A stretch of DNA of 47,178 nucleotides, taken from IMG/VR virus record IMGVR_UViG_3300041411_000142, positions 1 to 47,178 of that record; one strand, given 5' to 3'. Position numbers and translations under genes: made by a program. Below, piece by piece: positions 1 to 47,178 of the stretch (positions within the stretch are counted from its first letter, which is position 1; the number at the start of each line of letters is the position of its first letter). This DNA is from a virus. The notes beneath the pieces are model-generated. The model saw only the letters and a program-made list of their open reading frames with translations. It was not told the origin of the DNA and did no database searches.

Positions 1-304
1 CAAACGCGAGTGTAACGGGCCATCCGATAGACCCCGCCTTTATAACCGCCGTAGACTTGATAAAAAGCATCTTTCAAAATTGAGATAACTTCTTCGACGG
101 TCTTTTCGTCGCGCGAATAATTTATCGCCAAATCATCATAGTAGCCGCGATACGAAGAAGTCAAACACGGAGAATAATCAGTTCCGACGAACTTAACGAC
201 GTAGTGGTTATCGTATTCAGACAGCGTATCAATCAACCGCCCGAGGGTAAGTTGTTCAGATTGATCATATTCAACCTGATCACCACCAATCAAATCGTAT
301 TTCA
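1..304 (-). CDS. Conserved phage protein, 3' end cut by window edge
   Basis: The reading frame starts at ATG 304 and stays open to base 1, so the C-terminus lies outside the window. A GAGG Shine-Dalgarno lies just upstream, in the end of the preceding gene. The visible residues include SYRGYYDDLAI, then GGYKGGVYRMARYT. I recognise this SYRGYY...YKGG.YRM pattern from a widespread family of phage proteins of about 100-130 residues with no known function. It is the last visible member of a leftward run of overlapping small genes. Confidence 0.85.
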
Positions 305-308
305 TTTA

Positions 309-494
309 TTAAACCTCAGTCAAAGAGCATTTGAAAATAAAGTTACGAACTTCATCCGTCTCTGGATTGATAACGGCAACTTCAAACTCATATTCAGTTT
401 CGCTTGTAGTTGAAGTAGAAACGATGAACGCCACCGAAACATTTGTATTAGGAAATTGGTTACAAATAGCGGCGTGTACGGCTGAATTCTTCAT
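309..494 (-). CDS. Hypothetical small phage protein
   Basis: 61 residues, not recognised. The start ATG overlaps the stop of the upstream gene (ATGA) and has a GGAGAAG ribosome site, so translation is probably coupled. The sequence is mostly beta-prone and alternates hydrophobic and polar residues (EYEFEVAVINPETDEV), with no membrane segment or metal motif. Gene context, leftward accessory cluster, gives no specific role. Confidence 0.75.
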   Translation of the reverse strand: MKNSAVHAAICNQFPNTNVSVAFIVSTSTTSETEYEFEVAVINPETDEVRNFIFKCSLTEV

Positions 495-817
495 TCTTTC
501 TTCTCCAGTACAGCTCTTGCTAGATTCCCGGCGACTTTACAAGCGCGAACTAAATCGGCACTTACAATTTTAGTTATCGAAGCATCTTCAAGTTCCGAAA
601 CCCACCATTGATCCAACTCGAAGACTTCGCCGTTTTGATCGCAAATTTTCTTCGCTTTGAGTTCGTCATACATCCGCGCCATTTTATTGCGTTGAAAGCG
701 AGCAGTCGCTTTCATACTCTTTTCAGCATCGCGATCCGCCGTCATCGTATCCAACTTCCGCTGTAAGACGATGACCGCTTCAATTACCGCGTTTTCTCTT
801 TCAATATCTGCGCTCAT
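491..817 (-). CDS. Hypothetical coiled-coil protein
   Basis: About 108 residues starting at MSADIERENA. The frame is open further upstream, but the ATG at 817 has a GGAGATAACG ribosome site and lies 3 bases after the preceding stop, so I chose it. The N-terminal half is charged and helical (a short predicted coiled coil around RKLDTMTADRDAEKSMKA). The C-terminal half has a WW pair and ends LARAVLEKKE. Function unknown. Confidence 0.75.
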   Translation of the reverse strand: MSADIERENAVIEAVIVLQRKLDTMTADRDAEKSMKATARFQRNKMARMYDELKAKKICDQNGEVFELDQWWVSELEDASITKIVSADLVRACKVAGNLARAVLEKKE

Positions 818-819
818 CG

Positions 820-1089
820 TTATCTCCACATGTAGATGGCTGGATAAGAGCCTTTGGTATTCATGCCCATCTGTTCGGCCCAATACAACTTAACGATATC
901 GGAATGCCAAGGGCAATGATTATCAATGATGAAAGTTCGGATATCGTCCTGAAGACTTCCTTCGTTCAGATTTCCATCTTCATCGAAGAGAAAGTTGTGA
1001 GTTTCAGCGTGACAATCGTGACGACGATAAGGGTCATAGCGCTCATCGACGAAGTTGCCGCTGTTATTAAAGATCCGTTGTAAAATCAT
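820..1089 (-). CDS. Hypothetical phage protein
   Basis: 89 residues beginning MILQRIFNNSGN. Rich in Asp, His and aromatic residues (RYDPYRRHDCHAETHNF), without a recognisable fold motif. It sits 5 bases after the preceding gene and 3 bases before the next, inside one leftward transcription unit. Not recognised. Confidence 0.75.
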   Translation of the reverse strand: MILQRIFNNSGNFVDERYDPYRRHDCHAETHNFLFDEDGNLNEGSLQDDIRTFIIDNHCPWHSDIVKLYWAEQMGMNTKGSYPAIYMWR

Positions 1090-1094
1090 TTCGT

Positions 1095-1322
1095 CTATCC
1101 CTCAACCTTATAGAATTTACCGTCTTCGGCTTTCTTGTAGAGCTGGCCGCGCCCGTTACCGTAAGCACCACCAATCCCAATTCCGTCTTTCCAGCAGCCC
1201 GGACACATAACCGCCCAAGGACCATATTTGGTCATCCCGTCAACGAAGCGATCCGTGATTTGATCGCCACAGGTTTCACATTCGGTCGGGATAACCGAGA
1301 ACCAGATTTTCTTAGTAGCCAT
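1095..1322 (-). CDS. Small zinc-ribbon-like phage protein
   Basis: 75 residues. Two Cys pairs, CETC near residue 15 and CPGC near residue 40, suggest one structural zinc site. A Gly-rich stretch (GIGIGGAYGNGRGQ) and a basic tail follow. The ribosome site AAGGA precedes ATG 1322. Such proteins are common in large phages and may bind nucleic acid or protein; the exact role is not known. Confidence 0.8.
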   Translation of the reverse strand: MATKKIWFSVIPTECETCGDQITDRFVDGMTKYGPWAVMCPGCWKDGIGIGGAYGNGRGQLYKKAEDGKFYKVEG

Positions 1323-1336
1323 GATATAATTCCTTC

Positions 1337-2158
1337 TTAGAGGACGGTTACACGTTGAACAATCGTTTGCGCCTGGCCATTATACTCCGAAAAGTCCTTA
1401 ACGGTAGCCTTCATTTTGAACTCTTCGCCTTCATTCGGAGAGAAAGCGCCAGAGAAGCAAATCAGGCAAGCGTTAGTCTTCTTATCGACCATCGTGGTCA
1501 CGTAGCAAACTTCTTGCCCAAAGCCAGAGAAACTATCTTTAACGAAGTTACGCGAACTGATAACGATAACGTCAAACTCCAGACGCTTCTTCGGCTCACC
1601 AACGGTCAAGGTTTTATCGGGTTTCGGAAGAGCCAGGTGCGGAACCAGTTTCAGAACCGATTCGGCGGTGAGGCGCAGTACGCTGCCTTCTTCGAAGGAT
1701 TCGCACTTATCCATCATCCAGGAAAGGTAGCCACGCGTTGCTTCGGCGAAAGGCTGGCCCTTATAAGGACCAAAGACGAACACGCCGCTAGCAATCTTAG
1801 CGGCACGCTCAGCCAGGTATTCTTCGTAGGCGGCGCGGTTCTCTTCTTCCTGAGCTTTCATCTTCGCGGCGCGTTCGGCCAGTTGCTCGGCGGAAGCTTT
1901 TTTGATATCGCGCATTTGCTGGTTCAGGTCTTCGACCGAAGTCTTCAGCTCAATACACATTTGTTCAGAATAGGTCTTCGCCTTTTCGAACGCTTCGAAA
2001 GCGTTTTGGGAAAGGTTGAAGTGGTGGAAGGATCGTACTGACTTATCCATATAGCCGCCCTGACCGCCAACCCACTGCTCGTGGAGATAGGTTTCGCGCA
2101 GGGTGAAGAATGCGCTAGTTTCGCCGATTCCGATGAAAAGATAAGGTACGAAGGACAT
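1337..2158 (-). CDS. Coiled-coil protein with a DUF3820-like segment and possible OB-fold
   Basis: 273 residues from MSFVPYLF. The longer open frame begins at 2191, but the ATG at 2158 has a GGAGTAAGAATT ribosome site and the longer form would run into the promoter/hairpin at 2187-2228. Residues about 45-125 form an Ala/Glu/Lys-rich coiled coil with the repeated unit LAERAAK. The segment FGPYKGQPFAEATRGYLSW resembles the FGKHKG...YL.W motif of DUF3820 proteins. The C-terminal 80 residues (FDVIVISSRNFVKDSF onward) are beta-rich and look like a small OB-fold. No function assigned. It has its own promoter. Confidence 0.75.
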   Translation of the reverse strand: MSFVPYLFIGIGETSAFFTLRETYLHEQWVGGQGGYMDKSVRSFHHFNLSQNAFEAFEKAKTYSEQMCIELKTSVEDLNQQMRDIKKASAEQLAERAAKMKAQEEENRAAYEEYLAERAAKIASGVFVFGPYKGQPFAEATRGYLSWMMDKCESFEEGSVLRLTAESVLKLVPHLALPKPDKTLTVGEPKKRLEFDVIVISSRNFVKDSFSGFGQEVCYVTTMVDKKTNACLICFSGAFSPNEGEEFKMKATVKDFSEYNGQAQTIVQRVTVL

Positions 2159-2186
2159 AATTCTTACTCCATGATATAGGTTTTCA

Positions 2187-2228
2187 CTCAACTGAAGCTA
2201 GTTTAAGGCTTCAGTTGAGGAAGGTAAA
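2187..2228 (-). promoter_or_regulatory. Leftward promoter with inverted repeat around the -10
   Basis: On the minus strand, -35 TTTACC (2228-2223), a 17-base spacer and -10 TAAACT (2205-2200). A perfect 12-base inverted repeat, CTCAACTGAAGC at 2187-2198 and its complement at 2208-2219, encloses the -10 in its 9-base loop. No T-tract follows on either strand, so this is not a standard terminator. It may be an operator or a readthrough-RNA hairpin. It serves the gene starting at 2158. Confidence 0.65.
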
Positions 2229-2231
2229 GCT

Positions 2232-2654
2232 TTATTTGCATAGTTTCTTCAGTCGCTCGATTTCAGCCTTGAACCGGTCACGCTCGTCCATCCAGTACAT
2301 GGCGGACTCTTCCCAGCTTTTGGAGTTCTTAGCGTTGTTCTCGTTCTCCGCCGTCAGCCGTGCGATGGTGGCTTGCAGTTCGGCGAGTTCGGGCGGGCCG
2401 TCGATAGGCATCATGTAGCCCGGGAGTAACTGGTCTACAGTCATTGACACCCAACCGATAGGAAGGCCCAGCTCTCCTATCGCGGCGTGCACTTCGTCGC
2501 GGCCGAGAAAAACTCCAATGCCATCAAACAGGGTGTACCCAAGCTCTTTACGTTCTTGGCCAGGTACCTCTATGACGGTTTGCTTGGCCAGAACATAGGC
2601 CGGCTGGCGCTCGACGACAGGAGCGGCAATAAGTTTGTCGATTTCTTCTTTCAA
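2232..2654 (-). CDS. Hypothetical protein, non-ATG start
   Basis: About 140 residues. No in-frame ATG exists near the 5' end. TTG at 2654 (KEEIDKLIAAP) has a GGAG site 9 bases upstream; TTG at 2696 would give a longer form overlapping the preceding gene by 26 bases. The protein has a C-terminal coiled coil (LQATIARLTAENENNAKN, then RDRFKAEIERLKKLCK). Base composition is slightly more GC-rich than its neighbours. Not recognised. Confidence 0.7.
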   Translation of the reverse strand: MKEEIDKLIAAPVVERQPAYVLAKQTVIEVPGQERKELGYTLFDGIGVFLGRDEVHAAIGELGLPIGWVSMTVDQLLPGYMMPIDGPPELAELQATIARLTAENENNAKNSKSWEESAMYWMDERDRFKAEIERLKKLCK

Positions 2655-2670
2655 AAGTTCATGCTCCAAA

Positions 2671-2952
2671 TTACATAAAGAAGCCGGGAGAGACAATGAG
2701 TTCTACACCGGTCAAATCGGTAAACTTCTTGGCGTAGGCTTCCGCATCACTTTGTGCTTTCGCCTCAGCTTCTTTATCGCCGTCCAGGTGCTTGAAGACT
2801 TTCATCGAATCAAATCCAGCGGCCTTCAGTTTTCCTTCTTCGTCTTTCAAGCGTGCCCGACGCATTTCGCGAGCAATCGCCGTATTCCGTTCAGCCTTTT
2901 CTTCTTTAGTCATGTAGCGGACGCGAGCAGCAAAGTGAGAGTAAGTAGGCAT
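2671..2952 (-). CDS. Hypothetical basic helical protein
   Basis: 93 residues from MPTYSHFAARVRYM. The upstream ATG at 2970 would place a strong GAGGAAAATAAA ribosome site inside the gene, so the ATG at 2952 is preferred. Charged helical middle (MTKEEKAERNTAIAREMRRA), acidic C-terminal half. Follows a promoter at 3000-3027. Not recognised. Confidence 0.75.
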   Translation of the reverse strand: MPTYSHFAARVRYMTKEEKAERNTAIAREMRRARLKDEEGKLKAAGFDSMKVFKHLDGDKEAEAKAQSDAEAYAKKFTDLTGVELIVSPGFFM

Positions 2953-2999
2953 TTTATTTTCCTCTTTCATGATTTAAGTAACGCTTCATACTAAGGATG

Positions 3000-3027
3000 A
3001 TTCTACCTGGATTTTGGGTGAAGTAAA
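3000..3027 (-). promoter_or_regulatory. Leftward promoter embedded in gene end
   Basis: Minus strand TTTACT (3027-3022), 16-base spacer, TAGAAT (3005-3000). The -35 lies in the last codons of the gene ending at 3003 and the -10 includes its TAG stop. Matches the window-wide TTTACT-N16/17-TATNNT pattern. Confidence 0.6.
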
Positions 3028-3218
3028 CCCTTTTCGTCAACTTCCACAAGATATTTGTCGTGACTGATTAACGCCCTGGTTTTGATCGCTAACCGAAGGC
3101 TTTTATTGAATCCATCGTCGGGACCGTAGAGTTCAACAGCCCATCCCGCTTTGGTCCAATAATACCCGCTCATGTCCAAGAAAATCCTGGCCACGACGTT
3201 TGGAGTAAATTTTAACAT
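3003..3218 (-). CDS. Hypothetical small protein
   Basis: 71 residues, MLKFTPNVVARIF to HPKSR. Its ATG directly follows the TAA of the upstream gene (TAAATG). Contains an aromatic patch (MSGYYWTKAGWAVELYG), but no recognised domain. Its last codons double as a promoter for the next gene. Confidence 0.75.
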   Translation of the reverse strand: MLKFTPNVVARIFLDMSGYYWTKAGWAVELYGPDDGFNKSLRLAIKTRALISHDKYLVEVDEKGLLHPKSR

Positions 3219-3440
3219 TTAATTTGTTTGATCCTGAGTAATAAAGCCTTGTTCTACCGCCCGACGCCGTGCTTCAATCATCTGCGGATTTTTCATAATC
3301 CACCCACCGGAACAATAATCGCCATCTACGCCGTAGCGAGAGATCAGCGTCCACCATTTCCCAGGGTGATAATAAAGATCTTCGCCGTTAAAGTCGCCGA
3401 GGCTGATACAAACATCACAATCGTGTTGATGGATAGGCAT
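3219..3440 (-). CDS. Hypothetical small protein
   Basis: 73 residues from MPIHQHDCDVCISLG. The open frame extends to 3614, but that part lies antisense-free inside the upstream gene's other frame and the ATG at 3440 has a GGAGAAG ribosome site. Has HxHDCDVC at the N-terminus (possible metal ligands), and a WW pair in the middle (HPGKWWTLISRYG). Not recognised. Confidence 0.75.
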   Translation of the reverse strand: MPIHQHDCDVCISLGDFNGEDLYYHPGKWWTLISRYGVDGDYCSGGWIMKNPQMIEARRRAVEQGFITQDQTN

Positions 3441-3441
3441 T

Positions 3442-3648
3442 TTATTCTTCTCCGTATACAGAACGTTCGCAAGCTTTATCCGAAGGAAAATGTTCACCGT
3501 CCCACTTCTCAGAATGAGGACCAGAGGTGATACTGTTACGCTTCGGACGATAGAAATAACCTTTTTCATCCAGCATAATCGCGCCGATGAGCTTACCTTC
3601 AAGAAGAACCACACGAAGCTGAGTAGGTTTCTTTACAGGAGTTTTCAT
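3442..3648 (-). CDS. Hypothetical small basic protein
   Basis: 68 residues from MKTPVKKPTQLRVV. The start overlaps the upstream stop (ATGA) and is preceded by GGAGCGCAAA. Basic N-terminus, then a beta-rich middle (VVLLEGKLIGAIMLDEKGYFYRP). Function unknown; part of an overlapping chain of small leftward genes. Confidence 0.7.
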   Translation of the reverse strand: MKTPVKKPTQLRVVLLEGKLIGAIMLDEKGYFYRPKRNSITSGPHSEKWDGEHFPSDKACERSVYGEE

Positions 3649-3845
3649 TTTGCGCTCCAATCGTAGATGTAGCCGGTTTTGGTTTCAATCAGTTGGTTAG
3701 CGATGATGGTACGCTTAAGAGCCAGAAAAGCTGGATCGCCTTGGAGCGTACCGCGCAATTCGGTGTGATATTGAAAAGTTTCGACTTTAGCGATTACGAA
3801 ATTCTTACCGTTTACCTTAATCGTCTTACCGGCTTCAAAATTCAT
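3645..3845 (-). CDS. Hypothetical small protein
   Basis: 66 residues from MNFEAGKTIKVNGKNF. Several upstream in-frame ATGs exist; the one at 3845 is best spaced from AAGGA. Beta-rich with several Thr and Lys. It is the first gene after the terminator/promoter block at 3889-3935. Not recognised. Confidence 0.7.
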   Translation of the reverse strand: MNFEAGKTIKVNGKNFVIAKVETFQYHTELRGTLQGDPAFLALKRTIIANQLIETKTGYIYDWSAK

Positions 3846-3888
3846 TTTCATTCTTCCTTTAAGGAGTAAGTACCGCTTCAATGAGTTC

Positions 3889-3916
3889 ATTATACCGAAT
3901 TGTAGACAAAAGAAAA
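3889..3916 (-). promoter_or_regulatory. Leftward promoter abutting a terminator
   Basis: Minus strand -10 TATAAT (3894-3889) with a 16-base spacer to TTTTCT (3916-3911). The -35 coincides with the T-tract of the terminator at 3912-3935, so termination of the upstream unit and initiation of the next one are adjacent. Confidence 0.55.
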
Positions 3917-3935
3917 GCCCCCGAAGGAGCTTTTT
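3912..3935 (-). terminator. Intrinsic terminator, probably bidirectional
   Basis: On the minus strand AAAAGCTCC, loop TTCG, GGGGCTTTT, then CTTTTG: a 9-pair stem with one G-T wobble, a stable UUCG tetraloop and a T-rich tail. On the plus strand the tail is TTTTTC, so it may work in both directions. It ends the unit containing the LemA-like gene. Confidence 0.85.
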
Positions 3936-3946
3936 CTTATTTTCTT

Positions 3947-4504
3947 TTAACGAAGCTTAATCACTTCATCCTTACCGCTATCGAATTTCTCACTAACACC
4001 TTGAAGAATAACGACTTTGTACTTAGTCAGATCAACCTTCGGATAGCCCGCGACACCCAACCAGAAACCAGACCAGACTTTACCAAGCTGAGTTTCGTAG
4101 CTACGTTTAATGTCGATTACCGCATTCTGGCTCGCTTGGAAATCGTTACGACCGGACTCCATCACTTGTTGAATCTGGCGATACATCAGAGGGTCCAGGT
4201 TCATATTCTTTTCTTGAATCATCTGGAAAACTGCTTTGCTGCCGTCTTTACCGTAACGACCTTGGAACGTCGCTTCAACGACTTTCAACAAATCGTCGCG
4301 GAACATATCAGGAACCTGGGCCACTTCCTGAACTTTCGTGGTGTAGGTACTCAGGGTGTTTTTACTTTTGGTCCATTCAGCTTCCAGGCGAGTTTCATAG
4401 TTGACGCCTTGGTCGTGGAACGAAACGTAGTTAGCGCCCGCGACACCGACGATAAACATCAACAGTACAAGAAACCCGCCCAGCGCGATTAGTGTTGCTT
4501 TCAT
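3947..4504 (-). CDS. LemA-like membrane-anchored protein
   Basis: 185 residues. Residues about 4-24 (LIALGGFLVLLMFIVGVAGA) form one N-terminal membrane segment; the rest is helical and probably faces the periplasm. The order - membrane helix, Asn-rich turn, long helices (EAEWTKSKNTLSTYTTKVQEV), then a YPK.DL end - matches the LemA family, a four-helix membrane protein of unclear function. The start overlaps the stop of the upstream gene (ATGA). It lies two genes from a large Cys-rich membrane protein, which suggests they act together at the envelope. The LemA call is moderate. Confidence 0.75.
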   Translation of the reverse strand: MKATLIALGGFLVLLMFIVGVAGANYVSFHDQGVNYETRLEAEWTKSKNTLSTYTTKVQEVAQVPDMFRDDLLKVVEATFQGRYGKDGSKAVFQMIQEKNMNLDPLMYRQIQQVMESGRNDFQASQNAVIDIKRSYETQLGKVWSGFWLGVAGYPKVDLTKYKVVILQGVSEKFDSGKDEVIKLR

Positions 4505-4791
4505 AGTGGTTCATTTCCTTCTTTAATCATTAGGTTAATTTCAGCTTGAAAATCTTTTATTACTTTAGAGCTAACGGCGTCTGGATGATTTGGGGAATGA
4601 TCTACACCATCGATCAATTCCGGTTCCCAGGGATAAGTCCAGAGCGCCGCGTGGTTACGAATATGCATCCCCAAACCCAAATGCATTACAGCGGGATTTT
4701 CTTTTAGGAACCAATCTTTATCTTCGTCGCTGAAGTTCTCATAAATCTCTTCCATCAGCGCGTAAGCTTTATCATATCCTTCTTGGGACAT
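4501..4791 (-). CDS. DUF6794-like protein
   Basis: 96 residues. The central LGLGMHIRNHAALW matches the HFGLG..IRN...LW pattern that I associate with DUF6794, preceded by an acidic helix (EIYENFSDEDKDWFLKENP). Function unknown. Its end overlaps the LemA-like gene by 4 bases, so the two are translationally coupled. Confidence 0.75.
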   Translation of the reverse strand: MSQEGYDKAYALMEEIYENFSDEDKDWFLKENPAVMHLGLGMHIRNHAALWTYPWEPELIDGVDHSPNHPDAVSSKVIKDFQAEINLMIKEGNEPL

Positions 4792-4796
4792 CTATC

Positions 4797-5309
4797 TCAC
4801 CAGTCAACATGGAATTTTACGCTTTCACCATCGAAAGCCGGATGGTCTTCAGGGATTTCATCGAAGACTGCCTTAAGGAAAGTTAGAACATAATCGGGAG
4901 TTTTTTCGTAAGGGCTATCCAACCAATCTTTACTGAGGTAGTTCACGCCGCCACGATTAAGATCCTCAAAAGGTTTACTAATCAACCAGTGCCAGACGTT
5001 CTGATATGGGCGATCCCACTTCTCTTCAACATCGCGAATTTTGGTATTGATCTCAATCCGAAGCAACATTTCTTCGCTATCTTTAGCCCAATCGTGAACG
5101 CTACCTTCAGGAGCATTTAGAACGTAAGCTTTCCCGGCGTAACCATTTTCAATAAGCCATTTATCGCGTTGAAGATTACGTTCAGCCCGACCTTCCGCAC
5201 TATAAAGACCGGCCATATCGTGCATCTTAAACCCGTACTTCTTTTCGAGTTCTTCAACAAACGGATGGAAGTCAATACAAACGGGATACTCGTGTAGTGG
5301 GATATCCAT
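4797..5309 (-). CDS. Hypothetical phage protein
   Basis: 170 residues, acidic and rich in Trp and Tyr. There is no signal peptide or membrane helix. AAAGGAAAAAGA precedes the ATG. Segments such as PYQNVWHWLISKPFEDLNRG look like a globular enzyme or adaptor, but I do not recognise a family. It sits between the DUF6794-like gene and the Cys-rich membrane protein. Confidence 0.75.
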   Translation of the reverse strand: MDIPLHEYPVCIDFHPFVEELEKKYGFKMHDMAGLYSAEGRAERNLQRDKWLIENGYAGKAYVLNAPEGSVHDWAKDSEEMLLRIEINTKIRDVEEKWDRPYQNVWHWLISKPFEDLNRGGVNYLSKDWLDSPYEKTPDYVLTFLKAVFDEIPEDHPAFDGESVKFHVDW

Positions 5310-5323
5310 TCTTTTTCCTTTTA

Positions 5324-6382
5324 TTATTCAAACAATTCGTATTTCTTTGCCACGAAGGCCGAGACGAAAGGAAACAGGGTGCCGAAGATCAAGAGGAACC
5401 AAACCGCCCAGTCGGGCAATTCAACTTCAGCTTCCAGATATTCGAACTCTTTAATACTGCGTGGAGCATAACTGGTTTTAATGTTAGAAGCAATCGCTTT
5501 CGAGATTTCTTCTGAATTATATTTCCCAACGTCCAACAAGCTATCGCGAATCTTCACGTTAACAATATCTTCCTTAGACCAGGAAAAGACATCGACCGCC
5601 TTGAACGTTCCATCCTTATCAATATCAATCATGACCGTTACGTCGTTAATCTTTCCACCGAGGTTTTTATTCTTATAGGCTTCGACAAAGAAATGCCCGA
5701 GGCTATGGAATACGACGACTAGGTTAACTTTCTTTTCAGGTCCGAGGGTCTTCAGTTGTTCGTTCAGCAGATCATTTAATTGATTGTCGTGCTTATAAAG
5801 ACTTTGGAAATCGATTACCCGGTTGATTTTGTAGTAGTCGTACACGCCTGGATAATTCGGGATCGCGACCGTTGATTCAATTTCCGCCCGGTTAAAGACA
5901 GAGAATGGAGAAGCCTTAATGAAGTTGTAGTAACTACTTTCCTTCGCGAATGGTTGACCGACATATACAGCGGTCCAGCGCGAAGGCTCTTGCGTGCCTT
6001 GACGATTAACCCGATCAATATCGACGGAGCCGACCGTGCTTTGAACTACCCAATCAACATCATAAGAATGCTCGTAACAGGTACTACAAGTTTGTGAACA
6101 GGAACGACTACTACCGGAACCGCTACAAGTTTGACGACAATTACAAGAATAACTATGCCCACAAGAAACGTGTTCACTGTACTTTCGCGTTACTTGTCCA
6201 TTCAAGATTTGATTGTCGTACCCTTTCCCATAAAGGCTACCGAAGTAAACGGTGCCCATCAAAAGAGATTGAATGACCAACATCGCCAGACCTTCTTTCC
6301 AAGTAATATGGTGAGGCCAAATCCGTGTAGCGATAACCCAGATAATCGCGATAAAGATCGCAAAACCAATAATAAACCACAT
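5324..6382 (-). CDS. Membrane protein with Cys-rich loop
   Basis: 352 residues. Two N-terminal membrane helices (about residues 2-20 and 33-50) and one C-terminal helix (about 325-345, AVWFLLIFGTLFPFVSAF) flank a soluble domain. Directly after the second helix there are at least eight Cys in about 32 residues (CGHSYSCNCRQTCSG, CSQTC, CYEH), which may form disulphides or a metal cluster. The domain then runs DVDWVVQSTVG...IDRVNRQGTQEPSRW. It starts immediately after the PhaZ-like gene stops (TAAATG). I regard it as a conserved large-phage membrane protein; its role is unknown. Confidence 0.8.
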   Translation of the reverse strand: MWFIIGFAIFIAIIWVIATRIWPHHITWKEGLAMLVIQSLLMGTVYFGSLYGKGYDNQILNGQVTRKYSEHVSCGHSYSCNCRQTCSGSGSSRSCSQTCSTCYEHSYDVDWVVQSTVGSVDIDRVNRQGTQEPSRWTAVYVGQPFAKESSYYNFIKASPFSVFNRAEIESTVAIPNYPGVYDYYKINRVIDFQSLYKHDNQLNDLLNEQLKTLGPEKKVNLVVVFHSLGHFFVEAYKNKNLGGKINDVTVMIDIDKDGTFKAVDVFSWSKEDIVNVKIRDSLLDVGKYNSEEISKAIASNIKTSYAPRSIKEFEYLEAEVELPDWAVWFLLIFGTLFPFVSAFVAKKYELFE

Positions 6383-7192
6383 TTATGCTGCTTCCAGGAA
6401 TTTTTCAATAAGAGGAACGGACGCATCCAAGTCGGTCAAAAGAAACAAATGGCCGTCGTCGAATACATGGAGTTCTGAGTTAGGAATCCGTCCAGCGATA
6501 AAGTTCATATTCGCCAAAGGAATTAATGGATCATCGTTACCCGCTAGGACCAACGTCGGTTGTTTGATCCGATGGAGCCAAAAGATACTCGACCAATAAT
6601 AAACCGCTGAGACTTGATAATAATATCCAACGGTCGATGAAGAAGTTTTACTTTGCATCTTCTTCGCGTGCTCTACCGCCAGTTCAGGGTTAGTACGGAA
6701 CTGGCCGCCATAGATGTCTGGAGCGATCTTAGCGCTGTACTCGGAGTCGGTATAACGCTTAGGGTTAGACATCAGGGCCAGTACCTTAAGCGAAGGCGGA
6801 ACCGCCAAGAAGCCCGAAGAGGTCGCGGCCAGGATCAACTTACGACAGCGTTGCGGATAGTCGTGAGCGAATTGTTGAGCGAGAAATCCACCCCAAGAAA
6901 TACCAATAACATCAACTTTACCGTAGTTGAAATGGTCGAGAATCTTGGTGGTCAACTTCGCCAAACCCGAGAAACGGAAGGGGAAAGTTGGATCAGGAGA
7001 ACCACCAACGCCAGGAACGTCAAACGTAATGACTTCAATTTCGGGATCCAGCGCTTCGATAAATGTTTGGATCAAGTCTAAACTAGCACCGATACCATTA
7101 AAGAATAAAAGTGGAACTGGGTTAGGTGCCAGACCGCGCCTTACTGCTACACGAATTACTTGACCATCAATATCGATTGTTCCAATATTCAC
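6383..7192 (-). CDS. phaZ: PhaZ-like polyhydroxyalkanoate depolymerase (alpha/beta hydrolase)
   Basis: 269 residues, GTG start overlapping the preceding TAG by one base. Alpha/beta hydrolase fold with nucleophile motif GISWGG (Ser99), acid AGNDDPLIP (Asp221) and DDGHLFLLT (His248), in the same order and spacing as Pseudomonas PhaZ (Ser102, Asp221, His248). As I recall those sequences, the match runs nearly end to end: LLFFNGIGASLDL, FDVPGVGG, FSGLAKLT, AQQFAHDYP.RC, LAATSSG, IAPDIYGG, WLHRIKQPTLVLAG. Family role: cleaves ester bonds of intracellular medium-chain PHA granules to hydroxyacids. It lacks the short C-terminal extension of the host enzyme. Could be another esterase, but the similarity is unusually specific. 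Confidence 0.88.
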   Translation of the reverse strand: MNIGTIDIDGQVIRVAVRRGLAPNPVPLLFFNGIGASLDLIQTFIEALDPEIEVITFDVPGVGGSPDPTFPFRFSGLAKLTTKILDHFNYGKVDVIGISWGGFLAQQFAHDYPQRCRKLILAATSSGFLAVPPSLKVLALMSNPKRYTDSEYSAKIAPDIYGGQFRTNPELAVEHAKKMQSKTSSSTVGYYYQVSAVYYWSSIFWLHRIKQPTLVLAGNDDPLIPLANMNFIAGRIPNSELHVFDDGHLFLLTDLDASVPLIEKFLEAA

Positions 7193-7452
7193 TAGTTAAT
7201 TCCCTTTTTATTATGAAATTGCTTAAGTGCTTCAGTAACAATATCGGTTACATCTTTAGCTTGGCGGTCCAAGGCTTTAAACTTCCGGCCTTTAGAACCA
7301 ACAATCGTCAGAGAGACATCGTTTTTGATATTAAACACATCGACCAGATAAACACCACCGGGCGCGGTTTGGGCGTTACGCACCGCTTCTACGATAGCCT
7401 CTTTAATCTTTTGGCAGAAGATCTGGTTACGAAGTGAAGTCTTGGTTATCAT
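7192..7452 (-). CDS. Hypothetical protein upstream of phaZ-like gene
   Basis: 86 residues. Helical N-terminus (QIFCQKIKEAIVEAVRNA), a beta section (GGVYLVDVFNIKNDVSLTIVG), and a helical C-terminus (DIVTEALKQFHNKKG). The stop overlaps the start of the PhaZ-like gene by one base, so the pair is co-translated. It does not resemble the phasins or regulators of bacterial pha clusters. Function unknown. Confidence 0.75.
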   Translation of the reverse strand: MITKTSLRNQIFCQKIKEAIVEAVRNAQTAPGGVYLVDVFNIKNDVSLTIVGSKGRKFKALDRQAKDVTDIVTEALKQFHNKKGIN

Positions 7453-7463
7453 TTAAATTACTC

Positions 7464-7697
7464 TCAGTAGACGTAGGTGCGGATAGTTTCGGCGGTGTAC
7501 CAGGATTGCTTAATAACATCGCCCGTAGGAAGCCGAAGATGTAATATAGCGGATTCAAATTCCGTATCGTGGTCGCACCATTCGATATTATCGACTTTAC
7601 AATCAACGAGTCCGTACTTTTTATCATTAAAAAGTTTGATTTGGACTTCTGAACCAACGGTAAGCTGACTAACAAACTTCTTAATGACTTGTACCAT
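7464..7697 (-). CDS. Hypothetical small beta-rich protein
   Basis: 77 residues; AGGAATTCTCGAC precedes the ATG. Alternating hydrophobic strands (VGSEVQIKLFNDKKYGLVDCKV, AILHLRLPTGDVIKQSW) suggest a small barrel. A competing longer frame at 7427-7675 is a shadow without a ribosome site. Not recognised. Confidence 0.75.
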   Translation of the reverse strand: MVQVIKKFVSQLTVGSEVQIKLFNDKKYGLVDCKVDNIEWCDHDTEFESAILHLRLPTGDVIKQSWYTAETIRTYVY

Positions 7698-7716
7698 GTC
7701 GAGAATTCCTATTGAG

Positions 7717-7998
7717 TTAATTATTCAACGCAGCTTCGAGTTTCTTAATATAAACCCGCATGTCGGTCGTCAGACTATTGAAAGCCTGACGCAGCGGCAT
7801 CACGGGAGAGTCGTCAACAACTTCAAACCGACACTGACTGTAGCGGGCGATTTTGAATTCGTCGTTGATTATAGAGTACTGAGAAGTGTGAGTCAATATC
7901 TCCGCGACTTTATAGACGATCCCGACGCGAATAGCGGTCGGCTCACCTGGTTGTCCGTCGGAACGGGGAGTTGACTTTTCCACACAGCGTACTTTCAT
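7717..7998 (-). CDS. Hypothetical small protein
   Basis: 93 residues starting MKVRCVEKSTPRSDG. The N-terminal part resembles short phage proteins with a small SH3-like barrel (IRVGIVYKVAEIL); the C-terminus is helical. It is the first gene after the promoter at 8027-8055, with a GAGG ribosome site. Confidence 0.75.
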   Translation of the reverse strand: MKVRCVEKSTPRSDGQPGEPTAIRVGIVYKVAEILTHTSQYSIINDEFKIARYSQCRFEVVDDSPVMPLRQAFNSLTTDMRVYIKKLEAALNN

Positions 7999-8026
7999 GA
8001 TTAAGGTTCCTCTTCAAAGTCAGACA

Positions 8027-8055
8027 AATATACGGCCTTCCGTGGCCAGAGTAAA
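8027..8055 (-). promoter_or_regulatory. Leftward promoter (repeat copy 1)
   Basis: Minus strand TTTACT (8055-8050), 17-base spacer, TATATT (8032-8027). The spacer contains GGCCACGGAAGGCC, an inverted repeat shared almost exactly with the promoter at 9310-9338. Confidence 0.75.
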
Positions 8056-8058
8056 GAA

Positions 8059-8877
8059 TTAAATGCCGATATTCGCGACTTTGATGAATTCATTCGAAAA
8101 GGCGTTAAAGGTTTCGTCAAGAATCTTGTTGTGAGGTGTTTTGTAGTTATTTGAAATTCTGATAAGCGACTGGCGATATACACCAATCGAATTATTCAAA
8201 TTGTTAATCTGAAGCTGGAGCTTTTCAATTTCGACTTTGGCGTCCAGATACTCTTTGTCAGTTGTAACTTCTTCGTGAAATTTAGCTTGTTCCGCCGATA
8301 CAAGATTTTGATATGCCCTAACATTTTCCCGCTCTTGATCAATCTTAGCTTTGATTAGCGGGAAGTCGTCCATAAAGAGCGTAACGCTGTAACGCCCACC
8401 ATCGCTCCCGTAACCACCGGAGCCGGTATTGATCCCAACGACCCCGTTCCACTTTTCGATGATATCAGTTTTCTTTTTGTTATAGTTTTCGTATTCGAAT
8501 TTAATCGATCCGGTCAACCCAGGATAACTTTCTGGTGAATCTTTATCGCGATTACACCAATTGGTAACGCCATCGACAGGACAGGAATGAGAGTTAGACG
8601 CTTTTTCTGTGTAGCGAACGTCAAACGAAATCGATTTCAGCTTAGATTTTGGGCAAATTTGGGCGGAAGCTTCGATAGACATATCAATAATGTCTTGGAG
8701 GCAGGTTGCATTAAGGCGCGGGTAGTTACGCCAGTATTGAATATTCGCCACGCGGGCTTTCTCAATTTCATCAGCCTTTGCGTAAGCTTTACAATCTTTT
8801 TCGCAAGACTTGGCTTCGCTTTGAAGCGCGTGAATGCTTTCGCAAATAGGGCACTGATACGCTTTAATGGTTTTCAT
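8059..8877 (-). CDS. Zinc-finger and coiled-coil protein
   Basis: 272 residues. The N-terminus has CPIC (residues 9-12) and C...DC (about 25-29), a likely zinc site. Two more Cys (SCPVDG, WCNRD) lie near residues 98-108. The Gly-rich centre (GINTGSGGYGSDGG) is followed by a coiled coil of about 60 residues (VEIEKLQLQINNLNNSIG). The ATG follows the preceding stop by two bases. I do not recognise the family. Confidence 0.75.
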   Translation of the reverse strand: MKTIKAYQCPICESIHALQSEAKSCEKDCKAYAKADEIEKARVANIQYWRNYPRLNATCLQDIIDMSIEASAQICPKSKLKSISFDVRYTEKASNSHSCPVDGVTNWCNRDKDSPESYPGLTGSIKFEYENYNKKKTDIIEKWNGVVGINTGSGGYGSDGGRYSVTLFMDDFPLIKAKIDQERENVRAYQNLVSAEQAKFHEEVTTDKEYLDAKVEIEKLQLQINNLNNSIGVYRQSLIRISNNYKTPHNKILDETFNAFSNEFIKVANIGI

Positions 8878-8879
8878 GA

Positions 8880-9266
8880 TTAGAATTCCTGCTTCACGAT
8901 AAAGTAAGTGTTAAGATCTTCAACGGTCGCGTTCTGATAGGCTTCGGAGCCATAACGGGGATTGACTTCAACCCAAAGCGCCCGGTCTAAACGTCCACCC
9001 GAATTCATATGACTTTCAATTTGATCCAGAAGAATTGTTGCTTTATTGCTAGCTTCTTCGCGTAGATCGGGAAAGACGGTATGGCCAAAGCCTTCGTCAT
9101 CTTCATCGAACGTAGGGTTGGTGCCGTCGAAATGTTTGACATGTTTAAAGCGCCGACCTTCAGAGGTTTCGGCCATAACATAATAACGCTCAGCTGCGAA
9201 CTGATCACCATCTTCGGTATAACCGGCACAGTACAGATCAGAACTTACGAAAAAGGAAAGGGGCAT
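8880..9266 (-). CDS. Hypothetical acidic protein
   Basis: 128 residues. AAGGAATCTAGAA precedes the ATG. An acidic cluster (FDEDDEGFGHTVFPD) is followed by a helical stretch (NKATILLDQIESHMNSGG). First gene after the promoter at 9310-9338. No recognised domain. Confidence 0.75.
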   Translation of the reverse strand: MPLSFFVSSDLYCAGYTEDGDQFAAERYYVMAETSEGRRFKHVKHFDGTNPTFDEDDEGFGHTVFPDLREEASNKATILLDQIESHMNSGGRLDRALWVEVNPRYGSEAYQNATVEDLNTYFIVKQEF

Positions 9267-9309
9267 TTCTAGATTCCTTCATGATTTAGGTTTTGCTTCA
9301 GATGCAGCA

Positions 9310-9338
9310 AGAATACGGCCTTCCGTGGCCTGAGTAAA
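9310..9338 (-). promoter_or_regulatory. Leftward promoter (repeat copy 2)
   Basis: Minus strand TTTACT (9338-9333), 17-base spacer, TATTCT (9315-9310). It is a near-identical copy of the element at 8027-8055 over about 27 bases, including the GGCCACGGAAGGCC inverted repeat and the CTTTACTC box. Confidence 0.75.
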
Positions 9339-9341
9339 GCT

Positions 9342-9956
9342 TTATTTTTGTACCCAGCGTTGGAGAGGAAGAAAGAGAGCCATTTCCCAGGATTGCGCCG
9401 GAATCTCTACCAGCGTCGATTTGAAATGGTCGATCCGGTAGGCGTGGATAGCCTTTTCGTAATACTTGCTCTGCGCCAGAACCTTAATGACACTCCAGCT
9501 GAAATCCAGCTTCGTGTTCTTCCGATAGCGCGCTTCAGTCTTGAACTTCAACAATCCGCGAAAGGCTGCCATCCGTAAGGCCGGGGCCAGGTAGTGGAAG
9601 TTCAAGCCGAGAACGATTTGAGCCCCGGCCTTCGATTTGTAGGTATCAAAGAAAATAACGATTGGATACCTGTCCCAAATTGGCAGAGTATCTTTATGAA
9701 GTGCATCATATTCGAAGAAATACATCTTGCCTAGGGAGAAGTTGTGTCCCTTCCAGGTCTTCCGGTCGCGGAACATCGAACCAGTACCAAGTTTGTTATA
9801 GGCTCGCGACACGTATTTTCTGAAAAAATCCATGGAAGCCGAGGTGTTGCGCTTCGCTGAACCGTTATTCGCTTTAGTCCAAGCCTTTTCAAGATTTTGG
9901 AGCACTTGTAAATCGGTGCCGGTGTTGTTTACATAATCTTCTTTTGCAACAGCCAT
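9342..9956 (-). CDS. Conserved phage protein, probably structural or DNA-end related
   Basis: 204 residues. The core MYFFEYDALHKD...LPIWDRYP and LGLNFHYLAPALRMAAF match a family that I have seen repeatedly in T4-like and jumbo phages, where it is sometimes called a DNA-end protector or structural protein; I am not sure of that name. It is the only gene read leftward from the 9,957-10,017 intergenic region, which holds late-type motifs in both directions. This suggests late expression despite its strand. Confidence 0.8.
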   Translation of the reverse strand: MAVAKEDYVNNTGTDLQVLQNLEKAWTKANNGSAKRNTSASMDFFRKYVSRAYNKLGTGSMFRDRKTWKGHNFSLGKMYFFEYDALHKDTLPIWDRYPIVIFFDTYKSKAGAQIVLGLNFHYLAPALRMAAFRGLLKFKTEARYRKNTKLDFSWSVIKVLAQSKYYEKAIHAYRIDHFKSTLVEIPAQSWEMALFLPLQRWVQK

Positions 9957-9969
9957 ATGTTTTCCCGCG

Positions 9970-9979
9970 AATAAATAAT
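9970..9979 (+). promoter_or_regulatory. Late-type promoter motif, rightward
   Basis: AATAAATAAT, 39 bases before the start of the tail-tube-like gene at 10018. It resembles the T4 late promoter TATAAATA, which is recognised by a phage sigma factor and needs no -35. Confidence 0.5.
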
Positions 9980-9996
9980 CTAGTGAAAGTATAACT

Positions 9997-10006
9997 CTTA
10001 TTTATT
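9997..10006 (-). promoter_or_regulatory. Late-type promoter motif, leftward
   Basis: Minus strand AATAAATAAG, 41 bases before the start at 9956. A possible sigma70-like alternative overlaps it (TTGCTT, 17 bases, TATACT), so the mode of control is uncertain. Confidence 0.4.
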
Positions 10007-10017
10007 GGGAAAGCAAA

Positions 10018-11070
10018 ATGTTTGATGAATATGTAGACAAAGCTAAAGGCGTCTTTGACGATGGTGTTGGCTGGGTCAAAGAAGGTATTGGAGTTCTCTC
10101 CGAAGGCGCGAATTCAACTCCAAGTAAGCCTGAGAGCCTACTGGCTGTACACACCAACATTTTGAAGAATGGCCTGTCGCGAACTAACCGGTTCCAAGTC
10201 ATCATCGAACTCCCACAAAAGATTGTTGATAACACCGAGAAGGAAGCCAAGAAGAACTCCAACTTGGCGAAGTGGTTTGGTGAAGCTGTTAAGATTGTTA
10301 AGATCTTCACGGGCAATAGCGCGTCGGATTATACACGCGGCCTTGATATCATGTGCGCCCAAACGTCGATCCCCGGCAAGATGATTAACATCAGCGAAGC
10401 GAAGTACAACGGCGACACGCTGAAGTCAGGACATTCAATTCTTTACGGACAACATCAGTTCACTTTTAAAGTCTCTACCGACATGTATGAGAAGACGATT
10501 ATCGATAACTGGATGAATATTATCGTTAACCCGAACACTCATGAAATTGGATATCACCGTGACTACGCGACTAACATCATTATCAACCAGTTAAATACAA
10601 ACGATAAAGTTGTTAAGTCATACATGCTGGAAGACGCGTGGCCGGTTAACATTAACGAATTAGTCCTGTCGAACCTCGAATTTAACAACACGCACGAACT
10701 GATGGTCCAATTTGCTTATCGTCGTTGGAAAGACGTTGATCTAGATACTGGAGGCAATGGTTTACTTGATAAACTTTCTCAGACGCCGTTCGGTCCTTAC
10801 CTTGCCCCTATCCTTTCTAACCCAGCCGTACAAAAGGGTTTGGAATACTTGGAAGAGACAACCGGCATAGATTTGGAAGGCGAAGCTGTTAATATATACA
10901 ACCAGGTAGACAAAATTGTTAAAGAGACCACCGGCGAATCCATCGGGAACGCGGTATCTCTTCTAAACGGTATCAAAGCTAATCTAGATCTAACCGAAAA
11001 TATCTCACCCGACCAGCTCGTGAAGCTTAGTGAGATTATTGACGGAACTATTGGAAAAATTAAGGAGTAA
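10018..11070 (+). CDS. Tail tube / tube-initiator fold protein (T4 gp19/gp54-like)
   Basis: 350 residues. The centre has the conserved order DIMCAQTSIPGK, then F.F.VSTDM, NWMN, Y..DY.TNIIINQL and YMLEDAWPVNINELVLS, ending FAYRRWKDVD, which is the pattern of T4-type tail-tube fold proteins. It is too long for the plain tube protein and carries an extra C-terminal helical domain (about residues 250-350), so it is more likely a tube-initiator or tube-associated protein. First gene of a rightward late unit with the tail chaperone and tape measure. Confidence 0.75.
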   Translation: MFDEYVDKAKGVFDDGVGWVKEGIGVLSEGANSTPSKPESLLAVHTNILKNGLSRTNRFQVIIELPQKIVDNTEKEAKKNSNLAKWFGEAVKIVKIFTGNSASDYTRGLDIMCAQTSIPGKMINISEAKYNGDTLKSGHSILYGQHQFTFKVSTDMYEKTIIDNWMNIIVNPNTHEIGYHRDYATNIIINQLNTNDKVVKSYMLEDAWPVNINELVLSNLEFNNTHELMVQFAYRRWKDVDLDTGGNGLLDKLSQTPFGPYLAPILSNPAVQKGLEYLEETTGIDLEGEAVNIYNQVDKIVKETTGESIGNAVSLLNGIKANLDLTENISPDQLVKLSEIIDGTIGKIKE

Positions 11071-11077
11071 CTAAAAT

Positions 11078-11803
11078 ATGGCGTTGCCAAAAATTCAACA
11101 CAAGCTACACGAACATTACCTGACGGGCTTGAAGAAGAAAATCAAGTTTCGGGCGTTCACCGTAGCCGAGCAAAAGATTCTTCTCCAGACCAAGGAAGAG
11201 ATTGGCGATAAAGAACCGACCACCGGTCACAATCCAGACACCATCCTAGCCGTATCTCAAATCATCGAGAATTGCACCCTAGGCAAGATCAACCCGGACG
11301 AACTCTGTACCTTCGACCTAGAGGATTTGTTTCTACGTTTACGGTCTAAGTCGGTCGGTGAAAAGTTTAACGTCCGGTACGCCGAACACTACGTTGACGA
11401 AGAAGGTCGCCCCCAAACTAACTTCATCAATATCCACATCAACCTGGACGAAGTTAAAGTTATTGAAAACCCGGACCACAAGAACACCATTAATGTAACG
11501 GACGATATTGGCGTGATTATGCGCTATCCGACGTTTAAGATGTTGAGCGAGTGTAAGACCAGCGACGACTTAGCCAAGGCTTGTATTGAGACAATCTTTA
11601 CCCCTACTGAAATGCACGAAACCAATATTGCCCCTAAAGGCGAAATTGATGAGTTTTATGACAGTATTGAAACGATCCCGATGCAAGAAATTAAAAAGTT
11701 CTTCGACACGATGCCTAAGTTAAGACATACCGTTGAAGTTACTCTTCGTGATGGTCGCAAGGAAACGATTGTGTTTGAGGGACTGGAAAGTTTTTTCACC
11801 TAA
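11078..11803 (+). CDS. gp26-like baseplate/tail assembly chaperone (short form)
   Basis: 241 residues. Residues about 22-60 (FRAFTVAEQKILLQTKEE) and 85-115 (CTFDLEDLFLRLRSKSVGE) are the signature of the T4 baseplate protein family around gp26 (PF12322), where FDLE.LFL.LR..SVGE is diagnostic. In T4 such proteins help assemble the hub and are not in the final tail. The stop TAA is preceded by T TTT TTC, a canonical -1 slip site, and the following frame is open for 63 codons. The gene precedes the tape measure, the usual place for tail-assembly chaperones made by frameshifting. Confidence 0.85.
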   Translation: MALPKIQHKLHEHYLTGLKKKIKFRAFTVAEQKILLQTKEEIGDKEPTTGHNPDTILAVSQIIENCTLGKINPDELCTFDLEDLFLRLRSKSVGEKFNVRYAEHYVDEEGRPQTNFINIHINLDEVKVIENPDHKNTINVTDDIGVIMRYPTFKMLSECKTSDDLAKACIETIFTPTEMHETNIAPKGEIDEFYDSIETIPMQEIKKFFDTMPKLRHTVEVTLRDGRKETIVFEGLESFFT

Positions 11804-11878
11804 TCCTCGGTCATGAAAGTTTGGCTTCCTACTACACCAACAACTTTAGTATGTTTTATCATAAAGACGTTGGTGTAG
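11791..11878 (+). promoter_or_regulatory. -1 ribosomal frameshift signal
   Basis: The slippery heptamer T TTT TTC (11791-11797) is in the correct phase, two codons before the zero-frame stop. A perfect 10-pair hairpin, CTACACCAAC (11832-11841) with GTTGGTGTAG (11869-11878), follows about 34 bases downstream and could stimulate slipping. No start codon with a ribosome site precedes the downstream frame. Confidence 0.75.
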
Positions 11879-11982
11879 TGAACCATTTTAGACTTGAGGA
11901 TTTTGATAACATGTACCCTTGGGAACGCGAGATTTACATGACGATGATGAACGAAAAGATTAAAGAACTTAGTAAACAATAA
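11791..11982 (+). CDS. Frameshift extension of the tail assembly chaperone
   Basis: Read in the -1 frame from the slip site, 63 codons continue to TAA 11980-11982, giving a fused protein of about 301 residues (11078-11982). The extension contains GHESLASYYTNNFSMFYH and MYPWEREIYMTMMNEKIKE, with the (Y/M)PWERE(I/V)Y motif typical of T4-like tail proteins near this locus. It lacks its own credible start, so it is almost certainly made only as a fusion, like lambda gpGT. It ends 14 bases before the tape-measure start. Confidence 0.75.
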   Translation, partial: FFHLILGHESLASYYTNNFSMFYHKDVGVVNHFRLEDFDNMYPWEREIYMTMMNEKIKELSKQ

Positions 11983-11996
11983 GAAGACAAAATAAA

Positions 11997-14012
11997 ATGG
12001 CACTCAAAGATACGATTCTAGATGTTAAAAATATGCATCGTTCTATCCAACTAAGAGGGATGGACGATCCAGCACAAGTAACTGCTCTACTTGAGAAGAT
12101 CCTCAAGGAAGCGGTAGTGGCTCAGGCGTCTGGCTCTAGAACGTTTGAGCGCAAGGCGATTGCTGAACTAAATCAAATTCGTCAGGATCTGGTAGCCGGA
12201 CAAATTAATGCCGGTGGATCGAAAGATGCGATGGTAGGGATTTATTCTCACCTCCTAGATCAAATGAACGGTATGCAGAAGGACAATAAGAAATCAGCGA
12301 GTGTTTCGAATAAAGCGTTTAAACAACTCTCCAACTCGATTCCTTCGGCAGACACTTTTATTTCGGCATTGATGACGGCCAACCCGTTGGTTGGGTACGG
12401 TGTTAAGATCGCCCGCGACATTATGCGTTCTACTAAAGTTGGAGCCGACGATCAGAAAGCCGAACAAGCCAAGAAACTAAAGAACCTTAAGGCCCAAGAG
12501 AAGTACATCAAGGATCAGCTAAAGGTTCTGGCGGTCGAAGAAAGTGCAGCCAAGAAAGAATTGGACGCAGCGACGATCAAAGATAAAGTCTCAAAAAAGC
12601 CTGCGGAAAAGCGCGACGTTTACCTGAAAATACTAACTGATATCCACATTGAGATTCAGAAGTTAGTTAATGAATGGATGGGGACTAGTAATCAAACCTC
12701 GATAAGCCCTGACTCACTTAACATCGATCCAAGTAACATCCCGATCATCATTGGATTAGATCAAGTTGAAGAGGAAATCGCCGCACAGTCTCGTTTAGAA
12801 GAGAAACTTTCGCACGAGGAAATTAAGGCTATTGAAGACCAAGATAAGAAAGATGACCGCGACTCTACACTTGAGCGTCTGAAGGACGACAGCGAAGGTA
12901 GCGGCAAACTTGACCTGTCTCCAGTTAACGATGCTATGGCTAAAGAAAAAGGCGGATTCGGTAAACTTCTTGAAGGTTTGATCGCCCCAATTATGTTAGT
13001 CATGAGGACCGGTCTAATGGCCCTAGGCGGCGCGATGCTGGCCGCCTTTACCACGGTTGTAGCTATTCCGGCGCTCATCGCTACAGCGGTCTACAAGCTC
13101 TTAGACGGCTTCTTTAACGCAGAAAGAATTATCGGGAAGGAAAGTAAAGACATTACGATGTTTGATCGACTTAAGGCAGGGGTTGCTAATATTTGGGGAA
13201 CAATCTTTAAAATTGTCGATTGGGTAACGAATCTGTTTGGGTTTGACTTTTTTGATTCGAAAGACATCGAAAAGAAAATCTACAGAGCGTTTGATGATCT
13301 ACAAAATTATATCGTTAAGAGCTTCGAAAAGGTTACTGCATACGGGAAGGAGAAGTTTAATTCTGCGTTGGAGTCGGCTACGAAGATTTATGACGACATC
13401 TTTGGGATGATTGATAACACCTCGAAGTTCATCACCGGCAAATACGATCAACTAAAGACGTTCTTCGATAGTTTAGCAACTAAAGGAATCATCGAAACGT
13501 TCCGGGAAATGATGACAACGGTTGAAGACCCTAATCAAAGTCCGCACCGTCAACAAGATTCGGAATGGATGGGACCGGACGGCGATATCCCAATTCTTCA
13601 AACTCCGCCACAGTGGACCGGGCCAGACGGCGATATTCCTGTACTTCCTAAAGCAGCCCCAAAGAAATTGGAGAAAGTACCAACGGAACAAACTCAGCCC
13701 CCTGTGGATGGGATTATTCCGAAGAAAAGTGCAATTACAACTCAACCACCGAAGAATCCAAATCCAGAAGTTATTCGTATGAGTAACCCTGATAATCGGA
13801 AAAAGATTGAAGGTGAACCGTCTAGCGGGAAACAAATTAGTGGGAGTATGCGAACTGCAGAAGTTAACGCGAATAAAGGAACAGGTTCGTCAGCTCCAGT
13901 TGTAGTTGCTCCAAGTACCACGAACAACTCGGTTAACAACCACCAGTACAGCGGTCCACCGACTACCGCGAATCTAGATCCTGATTTTAGGTCGATGATG
14001 AAAGTTGGATAA
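11997..14012 (+). CDS. Tape-measure-like tail protein
   Basis: 671 residues. The N-terminal 290 are helical and coiled-coil (KAEQAKKLKNLKAQEKYIKDQL). A hydrophobic section at about 320-375 (APIMLVMRTGLMALGGAML, ALIATAVYKLL) is like the membrane-active part of tape measures. The C-terminal 150 are Pro/Asn/Thr-rich and unstructured, with a tandem unit W-x-GPDGDIP-x-L near residues 522-550. Position directly after the frameshifted chaperone supports a tape-measure role, equivalent to T4 gp29, though sequence alone does not prove it. Confidence 0.7.
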   Translation: MALKDTILDVKNMHRSIQLRGMDDPAQVTALLEKILKEAVVAQASGSRTFERKAIAELNQIRQDLVAGQINAGGSKDAMVGIYSHLLDQMNGMQKDNKKSASVSNKAFKQLSNSIPSADTFISALMTANPLVGYGVKIARDIMRSTKVGADDQKAEQAKKLKNLKAQEKYIKDQLKVLAVEESAAKKELDAATIKDKVSKKPAEKRDVYLKILTDIHIEIQKLVNEWMGTSNQTSISPDSLNIDPSNIPIIIGLDQVEEEIAAQSRLEEKLSHEEIKAIEDQDKKDDRDSTLERLKDDSEGSGKLDLSPVNDAMAKEKGGFGKLLEGLIAPIMLVMRTGLMALGGAMLAAFTTVVAIPALIATAVYKLLDGFFNAERIIGKESKDITMFDRLKAGVANIWGTIFKIVDWVTNLFGFDFFDSKDIEKKIYRAFDDLQNYIVKSFEKVTAYGKEKFNSALESATKIYDDIFGMIDNTSKFITGKYDQLKTFFDSLATKGIIETFREMMTTVEDPNQSPHRQQDSEWMGPDGDIPILQTPPQWTGPDGDIPVLPKAAPKKLEKVPTEQTQPPVDGIIPKKSAITTQPPKNPNPEVIRMSNPDNRKKIEGEPSSGKQISGSMRTAEVNANKGTGSSAPVVVAPSTTNNSVNNHQYSGPPTTANLDPDFRSMMKVG

Positions 14013-14020
14013 ATGATGAA

Positions 14021-14042
14021 GGAGCCTTTCGGCTCCTTTTTC
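14021..14042 (+). terminator. Intrinsic terminator of the tail operon
   Basis: GGAGCC, loop TTTC, GGCTCC, then TTTTTCAT. A compact 6-pair GC-rich stem followed by a T-tract, nine bases after the tape-measure stop. The convergent leftward gene ends at 14055, so this also separates the two units. Confidence 0.9.
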
Positions 14043-14054
14043 ATATCTACAATT

Positions 14055-14594
14055 TTAAGTCCAGAGGAAGTTTCGAATATTAACGATTCGAATCATAATC
14101 TGATCCACTTCCTTTTCAAAAACCTCGCGTCCAGTCAAGTCATACTTCTTCGTTTCTTCATCGTAGAACGGATCGTCCCCGGTATACGAGATAACAGGTT
14201 GCCACTTCTTACACCAAAGATAAAGATCGCGCATTTCGATCAGTTTACCAATATGCGAATCATGATTCGTAAGCGAACAGTGGTATTCATCTTGAGCCAA
14301 CATATCCATTTCTTTATGGATCGCGTCAACTACATCATGTTGACTCTTCGTTGCTGGGTACGCCTCGCGCTCTACGAAGTCGATCAGCACTTGTGCCAGA
14401 GCCGACTCAACCCGTACGCTAACATCAGCGTAAGTAGGGCTCATACCAGTGCGTAGGATGTTATAGCGATGCTTTGGGATAAACCGATAAGCAACCCAGA
14501 GATAACTTCGGTAGATGAAGCTTCGGCGAAACCACTTGTAGATACTGTATCGAACTTCGAACCATTCGATGTTTTTGAGTTTACTCAACAACAT
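14055..14594 (-). CDS. Conserved phage protein of unknown function
   Basis: 179 residues. The order HRYNILRTGMSPTYADVSVRVESALAQVLIDFVERE, in a helical context, then YLWCKKWQP and YDEETKKYDLTGREVFEKE, matches a family of hypothetical proteins common in large T4-like phages. The basic N-terminus (WFRRSFIYRSYLWVAYRF) is amphipathic rather than a clear membrane helix. The ATG overlaps the preceding TAA by one base (TAATG). Confidence 0.8.
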   Translation of the reverse strand: MLLSKLKNIEWFEVRYSIYKWFRRSFIYRSYLWVAYRFIPKHRYNILRTGMSPTYADVSVRVESALAQVLIDFVEREAYPATKSQHDVVDAIHKEMDMLAQDEYHCSLTNHDSHIGKLIEMRDLYLWCKKWQPVISYTGDDPFYDEETKKYDLTGREVFEKEVDQIMIRIVNIRNFLWT

Positions 14595-14818
14595 TAATTA
14601 CGACTCCTTGTCTCTACCGTATACGAACGCCCGCCAGTCCACGAAGTGTAGTCTTTATGAACCTGGTCGATTATCTCAACTACTTCCGCACCTTCACCCA
14701 ACTCACAAGCCTTGTTCCATGCATCTTTCAGGAATGGGACGTAGATTGGTTCGTGTTTAGTGTGGTCGTAATCAGGTTGATAGATGATCCAACTACGTTT
14801 GATCTGAGCCTTCTTCAT
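14594..14818 (-). CDS. Hypothetical small protein
   Basis: 74 residues, MKKAQIKRSWIIYQPDYDH. Contains a helical segment (LKDAWNKACELGEGAEVVEIID) and a basic C-terminus. Its stop overlaps the next start (TAATG). Not recognised. Confidence 0.75.
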   Translation of the reverse strand: MKKAQIKRSWIIYQPDYDHTKHEPIYVPFLKDAWNKACELGEGAEVVEIIDQVHKDYTSWTGGRSYTVETRSRN

Positions 14819-14823
14819 AGCCT

Positions 14824-15390
14824 TTATTCCTGGGTGGATTTGTAGAAGCGACCGGCCTTGCTAACAAGATAAGCATAAGCATTTTCGGACGGGGAACTAC
14901 AATCGCCTTTATCGAACCGTTTGAAGAACTTATCTTGACCCAGTTCAATCAATTTCTCGATTCGGCGGATAACCTGGACGATCAGCTTATCATTTTTGAG
15001 GTACATTGGATATGCCGAAGGCGAGAAAAGAATGTAGGCAATTTCATCGTTATCATCCCGCTCCAATTCCTTAGTTGCCCCAAGTTCGAAGAAATCGCAG
15101 ACGCCGTCAAAACTTTCAACGCCTTTATAGTTGATATCAAATCCGTACTTATCCTGAACGACTTTCAGGCCCATCTTGCGGAAGCGGCTATCCAGACCGG
15201 CGTGGCCCATCGCACAAGCGCTGAACCCACAATCCGCTTTAGAACTCTTGTTGTACCAGGTCCCAAGGTCAAATTGTTCCTTTTCGGTAATTTCTGCATA
15301 TTCTGGGAAAGAAACTTTAACAGGTTTCCAAGTACCAGCCACGACTTCGTTCAGCATAGTAACCATGAGTTGCAGACGTTTGGTATTCAT
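14824..15390 (-). CDS. Conserved phage protein with CGFSACAMGHA motif
   Basis: 188 residues. TWYNKSSKADCGFSACAMGHA around residues 44-65 resembles a phage/prophage family with a C-x4-C-x-(L/M)G core. The gene before it has a related C-A-x-G-C motif, so the two may share a fold. Helical C-terminus (LIVQVIRRIEKLIELGQDKFF). Function unknown. Confidence 0.75.
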   Translation of the reverse strand: MNTKRLQLMVTMLNEVVAGTWKPVKVSFPEYAEITEKEQFDLGTWYNKSSKADCGFSACAMGHAGLDSRFRKMGLKVVQDKYGFDINYKGVESFDGVCDFFELGATKELERDDNDEIAYILFSPSAYPMYLKNDKLIVQVIRRIEKLIELGQDKFFKRFDKGDCSSPSENAYAYLVSKAGRFYKSTQE

Positions 15391-15391
15391 A

Positions 15392-15781
15392 TTATACAGT
15401 TTCCGAAGGAGTTACAAAGTTAAAGGAAAGGTTATGTTCACCAGCTAACGCTTTTAACGCTTTAAGCCAAACTTCAGGATTATCGCCGTCATGAATCAAT
15501 TGAAGATCCGCAATAAGATCGTGGTGGACTTTAGTTTTAACGAGCCCGCTAGCAATCAAACCGCTCCAGGAAGTATCGCCTGCTCCATCCATTTCCGAAT
15601 TATATTCGTCATCGCCGATCAAACAACCAGCGGCGCACATTAGCTGATTACCGCCACGATACGCACAAAAACCGGCACCACTGGCTACAGAAACTTGGTT
15701 CTGTGTCAAGAGGTGATTAACGACTTGATCGAAAACTTGTTGTTTGGTTGCTTCAGCGAGATTCGAAAGTTTAATGAGCAT
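15392..15781 (-). CDS. Conserved phage protein with CAAGCLIGDDEY motif
   Basis: 129 residues. VFDQVVNHLLTQNQVSV, then CAYRGGNQLMCAAGCLIGDDEY, matches a widespread family in phages of gamma-proteobacteria (YRG..GL.CA.G.LI.DDEY) with no assigned function. The C-terminal part is helical and includes LIADLQLIHDG. A GGA-type ribosome site precedes the ATG, 6 bases after the small upstream frame. Confidence 0.8.
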   Translation of the reverse strand: MLIKLSNLAEATKQQVFDQVVNHLLTQNQVSVASGAGFCAYRGGNQLMCAAGCLIGDDEYNSEMDGAGDTSWSGLIASGLVKTKVHHDLIADLQLIHDGDNPEVWLKALKALAGEHNLSFNFVTPSETV

Positions 15782-15787
15782 AACGTT

Positions 15788-15871
15788 TCATCCAATAAGT
15801 AATGCTAGCACGACTAAGATGACGTGCATAGCGCAATAAAAGTTAAGCGTAAGCCTAACTACAAGTTTCAT
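15788..15871 (-). CDS. Possible 27-residue membrane peptide
   Basis: A 27-codon frame, MKLVVRLTLNFYCAMHVILV and on to VLALLIG. The ATG overlaps the TGA of the upstream gene (ATGA), and the stop lies 6 bases before the next ATG, so it fills the gap exactly. The C-terminal part is one hydrophobic helix. There is no independent ribosome site, so it would depend on coupling. It could instead be untranslated spacer. Confidence 0.45.
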   Translation of the reverse strand: MKLVVRLTLNFYCAMHVILVVLALLIG

Positions 15872-16116
15872 GCCCGCGCTTGGAGGCGCGTAAATTCCAG
15901 AACTTCGGGTACACCAGAAATCAACAGGCCAAGTTTAATTTTCGCACCGTTGATATCTTTGCGCATCGCAATTTCGAGAGGTTCATCAATCATACGGTTC
16001 AAAAAGATTGCATCGACGAAACCGCTCAGGCGGTCCAGGCGCATTTGCGCCTCTTCTTTAATAGAGATTTTGTTGATCTGAATAAGCTGATCGACGACAT
16101 AGGCTACGTTATTCAT
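15868..16116 (-). CDS. Hypothetical small protein
   Basis: 82 residues, MNNVAYVVDQLIQINKISIKEE. Helical, with several Leu/Ile heptads; no motif recognised. It is the first gene after the promoter at 16161-16188. Confidence 0.75.
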   Translation of the reverse strand: MNNVAYVVDQLIQINKISIKEEAQMRLDRLSGFVDAIFLNRMIDEPLEIAMRKDINGAKIKLGLLISGVPEVLEFTRLQARA

Positions 16117-16160
16117 GATTTACATCCTTTTCATTAAGAGGATTTCAGTTCGTAGGTCGA

Positions 16161-16188
16161 ATCATACGCGAATTTCTTAGGAAGTAAA
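16161..16188 (-). promoter_or_regulatory. Leftward promoter embedded in gene end
   Basis: Minus strand TTTACT (16188-16183), 16-base spacer, TATGAT (16166-16161). The -35 lies in the last codons (GFTS) of the Nudix gene. Confidence 0.65.
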
Positions 16189-16635
16189 CCCCGGATGTGC
16201 ATAATTTATCATTAAAGGAGAAATCTTTCCAGAACGCACGTCTTCGTTGAGCGCCATCGCGATCAGCATATCCACGTTCGGGCATTTATTGCATTCACTC
16301 AGTCTACGAATGGACACGCTGTTAACAATTTCGTCGGTCACGGAACGGAAAGCGTTAATATCTTTAAGCGTCGTCCAGAAGCAATCAACAATAAAGTCGC
16401 TGGAGTACATCGAAGCGAAAATCTTCCAGTCTTCTGGCTGGGTGTTGATACCAGCTTCTTCGCGGAACTCGCGAGCCTGGGCATGGAATTCGTTTTCGTC
16501 GTAGCCTTCGACCTTGCCGCCGATCCCGTTCAACTTCCCGGCTTGCCACTCGGGGCGATTCTTTTGAATCAAGAGGACGGAAGTGAAGCTTTCATCAAAT
16601 GCAAATCCAAGGGTGTATTCAACAATTTTAGACAT
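16177..16635 (-). CDS. Nudix hydrolase
   Basis: 152 residues from MSKIVEYTLGF; ATG 16635 follows the upstream TAA by one base. The Nudix box is clear: GGKVEGYDENEF, then HAQAREFREEAGI, ending in the REUxEExGU core that binds Mg2+. The spacing between the Gly and the first Glu is one residue longer than the canonical GX5EX7. Nudix enzymes hydrolyse nucleoside diphosphates linked to another group; T4 NudE acts on ADP-ribose and Ap3A. Substrate here cannot be told. Confidence 0.88.
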   Translation of the reverse strand: MSKIVEYTLGFAFDESFTSVLLIQKNRPEWQAGKLNGIGGKVEGYDENEFHAQAREFREEAGINTQPEDWKIFASMYSSDFIVDCFWTTLKDINAFRSVTDEIVNSVSIRRLSECNKCPNVDMLIAMALNEDVRSGKISPLMINYAHPGFTS

Positions 16636-16636
16636 T

Positions 16637-16825
16637 TTAAATCTCAACATGATCGATTAGAGTTTTTACTTCTTGTTGAAGCGGAGAAGCTTCTACTCCG
16701 ACGCCCCAAGCCGTTGGGTCAAAATCGTATTTTTCAAGATACCATTCGTATTGGAAGTGATAAAGAATAGACTTTACTTCGATGTAGTAGTTGTTGCCGG
16801 CCTTATAGACCGGACACAAACTCAT
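16637..16825 (-). CDS. Hypothetical small protein
   Basis: 62 residues, MSLCPVYKAGNNYYIEVKS, rich in Tyr and Trp. The ATG overlaps the preceding stop (ATGA). Not recognised. Co-transcribed with the Nudix gene. Confidence 0.7.
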   Translation of the reverse strand: MSLCPVYKAGNNYYIEVKSILYHFQYEWYLEKYDFDPTAWGVGVEASPLQQEVKTLIDHVEI

Positions 16826-17034
16826 TCGGGAGTACCGTCTTTAAAGAGGCTTTCAAGCAACGACTCTTGATAGTTGGCTTGATGATCCAGTTGAATCGCC
16901 AAGGTCGGATCGTTTCCGTAGATCCGAGCACTTTGAGCCAGCGAGCGGTTACAGGCTACACCACTCAGAAGGGAATTGTAGAGCTGGTGAGCGCTACACT
17001 TGAATTTCACTTCACCTTTCTTCTTAAGTTCCAT
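16822..17034 (-). CDS. Hypothetical small protein
   Basis: 70 residues from MELKKKGEVKFKCSAHQLY. The open frame continues upstream to 17205, but the ATG at 17034 has AAGGAAGAAATAAA and the region above belongs to another gene. Helical, two Cys. Not recognised. Confidence 0.7.
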   Translation of the reverse strand: MELKKKGEVKFKCSAHQLYNSLLSGVACNRSLAQSARIYGNDPTLAIQLDHQANYQESLLESLFKDGTPE

Positions 17035-17035
17035 T

Positions 17036-17248
17036 TTATTTCTTCCTTTCCTCGATGAAGAGCAAGTGTACCTTACATTTCTCTTCTCGGGCAACTCTTT
17101 TTTCGCATTTCGCCTTGCCCTCTTCGAAGGCTTGGTAGGTCGTTCCATAATCCTTCTCGATATCCTTCCAAGCCCCTCTCTCACCGAGCCAGCCGCCGAG
17201 AGCAAATATCAGCATTACCACGAATATTACGCCAATTTCATTTTTCAT
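17036..17248 (-). CDS. Small membrane protein
   Basis: 70 residues. One N-terminal membrane helix (residues 5-21, IGVIFVVMLIFALGGWLG) is followed by a charged helical region with three Lys/Glu-flanked Cys-containing turns (KAKCEKRVAREEKCKV). The topology resembles inner-membrane spanins, but it is short and no partner outer-membrane lipoprotein is seen nearby. Function not assigned. Confidence 0.75.
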   Translation of the reverse strand: MKNEIGVIFVVMLIFALGGWLGERGAWKDIEKDYGTTYQAFEEGKAKCEKRVAREEKCKVHLLFIEERKK

Positions 17249-17472
17249 GATTTAGACTCGATTTTAGATTTAAGGTCTTCCACCGTATCCAGCACAGCGC
17301 AGTTATAGTGGATATTCAATGCCACCCAGGCCCGCTTATAGTCGATAGCCACAATCTTCAAGGGTACAATATCATCCTTTTGATCGATGCGACCGAACCA
17401 ATAAATGGCCTGATTGCTACCGGGGATTGGAAGAACGTGTGAACAAACGTAAATTTTATCGAGAGGTTTCAT
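17245..17472 (-). CDS. Hypothetical small protein
   Basis: 75 residues from MKPLDKIYVCSHVLPIPG. The ATG at 17472 follows the upstream TGA by one base and has GGGGA. Beta-rich (IYWFGRIDQKDDIVPLKIVAIDY), likely a small barrel. Overlaps the next gene by 4 bases. Confidence 0.75.
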   Translation of the reverse strand: MKPLDKIYVCSHVLPIPGSNQAIYWFGRIDQKDDIVPLKIVAIDYKRAWVALNIHYNCAVLDTVEDLKSKIESKS

Positions 17473-17473
17473 A

Positions 17474-17680
17474 TCAAATTTCCCCAAGTTCGGTCTTGAA
17501 TTCTTCCCAAAGTTCTTCGATGTCGTTACCGAGCATATACTGATCGGAAGGGTCACAGGAAGCCATTTCGCAAGGATCGCCGTCTTCATCGGACCAAGCT
17601 TTTAGACCCGCGTTCAGCTCGTTTTCCTTACGCTTGATATCATAAAGGATATCGATTAGACGGTCAATATTACGACTCAT
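17474..17680 (-). CDS. Hypothetical small acidic protein
   Basis: 68 residues, acidic and helical (LIDILYDIKRKENELNAGL; DIEELWEEFKTELGEI), with two Cys (CEMASCD). GGAATTATC precedes the ATG. Not recognised. Confidence 0.75.
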   Translation of the reverse strand: MSRNIDRLIDILYDIKRKENELNAGLKAWSDEDGDPCEMASCDPSDQYMLGNDIEELWEEFKTELGEI

Positions 17681-17689
17681 GATAATTCC

Positions 17690-17932
17690 TTATGCGTCGC
17701 TGCGGATTGAGCGAATGGCCTGATCAGTTCGAGATATTCCTTTCTCAATTTGTTCTTCAATATGTTTGACCAAACGTTCTTGGGCAGATACATCCGGCTG
17801 CGAGTTCCAGAGGTCCGTCATAAGGTGAAGGATAGGACATTCAGGACCATTCGCATCAGCTTTACGCATATAAACGGCGTTCACCATCAACCAGCGAAAG
17901 CAAGCGGCATCTTTTTCATTAATTAGAGACAT
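17690..17932 (-). CDS. Hypothetical small protein
   Basis: 80 residues from MSLINEKDAACFRWL. The open frame continues to 17983 into the promoter/hairpin, so I use the ATG at 17932. Helical; the C-terminal half (ERLVKHIEEQIEKGISRTDQ) is amphipathic. First gene after the promoter at 17973-18001. Confidence 0.7.
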   Translation of the reverse strand: MSLINEKDAACFRWLMVNAVYMRKADANGPECPILHLMTDLWNSQPDVSAQERLVKHIEEQIEKGISRTDQAIRSIRSDA

Positions 17933-17966
17933 GATATACGTTCCATTTAAGGGTTCAGAAACAACT

Positions 17967-18001
17967 GGGCCTAGGATAATCACCTAGGCCCGAGAAGTAA
18001 A
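17967..18001 (-). promoter_or_regulatory. Leftward promoter with inverted repeat over the -10
   Basis: Minus strand TTTACT (18001-17996), 17-base spacer, TATCCT (17978-17973). A perfect 9-base inverted repeat (GGGCCTAGG at 17967-17975, CCTAGGCCC at 17983-17991) spans the -10 and part of the spacer. In readthrough RNA from thyX this forms a strong hairpin, but without a long T-tract. Confidence 0.75.
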
Positions 18002-18010
18002 GCTTTATTT

Positions 18011-18985
18011 TTAACGTTGAGTCGAAGCGTAATCGTGACCTGGAATCAGCTGGCGGTGCTGGATCCAACCGGTAAAGTTACCCGAACCAAATTTCCAATC
18101 GCGAGTAAGGTGCGTTACACCTTCTTCCCAAGCAAACGCGGTTTGTTTTTTGTAAGAATCTTCTTCGAGTTCACGAGTCCATTCAGGATGCTTCATCGGC
18201 GTGGCTTGGTGTTCGAAAGGCGAACCGTGAACCTTATTATCGCTAATCAGACGTTCCTTAACCTTCAGTGCTTTCTCTAGAGTATCGTCCGCGCTACGGA
18301 ACGAAACCTGGGCACAACAAGAAGAGGAAATCGCCAGCGCTTCACGAAGCGTATGACCGCCGCGCTTACTATCAGTTTCTTCTAGGCCAAATTCGGTTTG
18401 TTTAACGTAACCACAACCTCTCCAGTACCCCTTACCGTAATACGGCGTGTGCCAATCGCCCGGTTGAAGCAGAACGGGAACGCTACCTTTACGCGCTTCG
18501 ATCATCGCTCGACAAAGAGCAGCAATCGTCGGGTCCGCCATATCGTCATCGCGCAACCAATCCCAGTTACCGAAGTCGGTCGATGTCAAAACCGTTTTCA
18601 TGTGGCTACCGGCTTCGGTTAGACGGTTACAAACTTGTTTCGCATAACCCGCTTCGTGGAAACCGTCCGAGAACTTAATGGCCGAACTGATCGCCAAGTC
18701 CCACCATTCGTGTGGAGTATACCCGTTAATCAGCGCGTTATGTTCGCCGTTATCTTGCATACCCACATTAGCTGCACCAAAACGAACCGGGCGAGCAACA
18801 TCAGCGCGGATCATTTCATTCATCTTCGGTACGGGAATAGCGCGGGAACTGGCTGAGTTACGCGAGAAGACGCGGTGCGTGTTAACTTCGGCCAGGATGA
18901 TACGAGGATAGACATCTTCGTAAGTAATAATTTCAACGCCTTCAGACGTAATGGAGTGAGCAACAACTTTAGCAGTAACAGTCAT
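18011..18985 (-). CDS. thyX: Flavin-dependent thymidylate synthase
   Basis: 324 residues, longer than classical ThyX (about 220-250). NTHRVFSRNSASSRAIPV (about residues 35-52) is the ThyX signature, with Thr in place of the first Arg of RHRxxS as in the long phage/bacterial subfamily. HxxxG-type residues later (WIQHRQLIP) and ALAISSSCCAQVSFR complete the nucleotide and flavin site. It methylates dUMP to dTMP using methylene-tetrahydrofolate and FADH2. Grouped with glutaredoxin, nrdB and nrdA for dNTP supply. Confidence 0.93.
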   Translation of the reverse strand: MTVTAKVVAHSITSEGVEIITYEDVYPRIILAEVNTHRVFSRNSASSRAIPVPKMNEMIRADVARPVRFGAANVGMQDNGEHNALINGYTPHEWWDLAISSAIKFSDGFHEAGYAKQVCNRLTEAGSHMKTVLTSTDFGNWDWLRDDDMADPTIAALCRAMIEARKGSVPVLLQPGDWHTPYYGKGYWRGCGYVKQTEFGLEETDSKRGGHTLREALAISSSCCAQVSFRSADDTLEKALKVKERLISDNKVHGSPFEHQATPMKHPEWTRELEEDSYKKQTAFAWEEGVTHLTRDWKFGSGNFTGWIQHRQLIPGHDYASTQR

Positions 18986-19020
18986 TTTTAAACCTTATTC
19001 AACATTAATTAAGTAACACA

Positions 19021-19039
19021 GGGGAGCATTATACTCCCC
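19021..19039 (-). promoter_or_regulatory. Hairpin around a TATAAT -10
   Basis: Perfect inverted repeat GGGGAG-N7-CTCCCC with consensus TATAAT (19033-19028) in the loop on the minus strand. A -35 is weak (TTAGAC, 18-base spacer). Lies 36 bases upstream of thyX and 19 bases after the glutaredoxin gene. A near-identical element lies at 35767-35785. Confidence 0.5.
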
Positions 19040-19057
19040 ATTAGTTGTAAAGTCTAA

Positions 19058-19333
19058 TTACAGTACATCTAGATCAATACGATCATCGTTGTAACTTGCT
19101 GCATATGCCTGGAACTCTTTAAACCCGCCAAGGTAGGTATTAAGACCATCTTCCGAGATAAAGACTTGCGGAACGCTCGACACGCGACCACCAGCGATCA
19201 TTTCCAGCGCTTCGGCGGTAATGTCCTTATGGATCGTTTTATAGGTGTACGGGATACCCTTACTTTCGCAAATTTGGGTAGCGTGCGTACAGCGACCACA
19301 ACCGACATTACCAACAATAACTACAATACTCAT
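19058..19333 (-). CDS. nrdC: Glutaredoxin (NrdC-like)
   Basis: 91 residues from MSIVVIVGNVGCGRC; an in-frame ATG six bases upstream (19339) is possible but less well spaced from GAGAG. The active site is CGRC. The cis-proline motif SSVPQVFI and the GG at YLGGF complete the thioredoxin/glutaredoxin fold. It reduces the C-terminal disulphide of ribonucleotide reductase. Lies 15 bases after nrdB, in the same unit as nrdA and nrdB. Confidence 0.9.
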   Translation of the reverse strand: MSIVVIVGNVGCGRCTHATQICESKGIPYTYKTIHKDITAEALEMIAGGRVSSVPQVFISEDGLNTYLGGFKEFQAYAASYNDDRIDLDVL

Positions 19334-19348
19334 ATTCATTTCTCTCTA

Positions 19349-20428
19349 TTAAAAGTCTACTTCGAATCCGGCCATATCCATGTCGATGTTACCGGTTTGA
19401 TAGCTGGTTAATTCTTCTTCTTGTGGAGGTGGTTGATCTTCATCGCCGCCTTCGTTCAAGAACTTCCGCATCCAGTTGATTGGTTCTTTCTTCGGATAAG
19501 GGAACTTAACTTCCAGGCCCATCCGCAACATGGACTTCGCCACGAGGTAATCAACATACAGGTTCAATTCTTGTTCGGTAATCCCGAGAATCGGACCTTT
19601 GAGGAACAGGTACTTAATCCATTCCTTCTCTTGCTTATAAACGGCTTCGTAAATCTCTTGTGCTGTGGCCTTACAACGACGTTCAATCTCAACGAAGTCT
19701 GGGTCATCTTTCGGCAACAACTTCAGAACGTTTTGAGTAAAGCCGCAGTGAAGCGATTCATCCTGACGGATCAGCGTCATGATGTTACACGTACCATTCA
19801 TCTTATCCCGAGCACCAAACGAGAATGTCCCGGCAAAACTAACGTGGAAACGGATCTGCTCTAGGGCGTTGGTAGCGACCATCGAGTTGTAGAACGCGAC
19901 CTTAGTATCAATGTGTCCGTAAGGCAGCTCTCGCTGGCACCGTAGAAGCTCGTCGTAATACTTACTGACGTCGTTACCCACTTCGAGGATTTCGTGAATC
20001 TTCGACATACCGTCATAAACTTTCGACGGATCAGGATAAACGTTTTCAATGATGTGGGTGTAGCTCTTAGAGTGAATCCCCTCGAAGAACGTCCACGCGT
20101 TAATAAAGCTTTCGATCCAAGGATCAGATGCGACAGGCAAGTAACAAAGACTTGGAGCGCGACCTTGGACGCTATCGAGAACGATTTGGCGCTGGATGTT
20201 AGAGGTAAAGAAGTGATTTTCTGCTACAGTAAAGTCAGCATAATCAAGTTTGTCTTGTGAAAGGTTAATCTCGCCCGGACGCCAGAAGTTTGCTTCAGCG
20301 TTATCGGTGAGTTTCTTAAAGATTGGGTACTTCACAATATCATAACGCTGAATATCAACTGTACCGCTTGGATCAAAGAACATCTGGGGTTTAGCTAGTC
20401 CAGCTTCCCGAATTTCAAATACACTCAA
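19349..20428 (-). CDS. nrdB: Ribonucleotide reductase class Ia beta subunit
   Basis: 359 residues; TTG start with a strong AGGAGAGAAAG site. The diiron ligands and radical Tyr follow the E. coli spacing: Asp85, then EGIHSKSY with Glu116, His119 and Tyr123. Later ligands lie in EQIRFHVSFAG and DESLHCGF. NrdB makes the tyrosyl radical used by NrdA to convert NDPs to dNDPs. It overlaps a 110-residue gene by 14 bases, and that gene separates it from nrdA. Confidence 0.96.
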   Translation of the reverse strand: MSVFEIREAGLAKPQMFFDPSGTVDIQRYDIVKYPIFKKLTDNAEANFWRPGEINLSQDKLDYADFTVAENHFFTSNIQRQIVLDSVQGRAPSLCYLPVASDPWIESFINAWTFFEGIHSKSYTHIIENVYPDPSKVYDGMSKIHEILEVGNDVSKYYDELLRCQRELPYGHIDTKVAFYNSMVATNALEQIRFHVSFAGTFSFGARDKMNGTCNIMTLIRQDESLHCGFTQNVLKLLPKDDPDFVEIERRCKATAQEIYEAVYKQEKEWIKYLFLKGPILGITEQELNLYVDYLVAKSMLRMGLEVKFPYPKKEPINWMRKFLNEGGDEDQPPPQEEELTSYQTGNIDMDMAGFEVDF

Positions 20429-20747
20429 CTTTCTCTCCTAAAATTTTAGTAGCTTGACGATCTAAGTCTTCAATAGCCATATACATTATGTTATCTCTTA
20501 GATTTAGATAACATAAATGCTTGAAATATTCTTCATCCTGGCCCCAAGCGAACATCACTTCTGCGTTGGTAAGCAGTCGCGATTGATATATCTTCCCATC
20601 AACATTTACTTTAATGAACGAGATACGGTCATTAGGCGACTTACATTCTGGATAAGGAACAATAGCATTTATATTCTTAGACGCTTTGAGGAACCGACGG
20701 TTATCCAAGTATCCTTTATGAAGTAAAGCTAATGATATAATTTTCAT
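20415..20747 (-). CDS. Hypothetical protein between nrdA and nrdB
   Basis: 110 residues, MKIISLALLHKGYLDNRRF. No domain recognised; Tyr- and Asn-rich with a helical C-terminus (IEDLDRQATKILGEKVE). It overlaps nrdB by 14 bases and follows the terminator/promoter block after nrdA, so it could be expressed with nrdB from its own promoter. Confidence 0.75.
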   Translation of the reverse strand: MKIISLALLHKGYLDNRRFLKASKNINAIVPYPECKSPNDRISFIKVNVDGKIYQSRLLTNAEVMFAWGQDEEYFKHLCYLNLRDNIMYMAIEDLDRQATKILGEKVECI

Positions 20748-20756
20748 TTATTTCAC

Positions 20757-20789
20757 CGAAAGAAAAGGGCCAGGTTATTAGGCTGGCCC
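20757..20789 (-). terminator. Intrinsic terminator after nrdA
   Basis: On the minus strand GGGCCAG, 9-base loop, CTGGCCC, followed by TTTTCTTTC. A 7-pair GC-rich stem with T-rich tail, 18 bases after the nrdA stop. Confidence 0.8.
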
Positions 20790-20790
20790 T

Positions 20791-20819
20791 AGTATAACTT
20801 AGTTACTTAGATTGCACAA
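20791..20819 (-). promoter_or_regulatory. Promoter in nrdA end, overlapping the terminator
   Basis: Minus strand TTGTGC (20819-20814), 17-base spacer, TATACT (20796-20791). Transcripts starting about 7 bases downstream would lack the 5' arm of the terminator hairpin (20783-20789), so new initiation could escape the terminator that stops readthrough from nrdA. Confidence 0.45.
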
Positions 20820-23080
20820 CTTTCGCACGGTTCTTCTTCTGTCGCTTCAACTACTGGAACTTCAACAACTTCCTCTTCTGGTTTCTCGCTAAGGACTTTC
20901 TTGTTATTCTGATAGTACATTGTCTTCACGCCATACTTGTAGCACATCCCCATATGACGAAGAATCAACTTAGCTGGAATCTGATTGTTCGGGTACTTGG
21001 TTGGGTCATACCGCGTATTAAGCGAAATCGCCTGATCCATCCGTTTCTGTTTAACCGCACAAACAAAGATGTAACCTTCCAAGTCCATATCAAACTCATA
21101 GTCATATTTGTTCTTGAGTTTGGCGTATTCTGGAGCAACTTGCTTGGTCCCGCTCTTCGTTACAATTCCGTTCCGCAAAGGTTCGTCGCCGTTCGTCATC
21201 CCGTGAATCCGCGAAGACGTTTCGCTAGGCATATCGGCCATCAGAGTTGCGTTACGAATTCCGTACTTCTTCAAGTCTTCGCGGAGCGGACCCCAAGGCA
21301 GACGTTCAACCGGAGCAACCAACTCATCAACCGCTTTCTTCCGTACATCGTGAGGAACAATACCGAGAGAATACTTGGTGTTCTTAACCTTTTCGCAAGG
21401 ACCGTACAACTTCGCCAATTCCACCGAAGCTTCAGTCAGGTAGAACGCCTGGGCTTCCATGTATTCATCGACGGTTTCGAGCGCGTCACGGTTGTACTTC
21501 AGACCGCGTTTCGCCAAGAAGTAAGCCAGGTTGTTAGTACCAATACCCAGCGGACGATACCACTTCGTGCTGTTATGCGCGGCTTTCAACAAATACGGCT
21601 GGTAATCCAAAAGACTATCCAACGCAAATACAGCGTTACGACATACACGTTTAAAATCTTCTGGTTTCTTGATCTTACCCCAGTTAATTGCCGACAGCGT
21701 ACAAAGGCTTATAAGCGCGTCAGGGTCGTCGAACGTCTCTAGCGGGATCGTAGGCAGCGTAATCTCAAGACACAAGTTAGACTGGCGCACAGGAGCTTCA
21801 GACGGGATAAACGAGCCTTGTTCGTTGGTGTTATCGACGAAGTGGAAGTAGATCCGCGAAGTGCCGCCACGTTCGTTAACAATCAAACCACGAAGGTCAT
21901 CGCCAGATACTTTAGTGGCAATACTTTCGTCTTGCGAATAAAGTTCATACAGCCGAGCAAACTCTTCCTGGTCGTCGTAGAACGCTTTGTTCATATCTTG
22001 AACGGTTTCAGGAGAGAACAAATAGATTGCATCACCGGTCAAAATCTTACGCAACAGATAACCGTTAATGTTGAAAGCGTGGTCCATGTGACGAATACGC
22101 GTTTCTTCAGTGCCTCGGTTATTCTTCAGAACCATCAGTTTGAAGACATCTTTGTGCCAGATCGTATGGTACATCGTTCCCGAACCTTTCCGAATCCCGC
22201 CTTGTGAGCAAGAGGAAATGGCCGCTGAGATAAGTTGACCAAACGGAATTGGACCTGTAGTTGTTACTGCTCCACCACGAACCGGTTGTTTCTCGGCGCG
22301 CAAGTTATACATCCCCACGCCCAGACCGGCCTTATTCGATGCGTACTTGATGCAAGCGTCAACCGTAGCCGAGATAGACGGTAAGCTATCGCCCGACTCA
22401 ATAACAACGCAGGAGGCGCCTTGAGGGTAAGGAGTTCGTACACCAGCAGCCATCGGCGAAGGAATACTGGTAGATCCAGAACTCAAGTCTTCGTAATATT
22501 CTTTCAACATCGTCAACCCAAACTCTGGTTGATACTTCTTCATCAAGATCGCCGAAATCATAATGTAAGCGATTTGCGGAGTCTCTTTAAACTCACCGGT
22601 GGCGCGGCTCTTAACGAGGTATTTGTCAGCCCATTCGCGAGCGCCGGAAATCTTGAAGTTCATATCCAGATCGTGTTTAACGAAACCTTCAATCGTTTCC
22701 CATTCTTCCTTAGTGTAAAGGTCAAGAACGTCTTTGTGGTACCAATTATCTGCTACGTTTTGTTCGATGATGGAATAAAGGCTTGGAACTTCATATTGAC
22801 CATAGACGCGTTTCCGCAGGTCAAACATCAGGAGGCGACCGCAGACCAGGTCATAGTTTGGGGTGTCTTCTGAGATAAGTTCGTGACCGGCAGCAATCAG
22901 CGAAGCGTGAAGGTCAGAAGTTTTCATACCCTGATAGAACTTAAGTTGGGCCTGGGATTCGATTTCTGAAGAACTTACTCCAGTAACACCCGTACACGCC
23001 CATTCCAAAACCTTATGAATCTTCGCAATATCCAGTGCTTCTTTCGAGCCATCGCGCTTTTCTAGTAAAATTTCTTTCAT
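20807..23080 (-). CDS. nrdA: Ribonucleotide reductase class Ia alpha subunit
   Basis: 757 residues, normal family length. The N-terminal ATP-cone (RDGSKEALDIAKIHKVLEWA) is followed by the catalytic barrel with SCVVIESGDS, the SNLCLEI loop (Asn-x-Cys-x-Glu, radical Cys and general bases) and LCTLSAINWGK. The C-terminus ends CESCAI, the Cys pair that glutaredoxin or thioredoxin reduces. AGAGGAAACA precedes the ATG. Works with NrdB to reduce ribonucleotides. Confidence 0.97.
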   Translation of the reverse strand: MKEILLEKRDGSKEALDIAKIHKVLEWACTGVTGVSSSEIESQAQLKFYQGMKTSDLHASLIAAGHELISEDTPNYDLVCGRLLMFDLRKRVYGQYEVPSLYSIIEQNVADNWYHKDVLDLYTKEEWETIEGFVKHDLDMNFKISGAREWADKYLVKSRATGEFKETPQIAYIMISAILMKKYQPEFGLTMLKEYYEDLSSGSTSIPSPMAAGVRTPYPQGASCVVIESGDSLPSISATVDACIKYASNKAGLGVGMYNLRAEKQPVRGGAVTTTGPIPFGQLISAAISSCSQGGIRKGSGTMYHTIWHKDVFKLMVLKNNRGTEETRIRHMDHAFNINGYLLRKILTGDAIYLFSPETVQDMNKAFYDDQEEFARLYELYSQDESIATKVSGDDLRGLIVNERGGTSRIYFHFVDNTNEQGSFIPSEAPVRQSNLCLEITLPTIPLETFDDPDALISLCTLSAINWGKIKKPEDFKRVCRNAVFALDSLLDYQPYLLKAAHNSTKWYRPLGIGTNNLAYFLAKRGLKYNRDALETVDEYMEAQAFYLTEASVELAKLYGPCEKVKNTKYSLGIVPHDVRKKAVDELVAPVERLPWGPLREDLKKYGIRNATLMADMPSETSSRIHGMTNGDEPLRNGIVTKSGTKQVAPEYAKLKNKYDYEFDMDLEGYIFVCAVKQKRMDQAISLNTRYDPTKYPNNQIPAKLILRHMGMCYKYGVKTMYYQNNKKVLSEKPEEEVVEVPVVEATEEEPCESCAI

Positions 23081-23093
23081 TGTTTCCTCTTAA

Positions 23094-23672
23094 TTACTTC
23101 ATGTGTTTCGAATCAGGGTGACCAATCATGTATTTAATCATGGCATAAGCATCCACGATATCCGCGACTGGTGAATCTTTAGGTTTTGGGGCTGTAATTC
23201 CGACAAACAAATCAACTACCGCAATGGACTCATTCGCCACTAAAGTCTCGTACATCACTTCTTTATTGGCGTTGCCTTTCGTAGTGAAGTGTTTCTTTAC
23301 CGCAGACGGGGCAGGACATTGAACTTCTATTCCAGCCATCCACATCTTATGTTTCAACAGACCGCCGTTCTCGGCAATGTTAAAGACTAAGCCTTTCGAG
23401 GCTCCCATTGCGTAGCCTTCCATTGTAACACTTTTGACGCTAAACTTATGAAGAATCTCCATGGCCCATTCTGAAAGGTTATTGTACCTCTCTTCGGCGC
23501 ATAAGTAATCTTTTTGTTTGAACCCATGAATATAATCAAACGACTTGTCAAACTTCTTATTATCGTGATAGAAGAAGTATTGGCAATTTTTGAATTCTAG
23601 TTTGTCTTTAGTATTGTAGATGGCAATACAGGGGCACGACATGCTCCAATCGATACCAGCAATGTAAGCCAT
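23094..23672 (-). CDS. RuvC-like Holliday junction resolvase
   Basis: 192 residues. RNase H-fold with acidic residues in the RuvC order: Asp8 in GIDWSMSCP, Glu85 in MEGYAMG, and Asp171/Asp174 in VADIVDAYAM. The KKHFTTKGNANKEVM segment is the basic substrate-binding section seen in RuvC (K.a.tG.G.A.K..v). It likely cuts branched phage DNA during recombination and packaging, replacing T4 endonuclease VII. The ATG follows the TAA of a small zinc-ribbon gene by one base. Confidence 0.85.
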   Translation of the reverse strand: MAYIAGIDWSMSCPCIAIYNTKDKLEFKNCQYFFYHDNKKFDKSFDYIHGFKQKDYLCAEERYNNLSEWAMEILHKFSVKSVTMEGYAMGASKGLVFNIAENGGLLKHKMWMAGIEVQCPAPSAVKKHFTTKGNANKEVMYETLVANESIAVVDLFVGITAPKPKDSPVADIVDAYAMIKYMIGHPDSKHMK

Positions 23673-23673
23673 A

Positions 23674-23826
23674 TTATTCTTCTTCCGCTTCAGTCTTTTC
23701 CTCTTCGGGCAAAGGCATGTTACAGAACGGGCAAGACATTAGCTCATAACGATCAGCTTCTTGAATTACGAGGATGAAGTGTTTATCACAATCGGTGCAA
23801 ATAGTTTCTTTTTTCAACAGAGACAT
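23674..23826 (-). CDS. Small zinc-ribbon protein
   Basis: 50 residues, beginning MSLLKKETICTDCDKHFILV. Two Cys pairs, CTDC (10-13) and CPFC (32-35), give a complete four-Cys zinc ribbon, followed by an acidic tail (PEEEKTEAEEE). AAGGAAACACT precedes the ATG. It is co-transcribed with the resolvase gene, one base apart. Confidence 0.8.
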   Translation of the reverse strand: MSLLKKETICTDCDKHFILVIQEADRYELMSCPFCNMPLPEEEKTEAEEE

Positions 23827-23838
23827 AGTGTTTCCTTA

Positions 23839-23880
23839 ATGGGTATTGGACATCATACCCATATATAGGGACACTTTTAA
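23839..23880 (-). promoter_or_regulatory. Possible promoter with inverted repeat
   Basis: Minus strand TTAAAA (23880-23875), 17-base spacer, TATGAT (23857-23852). A perfect 8-base inverted repeat, ATGGGTAT (23839-23846) with ATACCCAT (23855-23862), overlaps the -10. The -35 is atypical. Confidence 0.45.
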
Positions 23881-24479
23881 CCGCGTAGCAGCTCTACTTC
23901 AGACTCTTCGTCGGTAGCCAATACCAAGCCGTCTTCATCTTCTGCTAGTTCTGGGAACGCCGCGTTAATCCGATCCGCCATTTCTTCAGCAGTTTGATAA
24001 AGGTCGGCACCGTCCATGATCTTCTGAATTTCTTCTTCGGTGAAGAATGGTTTGTAAACCTTATCGGCAATCTGCTTATAGAGCTTTTGGATAGCTGCAA
24101 TTTGTTTGGCGGTTTCGTTAAACTTACCAGCCATTACACCGCCACCGTCGTGGAACATAAAGTAAGCGAACTCACCGATGACCCAGTTGTGACAAGCCAG
24201 GAAGATAATCGTTCCTGCTGAAGCAACAATCGCATCCGCGTGACCAATAACCATCGCCTTGCTGTTGCGAATCGCGTGAATGATCGCAATACAACCATCG
24301 AGGTCGCCGCCACCAGTCGCGATCTTAATGTTAATAACATCATTTTCGGTGGCTTCGTTTAGCGCTTGAACGAGTTCAACGTAATTTTCAGCGGTTCCAA
24401 TATCGTCATAAAGATAGATATCGTGTTTGATAATAGCAGGAGTAGCAAAGTGGACTGGAACAACAGAAGGTTTCAACAT
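23877..24479 (-). CDS. ClpP-like serine protease
   Basis: 200 residues. ClpP/crotonase fold: IYLYDDIG, INIKIATGGGD, VASAGTIIFLA with nucleophile Ser87, FHDGGG with His110, and GADLYQTAEEMADR with Asp159. The Ser-His and His-Asp spacing matches E. coli ClpP (25 and 49; here 23 and 49). It may be a stand-alone peptidase or may use a host Clp ATPase. It lies among replication and early genes, away from the head genes, so it is less likely to be a prohead protease. Confidence 0.85.
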   Translation of the reverse strand: MLKPSVVPVHFATPAIIKHDIYLYDDIGTAENYVELVQALNEATENDVINIKIATGGGDLDGCIAIIHAIRNSKAMVIGHADAIVASAGTIIFLACHNWVIGEFAYFMFHDGGGVMAGKFNETAKQIAAIQKLYKQIADKVYKPFFTEEEIQKIMDGADLYQTAEEMADRINAAFPELAEDEDGLVLATDEESEVELLRG

Positions 24480-24673
24480 GGTTTTTCTTCCTCGACTTTA
24501 GGATATTCCCAGAGTCCATCAGGGGAAACGTAAGCCCCTGTAGAGATTCCGGTATCTGGTACACGATTCATAGCAAGGCCGAGTGGATGAAGAATTTCAG
24601 TATTGATCCTTCTTATCAGCCCTCTCCTACTTAGTTCATTCCAATCAAGGAGTTCCAGCGGCTCTTCACTCAT
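24473..24673 (-). CDS. DUF7415-like phage protein
   Basis: 66 residues. LLDWNELSRRGLIRRINTEI, then HPLGLAMNRVPDTGIS and GLWEY, is a small phage family with the HPLGLA.....TG.S.GA.V..DG.WEY pattern; I believe this is DUF7415. Its 3' end overlaps the ClpP-like gene by 7 bases. Function unknown. Confidence 0.8.
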   Translation of the reverse strand: MSEEPLELLDWNELSRRGLIRRINTEILHPLGLAMNRVPDTGISTGAYVSPDGLWEYPKVEEEKPC

Positions 24674-24942
24674 CGTAAATTATTCCTTCTGATTTTGTTA
24701 ATGAAATCATCCATTGAGTTTCGCGCTTCTAATGTAAAGGAGACTCCACAAGTTCCACAGTAAAATAAATTAACATTACCTTGCGAGATCCACTGAAGAT
24801 GTTCTTCGGGATGAAAGCACGAACGTTTAAGTTCGTGCGCCTTCCTCATAGCCTTACGACTTTTTTCTTCAAGTCGCGCAATTTCTGTAGTATCGAAGGC
24901 TGCGTAATGTATTTCATAATTTAAACCTTCTGGAATACTCAT
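24670..24942 (-). CDS. Hypothetical protein with single Cys pair
   Basis: 90 residues. FHPEEHLQWISQ and YCGTCGVSF suggest a zinc site made of His and Cys residues. Basic helix in the middle (EKSRKAMRKAHELKRS) and a basic C-terminus. Overlaps both neighbours by 4 bases (ATGA). Confidence 0.75.
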   Translation of the reverse strand: MSIPEGLNYEIHYAAFDTTEIARLEEKSRKAMRKAHELKRSCFHPEEHLQWISQGNVNLFYCGTCGVSFTLEARNSMDDFINKIRRNNLR

Positions 24943-25055
24943 TCTTTATTATTCCTTTCAATTACTTTAATTAAAAACTGTAAGTACATCCTATCTTCAT
25001 ACTTCGTACAGTTTTCTAATGCGAGTTGTAATCCAATAAGATGTTCTTTGTTCAT
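24939..25055 (-). CDS. Small helical protein
   Basis: 38 residues, MNKEHLIGLQLALENCTKYE to ERNNKE. Overlaps its neighbours by ATGA at both ends, which strongly supports translation. Entirely helical, amphipathic. Similar short proteins occur in T4-like phages, without function. Confidence 0.7.
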   Translation of the reverse strand: MNKEHLIGLQLALENCTKYEDRMYLQFLIKVIERNNKE

Positions 25056-26662
25056 GCACGCCACTTCCCGTTTTTAATAGTCACGATAGTTCGTTTCGAG
25101 TTTGGATAAGTCACAATATGCGAATGGCTCCAACTAGACGGTCCACGGTTGTAGCCCATATCCAACTTACCGCTTACACCCGCCATGTACACGCCGTCTT
25201 TAATCGCCGCCGAATGTGAATGGCCGATGTTATAACGAGTTCCAAGTTTCTGGAAAGCGTTAATGCTGCCCCGAGTTCCGTTCGTGCCTAGATCGCCGTG
25301 ACAACCACATTCCACTCCATCAACTCCGCCAATCATAAACGATTCGTCGGTTTTAAGGAAACTTACGTTAGACAAACGATTGTCATACATGTTTAGATCA
25401 TTATGACGAAGTGCATATTCAAAAATAGAAAAATCTCTATCGCCTGCAGCAATCGCTTTATAAGTTGCAAGTTGACAGTCAAGAAAGAAAATAGCATTCT
25501 CAGGATCAGTTTTGTAATCGGCGGTCTTCAGCCACTTCTCTAAAGCAAGATCGTGATTACTTTCAACTACAACAATCTTTGTAAAGTCCCGATTCATCAT
25601 GTGAAGAACAGCGCCTACTTCTCTAACGTTATCCACAACGCTGTCTTTGCCGTTAATGAATTGAGCGAAACGGAAATAAGGATCATTAATCGAGTGATGG
25701 TTACGCGAAGTAAAGTCCATTACATCATGAACCAGTTGAAATTTCGGTTTTAGAACATTCAACATCGACTGCTTATTGCTACCAAAACTAGCTTCGTAAA
25801 CTGCCTTATCGCCCTTCTCAGCGTGGATATCGCCCCAGTTGATCGCTTCTACGTTTAAACCGTTTGCGTAGCCCTCGGGCGTGTATAGGGTGTCGAGGTC
25901 GTAGAATTCGCCGGTGTCGGTATCCGCAATCAATTGGCGCACGAACCAATCGCCTTGCTTATCGACTTCAACGAGCAACGCACCAAAGATATGGTGGAAG
26001 GAAGCTTTCTGGCCGGACTTCTTCTGGATGTAGTTACGCTGAGTAATCGCACCGGTCGTGTAGAGCATCCGCGAATCCGAAGCCTTATGCGTTGGCAGGC
26101 TTTCCAGTTGAATCTTGGCGTGAGGAATAATCCCAGAAGCATCCTTGGTATAACTGTGGAAACCGCTTAGAGGATTGACAGCAGTAGGTAATACGTTAAG
26201 CTCACCGCACCATATGAGATCATCGGCCAGGAAGACGGGTTCATCAACAATGAAATCTTTAATCTTAGAATCAAACCACTCAGCTTCTCCTTTGCCGAGG
26301 TTTTGGAATCCGGTTTTATTGTAGCTGAAAGTGCCGACGATGATGCGGGCTCCAACGCGTTCAGCCATGACTTTAATCGAGTCGAGAAACTTGGAGTGGA
26401 CATAGGTATTGTTTTGCGCCGAAGTGATAATGAATTTCTTTTCAGAAAACGTTTTAACTTTGTGGTGGTGGTCGTAAAGACTGCCCGAGGCGATAGGCTT
26501 ATCATTCGCAGCCCACCAGTCTTTATGAGTTTTCTTGTTAATGAACCGGCTGATCGTCTCACGAGCAACACCGTGCTGGATTGCGATATCGGTTTGCGTA
26601 ACGCCATCATTAATCATTCGAAGAATTTCAAGCTTTACAAATTGGTCATCTAATAACGACAT
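25052..26662 (-). CDS. Metallophosphoesterase with N-terminal HTH (T5 A1-like)
   Basis: 536 residues. Residues about 8-45 form a helix-turn-helix (VTQTDIAIQHGVARETISRF). The C-terminal half has the calcineurin-type metal motifs in order: WGDIHAEKGD, ESNHDLALEKWL (GNHD-like, with Ser for Gly), CGCHGDLGTNG, and IGHSHSAAIKDGVYMAG. The layout resembles the A1 protein of phage T5, required for rapid host DNA degradation; whether this protein is a nuclease is inference. AAAGG precedes the ATG. Downstream genes overlap by 4 bases. Confidence 0.8.
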   Translation of the reverse strand: MSLLDDQFVKLEILRMINDGVTQTDIAIQHGVARETISRFINKKTHKDWWAANDKPIASGSLYDHHHKVKTFSEKKFIITSAQNNTYVHSKFLDSIKVMAERVGARIIVGTFSYNKTGFQNLGKGEAEWFDSKIKDFIVDEPVFLADDLIWCGELNVLPTAVNPLSGFHSYTKDASGIIPHAKIQLESLPTHKASDSRMLYTTGAITQRNYIQKKSGQKASFHHIFGALLVEVDKQGDWFVRQLIADTDTGEFYDLDTLYTPEGYANGLNVEAINWGDIHAEKGDKAVYEASFGSNKQSMLNVLKPKFQLVHDVMDFTSRNHHSINDPYFRFAQFINGKDSVVDNVREVGAVLHMMNRDFTKIVVVESNHDLALEKWLKTADYKTDPENAIFFLDCQLATYKAIAAGDRDFSIFEYALRHNDLNMYDNRLSNVSFLKTDESFMIGGVDGVECGCHGDLGTNGTRGSINAFQKLGTRYNIGHSHSAAIKDGVYMAGVSGKLDMGYNRGPSSWSHSHIVTYPNSKRTIVTIKNGKWRA

Positions 26663-26689
26663 ACATTACCTTTATTGAAGTTCATTTTC

Positions 26690-27082
26690 TTAGTTTGATT
26701 TATATCCAAAATGTTCCATGATATCGATTACTTTATAAACGATTTCTTCTGGGTTTAAGTGGGTCTTCTCCGGTAGGTCGTCACAAACTTTATCAACCCA
26801 CTCCAAGTATTCGACCAAAATAGTTCTTCGGTTGATACTTGCCGCGCTAAAGGTCCAAACAGTAGTTCTTCCGGCCGCAAGCTGTTTGACGTAAGTGTCC
26901 ATCGCTTCTTTGAGATCATCGAATGGAACCAGATTCAAATAAACATTAACAAAGTCAGGATGCATTATCGCCTTCTTTGGAACTTTGGTATAAAAGGCAA
27001 TTACTAATCCGTTTCCTTTTCGTAATTGATAAGCCATATCAGAATCCGAAGGATTCAAATATATGTACGCGTACTTACTCAT
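26690..27082 (-). CDS. Hypothetical protein downstream of primase
   Basis: 130 residues from MSKYAYIYLNPSDSDMAYQL; ATG overlaps the primase stop (ATGA), preceded by GGAG. Alpha/beta composition with no recognised catalytic motif. The tight coupling to the primase suggests a role in replication, but this is weak. Confidence 0.75.
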   Translation of the reverse strand: MSKYAYIYLNPSDSDMAYQLRKGNGLVIAFYTKVPKKAIMHPDFVNVYLNLVPFDDLKEAMDTYVKQLAAGRTTVWTFSAASINRRTILVEYLEWVDKVCDDLPEKTHLNPEEIVYKVIDIMEHFGYKSN

Positions 27083-28134
27083 AACTTTTTCCACTCCATG
27101 AACTTCATTCGCGCCGTCAGGCCGCTGTAGGTTGATTTCTTAATTGTCTTCATCAGTTGTTCCCGCGTCACGCCCTTCTTAATCAGATCGTTGATGTCCA
27201 TCTTCTCTTTCGGGACGAACGGCCAGATAACCACTTTCTTCTTCGCTTCAATCGCCGCTTCCATGTACTTCAGCACGTCTTTATTTCGCGGCTGATTATC
27301 CCATATAAATACATCCGCATCGACACGAGTCAAGTTAGCGTCGCACGAAGCCAGGCAGTTATCCACAAAGAGTGAATCAAACGGACCTTCAACACAATAC
27401 GTCGTCCGGTCGCGGTTCGCTTCGTAAAGGCCGTAGACCTTTTCAACTTCGTCGTTTACTTTGATCGACACGTACTTGATACGCGCATTCGGATCCAACG
27501 AGCGACCTTGAAGCATTTCCACTTGGCCATACTCGTTAACGAACGGGATGATAATTCGAGATTCCTTTTCAGGCAACTTATCGGCTGATTCCTCGTTTAA
27601 CTTGGCTGCTACACTCTTGAAGTTGTCCGAGAAGTACAAACGTTCCAACTCTTTCTCTGAGAAGCTTCGGCCTAATAAATAAGTCTTAGCAAAGTGTCCA
27701 TCAGGAAGGTCGCTCATGTTTACGCAGTCGGACAGAACATTCTCCACGCTGTGAGCTTCTGAGAGTTCTTCTAAGACGCTTTCGGAGTCGTCCTGTAGCG
27801 TAACGGCGGGGCGGTTCTGTCCGACCTTGGTTAGCTCTCTAGGCTTAAATGAATCAAAGATCGTTTCTTTCTTGTATTCATCAAAATCGAATGGAAATTG
27901 TTCTTTAATAAAGTTGAAGAGTGACTTACTGTAACCACAGTTGTGGCACATAACGTTCATTTGTTGCTTTTTCTTGTAGAAGTAAAATCTACCGATTCGT
28001 TTGTTCTTCTTCGAATCTCCGCAGACCGGACACCGACAGTTGTAAACATCGGTTTTAACCTTTTTGAATCGCGTAAGACTATACGACAGTCTATTGATCC
28101 AGGCTATATCGACATGATATTTTTGATTGATCAT
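27079..28134 (-). CDS. DnaG-type DNA primase (T4 gp61-like)
   Basis: 351 residues from MINQKYHVDIAW; a TTG nine bases upstream is an alternative. N-terminal zinc ribbon: CPVCGDSKKNKRIGRFYFY, then CHNCG, as in T4 gp61. The TOPRIM core has IIIPFVNEYGQ and TTYCVEGPFDSLFVDN (Glu plus DxD-like acidic residues), followed by VFIWDNQPRN and VVIWPFVPKEKMDIND. It primes lagging-strand synthesis with the replicative helicase, which is not in this window. Promoter at 28170-28198. Confidence 0.9.
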   Translation of the reverse strand: MINQKYHVDIAWINRLSYSLTRFKKVKTDVYNCRCPVCGDSKKNKRIGRFYFYKKKQQMNVMCHNCGYSKSLFNFIKEQFPFDFDEYKKETIFDSFKPRELTKVGQNRPAVTLQDDSESVLEELSEAHSVENVLSDCVNMSDLPDGHFAKTYLLGRSFSEKELERLYFSDNFKSVAAKLNEESADKLPEKESRIIIPFVNEYGQVEMLQGRSLDPNARIKYVSIKVNDEVEKVYGLYEANRDRTTYCVEGPFDSLFVDNCLASCDANLTRVDADVFIWDNQPRNKDVLKYMEAAIEAKKKVVIWPFVPKEKMDINDLIKKGVTREQLMKTIKKSTYSGLTARMKFMEWKKL

Positions 28135-28144
28135 TGGTTTCAAC

Positions 28145-28156
28145 TAAATAAGTGTA
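28145..28156 (+). promoter_or_regulatory. Late-type promoter motif, rightward
   Basis: TAAATAAGTGTA, identical over 12 bases to 40439-40450 upstream of the gp48-like gene. Placed 42 bases before the ATG at 28198. Resembles T4 late TATAAATA. Confidence 0.55.
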
Positions 28157-28169
28157 TACGATTAATTAA

Positions 28170-28198
28170 ATATTACCTAATAACGGACTCAAAGTAAA
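28170..28198 (-). promoter_or_regulatory. Leftward promoter for the primase unit
   Basis: Minus strand TTTACT (28198-28193), 17-base spacer, TAATAT (28175-28170). Divergent from the rightward late motif at 28145. Confidence 0.65.
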
Positions 28199-28680
28199 TG
28201 GATACAGAATTCCTCAAGATTATGATTGCTCTGCTATCCATTGCGGCGACTCTCATTGGCCCTTCAGTATTTTATCTGCGTTTTAATTCAAATAAAAATG
28301 ATCAAAAGAATAAAGAACTGATCGGAGAAATCCAATCAAGGCACGATAAGACTTTAGAGCGTATCGAAAAGAATCAGTCAGACTTCAATCTTTCGATGCG
28401 AGCCGACTTAAAAGAGTTTCGTATTCACTTAGATGGTAGATTCACCGAAGTTTATACTACTGTAGATACCAAGTTGCGGGAATTGAGGGAACAACTTTCC
28501 AAAGAAATGGAATACATCAAGAGCCACGTAACCAAACTGGAAAATGGATTAGAGACGCAATCCGAGAAAGCGCACCGAATTGAAAAAGAGATCCTCAAAC
28601 TTGAGAACCTCCTTTCGAAAGAATACATCACCCGAGAGCAATTAGATATGATTCTTCAGCTTAACAAGAAGACTCACTAA
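28198..28680 (+). CDS. Membrane-anchored coiled-coil protein
   Basis: 160 residues. An N-terminal membrane helix (residues 6-27, LKIMIALLSIAATLIGPSVF) is followed by about 120 residues of continuous coiled coil (RELREQLSKEMEYIKSHVTK; EKEILKLENLLSKE). It is the only rightward gene between 14 and 40 kb and has a late-type motif, so it is probably made late. The topology would suit a spanin or an envelope-associated factor, but no family is recognised. Its stop overlaps the convergent topoisomerase gene by 3 bases. Confidence 0.8.
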   Translation: MDTEFLKIMIALLSIAATLIGPSVFYLRFNSNKNDQKNKELIGEIQSRHDKTLERIEKNQSDFNLSMRADLKEFRIHLDGRFTEVYTTVDTKLRELREQLSKEMEYIKSHVTKLENGLETQSEKAHRIEKEILKLENLLSKEYITREQLDMILQLNKKTH

Positions 28681-30020
28681 ATCTCCGCCAGATCCTCAAG
28701 ATAGAGTTGTTCGGGAGACTTTTCGCTCAACTCTATATACTTTTTGGCCAACGCCTGAATCGATTCCGACAACTCAATAGCCCGCTCCAGCGTTAGGCTA
28801 GAGATTTGCATGGCGAGCAGTTTATCAAGGTATTCCTCCTTAATACCGAAGGTCAGAAGTTCTTTCACCAAAACATCTTTCTTCATCTTGTGCGGCTTAT
28901 CCAGGCGGTTGTTCCACGCATCGATAAAGCTCGCCTTTGCCCGCATCAATTCTATATCGTTAGTCCATTGCGCAAGAAGCATTCGCTTCCGGGGCAGGTA
29001 CTTACTCACCCGGAACGCGATAAAGGCTAGAAGTGCCTCATAGGCGCTCGCGTACCGGCGTAACTTACCATTCTCATCCCAAAGTGTAACGTTCTCACCA
29101 ACTCCGACTTTTAACTTGAAAAGTGTAATCAGTTCAGACATTTCCTTACGCGCAATTTCCCGAGGAACGGTAATATCAAACACAAATCCATTCTCGGTAG
29201 ACTTCGCATTCTCAAAGTCTTTGACCTTACCGTCTTCCATCAAAGCGATCAGAATACTTTTGAACTTGTCAAGATCATAAGATACAGGCAGTTCAGTAAC
29301 CCGAAGAGTTGTAGTGTTAATCTTTTCGAGAGTTCCGTACATGTCCCACTTAGTATCGTCCAGCGCTTCACGTTTTTCAATCTTCCCTTTCCAACCTTCA
29401 AAATAAGGCGTCATCGCCGCCGCAATCGTTTTGTCTTGAACCGCTACGCCCTTAATCAACTTCGAAACGAGGTCGGCAACCTTCCTAGGATCGCGAGAGA
29501 GGATTGTTGAGGCGTGTCCCGTACCGATACCACTAACCCCATTAACCAGCCACATAGGCACGATTGGGAGATAGTTGATAGGTTCAAGTTTATGCCCTTC
29601 CTCTTCGCGATACTCTAAAAGATTATCATCATCCTTATTAAAGTATTGACGAAGGAACTTCGACGGCTTGGTATAGATGTAACGGACCGCTGAAGCTTCA
29701 GAGCTTAAGATAGAACCGAACTGTCCGATGGGCTCGAACAAGTTGACGTTGTTCGAGCCGGTAAAGTTTTGGGCCATCTTAACGACGGTTTCCGCCATAC
29801 TGACTTCGCCGTGATCATAATGAGTTTCCATCGCGATGTACGAAGCCAACTGACTTACTTTCGTCTCCGCGCTTCCTTTCTTAATCATCCCATACAACGC
29901 TTTCCGCTGGGAATCTTTAAAGCCGTCGATCAGCGAAGGAATGCTTCGCACGTTATCGAGGTTGGAGAAGACTTTCAGGTCGTTATCAATAAAATCTCTA
30001 ATGCGTAGATCAACGCTCAT
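28677..30020 (-). CDS. Type II DNA topoisomerase, GyrA/ParC-like subunit (T4 gp52-like)
   Basis: 447 residues from MSVDLRIRDFIDND, overlapping the preceding TGA by one base. The breakage-reunion domain is clear: SIPSLIDGFKDSQRKALYG, ASYIAMETHYDHGE and FGSILSSEASAVRYIYTKP, where the Tyr of AVRYIYT is the DNA-linking residue. GVSGIGTGHAS follows. It lacks the C-terminal beta-pinwheel of GyrA, as T4 gp52 does. Forms the phage topoisomerase with the gp39-like subunit encoded upstream. Confidence 0.93.
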   Translation of the reverse strand: MSVDLRIRDFIDNDLKVFSNLDNVRSIPSLIDGFKDSQRKALYGMIKKGSAETKVSQLASYIAMETHYDHGEVSMAETVVKMAQNFTGSNNVNLFEPIGQFGSILSSEASAVRYIYTKPSKFLRQYFNKDDDNLLEYREEEGHKLEPINYLPIVPMWLVNGVSGIGTGHASTILSRDPRKVADLVSKLIKGVAVQDKTIAAAMTPYFEGWKGKIEKREALDDTKWDMYGTLEKINTTTLRVTELPVSYDLDKFKSILIALMEDGKVKDFENAKSTENGFVFDITVPREIARKEMSELITLFKLKVGVGENVTLWDENGKLRRYASAYEALLAFIAFRVSKYLPRKRMLLAQWTNDIELMRAKASFIDAWNNRLDKPHKMKKDVLVKELLTFGIKEEYLDKLLAMQISSLTLERAIELSESIQALAKKYIELSEKSPEQLYLEDLAEI

Positions 30021-30247
30021 CAGTACCACCCAAGTTCTTTAGCCTTTTGGAGAGCTTTAATAAGATCATCAACTTCTGGACTATAAACCTTTACCCGATT
30101 ACCACAACCCGAAATTCTAATTTCAATGTCACCATCAACGCTACGACTAATATAATCGGCTAGCTGATAAGTCTCATCCGGTTCACCAAACTTGATGATG
30201 GTAATCTCTTCTTCCCCACCCTTACGAATATCAATACTTCTACTCAT
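30020..30247 (-). CDS. Small protein between the topoisomerase genes
   Basis: 75 residues from MSRSIDIRKGGEEEITIIKF. ATG 30247 follows the upstream TAA by one base and has GGGGA. Beta-alpha pattern, ends LIKALQKAKELGWY. Sits between and is tightly coupled to both topoisomerase subunits, but is not recognised. Confidence 0.75.
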   Translation of the reverse strand: MSRSIDIRKGGEEEITIIKFGEPDETYQLADYISRSVDGDIEIRISGCGNRVKVYSPEVDDLIKALQKAKELGWY

Positions 30248-30248
30248 A

Positions 30249-32129
30249 TTACAATTCCCCGGCAAGCCACAACTTCCGTTGGTCGGCCTTAGTTTTATCG
30301 AAAGCCATATCTAGGCGCGCAATATCAGTCGCGTCCTCAATCGTCAGCTTCATCATATACTTCTCAGGATCTTTCAGGAACTCTTTAAAGTCCTTCGTCA
30401 TGAACCCGCCGAGCCCTTTGTAATACTTGTGCTTATGGCCGGGGTTCAATTCAGCCCACGAAGTGTACGCGCCTTTGTGGAAAAACTCAAACTTCTTGTT
30501 TTTCAACTCCGCGATAACCAACGGCGTGTTCATGATATAGAGCATACCCAGCGCAATTACTTCCGGCCAGAACTCATTTATCATGTTAATCAAAAGTCCA
30601 CGAATGTGTTGGCCGTCCGCATCTTGGTCGGAAAGAATACAGATCGCCCCAAAGCGCAAGTCGGAAGGCTTCTCAACTTTAACTCCAATCTTCAAGCCGA
30701 GGATCGACATAATGTTTTGGAATTCAACGTTAGCCACTAACTTCTTAACTTCTACATCACGAACGTTAAGCGGTTTACCCTTCAACGGAAAGGCACCGTG
30801 GAACTCACCGTCTCGGGCACCGAGGATTGTCTTACAGGCTGAGTCACCTTCGGTTAGGAACAACGTACACTTCGAACGATCTTTCGAAGTCGCATCTTCA
30901 AACTTCAGAATCTTTTTCAGGAAGTTGGTATTCTGAGTAGTCTTATTAAGGGCACGCAGCTCCGCCATTTCGTTCCGGCGTTTCTCGCCTTCTACCCAGT
31001 CCAGAACCTTCTGAACTACTTCCGACTCTAGAACCTTCTTAATGAACTTATCCGAAGGCGCGTAAGACGAACCAAAGTTACGAATCTCGGTGTTCAAGAA
31101 GTCTTTCGTTTGCGAGTTAAACGTTGGGGCATTAATCGTACAGTTCATAAACAGAAACATATGCTGACGGATGTTAGCCGGTTTAACATCAACCTTATGT
31201 TTCTTCTTAATGAACTCCCGGACCTTCGCAACGATCTGGTTGATGACGTACTCGACGTGCGTACCACCGTTGAAAACGTCGATACCGTTAACAAAGGAAA
31301 CATGTCTGAATGCAGACTCCTTAGACGATGCCACGTAAACTTCCCAGTTCGGAATGACCTCGCCTACCGCCCCATCAACGTACATCCCTACATAGCTCTC
31401 GAAGCCTTTATGCTTGATTTCCGTCCCGTTCAAATAAACTTTGATTTTTGGGTTACAGCCGGCGATATCGTAAACGCGCCGGGTGATCTTAGCGATGTTA
31501 TCTTCATCCAACGAACAATCGAGGCGAGCATAGTCCGGGGTGAAAGTAATCGTTGTTCCGTTAACGTTTGAAGTCTTGATCGAGGGATCGCCCTTTTTGC
31601 TCAGGTTATCCTTGAAGACTTGGACAAAACGTTTCTTCCCGTCACACGTATCAACAATAAACTCAGTCGAGAAGATCGAAGTCAGCTTAGCGCCTAGACC
31701 GTTCATCCCCGCGCCTAGACGCTCATCGTCGTTAAAATTGGAACCGGTACGGAGTTCACCAAAGATCATTTCGGGAACATAAGTTCCATACTCAGGATGC
31801 ATTTCAACTGGAATACCACCGTCATCTTTAACAACGATCTGGCCGGTCATCGGGTGGAGTTCAACGTGGATCTTCGTAACTTTCCCGTACTTGATATGGG
31901 CATCAACAGAGTTAGAAATGATTTCGTCAAAGAGTTTGAGAAGGCCGGGGTTGTAGGTCAGTTCCTTTTCGATCATCTTTGTAACTAAATCTGGTCCCCA
32001 AATTTCTTTGTTCTGATCGACCGTCCAAGCGTTCGCAGTAGTGTTGACAATCGATCCTAGATAAGTCCCACTTCGTACCAGGACGTGTTCAACCTCACCG
32101 AGTTTTCGGTATTTTAAAACTTCAGACAT
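30249..32129 (-). CDS. Type II DNA topoisomerase, GyrB/ParE-like subunit (T4 gp39/gp60-like)
   Basis: 626 residues. GHKL ATPase motifs: KLFDEIISNSVDAH, VKDDGGIP, and GAGMNGLGAKLTSIFS. TOPRIM motifs follow: LTEGDSACK and LSDQDADGQHIRG (EGDSA and DxDxD metal site). In T4 this subunit is split into gp39 and gp60; here it is one continuous frame. AAGGAATTACGC precedes the ATG. Works with the gp52-like subunit. Confidence 0.94.
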   Translation of the reverse strand: MSEVLKYRKLGEVEHVLVRSGTYLGSIVNTTANAWTVDQNKEIWGPDLVTKMIEKELTYNPGLLKLFDEIISNSVDAHIKYGKVTKIHVELHPMTGQIVVKDDGGIPVEMHPEYGTYVPEMIFGELRTGSNFNDDERLGAGMNGLGAKLTSIFSTEFIVDTCDGKKRFVQVFKDNLSKKGDPSIKTSNVNGTTITFTPDYARLDCSLDEDNIAKITRRVYDIAGCNPKIKVYLNGTEIKHKGFESYVGMYVDGAVGEVIPNWEVYVASSKESAFRHVSFVNGIDVFNGGTHVEYVINQIVAKVREFIKKKHKVDVKPANIRQHMFLFMNCTINAPTFNSQTKDFLNTEIRNFGSSYAPSDKFIKKVLESEVVQKVLDWVEGEKRRNEMAELRALNKTTQNTNFLKKILKFEDATSKDRSKCTLFLTEGDSACKTILGARDGEFHGAFPLKGKPLNVRDVEVKKLVANVEFQNIMSILGLKIGVKVEKPSDLRFGAICILSDQDADGQHIRGLLINMINEFWPEVIALGMLYIMNTPLVIAELKNKKFEFFHKGAYTSWAELNPGHKHKYYKGLGGFMTKDFKEFLKDPEKYMMKLTIEDATDIARLDMAFDKTKADQRKLWLAGEL

Positions 32130-32196
32130 GCGTAATTCCTTAAGCCTTCGTGTTTTGCAGAAAGGAAGTATATAGGCGTTGGCTCAAAAAGGGAAC

Positions 32197-32385
32197 TTAA
32201 TAAGCTTGAACCCGTTGGCCGGGCATGATCCATTCGCTTCGAGCTTCGGCGCAAAGGGCTTTAGTGATGAAGGGGCCAGAGAGAACTTCTTTACCAAACA
32301 ACAGATAGAAGCCCTTCTTATAGCGACGGGGTTGTTTCTTAATGCGTGCACCGTTATACGCTAGTTCAATAATACACATCTTCAT
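32197..32385 (-). CDS. Hypothetical small basic protein
   Basis: 62 residues from MKMCIIELAYNGARIKKQPR. The frame extends to 32409 inside the previous gene; ATG 32385 follows that gene's TAG by two bases. Basic middle (KKQPRRYKKGFYLLFG). Resembles short phage proteins without function; start uncertain. Confidence 0.65.
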   Translation of the reverse strand: MKMCIIELAYNGARIKKQPRRYKKGFYLLFGKEVLSGPFITKALCAEARSEWIMPGQRVQAY

Positions 32386-32387
32386 TT

Positions 32388-32597
32388 CTAGTGACCACAA
32401 CATTGACAATAGCGATTAGGGGATTCTATACAAGTACAAACTGGTTCAGGTGCGTCCGGGGGACACGGTTTACCCGCCCATTGTTCGTAACGTTTAGCAG
32501 ACGCCCGGAAAGAATCGGCTTGGGCTTGGAGGCGGTTGGCTTGATTAATGAAAACCCGATACAACCCCCATTGTTCCTGATCTTTAGTCATTGACAT
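32388..32597 (-). CDS. Hypothetical helical protein with Cys-rich tail
   Basis: 69 residues from MSMTKDQEQWGLYRVF. The N-terminal two thirds are helical (INQANRLQAQADSFRASAKR). The C-terminus has five Cys in about 20 residues (CTCIESPNRYCQCCGH), possibly metal-binding. Overlaps the upstream zinc-ribbon gene by 14 bases; the ATG at 32591 is an alternative start. Confidence 0.7.
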   Translation of the reverse strand: MSMTKDQEQWGLYRVFINQANRLQAQADSFRASAKRYEQWAGKPCPPDAPEPVCTCIESPNRYCQCCGH

Positions 32598-32760
32598 AAG
32601 GAGATTCGTCCATGTCCAAATAGCGATCACAACGCGGACAAGCGCTATCGTTTTCGGCGATGTCGTTGCGGGTTACGGTATTCCAACAGTGAGCACACTT
32701 AACCTTTTCGCCCAGTTGCGGTTCCATGAAACTCATGGCGTTTAGATCGTCGTTATTCAT
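32584..32760 (-). CDS. Small zinc-ribbon protein
   Basis: 58 residues, MNNDDLNAMSFMEPQLG. CAHC (22-25) and CPRC (41-44) form a four-Cys ribbon. The start overlaps the preceding TAA by one base (TAATG). It belongs to a chain of three overlapping small genes. Confidence 0.75.
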   Translation of the reverse strand: MNNDDLNAMSFMEPQLGEKVKCAHCWNTVTRNDIAENDSACPRCDRYLDMDESPYVND

Positions 32761-33002
32761 TACTTACAATCATCCGTATCGAGAAAGAAAGGCAAAAGCG
32801 TAGCGTGCGGAAGGCGATTACCTTGAGCTGCTGCGAACACTTGGTCCAGGACTTTAGCCGGAGCATCGAGCGCCCCAAGGACTTGATAAAGTTCAGCCAA
32901 AAGTTTAGTCTGACAACGTCGCTGGAGAACTAAAGCCAGAAGGCGATCATTCTCATTAGCGAGCGCTTTGTAGGGGTCATCCCCGAAAACTTCAATACTC
33001 AA
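32760..33002 (-). CDS. Hypothetical protein with TTG start
   Basis: 80 residues. The TTG at 33002 has the best ribosome site in the area (TAAGGAGG, 9 bases upstream), and the nearer ATG leads only to a short blocked frame. Ala/Leu-rich and helical (LLALVLQRRCQTKLLAELYQ). Not recognised. Confidence 0.75.
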   Translation of the reverse strand: MSIEVFGDDPYKALANENDRLLALVLQRRCQTKLLAELYQVLGALDAPAKVLDQVFAAAQGNRLPHATLLPFFLDTDDCK

Positions 33003-33016
33003 TTTTCATATCCTCC

Positions 33017-33730
33017 TTACCAGCAACGGTCGGTGATCATAATGACCGCTTCAACCTGTGGATCGTTCGAGCCGTGACGATTAACGAAGCCATCTTTACT
33101 TCTGATGTTCTCGTTGATCCGCCCGACTAGGTTTTCTCTCAACTCAGGATGTTCTTTAGAGAAGTCATCAACCATCTTCGACAGACAGACCGCAATCCCG
33201 TCAGCCTTCCGAAGATAGTGTTCGTTCGCTCCGTTTGGAGCAACTACGCTAAAGGACGCCATGAAGGAGGCTTTCGGGGAATGAGTCGAGGGGTTGCCCT
33301 GACTCTTGTTGTACTTCGCCGCTGCGGCCTTATTAGCGTCCTTCACGGTAGATGTTTTACAGCTCTGAATAATCTTTTGGACGTAAAGCTTATCTTCTAG
33401 GAGGATACGCGAATTGTGCATATCGTTACCAATTACTCGCATGAAGATTTCGTAGGCTTCCGGTCCCTGCTCTTTCAGAGTAAAGAATTTTTCGGAGATA
33501 CATTCACAGACCGGGCGATATGACTTACTCGCGTCGATGATATCGACATCCAGGCCGCTGAACTCCATGATGTTCTTTTGGAGCTGATCTTGATTATTGC
33601 CGTTGAAAAATTGGATAGAACAATCTTCGACAAAAGCGCCGGGGTAGATGTCCTCACCGCCCGCATACGCGAACGAAGCCATGAAGCTTAGACCGATACC
33701 AGCAACGGCGACTCCAATTTTTGTTTTCAT
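33017..33730 (-). CDS. Secreted (periplasmic) protein
   Basis: 237 residues. A clear signal peptide: basic start, hydrophobic core (IGVAVAGIGLSFMASF) and AYA cleavage site at about residue 23. The mature part has six or so Cys (CSIQFF, CECISEK, SCKTST, CLSKM, RCW), so disulphides are likely. Export of a phage protein in the early/accessory region is unusual and suggests a periplasmic or envelope role during infection, perhaps against superinfection or in lysis. Family not recognised. Confidence 0.8.
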   Translation of the reverse strand: MKTKIGVAVAGIGLSFMASFAYAGGEDIYPGAFVEDCSIQFFNGNNQDQLQKNIMEFSGLDVDIIDASKSYRPVCECISEKFFTLKEQGPEAYEIFMRVIGNDMHNSRILLEDKLYVQKIIQSCKTSTVKDANKAAAAKYNKSQGNPSTHSPKASFMASFSVVAPNGANEHYLRKADGIAVCLSKMVDDFSKEHPELRENLVGRINENIRSKDGFVNRHGSNDPQVEAVIMITDRCW

Positions 33731-33736
33731 GATGTT

Positions 33737-34072
33737 TTACGTTCCTGTTTTAATTGAGTAGAGGGTCCGGGTTTGAAACCCCTTGGATGCGTAGCATTGC
33801 ATAGTTTCAGAATCGATTAGCGTGACCCAATTGTCCGATCCAGTTTTAAACTGGAAGATCATCTTCGGAGCTTCGTCGGTGTAGAGTTCAAAATCGCCAT
33901 CGTCTGCGCAGCGCTGTGCGTAGCGTCGATTGATTTCTGTAGGGGTGATCCACCAACTGCCTCGTCGTTTTTCATCGTCGGAAATTTTATCAACGACCGT
34001 CAGAAGGCTACCGAGGCGCACGTGGTTTTCGTCTATGTCGAAATCTTTAGTCAGCACTTTAGCAAAGATCAT
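33737..34072 (-). CDS. Hypothetical protein
   Basis: 111 residues, MIFAKVLTKDFDIDENHVRL. Beta-rich with a WW pair (RGSWWITPTEINRRY). The 5' end lies 6 bases before the secreted-protein gene in the transcript order, so both are in one unit. Not recognised. Confidence 0.75.
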   Translation of the reverse strand: MIFAKVLTKDFDIDENHVRLGSLLTVVDKISDDEKRRGSWWITPTEINRRYAQRCADDGDFELYTDEAPKMIFQFKTGSDNWVTLIDSETMQCYASKGFQTRTLYSIKTGT

Positions 34073-34091
34073 TTACTTATATCCTTTTAAA

Positions 34092-34238
34092 TCAACGATT
34101 AATGGTTACGCAGTACCACGAGCCATCAACGGTTTTGCCGATTTTCACGATGAAGTGGTAGAGAGGAAAGGCGCTTGCAACGCCAGCCGCGTGTTCGATA
34201 TCTTCACAAGGATAGCAAAAGCCGGTAACTGAGTTCAT
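34092..34238 (-). CDS. Small phage protein (48 residues)
   Basis: Frame MNSVTGFCYPCEDIEHAAGV to VTINR, 48 residues. Contains FCYPC and a helical AAGVASAFPLYHFI segment. It is the first gene after the promoter at 34292-34320, with a short leader hairpin before it. The FxYPCED...A pattern is familiar from small phage proteins without function. Confidence 0.7.
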   Translation of the reverse strand: MNSVTGFCYPCEDIEHAAGVASAFPLYHFIVKIGKTVDGSWYCVTINR

Positions 34239-34260
34239 GATATAGGTCACTCTTCAAAGC

Positions 34261-34281
34261 GGGGCCAGTCATTCCAGCCCC
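34261..34281 (-). promoter_or_regulatory. Leader hairpin
   Basis: GGGGCTGG, loop AATGA, CTGGCCCC on the minus strand (8 pairs, two G-T wobbles). It lies just after the predicted transcription start of the promoter at 34292-34320 and may stabilise or regulate the leader. Confidence 0.5.
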
Positions 34282-34291
34282 TTATGCTTCA

Positions 34292-34320
34292 AATATAGCG
34301 CTTGTATTTCTTAAAGTAAA
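34292..34320 (-). promoter_or_regulatory. Leftward promoter
   Basis: Minus strand TTTACT (34320-34315), 17-base spacer, TATATT (34297-34292). One of the best matches to the window-wide promoter pattern. Confidence 0.75.
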
Positions 34321-34323
34321 GAC

Positions 34324-35277
34324 TTATACGCCAAATACTTTGTCGATGATCGAAACGACGTAGTTACTACTCAGATCGTCGTCTGGATTCGCATCTTGCC
34401 AAGTCTCCAGAGCCTTACAGACCATGTGTAGATAGGTCGCGTCAACCCCGGTCAATTGTTCCCTGACCACGCGCATATCGGTAAGGTTCAAACCGTTAAC
34501 CTGCCAAGCCATCTTCAGAAGTTCACCCGCCGAGATTTTCCAGCCGCGTTCAATAAACTTCTTGGCGCGGAAAATAGAACAGATCGGGTAGAGTGAACCG
34601 CTGTAGTGTAGAGTCCGACTCAAGAGGCATTGAAGCGCCAGTTCTGGAGTATGAAGCGTGTTATCGCCGTGATCGTACCAGCATTTCGCATGAGTGAAGT
34701 CGAAGTTCTTATGGATTTCTTCGGGCGAGCCATGGAAACGAATTACCAGCTGAACTTTATCCGAGAGCGTAATAGCGTTAGCGCTCATGAAGACAGGACG
34801 ATACTTAGGCTTCTCAACGAGGTCGCCTGGCTCTTTGAGCTGCTTACCAAGGATATCAGCTTCAATATCTTTCAGGTACTGGTCGTTAGAATCACCAAAG
34901 ATGTTATCGGTGTCGTCTGTTTCTTCGCCAACTGCAACGCCGTCTGACGAAACAAAGATTGTTACGCGATCTTCGCCGTTAGGGTCAGTCCACTCTTTAA
35001 CTTCAGGATTGTAACCACCGCGACCTGGATACAGCGCGACGAACTTGTTAACGTAGTAGTGAGAGACAGCACGGGTAGTTTCGATGTTACGGAAATAAAT
35101 GTCAAAGTCCTTGATCATTTCACCCAAAAACAAAGAAGCGATAGACCCACCGGTCACGATGGTGTCGCGCAAGACCATATCGCGTACGGCCTTGTCTTCA
35201 ATGGTATCCGCCCAATCTTTAATCTTTGCAGACAAAATCTTACGAATCGTTTTTGCTTTAGTGCCGTTAGTGCTCAT
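34324..35277 (-). CDS. Nucleotidyltransferase-like protein (polymerase beta superfamily)
   Basis: 317 residues. TGGSIASLFLGEMIKDFDIYF (residues 42-62) has the GG-S and D-x-D signature of polymerase-beta-type nucleotidyltransferases (Asp57, Asp59). The rest is unusual, with an acidic insert (EETDDTDNIFGDSND) and helical C-terminus. Large phages often have such proteins, with unknown acceptors (RNA, protein or small molecule). The start overlaps the stop of a 38-residue membrane peptide gene. Confidence 0.8.
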   Translation of the reverse strand: MSTNGTKAKTIRKILSAKIKDWADTIEDKAVRDMVLRDTIVTGGSIASLFLGEMIKDFDIYFRNIETTRAVSHYYVNKFVALYPGRGGYNPEVKEWTDPNGEDRVTIFVSSDGVAVGEETDDTDNIFGDSNDQYLKDIEADILGKQLKEPGDLVEKPKYRPVFMSANAITLSDKVQLVIRFHGSPEEIHKNFDFTHAKCWYDHGDNTLHTPELALQCLLSRTLHYSGSLYPICSIFRAKKFIERGWKISAGELLKMAWQVNGLNLTDMRVVREQLTGVDATYLHMVCKALETWQDANPDDDLSSNYVVSIIDKVFGV

Positions 35278-35393
35278 TAATGTCTTCCGATATATGCGAT
35301 GATTGCGTCAAGTAGATCAGGAGTCCCGGCAGTAAAGATAACCAGAACAACGAGAAGAGAAAATCCTATAACCTGGGTTGTGTTATCACTCAT
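35277..35393 (-). CDS. Small membrane protein (38 residues)
   Basis: MSDNTTQVIGFSLLVVLVIF and on to IIAYIGRH, 38 residues. One hydrophobic helix (about residues 9-22) and an amphipathic tail. The stop overlaps the next start (TAATG), and the ATG follows AAGGATTAATTTGAA. Function unknown. Confidence 0.7.
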   Translation of the reverse strand: MSDNTTQVIGFSLLVVLVIFTAGTPDLLDAIIAYIGRH

Positions 35394-35399
35394 TTCAAA

Positions 35400-35741
35400 T
35401 TAATCCTTAAAGGCGTAGACTTCACGAATTTCATAGCCGTGTTCCAACAGCAAAGCTTTGTCTGCGATTCGATATGGAACCCATCCAACGGTTTTGTCGT
35501 AGCGACCTTGAAACCCTACAATCTCAAGATGAGCGGGCAGATCGAATCGCGAGTTATCCTGAGCCAAACCGGCACCGATGGAAAACTTTTCGCCGTCTGG
35601 ATGTTGACGATGGAAAGAGTTAACCCAGTCTTCCATATCGGCCAAGTAAGCGTTGATTTTCCATTCACAATACCCAGCTTCGCGCTGCCAACCGGTAATT
35701 TTAGCGATTTCGTCTTTGTAGAGTTCTTTGAAGTAATTCAT
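35400..35741 (-). CDS. Hypothetical protein
   Basis: 113 residues, MNYFKELYKDEIAKITGWQR. Aromatic and globular, with a helical N-terminus and strands later (AHLEIVGFQGRYDKTVGWVP). First gene after the hairpin at 35767-35785. Not recognised. Confidence 0.75.
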   Translation of the reverse strand: MNYFKELYKDEIAKITGWQREAGYCEWKINAYLADMEDWVNSFHRQHPDGEKFSIGAGLAQDNSRFDLPAHLEIVGFQGRYDKTVGWVPYRIADKALLLEHGYEIREVYAFKD

Positions 35742-35766
35742 GATGTAAAGATTCCGAGAAATTCAA

Positions 35767-35785
35767 GGGGAGAATTATTCTCCCC
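35767..35785 (-). promoter_or_regulatory. Hairpin like that upstream of thyX
   Basis: Perfect inverted repeat GGGGAG-N7-CTCCCC with AATAAT in the loop on the minus strand; it differs from 19021-19039 only in the loop. No good -35 is visible. Confidence 0.45.
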
Positions 35786-35801
35786 TCTTCCATGAGAAAG
35801 T

Positions 35802-36056
35802 TTAGAGGATTCCCGAAGGACCATAGCCGGTATCGAGCGTGCCCTGTTTACCCAGAAGGTAAGCGCTATTCAGGGTTTTAGCAACAACCCCTTCTTTGGC
35901 GCTCGCGATAACTTCGGGAGTCATACGAGAAGTATGGATCCAAGCGCCGTCGTTAAAACGTCCTTTCTTATCACCGAAGATTTCGCCCCAAAGAACATTA
36001 CGCCCCATTGGATCGACAACCCAGTTATCGAGGACGCCATCATATTCTTCATTCAT
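35802..36056 (-). CDS. Hypothetical small protein
   Basis: 84 residues from MNEEYDGVLDNWVVDPMGR. Overlaps the upstream gene by 8 bases. Gly/Trp-rich with a LLGKQGTLDTGYGPSG tail. Not recognised. Confidence 0.7.
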   Translation of the reverse strand: MNEEYDGVLDNWVVDPMGRNVLWGEIFGDKKGRFNDGAWIHTSRMTPEVIASAKEGVVAKTLNSAYLLGKQGTLDTGYGPSGIL

Positions 36057-36546
36057 CGGTAGCAACGCCTTGTTGGATCAGAACGTCAACCGCCGCCTTA
36101 AAGGAATGGCCCTCATAGACGTTCAGGAATTCGATCTTATGAGAAAGGACAACCAGTTCACTTTTACGCGTCAGTTGCAGTTTGACTTTCTTCAGGCCTT
36201 TGCCGCCAAACGCAAATTCTACGTCCTTGGTATAGAACGGAACCTGGTTAAACTGACCTTCGGTGATCAGAGGGTTGAAGATGAAGAACGAATACTTGCC
36301 GCAGGTCGCAAAGCTGATTTCCCAGAGCTTTTCGGGCGAGTTGTAAATCTGAACCATGGTGTCGAAAGAAAGCGTAGTAACCGTTTTCAGCAACGCGTTC
36401 TTCGGATCACGAACAAAGCTCTTACCGTTGAAAGTAAAGCCGAGTGCAAAAGCAAAACCGAGCAACTCATCATATTGAATCTGAGCGGTGTCTACTACTG
36501 CAGATTGTTGTTGCTCCACTACTACATCTTGAGTTACAGCGTTCAT
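36049..36546 (-). CDS. Hypothetical protein
   Basis: 165 residues from MNAVTQDVVVEQQQ; the longer GTG form at 36561 is less likely because the AGGG site is well placed for the ATG. Disordered Gln-rich start, then an alpha/beta domain (LGFAFALGFTFNGKSFVRDP). Not recognised. Confidence 0.75.
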   Translation of the reverse strand: MNAVTQDVVVEQQQSAVVDTAQIQYDELLGFAFALGFTFNGKSFVRDPKNALLKTVTTLSFDTMVQIYNSPEKLWEISFATCGKYSFFIFNPLITEGQFNQVPFYTKDVEFAFGGKGLKKVKLQLTRKSELVVLSHKIEFLNVYEGHSFKAAVDVLIQQGVATDE

Positions 36547-36605
36547 TTTTAAACCCTTCACAGTTTAGTTTTTTAGTTTTTAAAACATTTTCTTTACAAG
36601 AGCCG

Positions 36606-37100
36606 CTATTCTGCCTTAGTGTTTCCGTAGAGTAAAGCCTTATCTTCAATTATTTTAATCGCCTGAAGATAATTTTCAAAAGAAAATCCTTCATAGGGAA
36701 GGGTCTTAACTAGGTAAGATTCCAGCGATTCTCCAACCGTCTCATCGTCGATCACGATTTTAATGTTGGTCGTCGGGTGGAGCGCTAGCCAGGTGTTGAT
36801 TTCTGTCTCGCGATTCCGATGGTCCAGGAAAATCGGCGTCCGCCAGTTCTTCCCTTTAAGCATGTACTTCACCAGCGGGGCGCCGCCGTTAAAACAGAAA
36901 TCCAACACAAAATCAGCCCGAACCGGAGCGTCTATTCTCCAGTTTGAGCTGATTACGATTTTCATATCTGATTGTTTACAAATGGAGGCGATCATCCTAA
37001 CGGCCACCGGGTCTAACGTTCGCATCTTCGATTCGTTAAACGCGATGCTCGTTCGAGCCGTTGTCAAGACTCCCTCAATCTCCAAAAAGATCACGTTCAT
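36606..37100 (-). CDS. HAD-like protein lacking the usual Asp nucleophile
   Basis: 164 residues. The fold order is that of small HAD proteins (HAD domain of the Swiss-army-knife RNA repair group): IFLEIEGVLTT, then IVISSNWR with Ser51/Ser52, and IKIVIDDET with Asp118/Asp119. Where active HAD enzymes have Asp-x-Asp, this has Glu7-x-Glu9. That makes normal phosphoaspartate chemistry unlikely, so it may be a binding protein or a changed enzyme. The start overlaps the ArfA-like gene (ATGA). Confidence 0.75.
   Translation of the reverse strand: MNVIFLEIEGVLTTARTSIAFNESKMRTLDPVAVRMIASICKQSDMKIVISSNWRIDAPVRADFVLDFCFNGGAPLVKYMLKGKNWRTPIFLDHRNRETEINTWLALHPTTNIKIVIDDETVGESLESYLVKTLPYEGFSFENYLQAIKIIEDKALLYGNTKAE
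36608..36636 (-). promoter_or_regulatory. Leftward promoter embedded in gene end
   Basis: Minus strand TTTACT (36636-36631), 17-base spacer, CAGAAT (36613-36608), inside the last codons of the HAD-like gene. The -10 is weaker than in the others. Confidence 0.5.
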
Positions 37101-37237
37101 TCGGCGGCCTTCCTTTTCCTAGAATACGATCCTTTACCTTTCTTCGGAGACTCAGTTTTTGACCTAAAGAGCGGTGAGGTCACAAGAGCACCGACCGCGC
37201 TATCCTTAATTTTACCGCGACCGTGCTCGTGTTCCAT
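37097..37237 (-). CDS. arfA: ArfA-like alternative ribosome-rescue factor
   Basis: 46 residues. GKIKDSAVGALVTSPLFR, then KKGKGSYSRKRKAAE, aligns with bacterial ArfA (G-x-IKD-x-A, AL, PLFR, KKGKGSY-x-RK). ArfA enters the empty mRNA channel of ribosomes stalled on mRNA without a stop codon and recruits RF2. Bacterial arfA genes encode a longer hydrophobic tail that is removed by mRNA cleavage; here the gene ends with a normal TGA right after the conserved basic region. The stop overlaps the HAD-like gene (ATGA), and ACTAAA separates the upstream stop from the ATG. Confidence 0.85.
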   Translation of the reverse strand: MEHEHGRGKIKDSAVGALVTSPLFRSKTESPKKGKGSYSRKRKAAE

Positions 37238-37243
37238 TTTAGT

Positions 37244-37552
37244 TTACGTCCTTGGTTTGGTGGTGTAAAATTGTAGGTTGATGTTATCACAGGCCGATTG
37301 CCCAGGCTGTAGAGCCTCATCTTTAAAAAGCCGGACTAGCGGACCTACTGGCTTCGAAGGAATGTATCCTACTCGCTTCTGATCAAAAATAATATCGTTG
37401 ATTTCGCGTTCCAGAACATTTATTTCGGCGTTGCGAGCCGCTAGAATCACCTTCTGGTTTTCCAGCATCGTTTCAAGCCGGACGTTCAGCGCCTTGAGGC
37501 GTTCCGTGAACGCCACCTCGTCATCTATAGATTTCTTAAGAAGGTCTAACAT
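37244..37552 (-). CDS. Hypothetical coiled-coil protein
   Basis: 102 residues. Residues about 5-60 form a coiled coil (LKALNVRLETMLENQKVILA; EINVLEREINDIIF); the C-terminal 40 are Pro-containing and less ordered. AGAGGATTG precedes the ATG. Co-transcribed with the ArfA-like gene. Confidence 0.75.
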   Translation of the reverse strand: MLDLLKKSIDDEVAFTERLKALNVRLETMLENQKVILAARNAEINVLEREINDIIFDQKRVGYIPSKPVGPLVRLFKDEALQPGQSACDNINLQFYTTKPRT

Positions 37553-37557
37553 TTATT

Positions 37558-38022
37558 TCAATCCTCTTGAGTTTCTTCCAAAGTCGTTTGAAGAGAGACG
37601 GGAAAAAATACTGGATATGCTTTTTTGAACACCGCTTTGGATATCCCGTCAATTTTCCGGCCTTTAAGAAGGTTGACGAGCAATTCAGCTTCATCGGCGT
37701 GCAGGTTTTCGAGCAGCAGGCGCAGATTTTTCTGGGTGGTGTGAGAATTCTTATCGGATATGATCGCTTCGATTTTCGCCTTCGATCCTCCAATAGAAGC
37801 ATAGTGGTTTCCAATAGGATTCGTCGAGGCAATATATTTTGGTATCTCGATGTTCCCGAGCGGCGCGTTATACATCACGTCCACAAACCAACGAAGGTGT
37901 TGATTATCGTAAGCCAGAAGTTCTGCAGCTTTCTCTTCGATACTTCCATCAAGTTGAGCGACCTTGAAAAAGACTTCCGGCAAGCTGATACTCGTGTTGC
38001 GATAACTTTGTTGATTAGACAT
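37558..38022 (-). CDS. DUF6433-like phage protein
   Basis: 154 residues. The order LPEVFFKVAQLDGSIEEKAA, LRWFVDVMYN, then LRLLLENLHADEAELLVNLL and KAVFKKAYPVFFP matches a family common in T4-like phages that I associate with DUF6433 (small helical protein, function unknown). Its start overlaps the preceding small basic gene by 8 bases. Confidence 0.75.
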   Translation of the reverse strand: MSNQQSYRNTSISLPEVFFKVAQLDGSIEEKAAELLAYDNQHLRWFVDVMYNAPLGNIEIPKYIASTNPIGNHYASIGGSKAKIEAIISDKNSHTTQKNLRLLLENLHADEAELLVNLLKGRKIDGISKAVFKKAYPVFFPVSLQTTLEETQED

Positions 38023-38146
38023 CCCATTTACCCATTTTTAATTTCTGACGTTCATTATTCCGAGAGCTATCCGAAACGGATTTAACTTTGTCGGGAACAG
38101 CGGAGTGACGTTTCTTACGATCTTCTTGCTTGCGATTGTAACTCAT
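38015..38146 (-). CDS. Small basic protein (43 residues)
   Basis: MSYNRKQEDRKKRHSAVPDK to LKMGKWDV. Highly charged and basic, probably disordered and nucleic-acid-binding. The ATG overlaps the dCMP deaminase stop (ATGA) and the stop overlaps the next gene by 8 bases, which supports translation. Confidence 0.7.
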   Translation of the reverse strand: MSYNRKQEDRKKRHSAVPDKVKSVSDSSRNNERQKLKMGKWDV

Positions 38147-38853
38147 TGATTACTCTTCGTGACATGTTTACGGAGGTTTACGTTGAACTGAGCGGCGTAC
38201 CCGATTTGATTCTCAAGATACTCATCAGCTACTTTGTAATACTTAGATCCAAAAATAATGTCGGTAATAACAACTTTATCTTTTAATTGTAAGCCAATCA
38301 AGTGCTTAAGGCAATTCTGGCAAGGGGAATGAGTAGAATAGATCTTCGCCTTAGAGAAAGTTTTTCCAGTTCGTGCTAAGTCGAGGATCATATTCATTTC
38401 AGCGTGGATTTCATAATCCAACGACCAAGCCGAATGTTCTGGACCAGCTTCCGAGAAAATATCGCAGCAGTTATCGTGGCCGGAAGCCGAACCGTTAACG
38501 CCGGTCGCTACAACTCGACCGCTTTCGTCTACAGCAATAGCCGCAACATCCATCGAAACACATTTACTTAGGCGAGCCAAGTTATAAGTCATTTCCATGA
38601 AGACATCTTCTTCAAGGGAAAACTCTGGTTCGTCTGGAAGAAATTCTTCTTCTCGAATCAACGAGTGAATATCAAGAACTGGATAACCTGAATTCTTCGT
38701 TATCCAGATATTAGTATCCATGTCACGATATTTATAACCGCCCGTCGGTTTAATGTCTTTATAGAATCTAAATTTATCATCGTCGCTATAACGCTTCCCA
38801 TAATGAGTCGCATCTTCCGGTACAACGATATCGTCAATCATTAGTTCTAACAT
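38143..38853 (-). CDS. cd: dCMP deaminase-like protein
   Basis: 236 residues. The zinc and catalytic site is intact: EIHAEMN (His150, Glu152) and HSPCQNC (Cys178, Cys181), as in T4 Cd. It deaminates dCMP to dUMP, the substrate of ThyX. An 80-residue N-terminal extension (to about residue 80) is not part of the deaminase fold and is unlike the T4 protein. Lies in the accessory unit, not next to thyX. Confidence 0.88.
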   Translation of the reverse strand: MLELMIDDIVVPEDATHYGKRYSDDDKFRFYKDIKPTGGYKYRDMDTNIWITKNSGYPVLDIHSLIREEEFLPDEPEFSLEEDVFMEMTYNLARLSKCVSMDVAAIAVDESGRVVATGVNGSASGHDNCCDIFSEAGPEHSAWSLDYEIHAEMNMILDLARTGKTFSKAKIYSTHSPCQNCLKHLIGLQLKDKVVITDIIFGSKYYKVADEYLENQIGYAAQFNVNLRKHVTKSNQ

Positions 38854-38856
38854 TTT

Positions 38857-39219
38857 CTATTTCTCTAAATTGCTAAGTTCTGTTTGTAGGTCGCGAATTT
38901 CTTCTTCACGTTCTTGTAGCGCTTGTTCTACGTCGCCCAGTTTATCTTCACAGTTACTGAGTTCTCGCTCAGCTTCTTTAACGTTTTCTTCTTCTTCATG
39001 ACCCCAGTCGCGAAGTTGTTCATTGGCACTACGAATTTCTTCCATCGCCTCTTTGAATCTATGGTCTTCTTCAACCATATCTTTCAGAATTTCTACAATA
39101 TGAACTAAGTTTCGGAAGTCGCCAGAAATAAGGTTTTCGACTTGAGAAACGAGTTGTTCATGAAGTTGGAGTGCTTCGTCTATTAAAGGGCAGGTGTAAC
39201 CAACGGGGCAATTTGACAT
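38857..39219 (-). CDS. Coiled-coil protein with CPVGYTCPLID start
   Basis: 120 residues. The N-terminal CPVGYTCPLIDEAL is typical of a small phage family; the rest is one long coiled coil (EEIRSANEQLRDWGHEEEEN; LGDVEQALQEREEEIRDLQT). Its 5' end overlaps the C39-like gene by 62 bases in another frame. Function unknown. Confidence 0.75.
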   Translation of the reverse strand: MSNCPVGYTCPLIDEALQLHEQLVSQVENLISGDFRNLVHIVEILKDMVEEDHRFKEAMEEIRSANEQLRDWGHEEEENVKEAERELSNCEDKLGDVEQALQEREEEIRDLQTELSNLEK

Positions 39220-39718
39220 TCTTCAACCATCCACGGAGTTGAGGTTTAATTTCAATCGATTGTATCTCACCTTTCGCAAAACTCAAAATCCTGATGTACC
39301 AGGGAGTTTTGAAAGTAAAGCCGAACATCCAATAATCAATCGAAGTTCTAACCTTATTAGAGTAGACATGAAACTCATGCGCGTCCTTGATAGTGTTACA
39401 AGGATCGTAAACTTTAAAGCCGTCCCAAGCGATAGCGTGACCGCCACCACCTTTAATCTTGTACGCTAAGATTCCCCTATTTCCATTCATCATACTAGCA
39501 ACGGAAGAATGATCGCCGTCAACCGTAGAGCCAAACTCAATTCCCATGAAGTTCAACGTTTGCTCAACTCCATCTTGGTTAGCCCCGCGCCGTCTAGAGA
39601 CACTAAACGAAGAGTTGTTCTTTAAGTTTTTACGAAACGATGCGTACGGCAAGCCAGTCGCCATCGCTAGAGTACAGGCTACGCAATCGGCTTCGGTCTT
39701 CTGTTTAACCCATTTCAT
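39158..39718 (-). CDS. C39-like cysteine peptidase-type protein
   Basis: 186 residues. EADCVACTLAMATGLPY (Cys12), GGGGHAIAWDG (His94) and VYDPCN (Asp105) give the Cys-His-Asp order of C39/papain-like enzymes. No membrane or transporter part is present. Phages use such domains in cell-wall or polyprotein cleavage, or they may be defence-related; the substrate is unknown. First gene after the promoters at 39755 and 39837. Confidence 0.75.
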   Translation of the reverse strand: MKWVKQKTEADCVACTLAMATGLPYASFRKNLKNNSSFSVSRRRGANQDGVEQTLNFMGIEFGSTVDGDHSSVASMMNGNRGILAYKIKGGGGHAIAWDGFKVYDPCNTIKDAHEFHVYSNKVRTSIDYWMFGFTFKTPWYIRILSFAKGEIQSIEIKPQLRGWLKNVKLPRWLHLPFNRRSTPTS

Positions 39719-39754
39719 ATAGAAGAAGTCTGTATAGAGGTTTCAGGGACAACA

Positions 39755-39783
39755 ACTATACCTGAAAACTTTTCGTAAGTAAA
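39755..39783 (-). promoter_or_regulatory. Leftward promoter (proximal)
   Basis: Minus strand TTTACT (39783-39778), 17-base spacer, TATAGT (39760-39755). A palindrome GAAAACTTTTC lies in the spacer and GGTTTTCAAAACC directly precedes the -35. Confidence 0.75.
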
Positions 39784-39836
39784 GGTTTTCAAAACCTATT
39801 GTTATTAAGATCTATTCCCTCCCTGACCGCCCAACT

Positions 39837-39865
39837 AAAATATACTAAAAATAAACAAAAGTAAA
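39837..39865 (-). promoter_or_regulatory. Leftward promoter (distal)
   Basis: Minus strand TTTACT (39865-39860), 17-base spacer, TATTTT (39842-39837). Tandem with the promoter at 39755. Confidence 0.65.
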
Positions 39866-39982
39866 GAGTCTTAATTAATAACTTGAACTAACAAAAGATA
39901 TAAAAGGTTTTCAAGATCTTAATAATATTATAAGACAAGTAAATATAAAAGTATATAAAAAGTCTTATAAAGGTTATATAAT

Positions 39983-40438
39983 ATGGCTAGCCGTTATCAT
40001 CAGGGAAAGTTTGTTCCATCTAATCCAGAAAAGATTATTGGTGACCCTCGCAAAATTGTTTATCGTTCGGGCTGGGAATTAAAGGTCTTCAACAAACTCG
40101 ACAAGTCGCCTAGCGTACTCAAATGGGGCTCTGAGTGTATTGTTATTCCTTATCGATCCCCTAAAGATAATTGTATCCACCGTTACTTCCCAGACCTTAT
40201 TGTTATCGCCAAAGCCGGTGATGGATCTTTCATTACAACGATGATAGAGATCAAACCGTTGGCCCAGTCCTTGCCGCCTTCCGCCAGAGGTTCAACCGGT
40301 AAACAGAAAGAACGGTACATGACCGAATGTATCACCTACGCGGTTAACCAAGCGAAGTGGAAAGCTGCAGAAGACTATTGCGAGAAGCGCGGCATCCGCT
40401 TTACGGTGATGACTGAGAAAGACATATTCTTCAAGTAG
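39983..40438 (+). CDS. 4: Head completion protein (T4 gp4-like)
   Basis: 151 residues, the same length as T4 gp4. YHQGKFVPSNPEKIIGDPRK, then YRSGWELKVF, VIPY.SP, HRYFPDLIVIAK, EIKPLAQ and YAVNQAKWKAAEDYCEKRG all match T4 gp4. This nuclease-fold protein is added to filled heads before tail joining. AAAGG lies 9 bases before the ATG, with late-type motifs upstream. Confidence 0.95.
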   Translation: MASRYHQGKFVPSNPEKIIGDPRKIVYRSGWELKVFNKLDKSPSVLKWGSECIVIPYRSPKDNCIHRYFPDLIVIAKAGDGSFITTMIEIKPLAQSLPPSARGSTGKQKERYMTECITYAVNQAKWKAAEDYCEKRGIRFTVMTEKDIFFK

Positions 40439-40450
40439 TAAATAAGTGTA
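40439..40450 (+). promoter_or_regulatory. Late-type promoter motif
   Basis: TAAATAAGTGTA, identical to 28145-28156. It overlaps the end of the gp4 gene and precedes the gp48-like gene by 27 bases. Confidence 0.55.
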
Positions 40451-40476
40451 GAAGAATATATTCAGAGATAATAGAA

Positions 40477-41397
40477 ATGTCGAACCATACCAATCGTTTG
40501 AAAACGCTATCCCAGAAGATGGGGAACGAAAAGCGAAAATACAAAATCTATAAGTTCCCACAGGACTTGGATCTTGAGGCGACTCAAAACATCATGTTGA
40601 TTAACATCAACGCCGTCTCAGGTTCGAAGTACATCGGCACCAAGTATAATGCCGTCACCGGTGAAGAAGCGAAGGTTGAACAAACCGGGTCTAACTCGCT
40701 CTCGCGTAAGTTCGCCGGGAACACCACCAGGATCGACTCTGCAATTGCCCTATACATGCCCCCTGGGATCCAAAGCTCTTACCAGTCTAACTGGTCGAAT
40801 GCCGAATTGGGTGCTGCTGGCGCGATCATAGACGCCTTCACGGGGATTGGGGATTTATCCAACTTCTCAACTTACAAAGATATCTGGAACACCGGCAAAT
40901 CGGTGGCACCAGATTATCTCGCGATGACCGCTGCGTCGATTGCTTCGGCCTTGACTCCGTTCAACGTTAAAGACGCGGCAACCTTTTATCGTCAGTCGAT
41001 CCTGAACCCGTACATGGAAGTGATCTTCAACGGCGTGTCGAACCGAACCTTTAACTTCACCTTCAAGTTCAACCCGCGTTCGCAGTCGGAACAAGAAGTG
41101 ATTAAAACGATTATTGATACACTTAAGTTCCACCGCGCTCCAGAAAAGAAAAAGGCTAACGTCAACAGCCTGTGGTCGTTCCCTTCGACGTTCGACATCA
41201 GTTTCTTGAAGAAGAACGGTCAGGTCAACGAATGGTTGTTTAAAATCTCTACGTGCGCCCTGACGGACCTCAACGTTCAATACGGTGACGGTAACTCAGC
41301 GACCTTCGAAGACGGTAGTTTCCATTCAACCACTATCTCACTTTCTTTCATGGAAATGGAACAATTGACGAAAGAGTCTCATGAGCAGGGGTTTTAA
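40477..41397 (+). CDS. Baseplate tail-tube cap (T4 gp48-like)
   Basis: 306 residues. The C-terminal half has the tube-fold signature NPYMEVIFNGVSNRTFNFTF, then NPRSQSEQEVIKTIIDTLKFH and SFPSTFDISF, ending in STTISLSFMEME. This is the gp48/gp54 type, which joins the baseplate to the tail tube; gp48 fits best because gp53 follows. The N-terminal 200 residues include an Ala-rich helical part (LGAAGAIIDAFTGIG). Confidence 0.8.
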   Translation: MSNHTNRLKTLSQKMGNEKRKYKIYKFPQDLDLEATQNIMLININAVSGSKYIGTKYNAVTGEEAKVEQTGSNSLSRKFAGNTTRIDSAIALYMPPGIQSSYQSNWSNAELGAAGAIIDAFTGIGDLSNFSTYKDIWNTGKSVAPDYLAMTAASIASALTPFNVKDAATFYRQSILNPYMEVIFNGVSNRTFNFTFKFNPRSQSEQEVIKTIIDTLKFHRAPEKKKANVNSLWSFPSTFDISFLKKNGQVNEWLFKISTCALTDLNVQYGDGNSATFEDGSFHSTTISLSFMEMEQLTKESHEQGF

Positions 41398-41400
41398 TCT

Positions 41401-41889
41401 ATGTCTTATTTTTCTAACTTCCCGTTGGTTCGGTTGGAAGACGGTTCCCTAGGAATCAACATCACCGCCAGAACCAAAATCATCAATTCATTCCGTGATA
41501 ATGCGAACGTTTACTATGAGCACACTATCACGGATAATGAAACTCCCGAAGTCATCGCCGATAAGTTCTATGATGACGTGGAGTTAGTTTGGGTCATCCT
41601 GCTCTTCAACGACATCTATAACGTATACAAAGATTGGCCGATTGATCAATACAGTCTCGAAGAATACATTGATGAGAAGTATGAAAACCCATACGGCGTT
41701 CATCACTACGTTTCTGCCGCCACCGGCAACATCGTCGGCGAAGACCACGTTTCATACGACCGCGTGCCAGTAACAAACTCGGAGTATGAAATTGATGAAA
41801 ACGATTCGAAGCGGAAGATCAAATTGATTCTCCCGGAACTAGTCAGTCAAGTTGTGATGCAACATCGCGAGCTAATGAGTAAAGGATAA
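41401..41889 (+). CDS. 53: Baseplate wedge protein (T4 gp53-like)
   Basis: 162 residues. The N-terminal NVYYEHTITDNETPEVIADK and WVILLFNDIYN are the LysM-like core of gp53, which clamps wedges together in the assembled baseplate. The order after gp48 and before the hub genes agrees with this. Starts 3 bases after the gp48 stop. Confidence 0.85.
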   Translation: MSYFSNFPLVRLEDGSLGINITARTKIINSFRDNANVYYEHTITDNETPEVIADKFYDDVELVWVILLFNDIYNVYKDWPIDQYSLEEYIDEKYENPYGVHHYVSAATGNIVGEDHVSYDRVPVTNSEYEIDENDSKRKIKLILPELVSQVVMQHRELMSKG

Positions 41890-41893
41890 AAGT

Positions 41894-43102
41894 ATGAGCA
41901 CGTACGCTAGTGACGGCCAGTATGAGTTAAACTATCTGTCGATTATCAAGAATGATGAACTCGAAAAAGAGTTTGATATTATGGCGGCCATGAAAGACAT
42001 GACCATCTATGAGAGCATCTACACCAATACCATATCGGGTAACGTAACCATCGTGGACTCGACAAACTTTATCAAAGAGTATTCGATAGGCAATCGCGAA
42101 ACGATTAAGATCTCATACAACACGGCAGGGGTTGATACTCCAACGTCTTACGTGGGGACCGTGTATAAGGTCAGTAAGCCGTTCCGCATGTCCGATCACG
42201 CCTCGGGGTACACGCTGTACTTTATGTCCGAAGAATCGTTTATTTCGAATCGTCGGAAACAGTTCTCAGGACATAAAGAAGAGATTTCCAACATCGTTCA
42301 GAAGTTGTACGACGGCACCACGCGCCTGAAAGATCCAAAGCCGCTGCGCCTGACAAAGACACGAAACATCGAACACTATGTGTTTACCGGCGATACGACG
42401 TTCGAAGCGATTAACATGATTGGTTCTCAAGCCGTCTCCGACGCCAACGATAACGGCTATGTGTTTTACGAAGACATGGATAAGTTCAACTTCGTTCCTA
42501 TTGAAGAACTCTATCAACAAGATCCAACCGTTGAGTATTACTACAAGAACGCGGGGAACTTCGACGACGTGAGTAAGAAGCACGAAGAGACGTTTAACGC
42601 CTTCCAAGACATCGAAATCATGGACGGTAACAGTTACACCCAGAGCGTTTTGGATGGTGAATACGGAAGCGCCTGGGGCAAATTCTCTATCTACGAAAAG
42701 AATCTTCATGTTTACAACTACGACGTGGGAAGTAAGTTTGATGAGACTAAATCGTTAGGGAAGTCGCCGTACATCGGGAATCATGATAAAAACGCGGTTT
42801 ACTCCGACAAACTTTACATCGGCTACGCGTCCAACGAAAGCACCTATTTTGAGCCGTACGTTAATGGACGGATGGTTAAACTCCGCGCTTCGAACTACGT
42901 GGTGTCGGCTGGGGTCTTTGGTGATTCAACCACTCGTGTCGGGATCGTTTGTAAAGCGAACATTCCAACGTGGTGCGCGAACCTTGGCGGTAAGAACGTG
43001 TCGGGTAAGTACCTGGTTGCTGAAATTAAACACATCTTTACGCAAAAGCTATATACACAGAGATTCAAACTTATTAAAGATGCCTTCGAGGAAACACTGT
43101 GA
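41894..43102 (+). CDS. Baseplate hub protein (gp27-like)
   Basis: 402 residues. N-terminal beta-rich section with TNTISGNVTIVDSTNFIKEY and the later YVVSAGVFGDSTTRVGIVCK, IFTQKLYTQRFKLIKDAF. The order hub protein then OB-fold spike fits T4 gp27 followed by gp5, and the beta-layers of gp27/gpD-type hubs. Overlaps the spike gene by 4 bases (GTGA, start codon overlap). Confidence 0.75.
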   Translation: MSTYASDGQYELNYLSIIKNDELEKEFDIMAAMKDMTIYESIYTNTISGNVTIVDSTNFIKEYSIGNRETIKISYNTAGVDTPTSYVGTVYKVSKPFRMSDHASGYTLYFMSEESFISNRRKQFSGHKEEISNIVQKLYDGTTRLKDPKPLRLTKTRNIEHYVFTGDTTFEAINMIGSQAVSDANDNGYVFYEDMDKFNFVPIEELYQQDPTVEYYYKNAGNFDDVSKKHEETFNAFQDIEIMDGNSYTQSVLDGEYGSAWGKFSIYEKNLHVYNYDVGSKFDETKSLGKSPYIGNHDKNAVYSDKLYIGYASNESTYFEPYVNGRMVKLRASNYVVSAGVFGDSTTRVGIVCKANIPTWCANLGGKNVSGKYLVAEIKHIFTQKLYTQRFKLIKDAFEETL

Positions 43103-44628
43103 TCGAGTCGCAAACATTTATCCCATTCTTTGGGTTTGTAGAAAATATTATTGACCCTTTGAAAGACGGACGAATCCAAGTTCGTGTAATCGGTTACAAC
43201 ACCCAGAATAAAGGGATTCTTCCGACTGAGAACCTTAAGTGGTTTTCCGCGTTAGGCGGCCAAGGCGCTTCGTTGGGTGGAGTGGGAGACAGCCCGACTG
43301 GTTATTTGGTAAACAGTTTGGTCTTTGGCTTCTATCTTTCGGCGGATCGCCAAGAAGGCATTATCTTGGGCTCTGTAGTGGGCCAAGGCGACGTTTCGAG
43401 TCTGGCTACAGGCGGTGGTGGGTCCGTTGTTGAAAATAAGCGCGCAGGCGTTGTTAAGGGCGTTCCTGACTCACGAGGCGATAGTTGGGATCAGCCAGAA
43501 GTTCCGTACGCGACCACGTATCCAGCGAGCCGCGTTCTGACTACAACTTCCGGTCACGCGATTGAGTATGACGATACGCCCGGTGCCGAACGGATTTCGA
43601 TCTATCACAAATCCGGGACTTATGAAGAGATTCATCCAGACGGCGCTCGTGTAGTTCGAAACGTAAAAGATTCGTACGAGATTGATGTTGAGAATAAAAA
43701 GCTTTTGATCAACGGCGATTGGGATGTGTTCGTAAATGGCGATTATCGTCTAAACGTCGGTGGCGAGTTCTATTGTAAGGTTGGAGGTGGGGTAACGTTC
43801 GATACTAAGTTGGTCCGCACGCTGGGTAATTCCGAAGCCACCGACCACATCAGTTCGAACATTTCAGGCGCGTTCCACGTTCACAGCGGCGTCCAAAGCG
43901 GCAACGCCAATACCCTGACACCAGTTGGAGTAACGACGGGCTTCGCGCCTACGCCCGCGAACACTTTTTCACTAACAACCGAAGATTCGGGGTTCACGCC
44001 AGAAGTGGTTGAGACAGGCCTTAAGGAAGGTTTCATTACTCCCGAAGACGTAGAAGTACAACAAACCTATGAGCCGGTAGTTGAAGCGGTAGATGAAACG
44101 CCTAAGCCAGAAGTTAAAGCTGAGGTAGTTGATTGTGGAGCCGCGATTGGCGCCGATGGGAAAGTTGATTACAGCGTTCTCTTGGCACCGGGTATTTCCT
44201 TGCGGTCTATCTCGCTAGGAGCCGTTGTTTCTCAGTACGCAATTAAAGACCAGAATGGCCTGAGTAAATCTGAGATTATTTGTAACCTTAAAAACATCGC
44301 TGAGAACGTTTTGGTTCCACTGTTTAGGCAATACCCAGGAGCAATGGTAACGTCAGGCTTCCGCGCTGGAACCGGCAAGAGTCAGCACATGAAAGGCGAA
44401 GCGGTTGATATTCAGTTCCGTGGTTTCTCCAAAGCCCAATACTACCAAGTGGCTCTTTGGGTTAAGGCGAACTTGCCGTATGACCAATTGATCTTGGAGT
44501 ACAAGAACTTCGGTACGGGCTTGCCTTGGATACACATTAGCTTGAAACGCGGCAAGGCTCAACGGTATCAAATTATGACCTTCTTCAACCACAGAAAGGC
44601 TGCTGACGGCCTACGGAATATGAGTTAA
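43099..44628 (+). CDS. Central spike with C-terminal M15-type peptidase domain
   Basis: 509 residues. N-terminal OB-fold (FVENIIDPLKDGRIQVRVIG), then a beta-helix-like middle (NGDWDVFVNGDYRLNVGGEF) as in T4 gp5. T4 gp5 has an internal lysozyme; here there is none. Instead residues about 400-490 carry GKSQHMKGEAVDIQF (His430, Asp437) and PWIHIS (His479), the Zn-binding His-x6-Asp and WxH of M15 D-Ala-D-Ala carboxypeptidase-type enzymes. The spike would cut peptide cross-links of peptidoglycan rather than glycan strands. An acidic/Pro linker lies at about 320-350. Confidence 0.85.
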   Translation: MIESQTFIPFFGFVENIIDPLKDGRIQVRVIGYNTQNKGILPTENLKWFSALGGQGASLGGVGDSPTGYLVNSLVFGFYLSADRQEGIILGSVVGQGDVSSLATGGGGSVVENKRAGVVKGVPDSRGDSWDQPEVPYATTYPASRVLTTTSGHAIEYDDTPGAERISIYHKSGTYEEIHPDGARVVRNVKDSYEIDVENKKLLINGDWDVFVNGDYRLNVGGEFYCKVGGGVTFDTKLVRTLGNSEATDHISSNISGAFHVHSGVQSGNANTLTPVGVTTGFAPTPANTFSLTTEDSGFTPEVVETGLKEGFITPEDVEVQQTYEPVVEAVDETPKPEVKAEVVDCGAAIGADGKVDYSVLLAPGISLRSISLGAVVSQYAIKDQNGLSKSEIICNLKNIAENVLVPLFRQYPGAMVTSGFRAGTGKSQHMKGEAVDIQFRGFSKAQYYQVALWVKANLPYDQLILEYKNFGTGLPWIHISLKRGKAQRYQIMTFFNHRKAADGLRNMS

Positions 44629-44633
44629 GCAAA

Positions 44634-45008
44634 ATGCCAAGAATCGACATTGATTTTAGTTTTAAGCGTCACCCTTTAACCGGTGATATTGCGACGAAAA
44701 AGGGCTCTGCGGCCCTTAAGCAATCCATTCGAAATATCGTCTTGACGGACTACTACGAACGCGGGTTTAACATCGAGGTGGCGACTAACCTCAGTGGTTC
44801 GATGTTTGAACTCGGCGGCGTTCTGATGATGACGCAAATTCGCGATAACATCACCAACGCCCTGAAGAACTTTGAGCCTGATTGTGCTGTACTAGACGTA
44901 GAAGTGATTGATAACGACGATAACTCGGTGGACGTAACAATCTACTACAACGAATTCAATAACCCTGATGTTCAAGACATTAGCATTGGGTTGTCCAGAC
45001 TTCGGTAA
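44634..45008 (+). CDS. 25: Baseplate wedge protein (T4 gp25-like)
   Basis: 124 residues. GSAALKQSIRNIVLTDYYER, the LSGSMFELGG loop and MTQIRDNITNALKNFEPDCA are diagnostic of gp25/TssE-type wedge proteins, which have a lysozyme-like fold without the enzyme activity. Starts 5 bases after the spike gene. Confidence 0.92.
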   Translation: MPRIDIDFSFKRHPLTGDIATKKGSAALKQSIRNIVLTDYYERGFNIEVATNLSGSMFELGGVLMMTQIRDNITNALKNFEPDCAVLDVEVIDNDDNSVDVTIYYNEFNNPDVQDISIGLSRLR

Positions 45009-45015
45009 TAAATAC
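45006..45015 (+). promoter_or_regulatory. Late-type promoter motif
   Basis: TAATAAATAC overlapping the gp25 stop, 32 bases before the gp6 ATG. Matches TAAATA late-type boxes elsewhere in the window. Confidence 0.45.
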
Positions 45016-45047
45016 CTCTTATATAACGAATATAAGAGAACCTCATT

Positions 45048-46784
45048 ATGTCAACCGAAAACGATTTCAAAATTACTTCTTATGACCCGGACGCGATTAA
45101 GAGTTCTTTGATTGCGTTCATGCAAACTAAGCCGGACTTCGTAGATTTTAACTACGAAGGTTCGGCCATCAACACCATTATTGACCTTCTGGTCCGTAAT
45201 ACGCACTACATGGCCTTCTTGGCTAACATGACCGCTAATGAATCTTTCCTCGGAACTGCACAAATTCGTAGTAACGTGGTTTCTCACGCGCAAAAACTCT
45301 CTTACGTTCCAAAATCGCGAACCGCTTCAACCGCTGCTGTTTCTTTGTTGGTTACGCCGTTCGCGCCGTCGCCCAAGAACAACATCACGATGACGAAAGG
45401 TTCGACCTTCATCAACACAATTGATGGGGTTCAATATTCCTTTACCAACCCTGAAGAATCGATTCTGTTTAAGACGACTGACGGCAAGTTTCTGGTTGAG
45501 AATGTTATCCTTAAACAAGGTCAATTAGTCTCTCAGAAATACACCTACACCGGCCAACCTATCGTTGTCGTTAACAAGAACGTTGATACTTCGACGCTGA
45601 AGATGTACGTGCGCGCTTCGGTAACGGCGGAACGGTTTGAATTCGTTAAAGCCGAAGACATTACTCAACCTGAAATCAACGAAAGGGTTTTCTTCCTTTC
45701 GGAAAACACCTCTGGAAGTTATGAAGTTGAGTTTGGTAAAGGGATTCTAGGCGAAGAGCCAGTTGTTGGTTCTATCGTTGAGCTCGAATACGTTGCGGTT
45801 CCAGTGGACCACGCAAACGGCTTAGGAACGCTTATCGCGGCTTCGACCATTAGCGGCTTCTCGAACATCACCGTTACTGTCCTGACTCCAGCGTTTGGTG
45901 GTTCGGAAAAGGATGACATCGAGCGCATCCGGTTTATCGCGCCGCGCATCTACAAAGCCCAGAACCGCGCTGTTACTGAATCTGACTTTGTGGGCATCGT
46001 TCTCCGCGACTTCCCGTTCATCAAGGCCGCTATTGCTTGGGGCGGAGAGAAGAACGTGCCACCTTATTACGGTCGTGTGTTCTTGTCGTTGATCCCTATC
46101 GACGGTTATGAGATTGTTGACTCGGTAAAGCGTTCCATCGAGATTCAACTTCAGAAGTACACCATCATGGCTACGCCGTTCGTAATCGACGCAACCTATA
46201 TCAACTTGGATTTGGTGCTGGATTACATTTTCGACGACACCAAGACCAGCGACACGTATCAAATTATCGAATCAAAGATTGGCGAAAAAGTCGCGAGCTT
46301 CGGCGAAGCGAGCCTAAGACAGTTTGAGTTCTGGTACAACAACAGCGAGCTGGTCGATTTAATCAAGGACATTCCTGGTGTTAAGTCGATCCAAATTCGG
46401 AAGAATGCGTTTATCGAGTTTGCTACCCTCAAGACCAAGAATAACAAGTACGTGTTCTCGTTTGAAAACGTGATTACTCCAGGAACGTTTAGTCTCAAGG
46501 ATTATGTTCTGGATATCTCTACCACTGCCGATGTTATTGCTGATGACGGTGCTGGAAGTTTGGTACGGACCTTTACAAAGGCAGGCGTGACCGCAACTCA
46601 AACGGTAGGCACAATTAACTACCTGACTGGTGATGTCGTGTTTACCGTTCAATTCTTATCGATGACGACCGACACGCTTAAGGCTTACGTGACGCCGACG
46701 CTGGATAACTTCTACACCGAACGAAACAACGTAGTGTCTATAAACAGTTCTGTTATTAATCGTACCACCCAAAAGCGGAATTAA
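45048..46784 (+). CDS. 6: Baseplate wedge protein (T4 gp6-like)
   Basis: 578 residues. FNYEGSAINTIIDLLVRNTH and MTANESFLGTAQIRSNVVSH, then GSEKDDIERIRFIAPRIYKAQNRAVTESDF, are the conserved signatures of gp6/gpJ-type wedges. GP6 dimers form the inner ring that links wedges. Follows gp25 as in T4 and P2-like baseplates. Confidence 0.95.
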   Translation: MSTENDFKITSYDPDAIKSSLIAFMQTKPDFVDFNYEGSAINTIIDLLVRNTHYMAFLANMTANESFLGTAQIRSNVVSHAQKLSYVPKSRTASTAAVSLLVTPFAPSPKNNITMTKGSTFINTIDGVQYSFTNPEESILFKTTDGKFLVENVILKQGQLVSQKYTYTGQPIVVVNKNVDTSTLKMYVRASVTAERFEFVKAEDITQPEINERVFFLSENTSGSYEVEFGKGILGEEPVVGSIVELEYVAVPVDHANGLGTLIAASTISGFSNITVTVLTPAFGGSEKDDIERIRFIAPRIYKAQNRAVTESDFVGIVLRDFPFIKAAIAWGGEKNVPPYYGRVFLSLIPIDGYEIVDSVKRSIEIQLQKYTIMATPFVIDATYINLDLVLDYIFDDTKTSDTYQIIESKIGEKVASFGEASLRQFEFWYNNSELVDLIKDIPGVKSIQIRKNAFIEFATLKTKNNKYVFSFENVITPGTFSLKDYVLDISTTADVIADDGAGSLVRTFTKAGVTATQTVGTINYLTGDVVFTVQFLSMTTDTLKAYVTPTLDNFYTERNNVVSINSSVINRTTQKRN

Positions 46785-46790
46785 TTCATA

Positions 46791-47178
46791 ATGGCATACC
46801 TACAAAATACAATTAACTCGCAGCTGCCAAGGCACGTCGTTAAGGACTATCCACTGTTTGTGGAGTTCTTGAAGGCGTACTACGAGTGGATGGGGGAAAA
46901 CGGTCAGCCATACTACGCGATTGAAAAGCATCTGGACTGGATGAATTTCAAAGATTCGATGGACGACTACATTGCGTTCTTGCGCGAAGAATACCTTTTC
47001 AACCTTCCGGCCAACGCGGCTGGAGGCTTGGAACTATTTTTAAAGAACTCGAAACAATTCCACCTGACCGTGGGCACGGAACAATCGTTCAAGTTTATCT
47101 TTAAGATCCTCTTCGGAGAAGCAGCCGGTGACGTGGAATTGTACTTCCCGCGTAAGGACATTTTGAAGGTTTCGGACA
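46791..47178 (+). CDS. Baseplate/structural protein, N-terminal part only
   Basis: The frame starts at ATG 46791, 6 bases after the gp6 stop, and is open to the end, so the C-terminus is outside the window. Visible: KDYPLFVEFLKAYYEWMGEN and FIFKILFGEAAGDVELYFPR. The LP...DYP.FV.FLKAYYEWME pattern is typical of large T4-like and cyanophage baseplate proteins that follow gp6 (gp7-like or related). I cannot tell which. Confidence 0.85.
   Translation, partial: MAYLQNTINSQLPRHVVKDYPLFVEFLKAYYEWMGENGQPYYAIEKHLDWMNFKDSMDDYIAFLREEYLFNLPANAAGGLELFLKNSKQFHLTVGTEQSFKFIFKILFGEAAGDVELYFPRKDILKVSD

Follow-up and report, generated by a model that had tools for sequence, protein, structure and literature searches.

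The phaZ locus and its carrier phage

The DNA analyzed here (the window) is an entire virus record, 47,178 bp in length; the gene under study, phaZ, lies 6.4 kb from its left end (Table 1). The earlier note had placed an open reading frame (ORF) at this position, and this was borne out on the minus strand: the phaZ ORF comprises 269 codons with a GTG start, and the plus strand contains many stop codons there. The TAG stop codon of an 86-amino-acid ORF and the GTG of phaZ have one base in common (TAGTG), which suggests that the two genes are probably translationally coupled; a Shine-Dalgarno-like sequence lies 8 nt 5′ of the GTG. The 86-amino-acid ORF had no match in Pfam, NCBIfam, or PHROG. 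On the other side, the TAA of phaZ is followed without a gap by the ATG (position 6382) of a 352-amino-acid gene, whose cysteine-rich, membrane-spanning phrog_2087 product has relatives in 474 phage records. A promoter scan around phaZ performed overall no better than on shuffled sequence, with a single 11/12 site at 7896-7868. The GC content of phaZ (46.7%) is close to that of the contig (45.0%), and the gene therefore appears to be adapted to the phage.

Table 1 Features of the phaZ locus and of the window that carries it
Feature	Position	Strand	Basis
phaZ, intracellular mcl-PHA depolymerase of the PhaZ family (TIGR02240), 269 aa, GTG start (predicted)	6383..7192	-	TIGR02240 score and AlphaFold2 model
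Shine-Dalgarno-like AAGGGA	7201..7206	-	Sequence
86-aa ORF, stop overlapping the phaZ start	7192..7452	-	ORF list and sequence
phrog_2087 gene, 352 aa, Cys-rich, membrane segments	5324..6382	-	phrog_2087, E = 5.5e-106
Ser99 codon, catalytic nucleophile in GISWGG	6896..6898	-	Aligns to Ser102 of P. putida PhaZ; S in 46/46 phage ORFs
Asp221 codon, catalytic acid	6530..6532	-	D in 46/46 phage and 80/80 Pseudomonas proteins
His248 codon, catalytic base (DDGHLF)	6449..6451	-	H in 46/46 phage and 80/80 Pseudomonas proteins
FNGIG loop, residues 31-35, oxyanion/lid-contact loop	7088..7102	-	Conserved in alignment; PMC12504323
Lid region, residues ~145-205, phage-clade motif AVY(Y/W)W and 4-residue hinge insertion	6578..6760	-	AlphaFold2 helices 145-198; hinge alignment
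Conserved T4-like backbone	9342..46784	.	tblastn against pf16, mostly 42-67% aa identity, same order

By gene content and order, the contig is assigned to a T4-like myovirus that is co-linear with the Pseudomonas putida phage pf16 (Chakrabartyvirus). The backbone includes genes for a DNA end protector, tail tube, NrdB, NrdA, RuvC, a Clp-like protease, a DNA transfer protein, primase, topoisomerase II subunits, and baseplate. The phaZ site belongs to a variable small-gene region beside this backbone, in which two genes have counterparts towards the left end of pf16; although syntenic with the window, that phage has no phaZ. Phage genes thus flank phaZ on both sides, as judged from the synteny with pf16 here and from that between a second carrier, L002, and phage Noxifer (below). 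The claim of the earlier note that phaZ is resident among phage genes is supported by the co-linearity with pf16 and by the presence of homologues on about 50 further viral contigs. From pf16, the host of the window phage is probably a Pseudomonas. A candidate second PHA gene in the window, the ORF at 25052-26662, was considered as phaC and rejected; it encodes a phage DNA-transfer protein (67% to pf16 gp189) and matched loci adjoining other phaZ genes. Two metabolic loci of pf16, to which the window showed no homologue, encode an acyl carrier protein (L205:26143-26634) and a nicotinamide phosphoribosyltransferase/PRPP synthetase pair (L207:8344-10831).

Family membership, active site, and lid of the window protein

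The window protein scored 374.8 bits (E = 2.5e-112) against TIGR02240, the NCBIfam equivalog model for poly(3-hydroxyalkanoate) depolymerase, and exceeded its curated cut-off of 250.6 bits by 124 bits. The runner-up families (PcaD and fusions, RutD, proline iminopeptidases, and short-chain PHA depolymerase) reached 58 to 102 bits against their own cut-offs of about 170 to 430 bits. The model is specific: in samples of genomes around Pseudomonas aeruginosa, its cut-off was passed by 2 of 369 at the level of the class, 15 of 398 at that of the phylum, and 24 of 392 at that of the order, although the sampled genomes are rich in alpha/beta hydrolases, and by none of 14 control genomes. All 12 other viral records tested also scored above the cut-off. 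The nearest cellular proteins are chromosomal Pseudomonas PhaZ, with ∼62% identity. The earlier note had proposed a PhaZ-type depolymerase with a Ser99-Asp221-His248 triad, and both the family and the intact triad held up; it had also allowed for other esterases or haloperoxidases as the best matches with PhaZ far below, and the opposite was seen, with TIGR02240 the top family by about 270 bits. The profile score establishes the family, and positions 6383-7192 are thus predicted to encode a PhaZ-type depolymerase of medium-chain-length polyhydroxyalkanoate (mcl-PHA).

Ser99, Asp221, and His248 of the window protein align to Ser102, Asp221, and His248 of P. putida KT2440 PhaZ (numbering of PMC12504323), and the serine lies in a G-x-S-x-G context (GISWGG). 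The FNGIG stretch corresponds to F31-N32-G33-I34-G35, where Asn32 matches the essential Asn35 and is an asparagine in all 46 aligned phage ORFs. In P. putida PhaZ, deletion or mutation of the NGIG loop (including Asn35) abolishes activity (PMC12504323). The triad and the NGI residues are invariant among the 46 phage ORFs, none of which has lost a triad residue, so that the catalytic machinery appears intact throughout. An AlphaFold2 model of the window protein (mean pLDDT, 89.7) has an alpha/beta-hydrolase core with a helical lid. Its PDB matches are alpha/beta hydrolases, with Bacillus thuringiensis PhaZ in the top ten, and none of its viral matches in BFVD exceeds 23% identity. The N-terminus (MNIGTIDIDGQVIRVAV) forms a beta strand in the model and has no hydrophobic leader; a signal peptide was judged absent by eye only.

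The window protein shares with chromosomal Pseudomonas PhaZ (phaC1-phaZ-phaC2, P. putida KT2440) the TIGR02240 assignment, a similar length, the triad, the NGIG loop, and a predicted lidded fold. The phage proteins differ by derived residues common to their clade, namely, F103 after SWGG (SWGGF instead of SWGGA), N219 before DDP (NDDP instead of DDDP), and aromatic residues at lid positions 198 and 199, where Pseudomonas has LG. The lid stretch YYWQLFAGLGW of Pseudomonas PhaZ has become YYYQVSAVYYW in phage, with AVY(W/Y)W in place of AGLGW and the substitutions W192Y, G197V, L198W/Y, and G199W/Y. The hinge of the window protein reads YYYQVS instead of YYWQLF and is preceded by a 4-residue insertion; hinge insertions of 4 to 8 residues are present in the window, L002, and L003. 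The PhaZ lid is highly sensitive to change, and a single hinge substitution in P. putida PhaZ, S184F, nearly abolished depolymerase activity and raised esterase activity (PMC12504323). Since the phage clade carries insertions and substitutions in this sensitive element, the substrate range of the phage enzyme may have shifted, and this is our chief reservation.

Taken further, the same lid changes, with insertions of up to ∼8 residues, and the precedent of S184F turning P. putida PhaZ towards an esterase would fit a phage enzyme that no longer acts on PHA but has esterase, lipase, or thioesterase activity towards a different host ester, for example in membrane or signaling metabolism or as a help in lysis. 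We regard this as improbable: the PhaZ cut-off is clearly exceeded and other esterase families remain far under theirs, the lid is still aromatic, the known essential residues are unchanged, and those carrier phages that have a known relative all point to Pseudomonas, the mcl-PHA genus.

Phylogeny and distribution among phages

Protein-guided scans revealed PhaZ ORFs on about 50 IMG/VR contigs, which fall into ∼18 groups without common DNA around the gene, a number in which fragments may be over-split. Among 50,697 GenBank phage records, none had a relative above 34% identity. The carriers include phiKZ-like jumbo, T4-like, sipho-, podo-, and lambdoid phages, so the gene is spread across unrelated phages: L002 (284 kb) and L121 (280 kb) encode phiKZ-type RNA polymerases, and L002 also a phiKZ-type DNA polymerase; L003 (229 kb) encodes GroEL and jumbo-phage virion proteins; L004 to L008 encode lambdoid NinB, NinG, RusA, and replication protein O; and further contigs encode a tape measure protein and portal (L123), an internal-virion endolysin (L131), or rIIA (L097). 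Hosts are indicated by pf16, which grows on P. putida, by Noxifer, which grows on P. fluorescens, and by short stretches of L117 and L006 that match Pseudomonas phages. In L003, a tandem run of 8 or 9 virion-like paralogues of ∼310 to 350 amino acids each (10886-19638) adjoins phaZ, and in L090, a reverse transcriptase gene (phrog_1423; 8759-9919) is located directly upstream of it.

Searches of 15 phage records for phasin (PF05597) and PhaC (PF07167) were empty, which suggests that the phage supplies the degrading step only; the gene thus resides in phage operons without phaC or phasin, unlike its chromosomal counterpart.

In two maximum-likelihood trees, 30 representative phage proteins and one copy from a Pseudomonas megaplasmid formed a single clade (support of 100/98 in the first tree and 99/97 in the second), which was the sister, on a separate branch, of chromosomal Pseudomonas PhaZ. 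The window protein grouped with those of L002, L003, and L109/L122 (100/95-96 in the two trees), so that its closest relatives are PhaZ proteins of other phages and not host PhaZ. The PhaZ of L121 fell outside the main phage clade and grouped with Paraburkholderia and Caballeronia PhaZ. Because L121 is of the Burkholderia type and a single clade for all phage copies was rejected (AU test, P = 0.0002), at least two independent acquisitions of phaZ by phages are supported. The L121 gene (L121:9527-10795; IMGVR_UViG_2974641675_000001) has a 422-amino-acid frame with a long N-terminal extension.

The sole bacterial sequence inside the phage clade is the PhaZ of the 1.17-Mb Pseudomonas silesiensis megaplasmid pPL1, which comes from a plastics landfill (L208:23028-23921; NZ_CP143488.1). 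It has SWGGF and NDDP like the phage proteins but is plasmid-borne, and none of its neighboring genes matches any phage locus. Since this copy falls among the phage copies, the clade is best described as one of mobile elements, mostly phages. A second or phage-type PhaZ copy was not found in 25 genomes of the P. aeruginosa genus group, nor in 398 Pseudomonadaceae genomes, the latter a weak search with a very strict E-value and no positive control.

Nei-Gojobori dN/dS ratios for close phage pairs within groups ranged from 0.04 to 0.16, which demonstrates purifying selection on phage phaZ; for the window itself, only distant partners were available, with dS near saturation.

These data bear on whether phaZ might be a recent host-gene passenger or the product of a contig chimera, with no role for the phage. 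Phages do acquire host genes, and both pf16 and Noxifer manage without phaZ. The evidence against, however, makes such an origin very improbable: identity to any host PhaZ found is only ∼62%, the GC content fits the phage, purifying selection is strong, and the gene recurs in many independent metagenome assemblies. L002 provides a further case. Its DNA polymerase is 83% identical to that of Pseudomonas phage Noxifer (Noxifervirus), gene order is kept on both sides of phaZ, and phaZ occupies the exact place of Noxifer gp081, between the homologues of gp082 and gp080; Noxifer differs from this syntenic relative in having no phaZ. As the gene is inserted exactly within conserved synteny, an assembly chimera is strongly argued against for the L002 group.

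Proposed role in infection and significance

We put the probability at about 0.78 that phaZ is a mobile auxiliary metabolic gene of phages whose product is a functional intracellular mcl-PHA depolymerase that is used on host granules. We infer the substrate, the time of expression, and the benefit to the phage as follows, with the cleavage of PHA to 3-hydroxyacids taken from PhaZ biochemistry. The phage PhaZ would be made during infection of a PHA-storing Pseudomonas and would bind to the PHA granules of the host, where its lid-gated Ser-Asp-His site would cut the granule polyester independently of the regulation that the host imposes on its own PhaZ. The resulting 3-hydroxyacids would be activated by the host and enter beta-oxidation, supplying phage synthesis with acetyl-CoA and reducing power, and granules would disappear from the cytoplasm. 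Because the host already has phaZ, the gain for the phage must, on this account, be one of dosage or altered regulation. The presence of related copies in about fifty virus sequences of unrelated kinds suggests that phages routinely cash in the carbon reserve of the host during infection.

The benefit might also be physical. PHA granules can fill much of a cell, and their degradation would remove both the granules and DNA-binding phasins, so that cytoplasm and nucleoid would become free for the assembly of virions and for replication compartments. The occurrence of phaZ in L002 and L121, jumbo phages with large structures inside the cell, is in line with this, but the gene is also found in small lambdoid and siphovirus-like phages, which need little space, and no result obtained here separates such clearance from carbon supply. 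We consider a mainly physical gain possible though doubtful; it is a subcase of degradation of host PHA by the phage enzyme, the two probabilities overlap, and carbon supply and clearance are compatible.

Phages of PHA-producing mixed cultures have been described to carry the auxiliary genes phaC, phbB, fadJ, and acs, among others (PMC12013262). Like phaZ, these act on the PHA pool, but towards synthesis, whereas phaZ here is predicted to degrade; neither phaZ nor "depolymerase" occurs in the main text of that paper. The earlier note knew of no described phage PhaZ, and our search of the open-access literature likewise found no report of a phage-encoded PHA depolymerase: open-access papers that join PHA and phage auxiliary metabolic genes held synthesis genes, passing mentions, or references only. 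What the earlier note presented as a single gene has been extended to a widespread phage clade. As far as we have checked, the enzyme family is known, and the phage lineage common to unrelated viruses is new.

We lean towards the view that Pseudomonas phages share a phage-adapted PhaZ lineage that moves between unrelated virus families and is lid-tuned for granule breakdown outside host control. If true, attack on storage polyester would be a general phage strategy, evolved independently in the jumbo phage with a Burkholderia-type phaZ. The breakdown of mcl-PHA inside the cell has been described as specific to Pseudomonas (PMC12504323), and a widely shared phage version would mean that viruses can take over this bacterial carbon reserve. 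This would bear on how much energy infection costs starved cells with rich stores in soil, rhizosphere, and sludge, a question directly testable with P. putida. In practice, PHA production cultures could be ruined by phages with phaZ, or polymer release could be aided by them, and the natural variety of phage lids may offer ready-made variants for enzymes in bioplastic recycling.

Follow-up and report, generated by a model that had tools for sequence, protein, structure and literature searches.

A core-only ArfA homologue in the genome of a T4-like phage

The arfA locus and its conservation

The window analysed here is a stretch of 47,178 nucleotides, IMG/VR virus record IMGVR_UViG_3300041411_000142. 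It carries T4-like genes, including those of topoisomerase II subunits, ribonucleotide reductase, dCMP deaminase, baseplate hub/lysozyme and a gp6-like baseplate wedge protein. Judged by the baseplate hub protein, the closest isolate is Pseudomonas phage pf16 (55% identity over 99%), and a megablast of half of the window against phages gave no match. The gene under study, arfA, belongs to a tight minus-strand block:

35802..36065 (-), gene of 87 aa resembling the N-terminal portion of gp198, which comes next after arfA in pf16
36049..36561 (-), DUF7390 gene, also in this operon-like block (PF24116, 61 bits)
36606..37100 (-), HAD_SAK_2 gene, HAD domain of Swiss Army Knife RNA repair proteins (PF18143, 65 bits; phrog_1818)
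37097..37237 (-), arfA, 46-aa ArfA core protein, ATG start, TGA stop
37244..37552 (-), gene of 102 aa upstream of arfA, no family
37249..37253 (-), AAGGA, candidate Shine-Dalgarno of arfA, 11 nt before the ATG, proposed from sequence
37558..38022 (-), gene of 154 aa, phrog_461, syntenic with pf16 gp200
38143..38853 (-), dCMP deaminase (phrog_174, PF00383), syntenic with pf16 gp201

The arfA ATG follows the stop of the 102-aa gene after a gap of 6 nt, and the arfA stop overlaps the ATG of the downstream HAD_SAK_2 gene by 4 nt (ATGA), an arrangement that suggests translational coupling of the two genes. AAGGA is a possible, weak Shine-Dalgarno sequence for arfA. No terminator-like site was found on the coding strand within or beside arfA, and a search for tmRNA or tRNA genes across the window gave none. 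A second tiny and strongly basic ORF (43 aa, MSYNRKQEDRKKRHSAVPDKVKSV..., 38015-38146, minus strand) lies between the dCMP deaminase and phrog_461 genes; it has no Pfam match.

The arfA ORF translates as MEHEHGRGKIKDSAVGALVTSPLFRSKTESPKKGKGSYSRKRKAAE (46 residues). An earlier note on this DNA had read it as an ArfA homologue across the whole functional region and had proposed a search with the Pfam ArfA profile. That search bears the reading out: PF03889 matches the protein with 81 bits (E 4.2e-23; gathering cutoff 25.5 bits) over profile positions 1-43 of 44, a signal resting on about 46 columns. With E values up to 1 allowed, no other Pfam family matches, PF23876 (DUF7230) staying below its family cutoff, and NCBIfam gave no match for any phage ArfA member tested. 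E. coli ArfA chains from solved ribosome complexes match the protein with E about 5e-11, and hhalign against 15 bacterial ArfA cores gives 99.5% (E 5.6e-23). At the sites aligned with E. coli ArfA, the protein keeps A18, L19, P23-L24-F25-R26, E30, KKGKGSY (33-39), R41 and K42. It thus contains the conserved core facing the A site and RF2 (A18, P23-F25, E30) together with KKGKGSYxRK, as well as a basic C-terminal tail reaching about Asn47, the length needed for the mRNA channel. The channel (tunnel) segment counts seven Lys/Arg in both proteins (E. coli 31-47, window 30-46). Judged by its sequence, the ORF is a genuine ArfA.

Homologues occupy the same position in pf16 and in three metagenomic contigs. 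They are 79-81% identical to the window protein and the gene order around them is kept, while the flanking proteins are 38-65% identical, so that arfA is the most conserved gene of its block. Between the window and pf16, the differences in 41 codons fall 11, 5 and 25 times at codon positions 1, 2 and 3 (dN 0.24, dS saturated). Between pf16 and one of the contigs (L005), dN is 0.15 and dS 1.54, giving dN/dS of about 0.10, and dN/dS is about 0.07-0.17 in the group of Salmonella phage Arash. These substitution patterns indicate that phage arfA is under strong purifying selection. The earlier note had made its reading depend on conservation in relatives, which these syntenic and selected homologues display.

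The pf16 homologue is a 47-aa ORF with the same neighbourhood and an ordinary stop, differing from the window gene by its GTG start, preceded by AGGAG. It is unannotated: in this region (pf16 131775-132101; L001:3818-4144) the record lacks arfA (131775-131918, minus strand) and has instead an opposite-strand ORF, pf16_199, which covers the true start of the gene. This omission agrees with the earlier suggestion that such an ORF is overlooked as too small. Shortness, a weak ribosome-binding site and the omission by the pf16 annotators are what a chance ORF or a decaying, functionless remnant would also display. We give this explanation next to no credence in view of the E value of 4e-23 to a curated family, the strong purifying selection and the highest conservation in the block; the selection signal refutes it in practice. 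The window gene, which belongs to a T4-like phage, is on the evidence of homology and selection a real and conserved arfA that looks functional.

The ArfA gene of Salmonella phage Arash (gp99c, L003:2917-3141) is labelled 'ribosomal protein L2', and its start is probably annotated 27 codons too early.

Architecture of phage and bacterial arfA

In bacteria, RNase III cuts the arfA message at a hairpin, or transcription terminates there, and the resulting non-stop message is held low by tmRNA (PMC8012679; PMC10107115). These non-stop expression traits concern the regulation of bacterial arfA and lie outside the definition of the protein family. We compared the phage genes with 80 bacterial ArfA loci from one scan of bacterial genomes. 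All 80 carry a C-terminal extension of 16-54 residues (median 32) past the Tyr of GSY, whereas phage arfA stops 8-13 residues past the core Tyr at nine phage loci, 8 in the window. The earlier note was thus right that the gene, unlike bacterial arfA, ends with a normal stop immediately after the core. Similarly, a strong local 3' hairpin follows the core in each of the 11 bacteria tested (z -2.8 to -10.7), a strength reached by none of the 40 shuffles per locus used as control, whereas z at eight phage arfA loci ranges from +0.5 to -2.4.

In the window arfA, both bacterial regulatory traits, the 3' hairpin inside the ORF and the hydrophobic C-terminal extension, were looked for and are absent. 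The strongest downstream hairpin (-22 kcal/mol, z -1.65, 36995-37054) lies past the arfA stop, within the HAD gene. It is probably due to chance, but the message may be cleaved there, and we counted it against the explanation of the gene given below. Phage arfA genes are mostly without the bacterial-type 3' hairpin.

E. coli ArfA cut at Asn47 is active, while the protein cut after Met40 is inactive (PMC5378476). E. coli Asn47 aligns to the final residue of the window protein, whose natural end thus corresponds to the shortest truncation reported active in E. coli. The early stop at the Asn47 equivalent, together with the missing tail and hairpin, leads us to regard the phage gene as the active core minus the control parts. 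With bacterial ArfA (E. coli, PDB 5mgp, 5mdv, 5u4i, 5h5u) the window protein shares the whole 43-position core, the residues facing RF2 and the ribosome and the basic channel tail, with 52% identity to E. coli and 67-76% to the ArfAs of Shewanella, Pseudoalteromonas and Rheinheimera; it differs by its minimal active length, the lack of a C-terminal extension and of an in-ORF 3' hairpin, and its ordinary stop. BrfA of Bacillus, likened here by description alone, is also a small RF2-recruiting rescue factor with non-stop-message control (PMC8012679).

Predicted role in ribosome rescue

We consider it likely that the window gene encodes a phage ArfA working like that of E. coli, reduced to its core and made independently of the state of tmRNA. 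The direct basis of this explanation is homology, the conserved functional residues, conservation with selection and the core-only architecture. According to the known ArfA-RF2 structures, from which the following steps are taken, the N-terminal and middle part of the protein would occupy the empty A site, and its basic C-terminal tail would lie along the mRNA channel left empty downstream of the P site. It would recruit host RF2, add a strand to it and open it for hydrolysis; RF2 would then hydrolyse the peptidyl-tRNA, leaving a ribosome that can be recycled. Since hydrophobic tail and 3' hairpin are missing, the phage protein should be produced whatever the state of host tmRNA. Such constitutive synthesis would add rescue capacity while phage and host nucleases cut mRNA and generate many non-stop messages. 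We infer that the protein recruits RF2, rescues ribosomes, is made during infection and benefits the phage, perhaps, as the earlier note proposed, by doing away with the host's control through mRNA cleavage. The divergent ArfA of pelagiphage HTVC027P (gp30) shows high expression both early, 3 h after infection, and late, at 12-15 h (PMC12753301), so that transcription is established for at least one ArfA-like gene of a phage. In T4 infection, tmRNA remains stable, in contrast to the host transcripts, which undergo degradation (PMC9697503), so that hosts may not lack rescue and a simple shortage of tmRNA is unlikely to be what makes the gene beneficial.

ArfA frees peptides without a degradation tag (PMC10107115) and uses the same empty channel as SmpB (PMC8012679, PMC5378476). 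The phage protein could then be a competitor holding stalled ribosomes or RF2, release being secondary or absent, and would keep tmRNA-SmpB from tagging incomplete phage proteins or triggering mRNA decay. The absence of the ArfA N-terminus in some divergent phage relatives would fit such a role, but the window protein retains the aligned RF2-facing and A-site residues, including the equivalents of A18 and E30, and we hold this alternative to be unlikely.

The gene neighbourhood raises another idea, namely a counter-defence factor directed mainly against RNA cutting by host toxins or anticodon nucleases, in which the HAD RNA-repair-like neighbour would mend RNA and ArfA would release ribosomes. 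The 4-nt overlap with the HAD_SAK_2 gene speaks for it, as does Caulobacter phage Cr30, where the ArfA-like gene lies two genes ahead of an RNA ligase gene. Two neighbourhoods do not make an association, however, and no HAD_SAK_2 gene adjoins arfA in pf16, L005 or the 180-kb phages. This proposal is compatible with core-only ribosome rescue and differs from it in the selective reason alone; as the principal reason it seems to us quite improbable.

If the window protein is active as an ArfA, phages carry their own ribosome-rescue factor, free of the tmRNA feedback that curbs the bacterial gene, and its natural length, equal to the laboratory-defined limit, would make it a ready-made minimal ArfA. 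It would also offer a handle on DUF7230, a widespread phage protein family, and suggest that freeing stalled ribosomes is a limiting factor in infection, also where the host has no ArfA.

Phage relatives, origin and a possible link to DUF7230

Matches to PF03889 above cutoff were obtained in pf16 and pf16-like contigs, in L014 (157.9 kb), in the Arash-like phages of 172-183 kb, in Pseudoalteromonas phage J2-1 and Citromicrobium phage RXM, as well as in Erythrobacter XM05, Caulobacter Cr30, Roseobacter CRP-212 and three Brevundimonas phages; alignment-based searches of viral contigs all gave the same 10 loci. The Arash-like 180-kb phages and J2-1 likewise encode a core-only ArfA with an ordinary stop, but in other genomic settings and with other closest bacterial relatives in a tree of low resolution. 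In this short tree, the window group stands beside ArfAs of Alteromonadales type and the Arash group near those of enteric bacteria and Pasteurellaceae. ArfA was present in 7 of the 369 gammaproteobacterial genomes sampled. Bootstrap trees require 4-5 label changes, which hints that phages captured ArfA several times; a single origin is still compatible with so short a tree.

Two candidates were rejected. 'Pseudomonas phage Y3' (OQ572405.1 20622-23741, L105, an unverified record) contains a Pseudomonas-type arfA with C-terminal extension and is likely host DNA, and the match at the RNA ligase gene of P. fluorescens phage Y1-MI is on the wrong strand, with no PF03889 match.

In the 180-kb phages, a terminator-like stem-loop with a T-run directly precedes the arfA Shine-Dalgarno and ATG (L009, L011 and L013, about 4960-4997). 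Its shape is conserved while its sequence varies between phages, and it perhaps sets expression by read-through.

Phages of alphaproteobacteria carry shortened ArfA forms without the HxxRGxIKD part, and arfA was found in none of 2,376 alphaproteobacterial genomes (PMC11633108). Two such proteins had already been named ArfA, RXM g10 in 2022 (PMC8953757), which passes PF03889 in our analysis, and HTVC027P gp30 in 2025 (PMC12753301, with expression data), which passes it according to that study. Unlike the window protein, both lack the N-terminal HxxRGxIKD part, have a different residue at E30 and belong to phages with alphaproteobacterial hosts. ArfA is also annotated in the GenBank records of J2-1 and Kikimora. 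The novelty of phage ArfA implied by the earlier note is therefore not upheld, these two papers and two records having preceded it. Within the open-access literature, the scope of our search, with subscription papers outside it, we found none testing a phage ArfA or noting the missing hairpin and tail. What appears to be new here is the stop-terminated, hairpin-free pattern over several phage lineages and, from profile comparison, a link between ArfA and DUF7230 via phages of alphaproteobacteria.

DUF7230 (PF23876; phrog_2701, 6310, 20887), a family for which we found no open-access paper using the name, comprises tiny basic phage proteins and is present in KVP40 and T4. It shares NPxAKxxRTPxFK...YxRK with the ArfA-like proteins of alphaproteobacterial phages and differs from ArfA by the missing GKG loop. 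The J2-1 ArfA scores above cutoff for PF03889 and for PF23876 alike. Profile comparison gave 97.4% between bacterial ArfA and the alphaproteobacterial-phage ArfA-like proteins, and 96.5% between the latter and the DUF7230 proteins of Acinetobacter phages, scores reached by none of 150 column shuffles per comparison. A divergent bacterial ArfA (L099, G374:C1:1078731-1078838) scored 87.6% against DUF7230. Compared directly, ArfA and DUF7230 match weakly (25-47%), and PF03889 gave no direct match to the T4 and KVP40 members. Because of the intermediates and the column-shuffle controls, and despite the weak direct match, we take the link as a lead rather than as a finding about function.

A broad phage family of ArfA-derived mini-proteins, leading from full cores through the N-terminally shortened forms of alphaproteobacterial phages to DUF7230 in Acinetobacter T4-like phages, KVP40 and T4, is conceivable, though doubtful. 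In the same tentative scheme, the shortened proteins would still bind in the empty mRNA channel, but their interaction with RF2 would be altered or lost; were it true, the control of stalled ribosomes would be a common phage function.

The divergent bacterial ArfA mentioned above contains RTPRFKMQ, almost identical to the RTPAFKMQ of Acinetobacter-phage DUF7230 proteins. In T4, an unannotated 39-aa ORF (NC_000866:161580-161699, minus strand; L127) lies between arn.1 and arn, overlaps the ends of both these genes and matches PF23876 with 45 bits (cutoff 27). The 490-kb genome of Agrobacterium phage Atu_ph07 has an unannotated DUF7230-like ORF located in a gap (L116:1192-1347), with 25.4 bits, just below the cutoff of 27.
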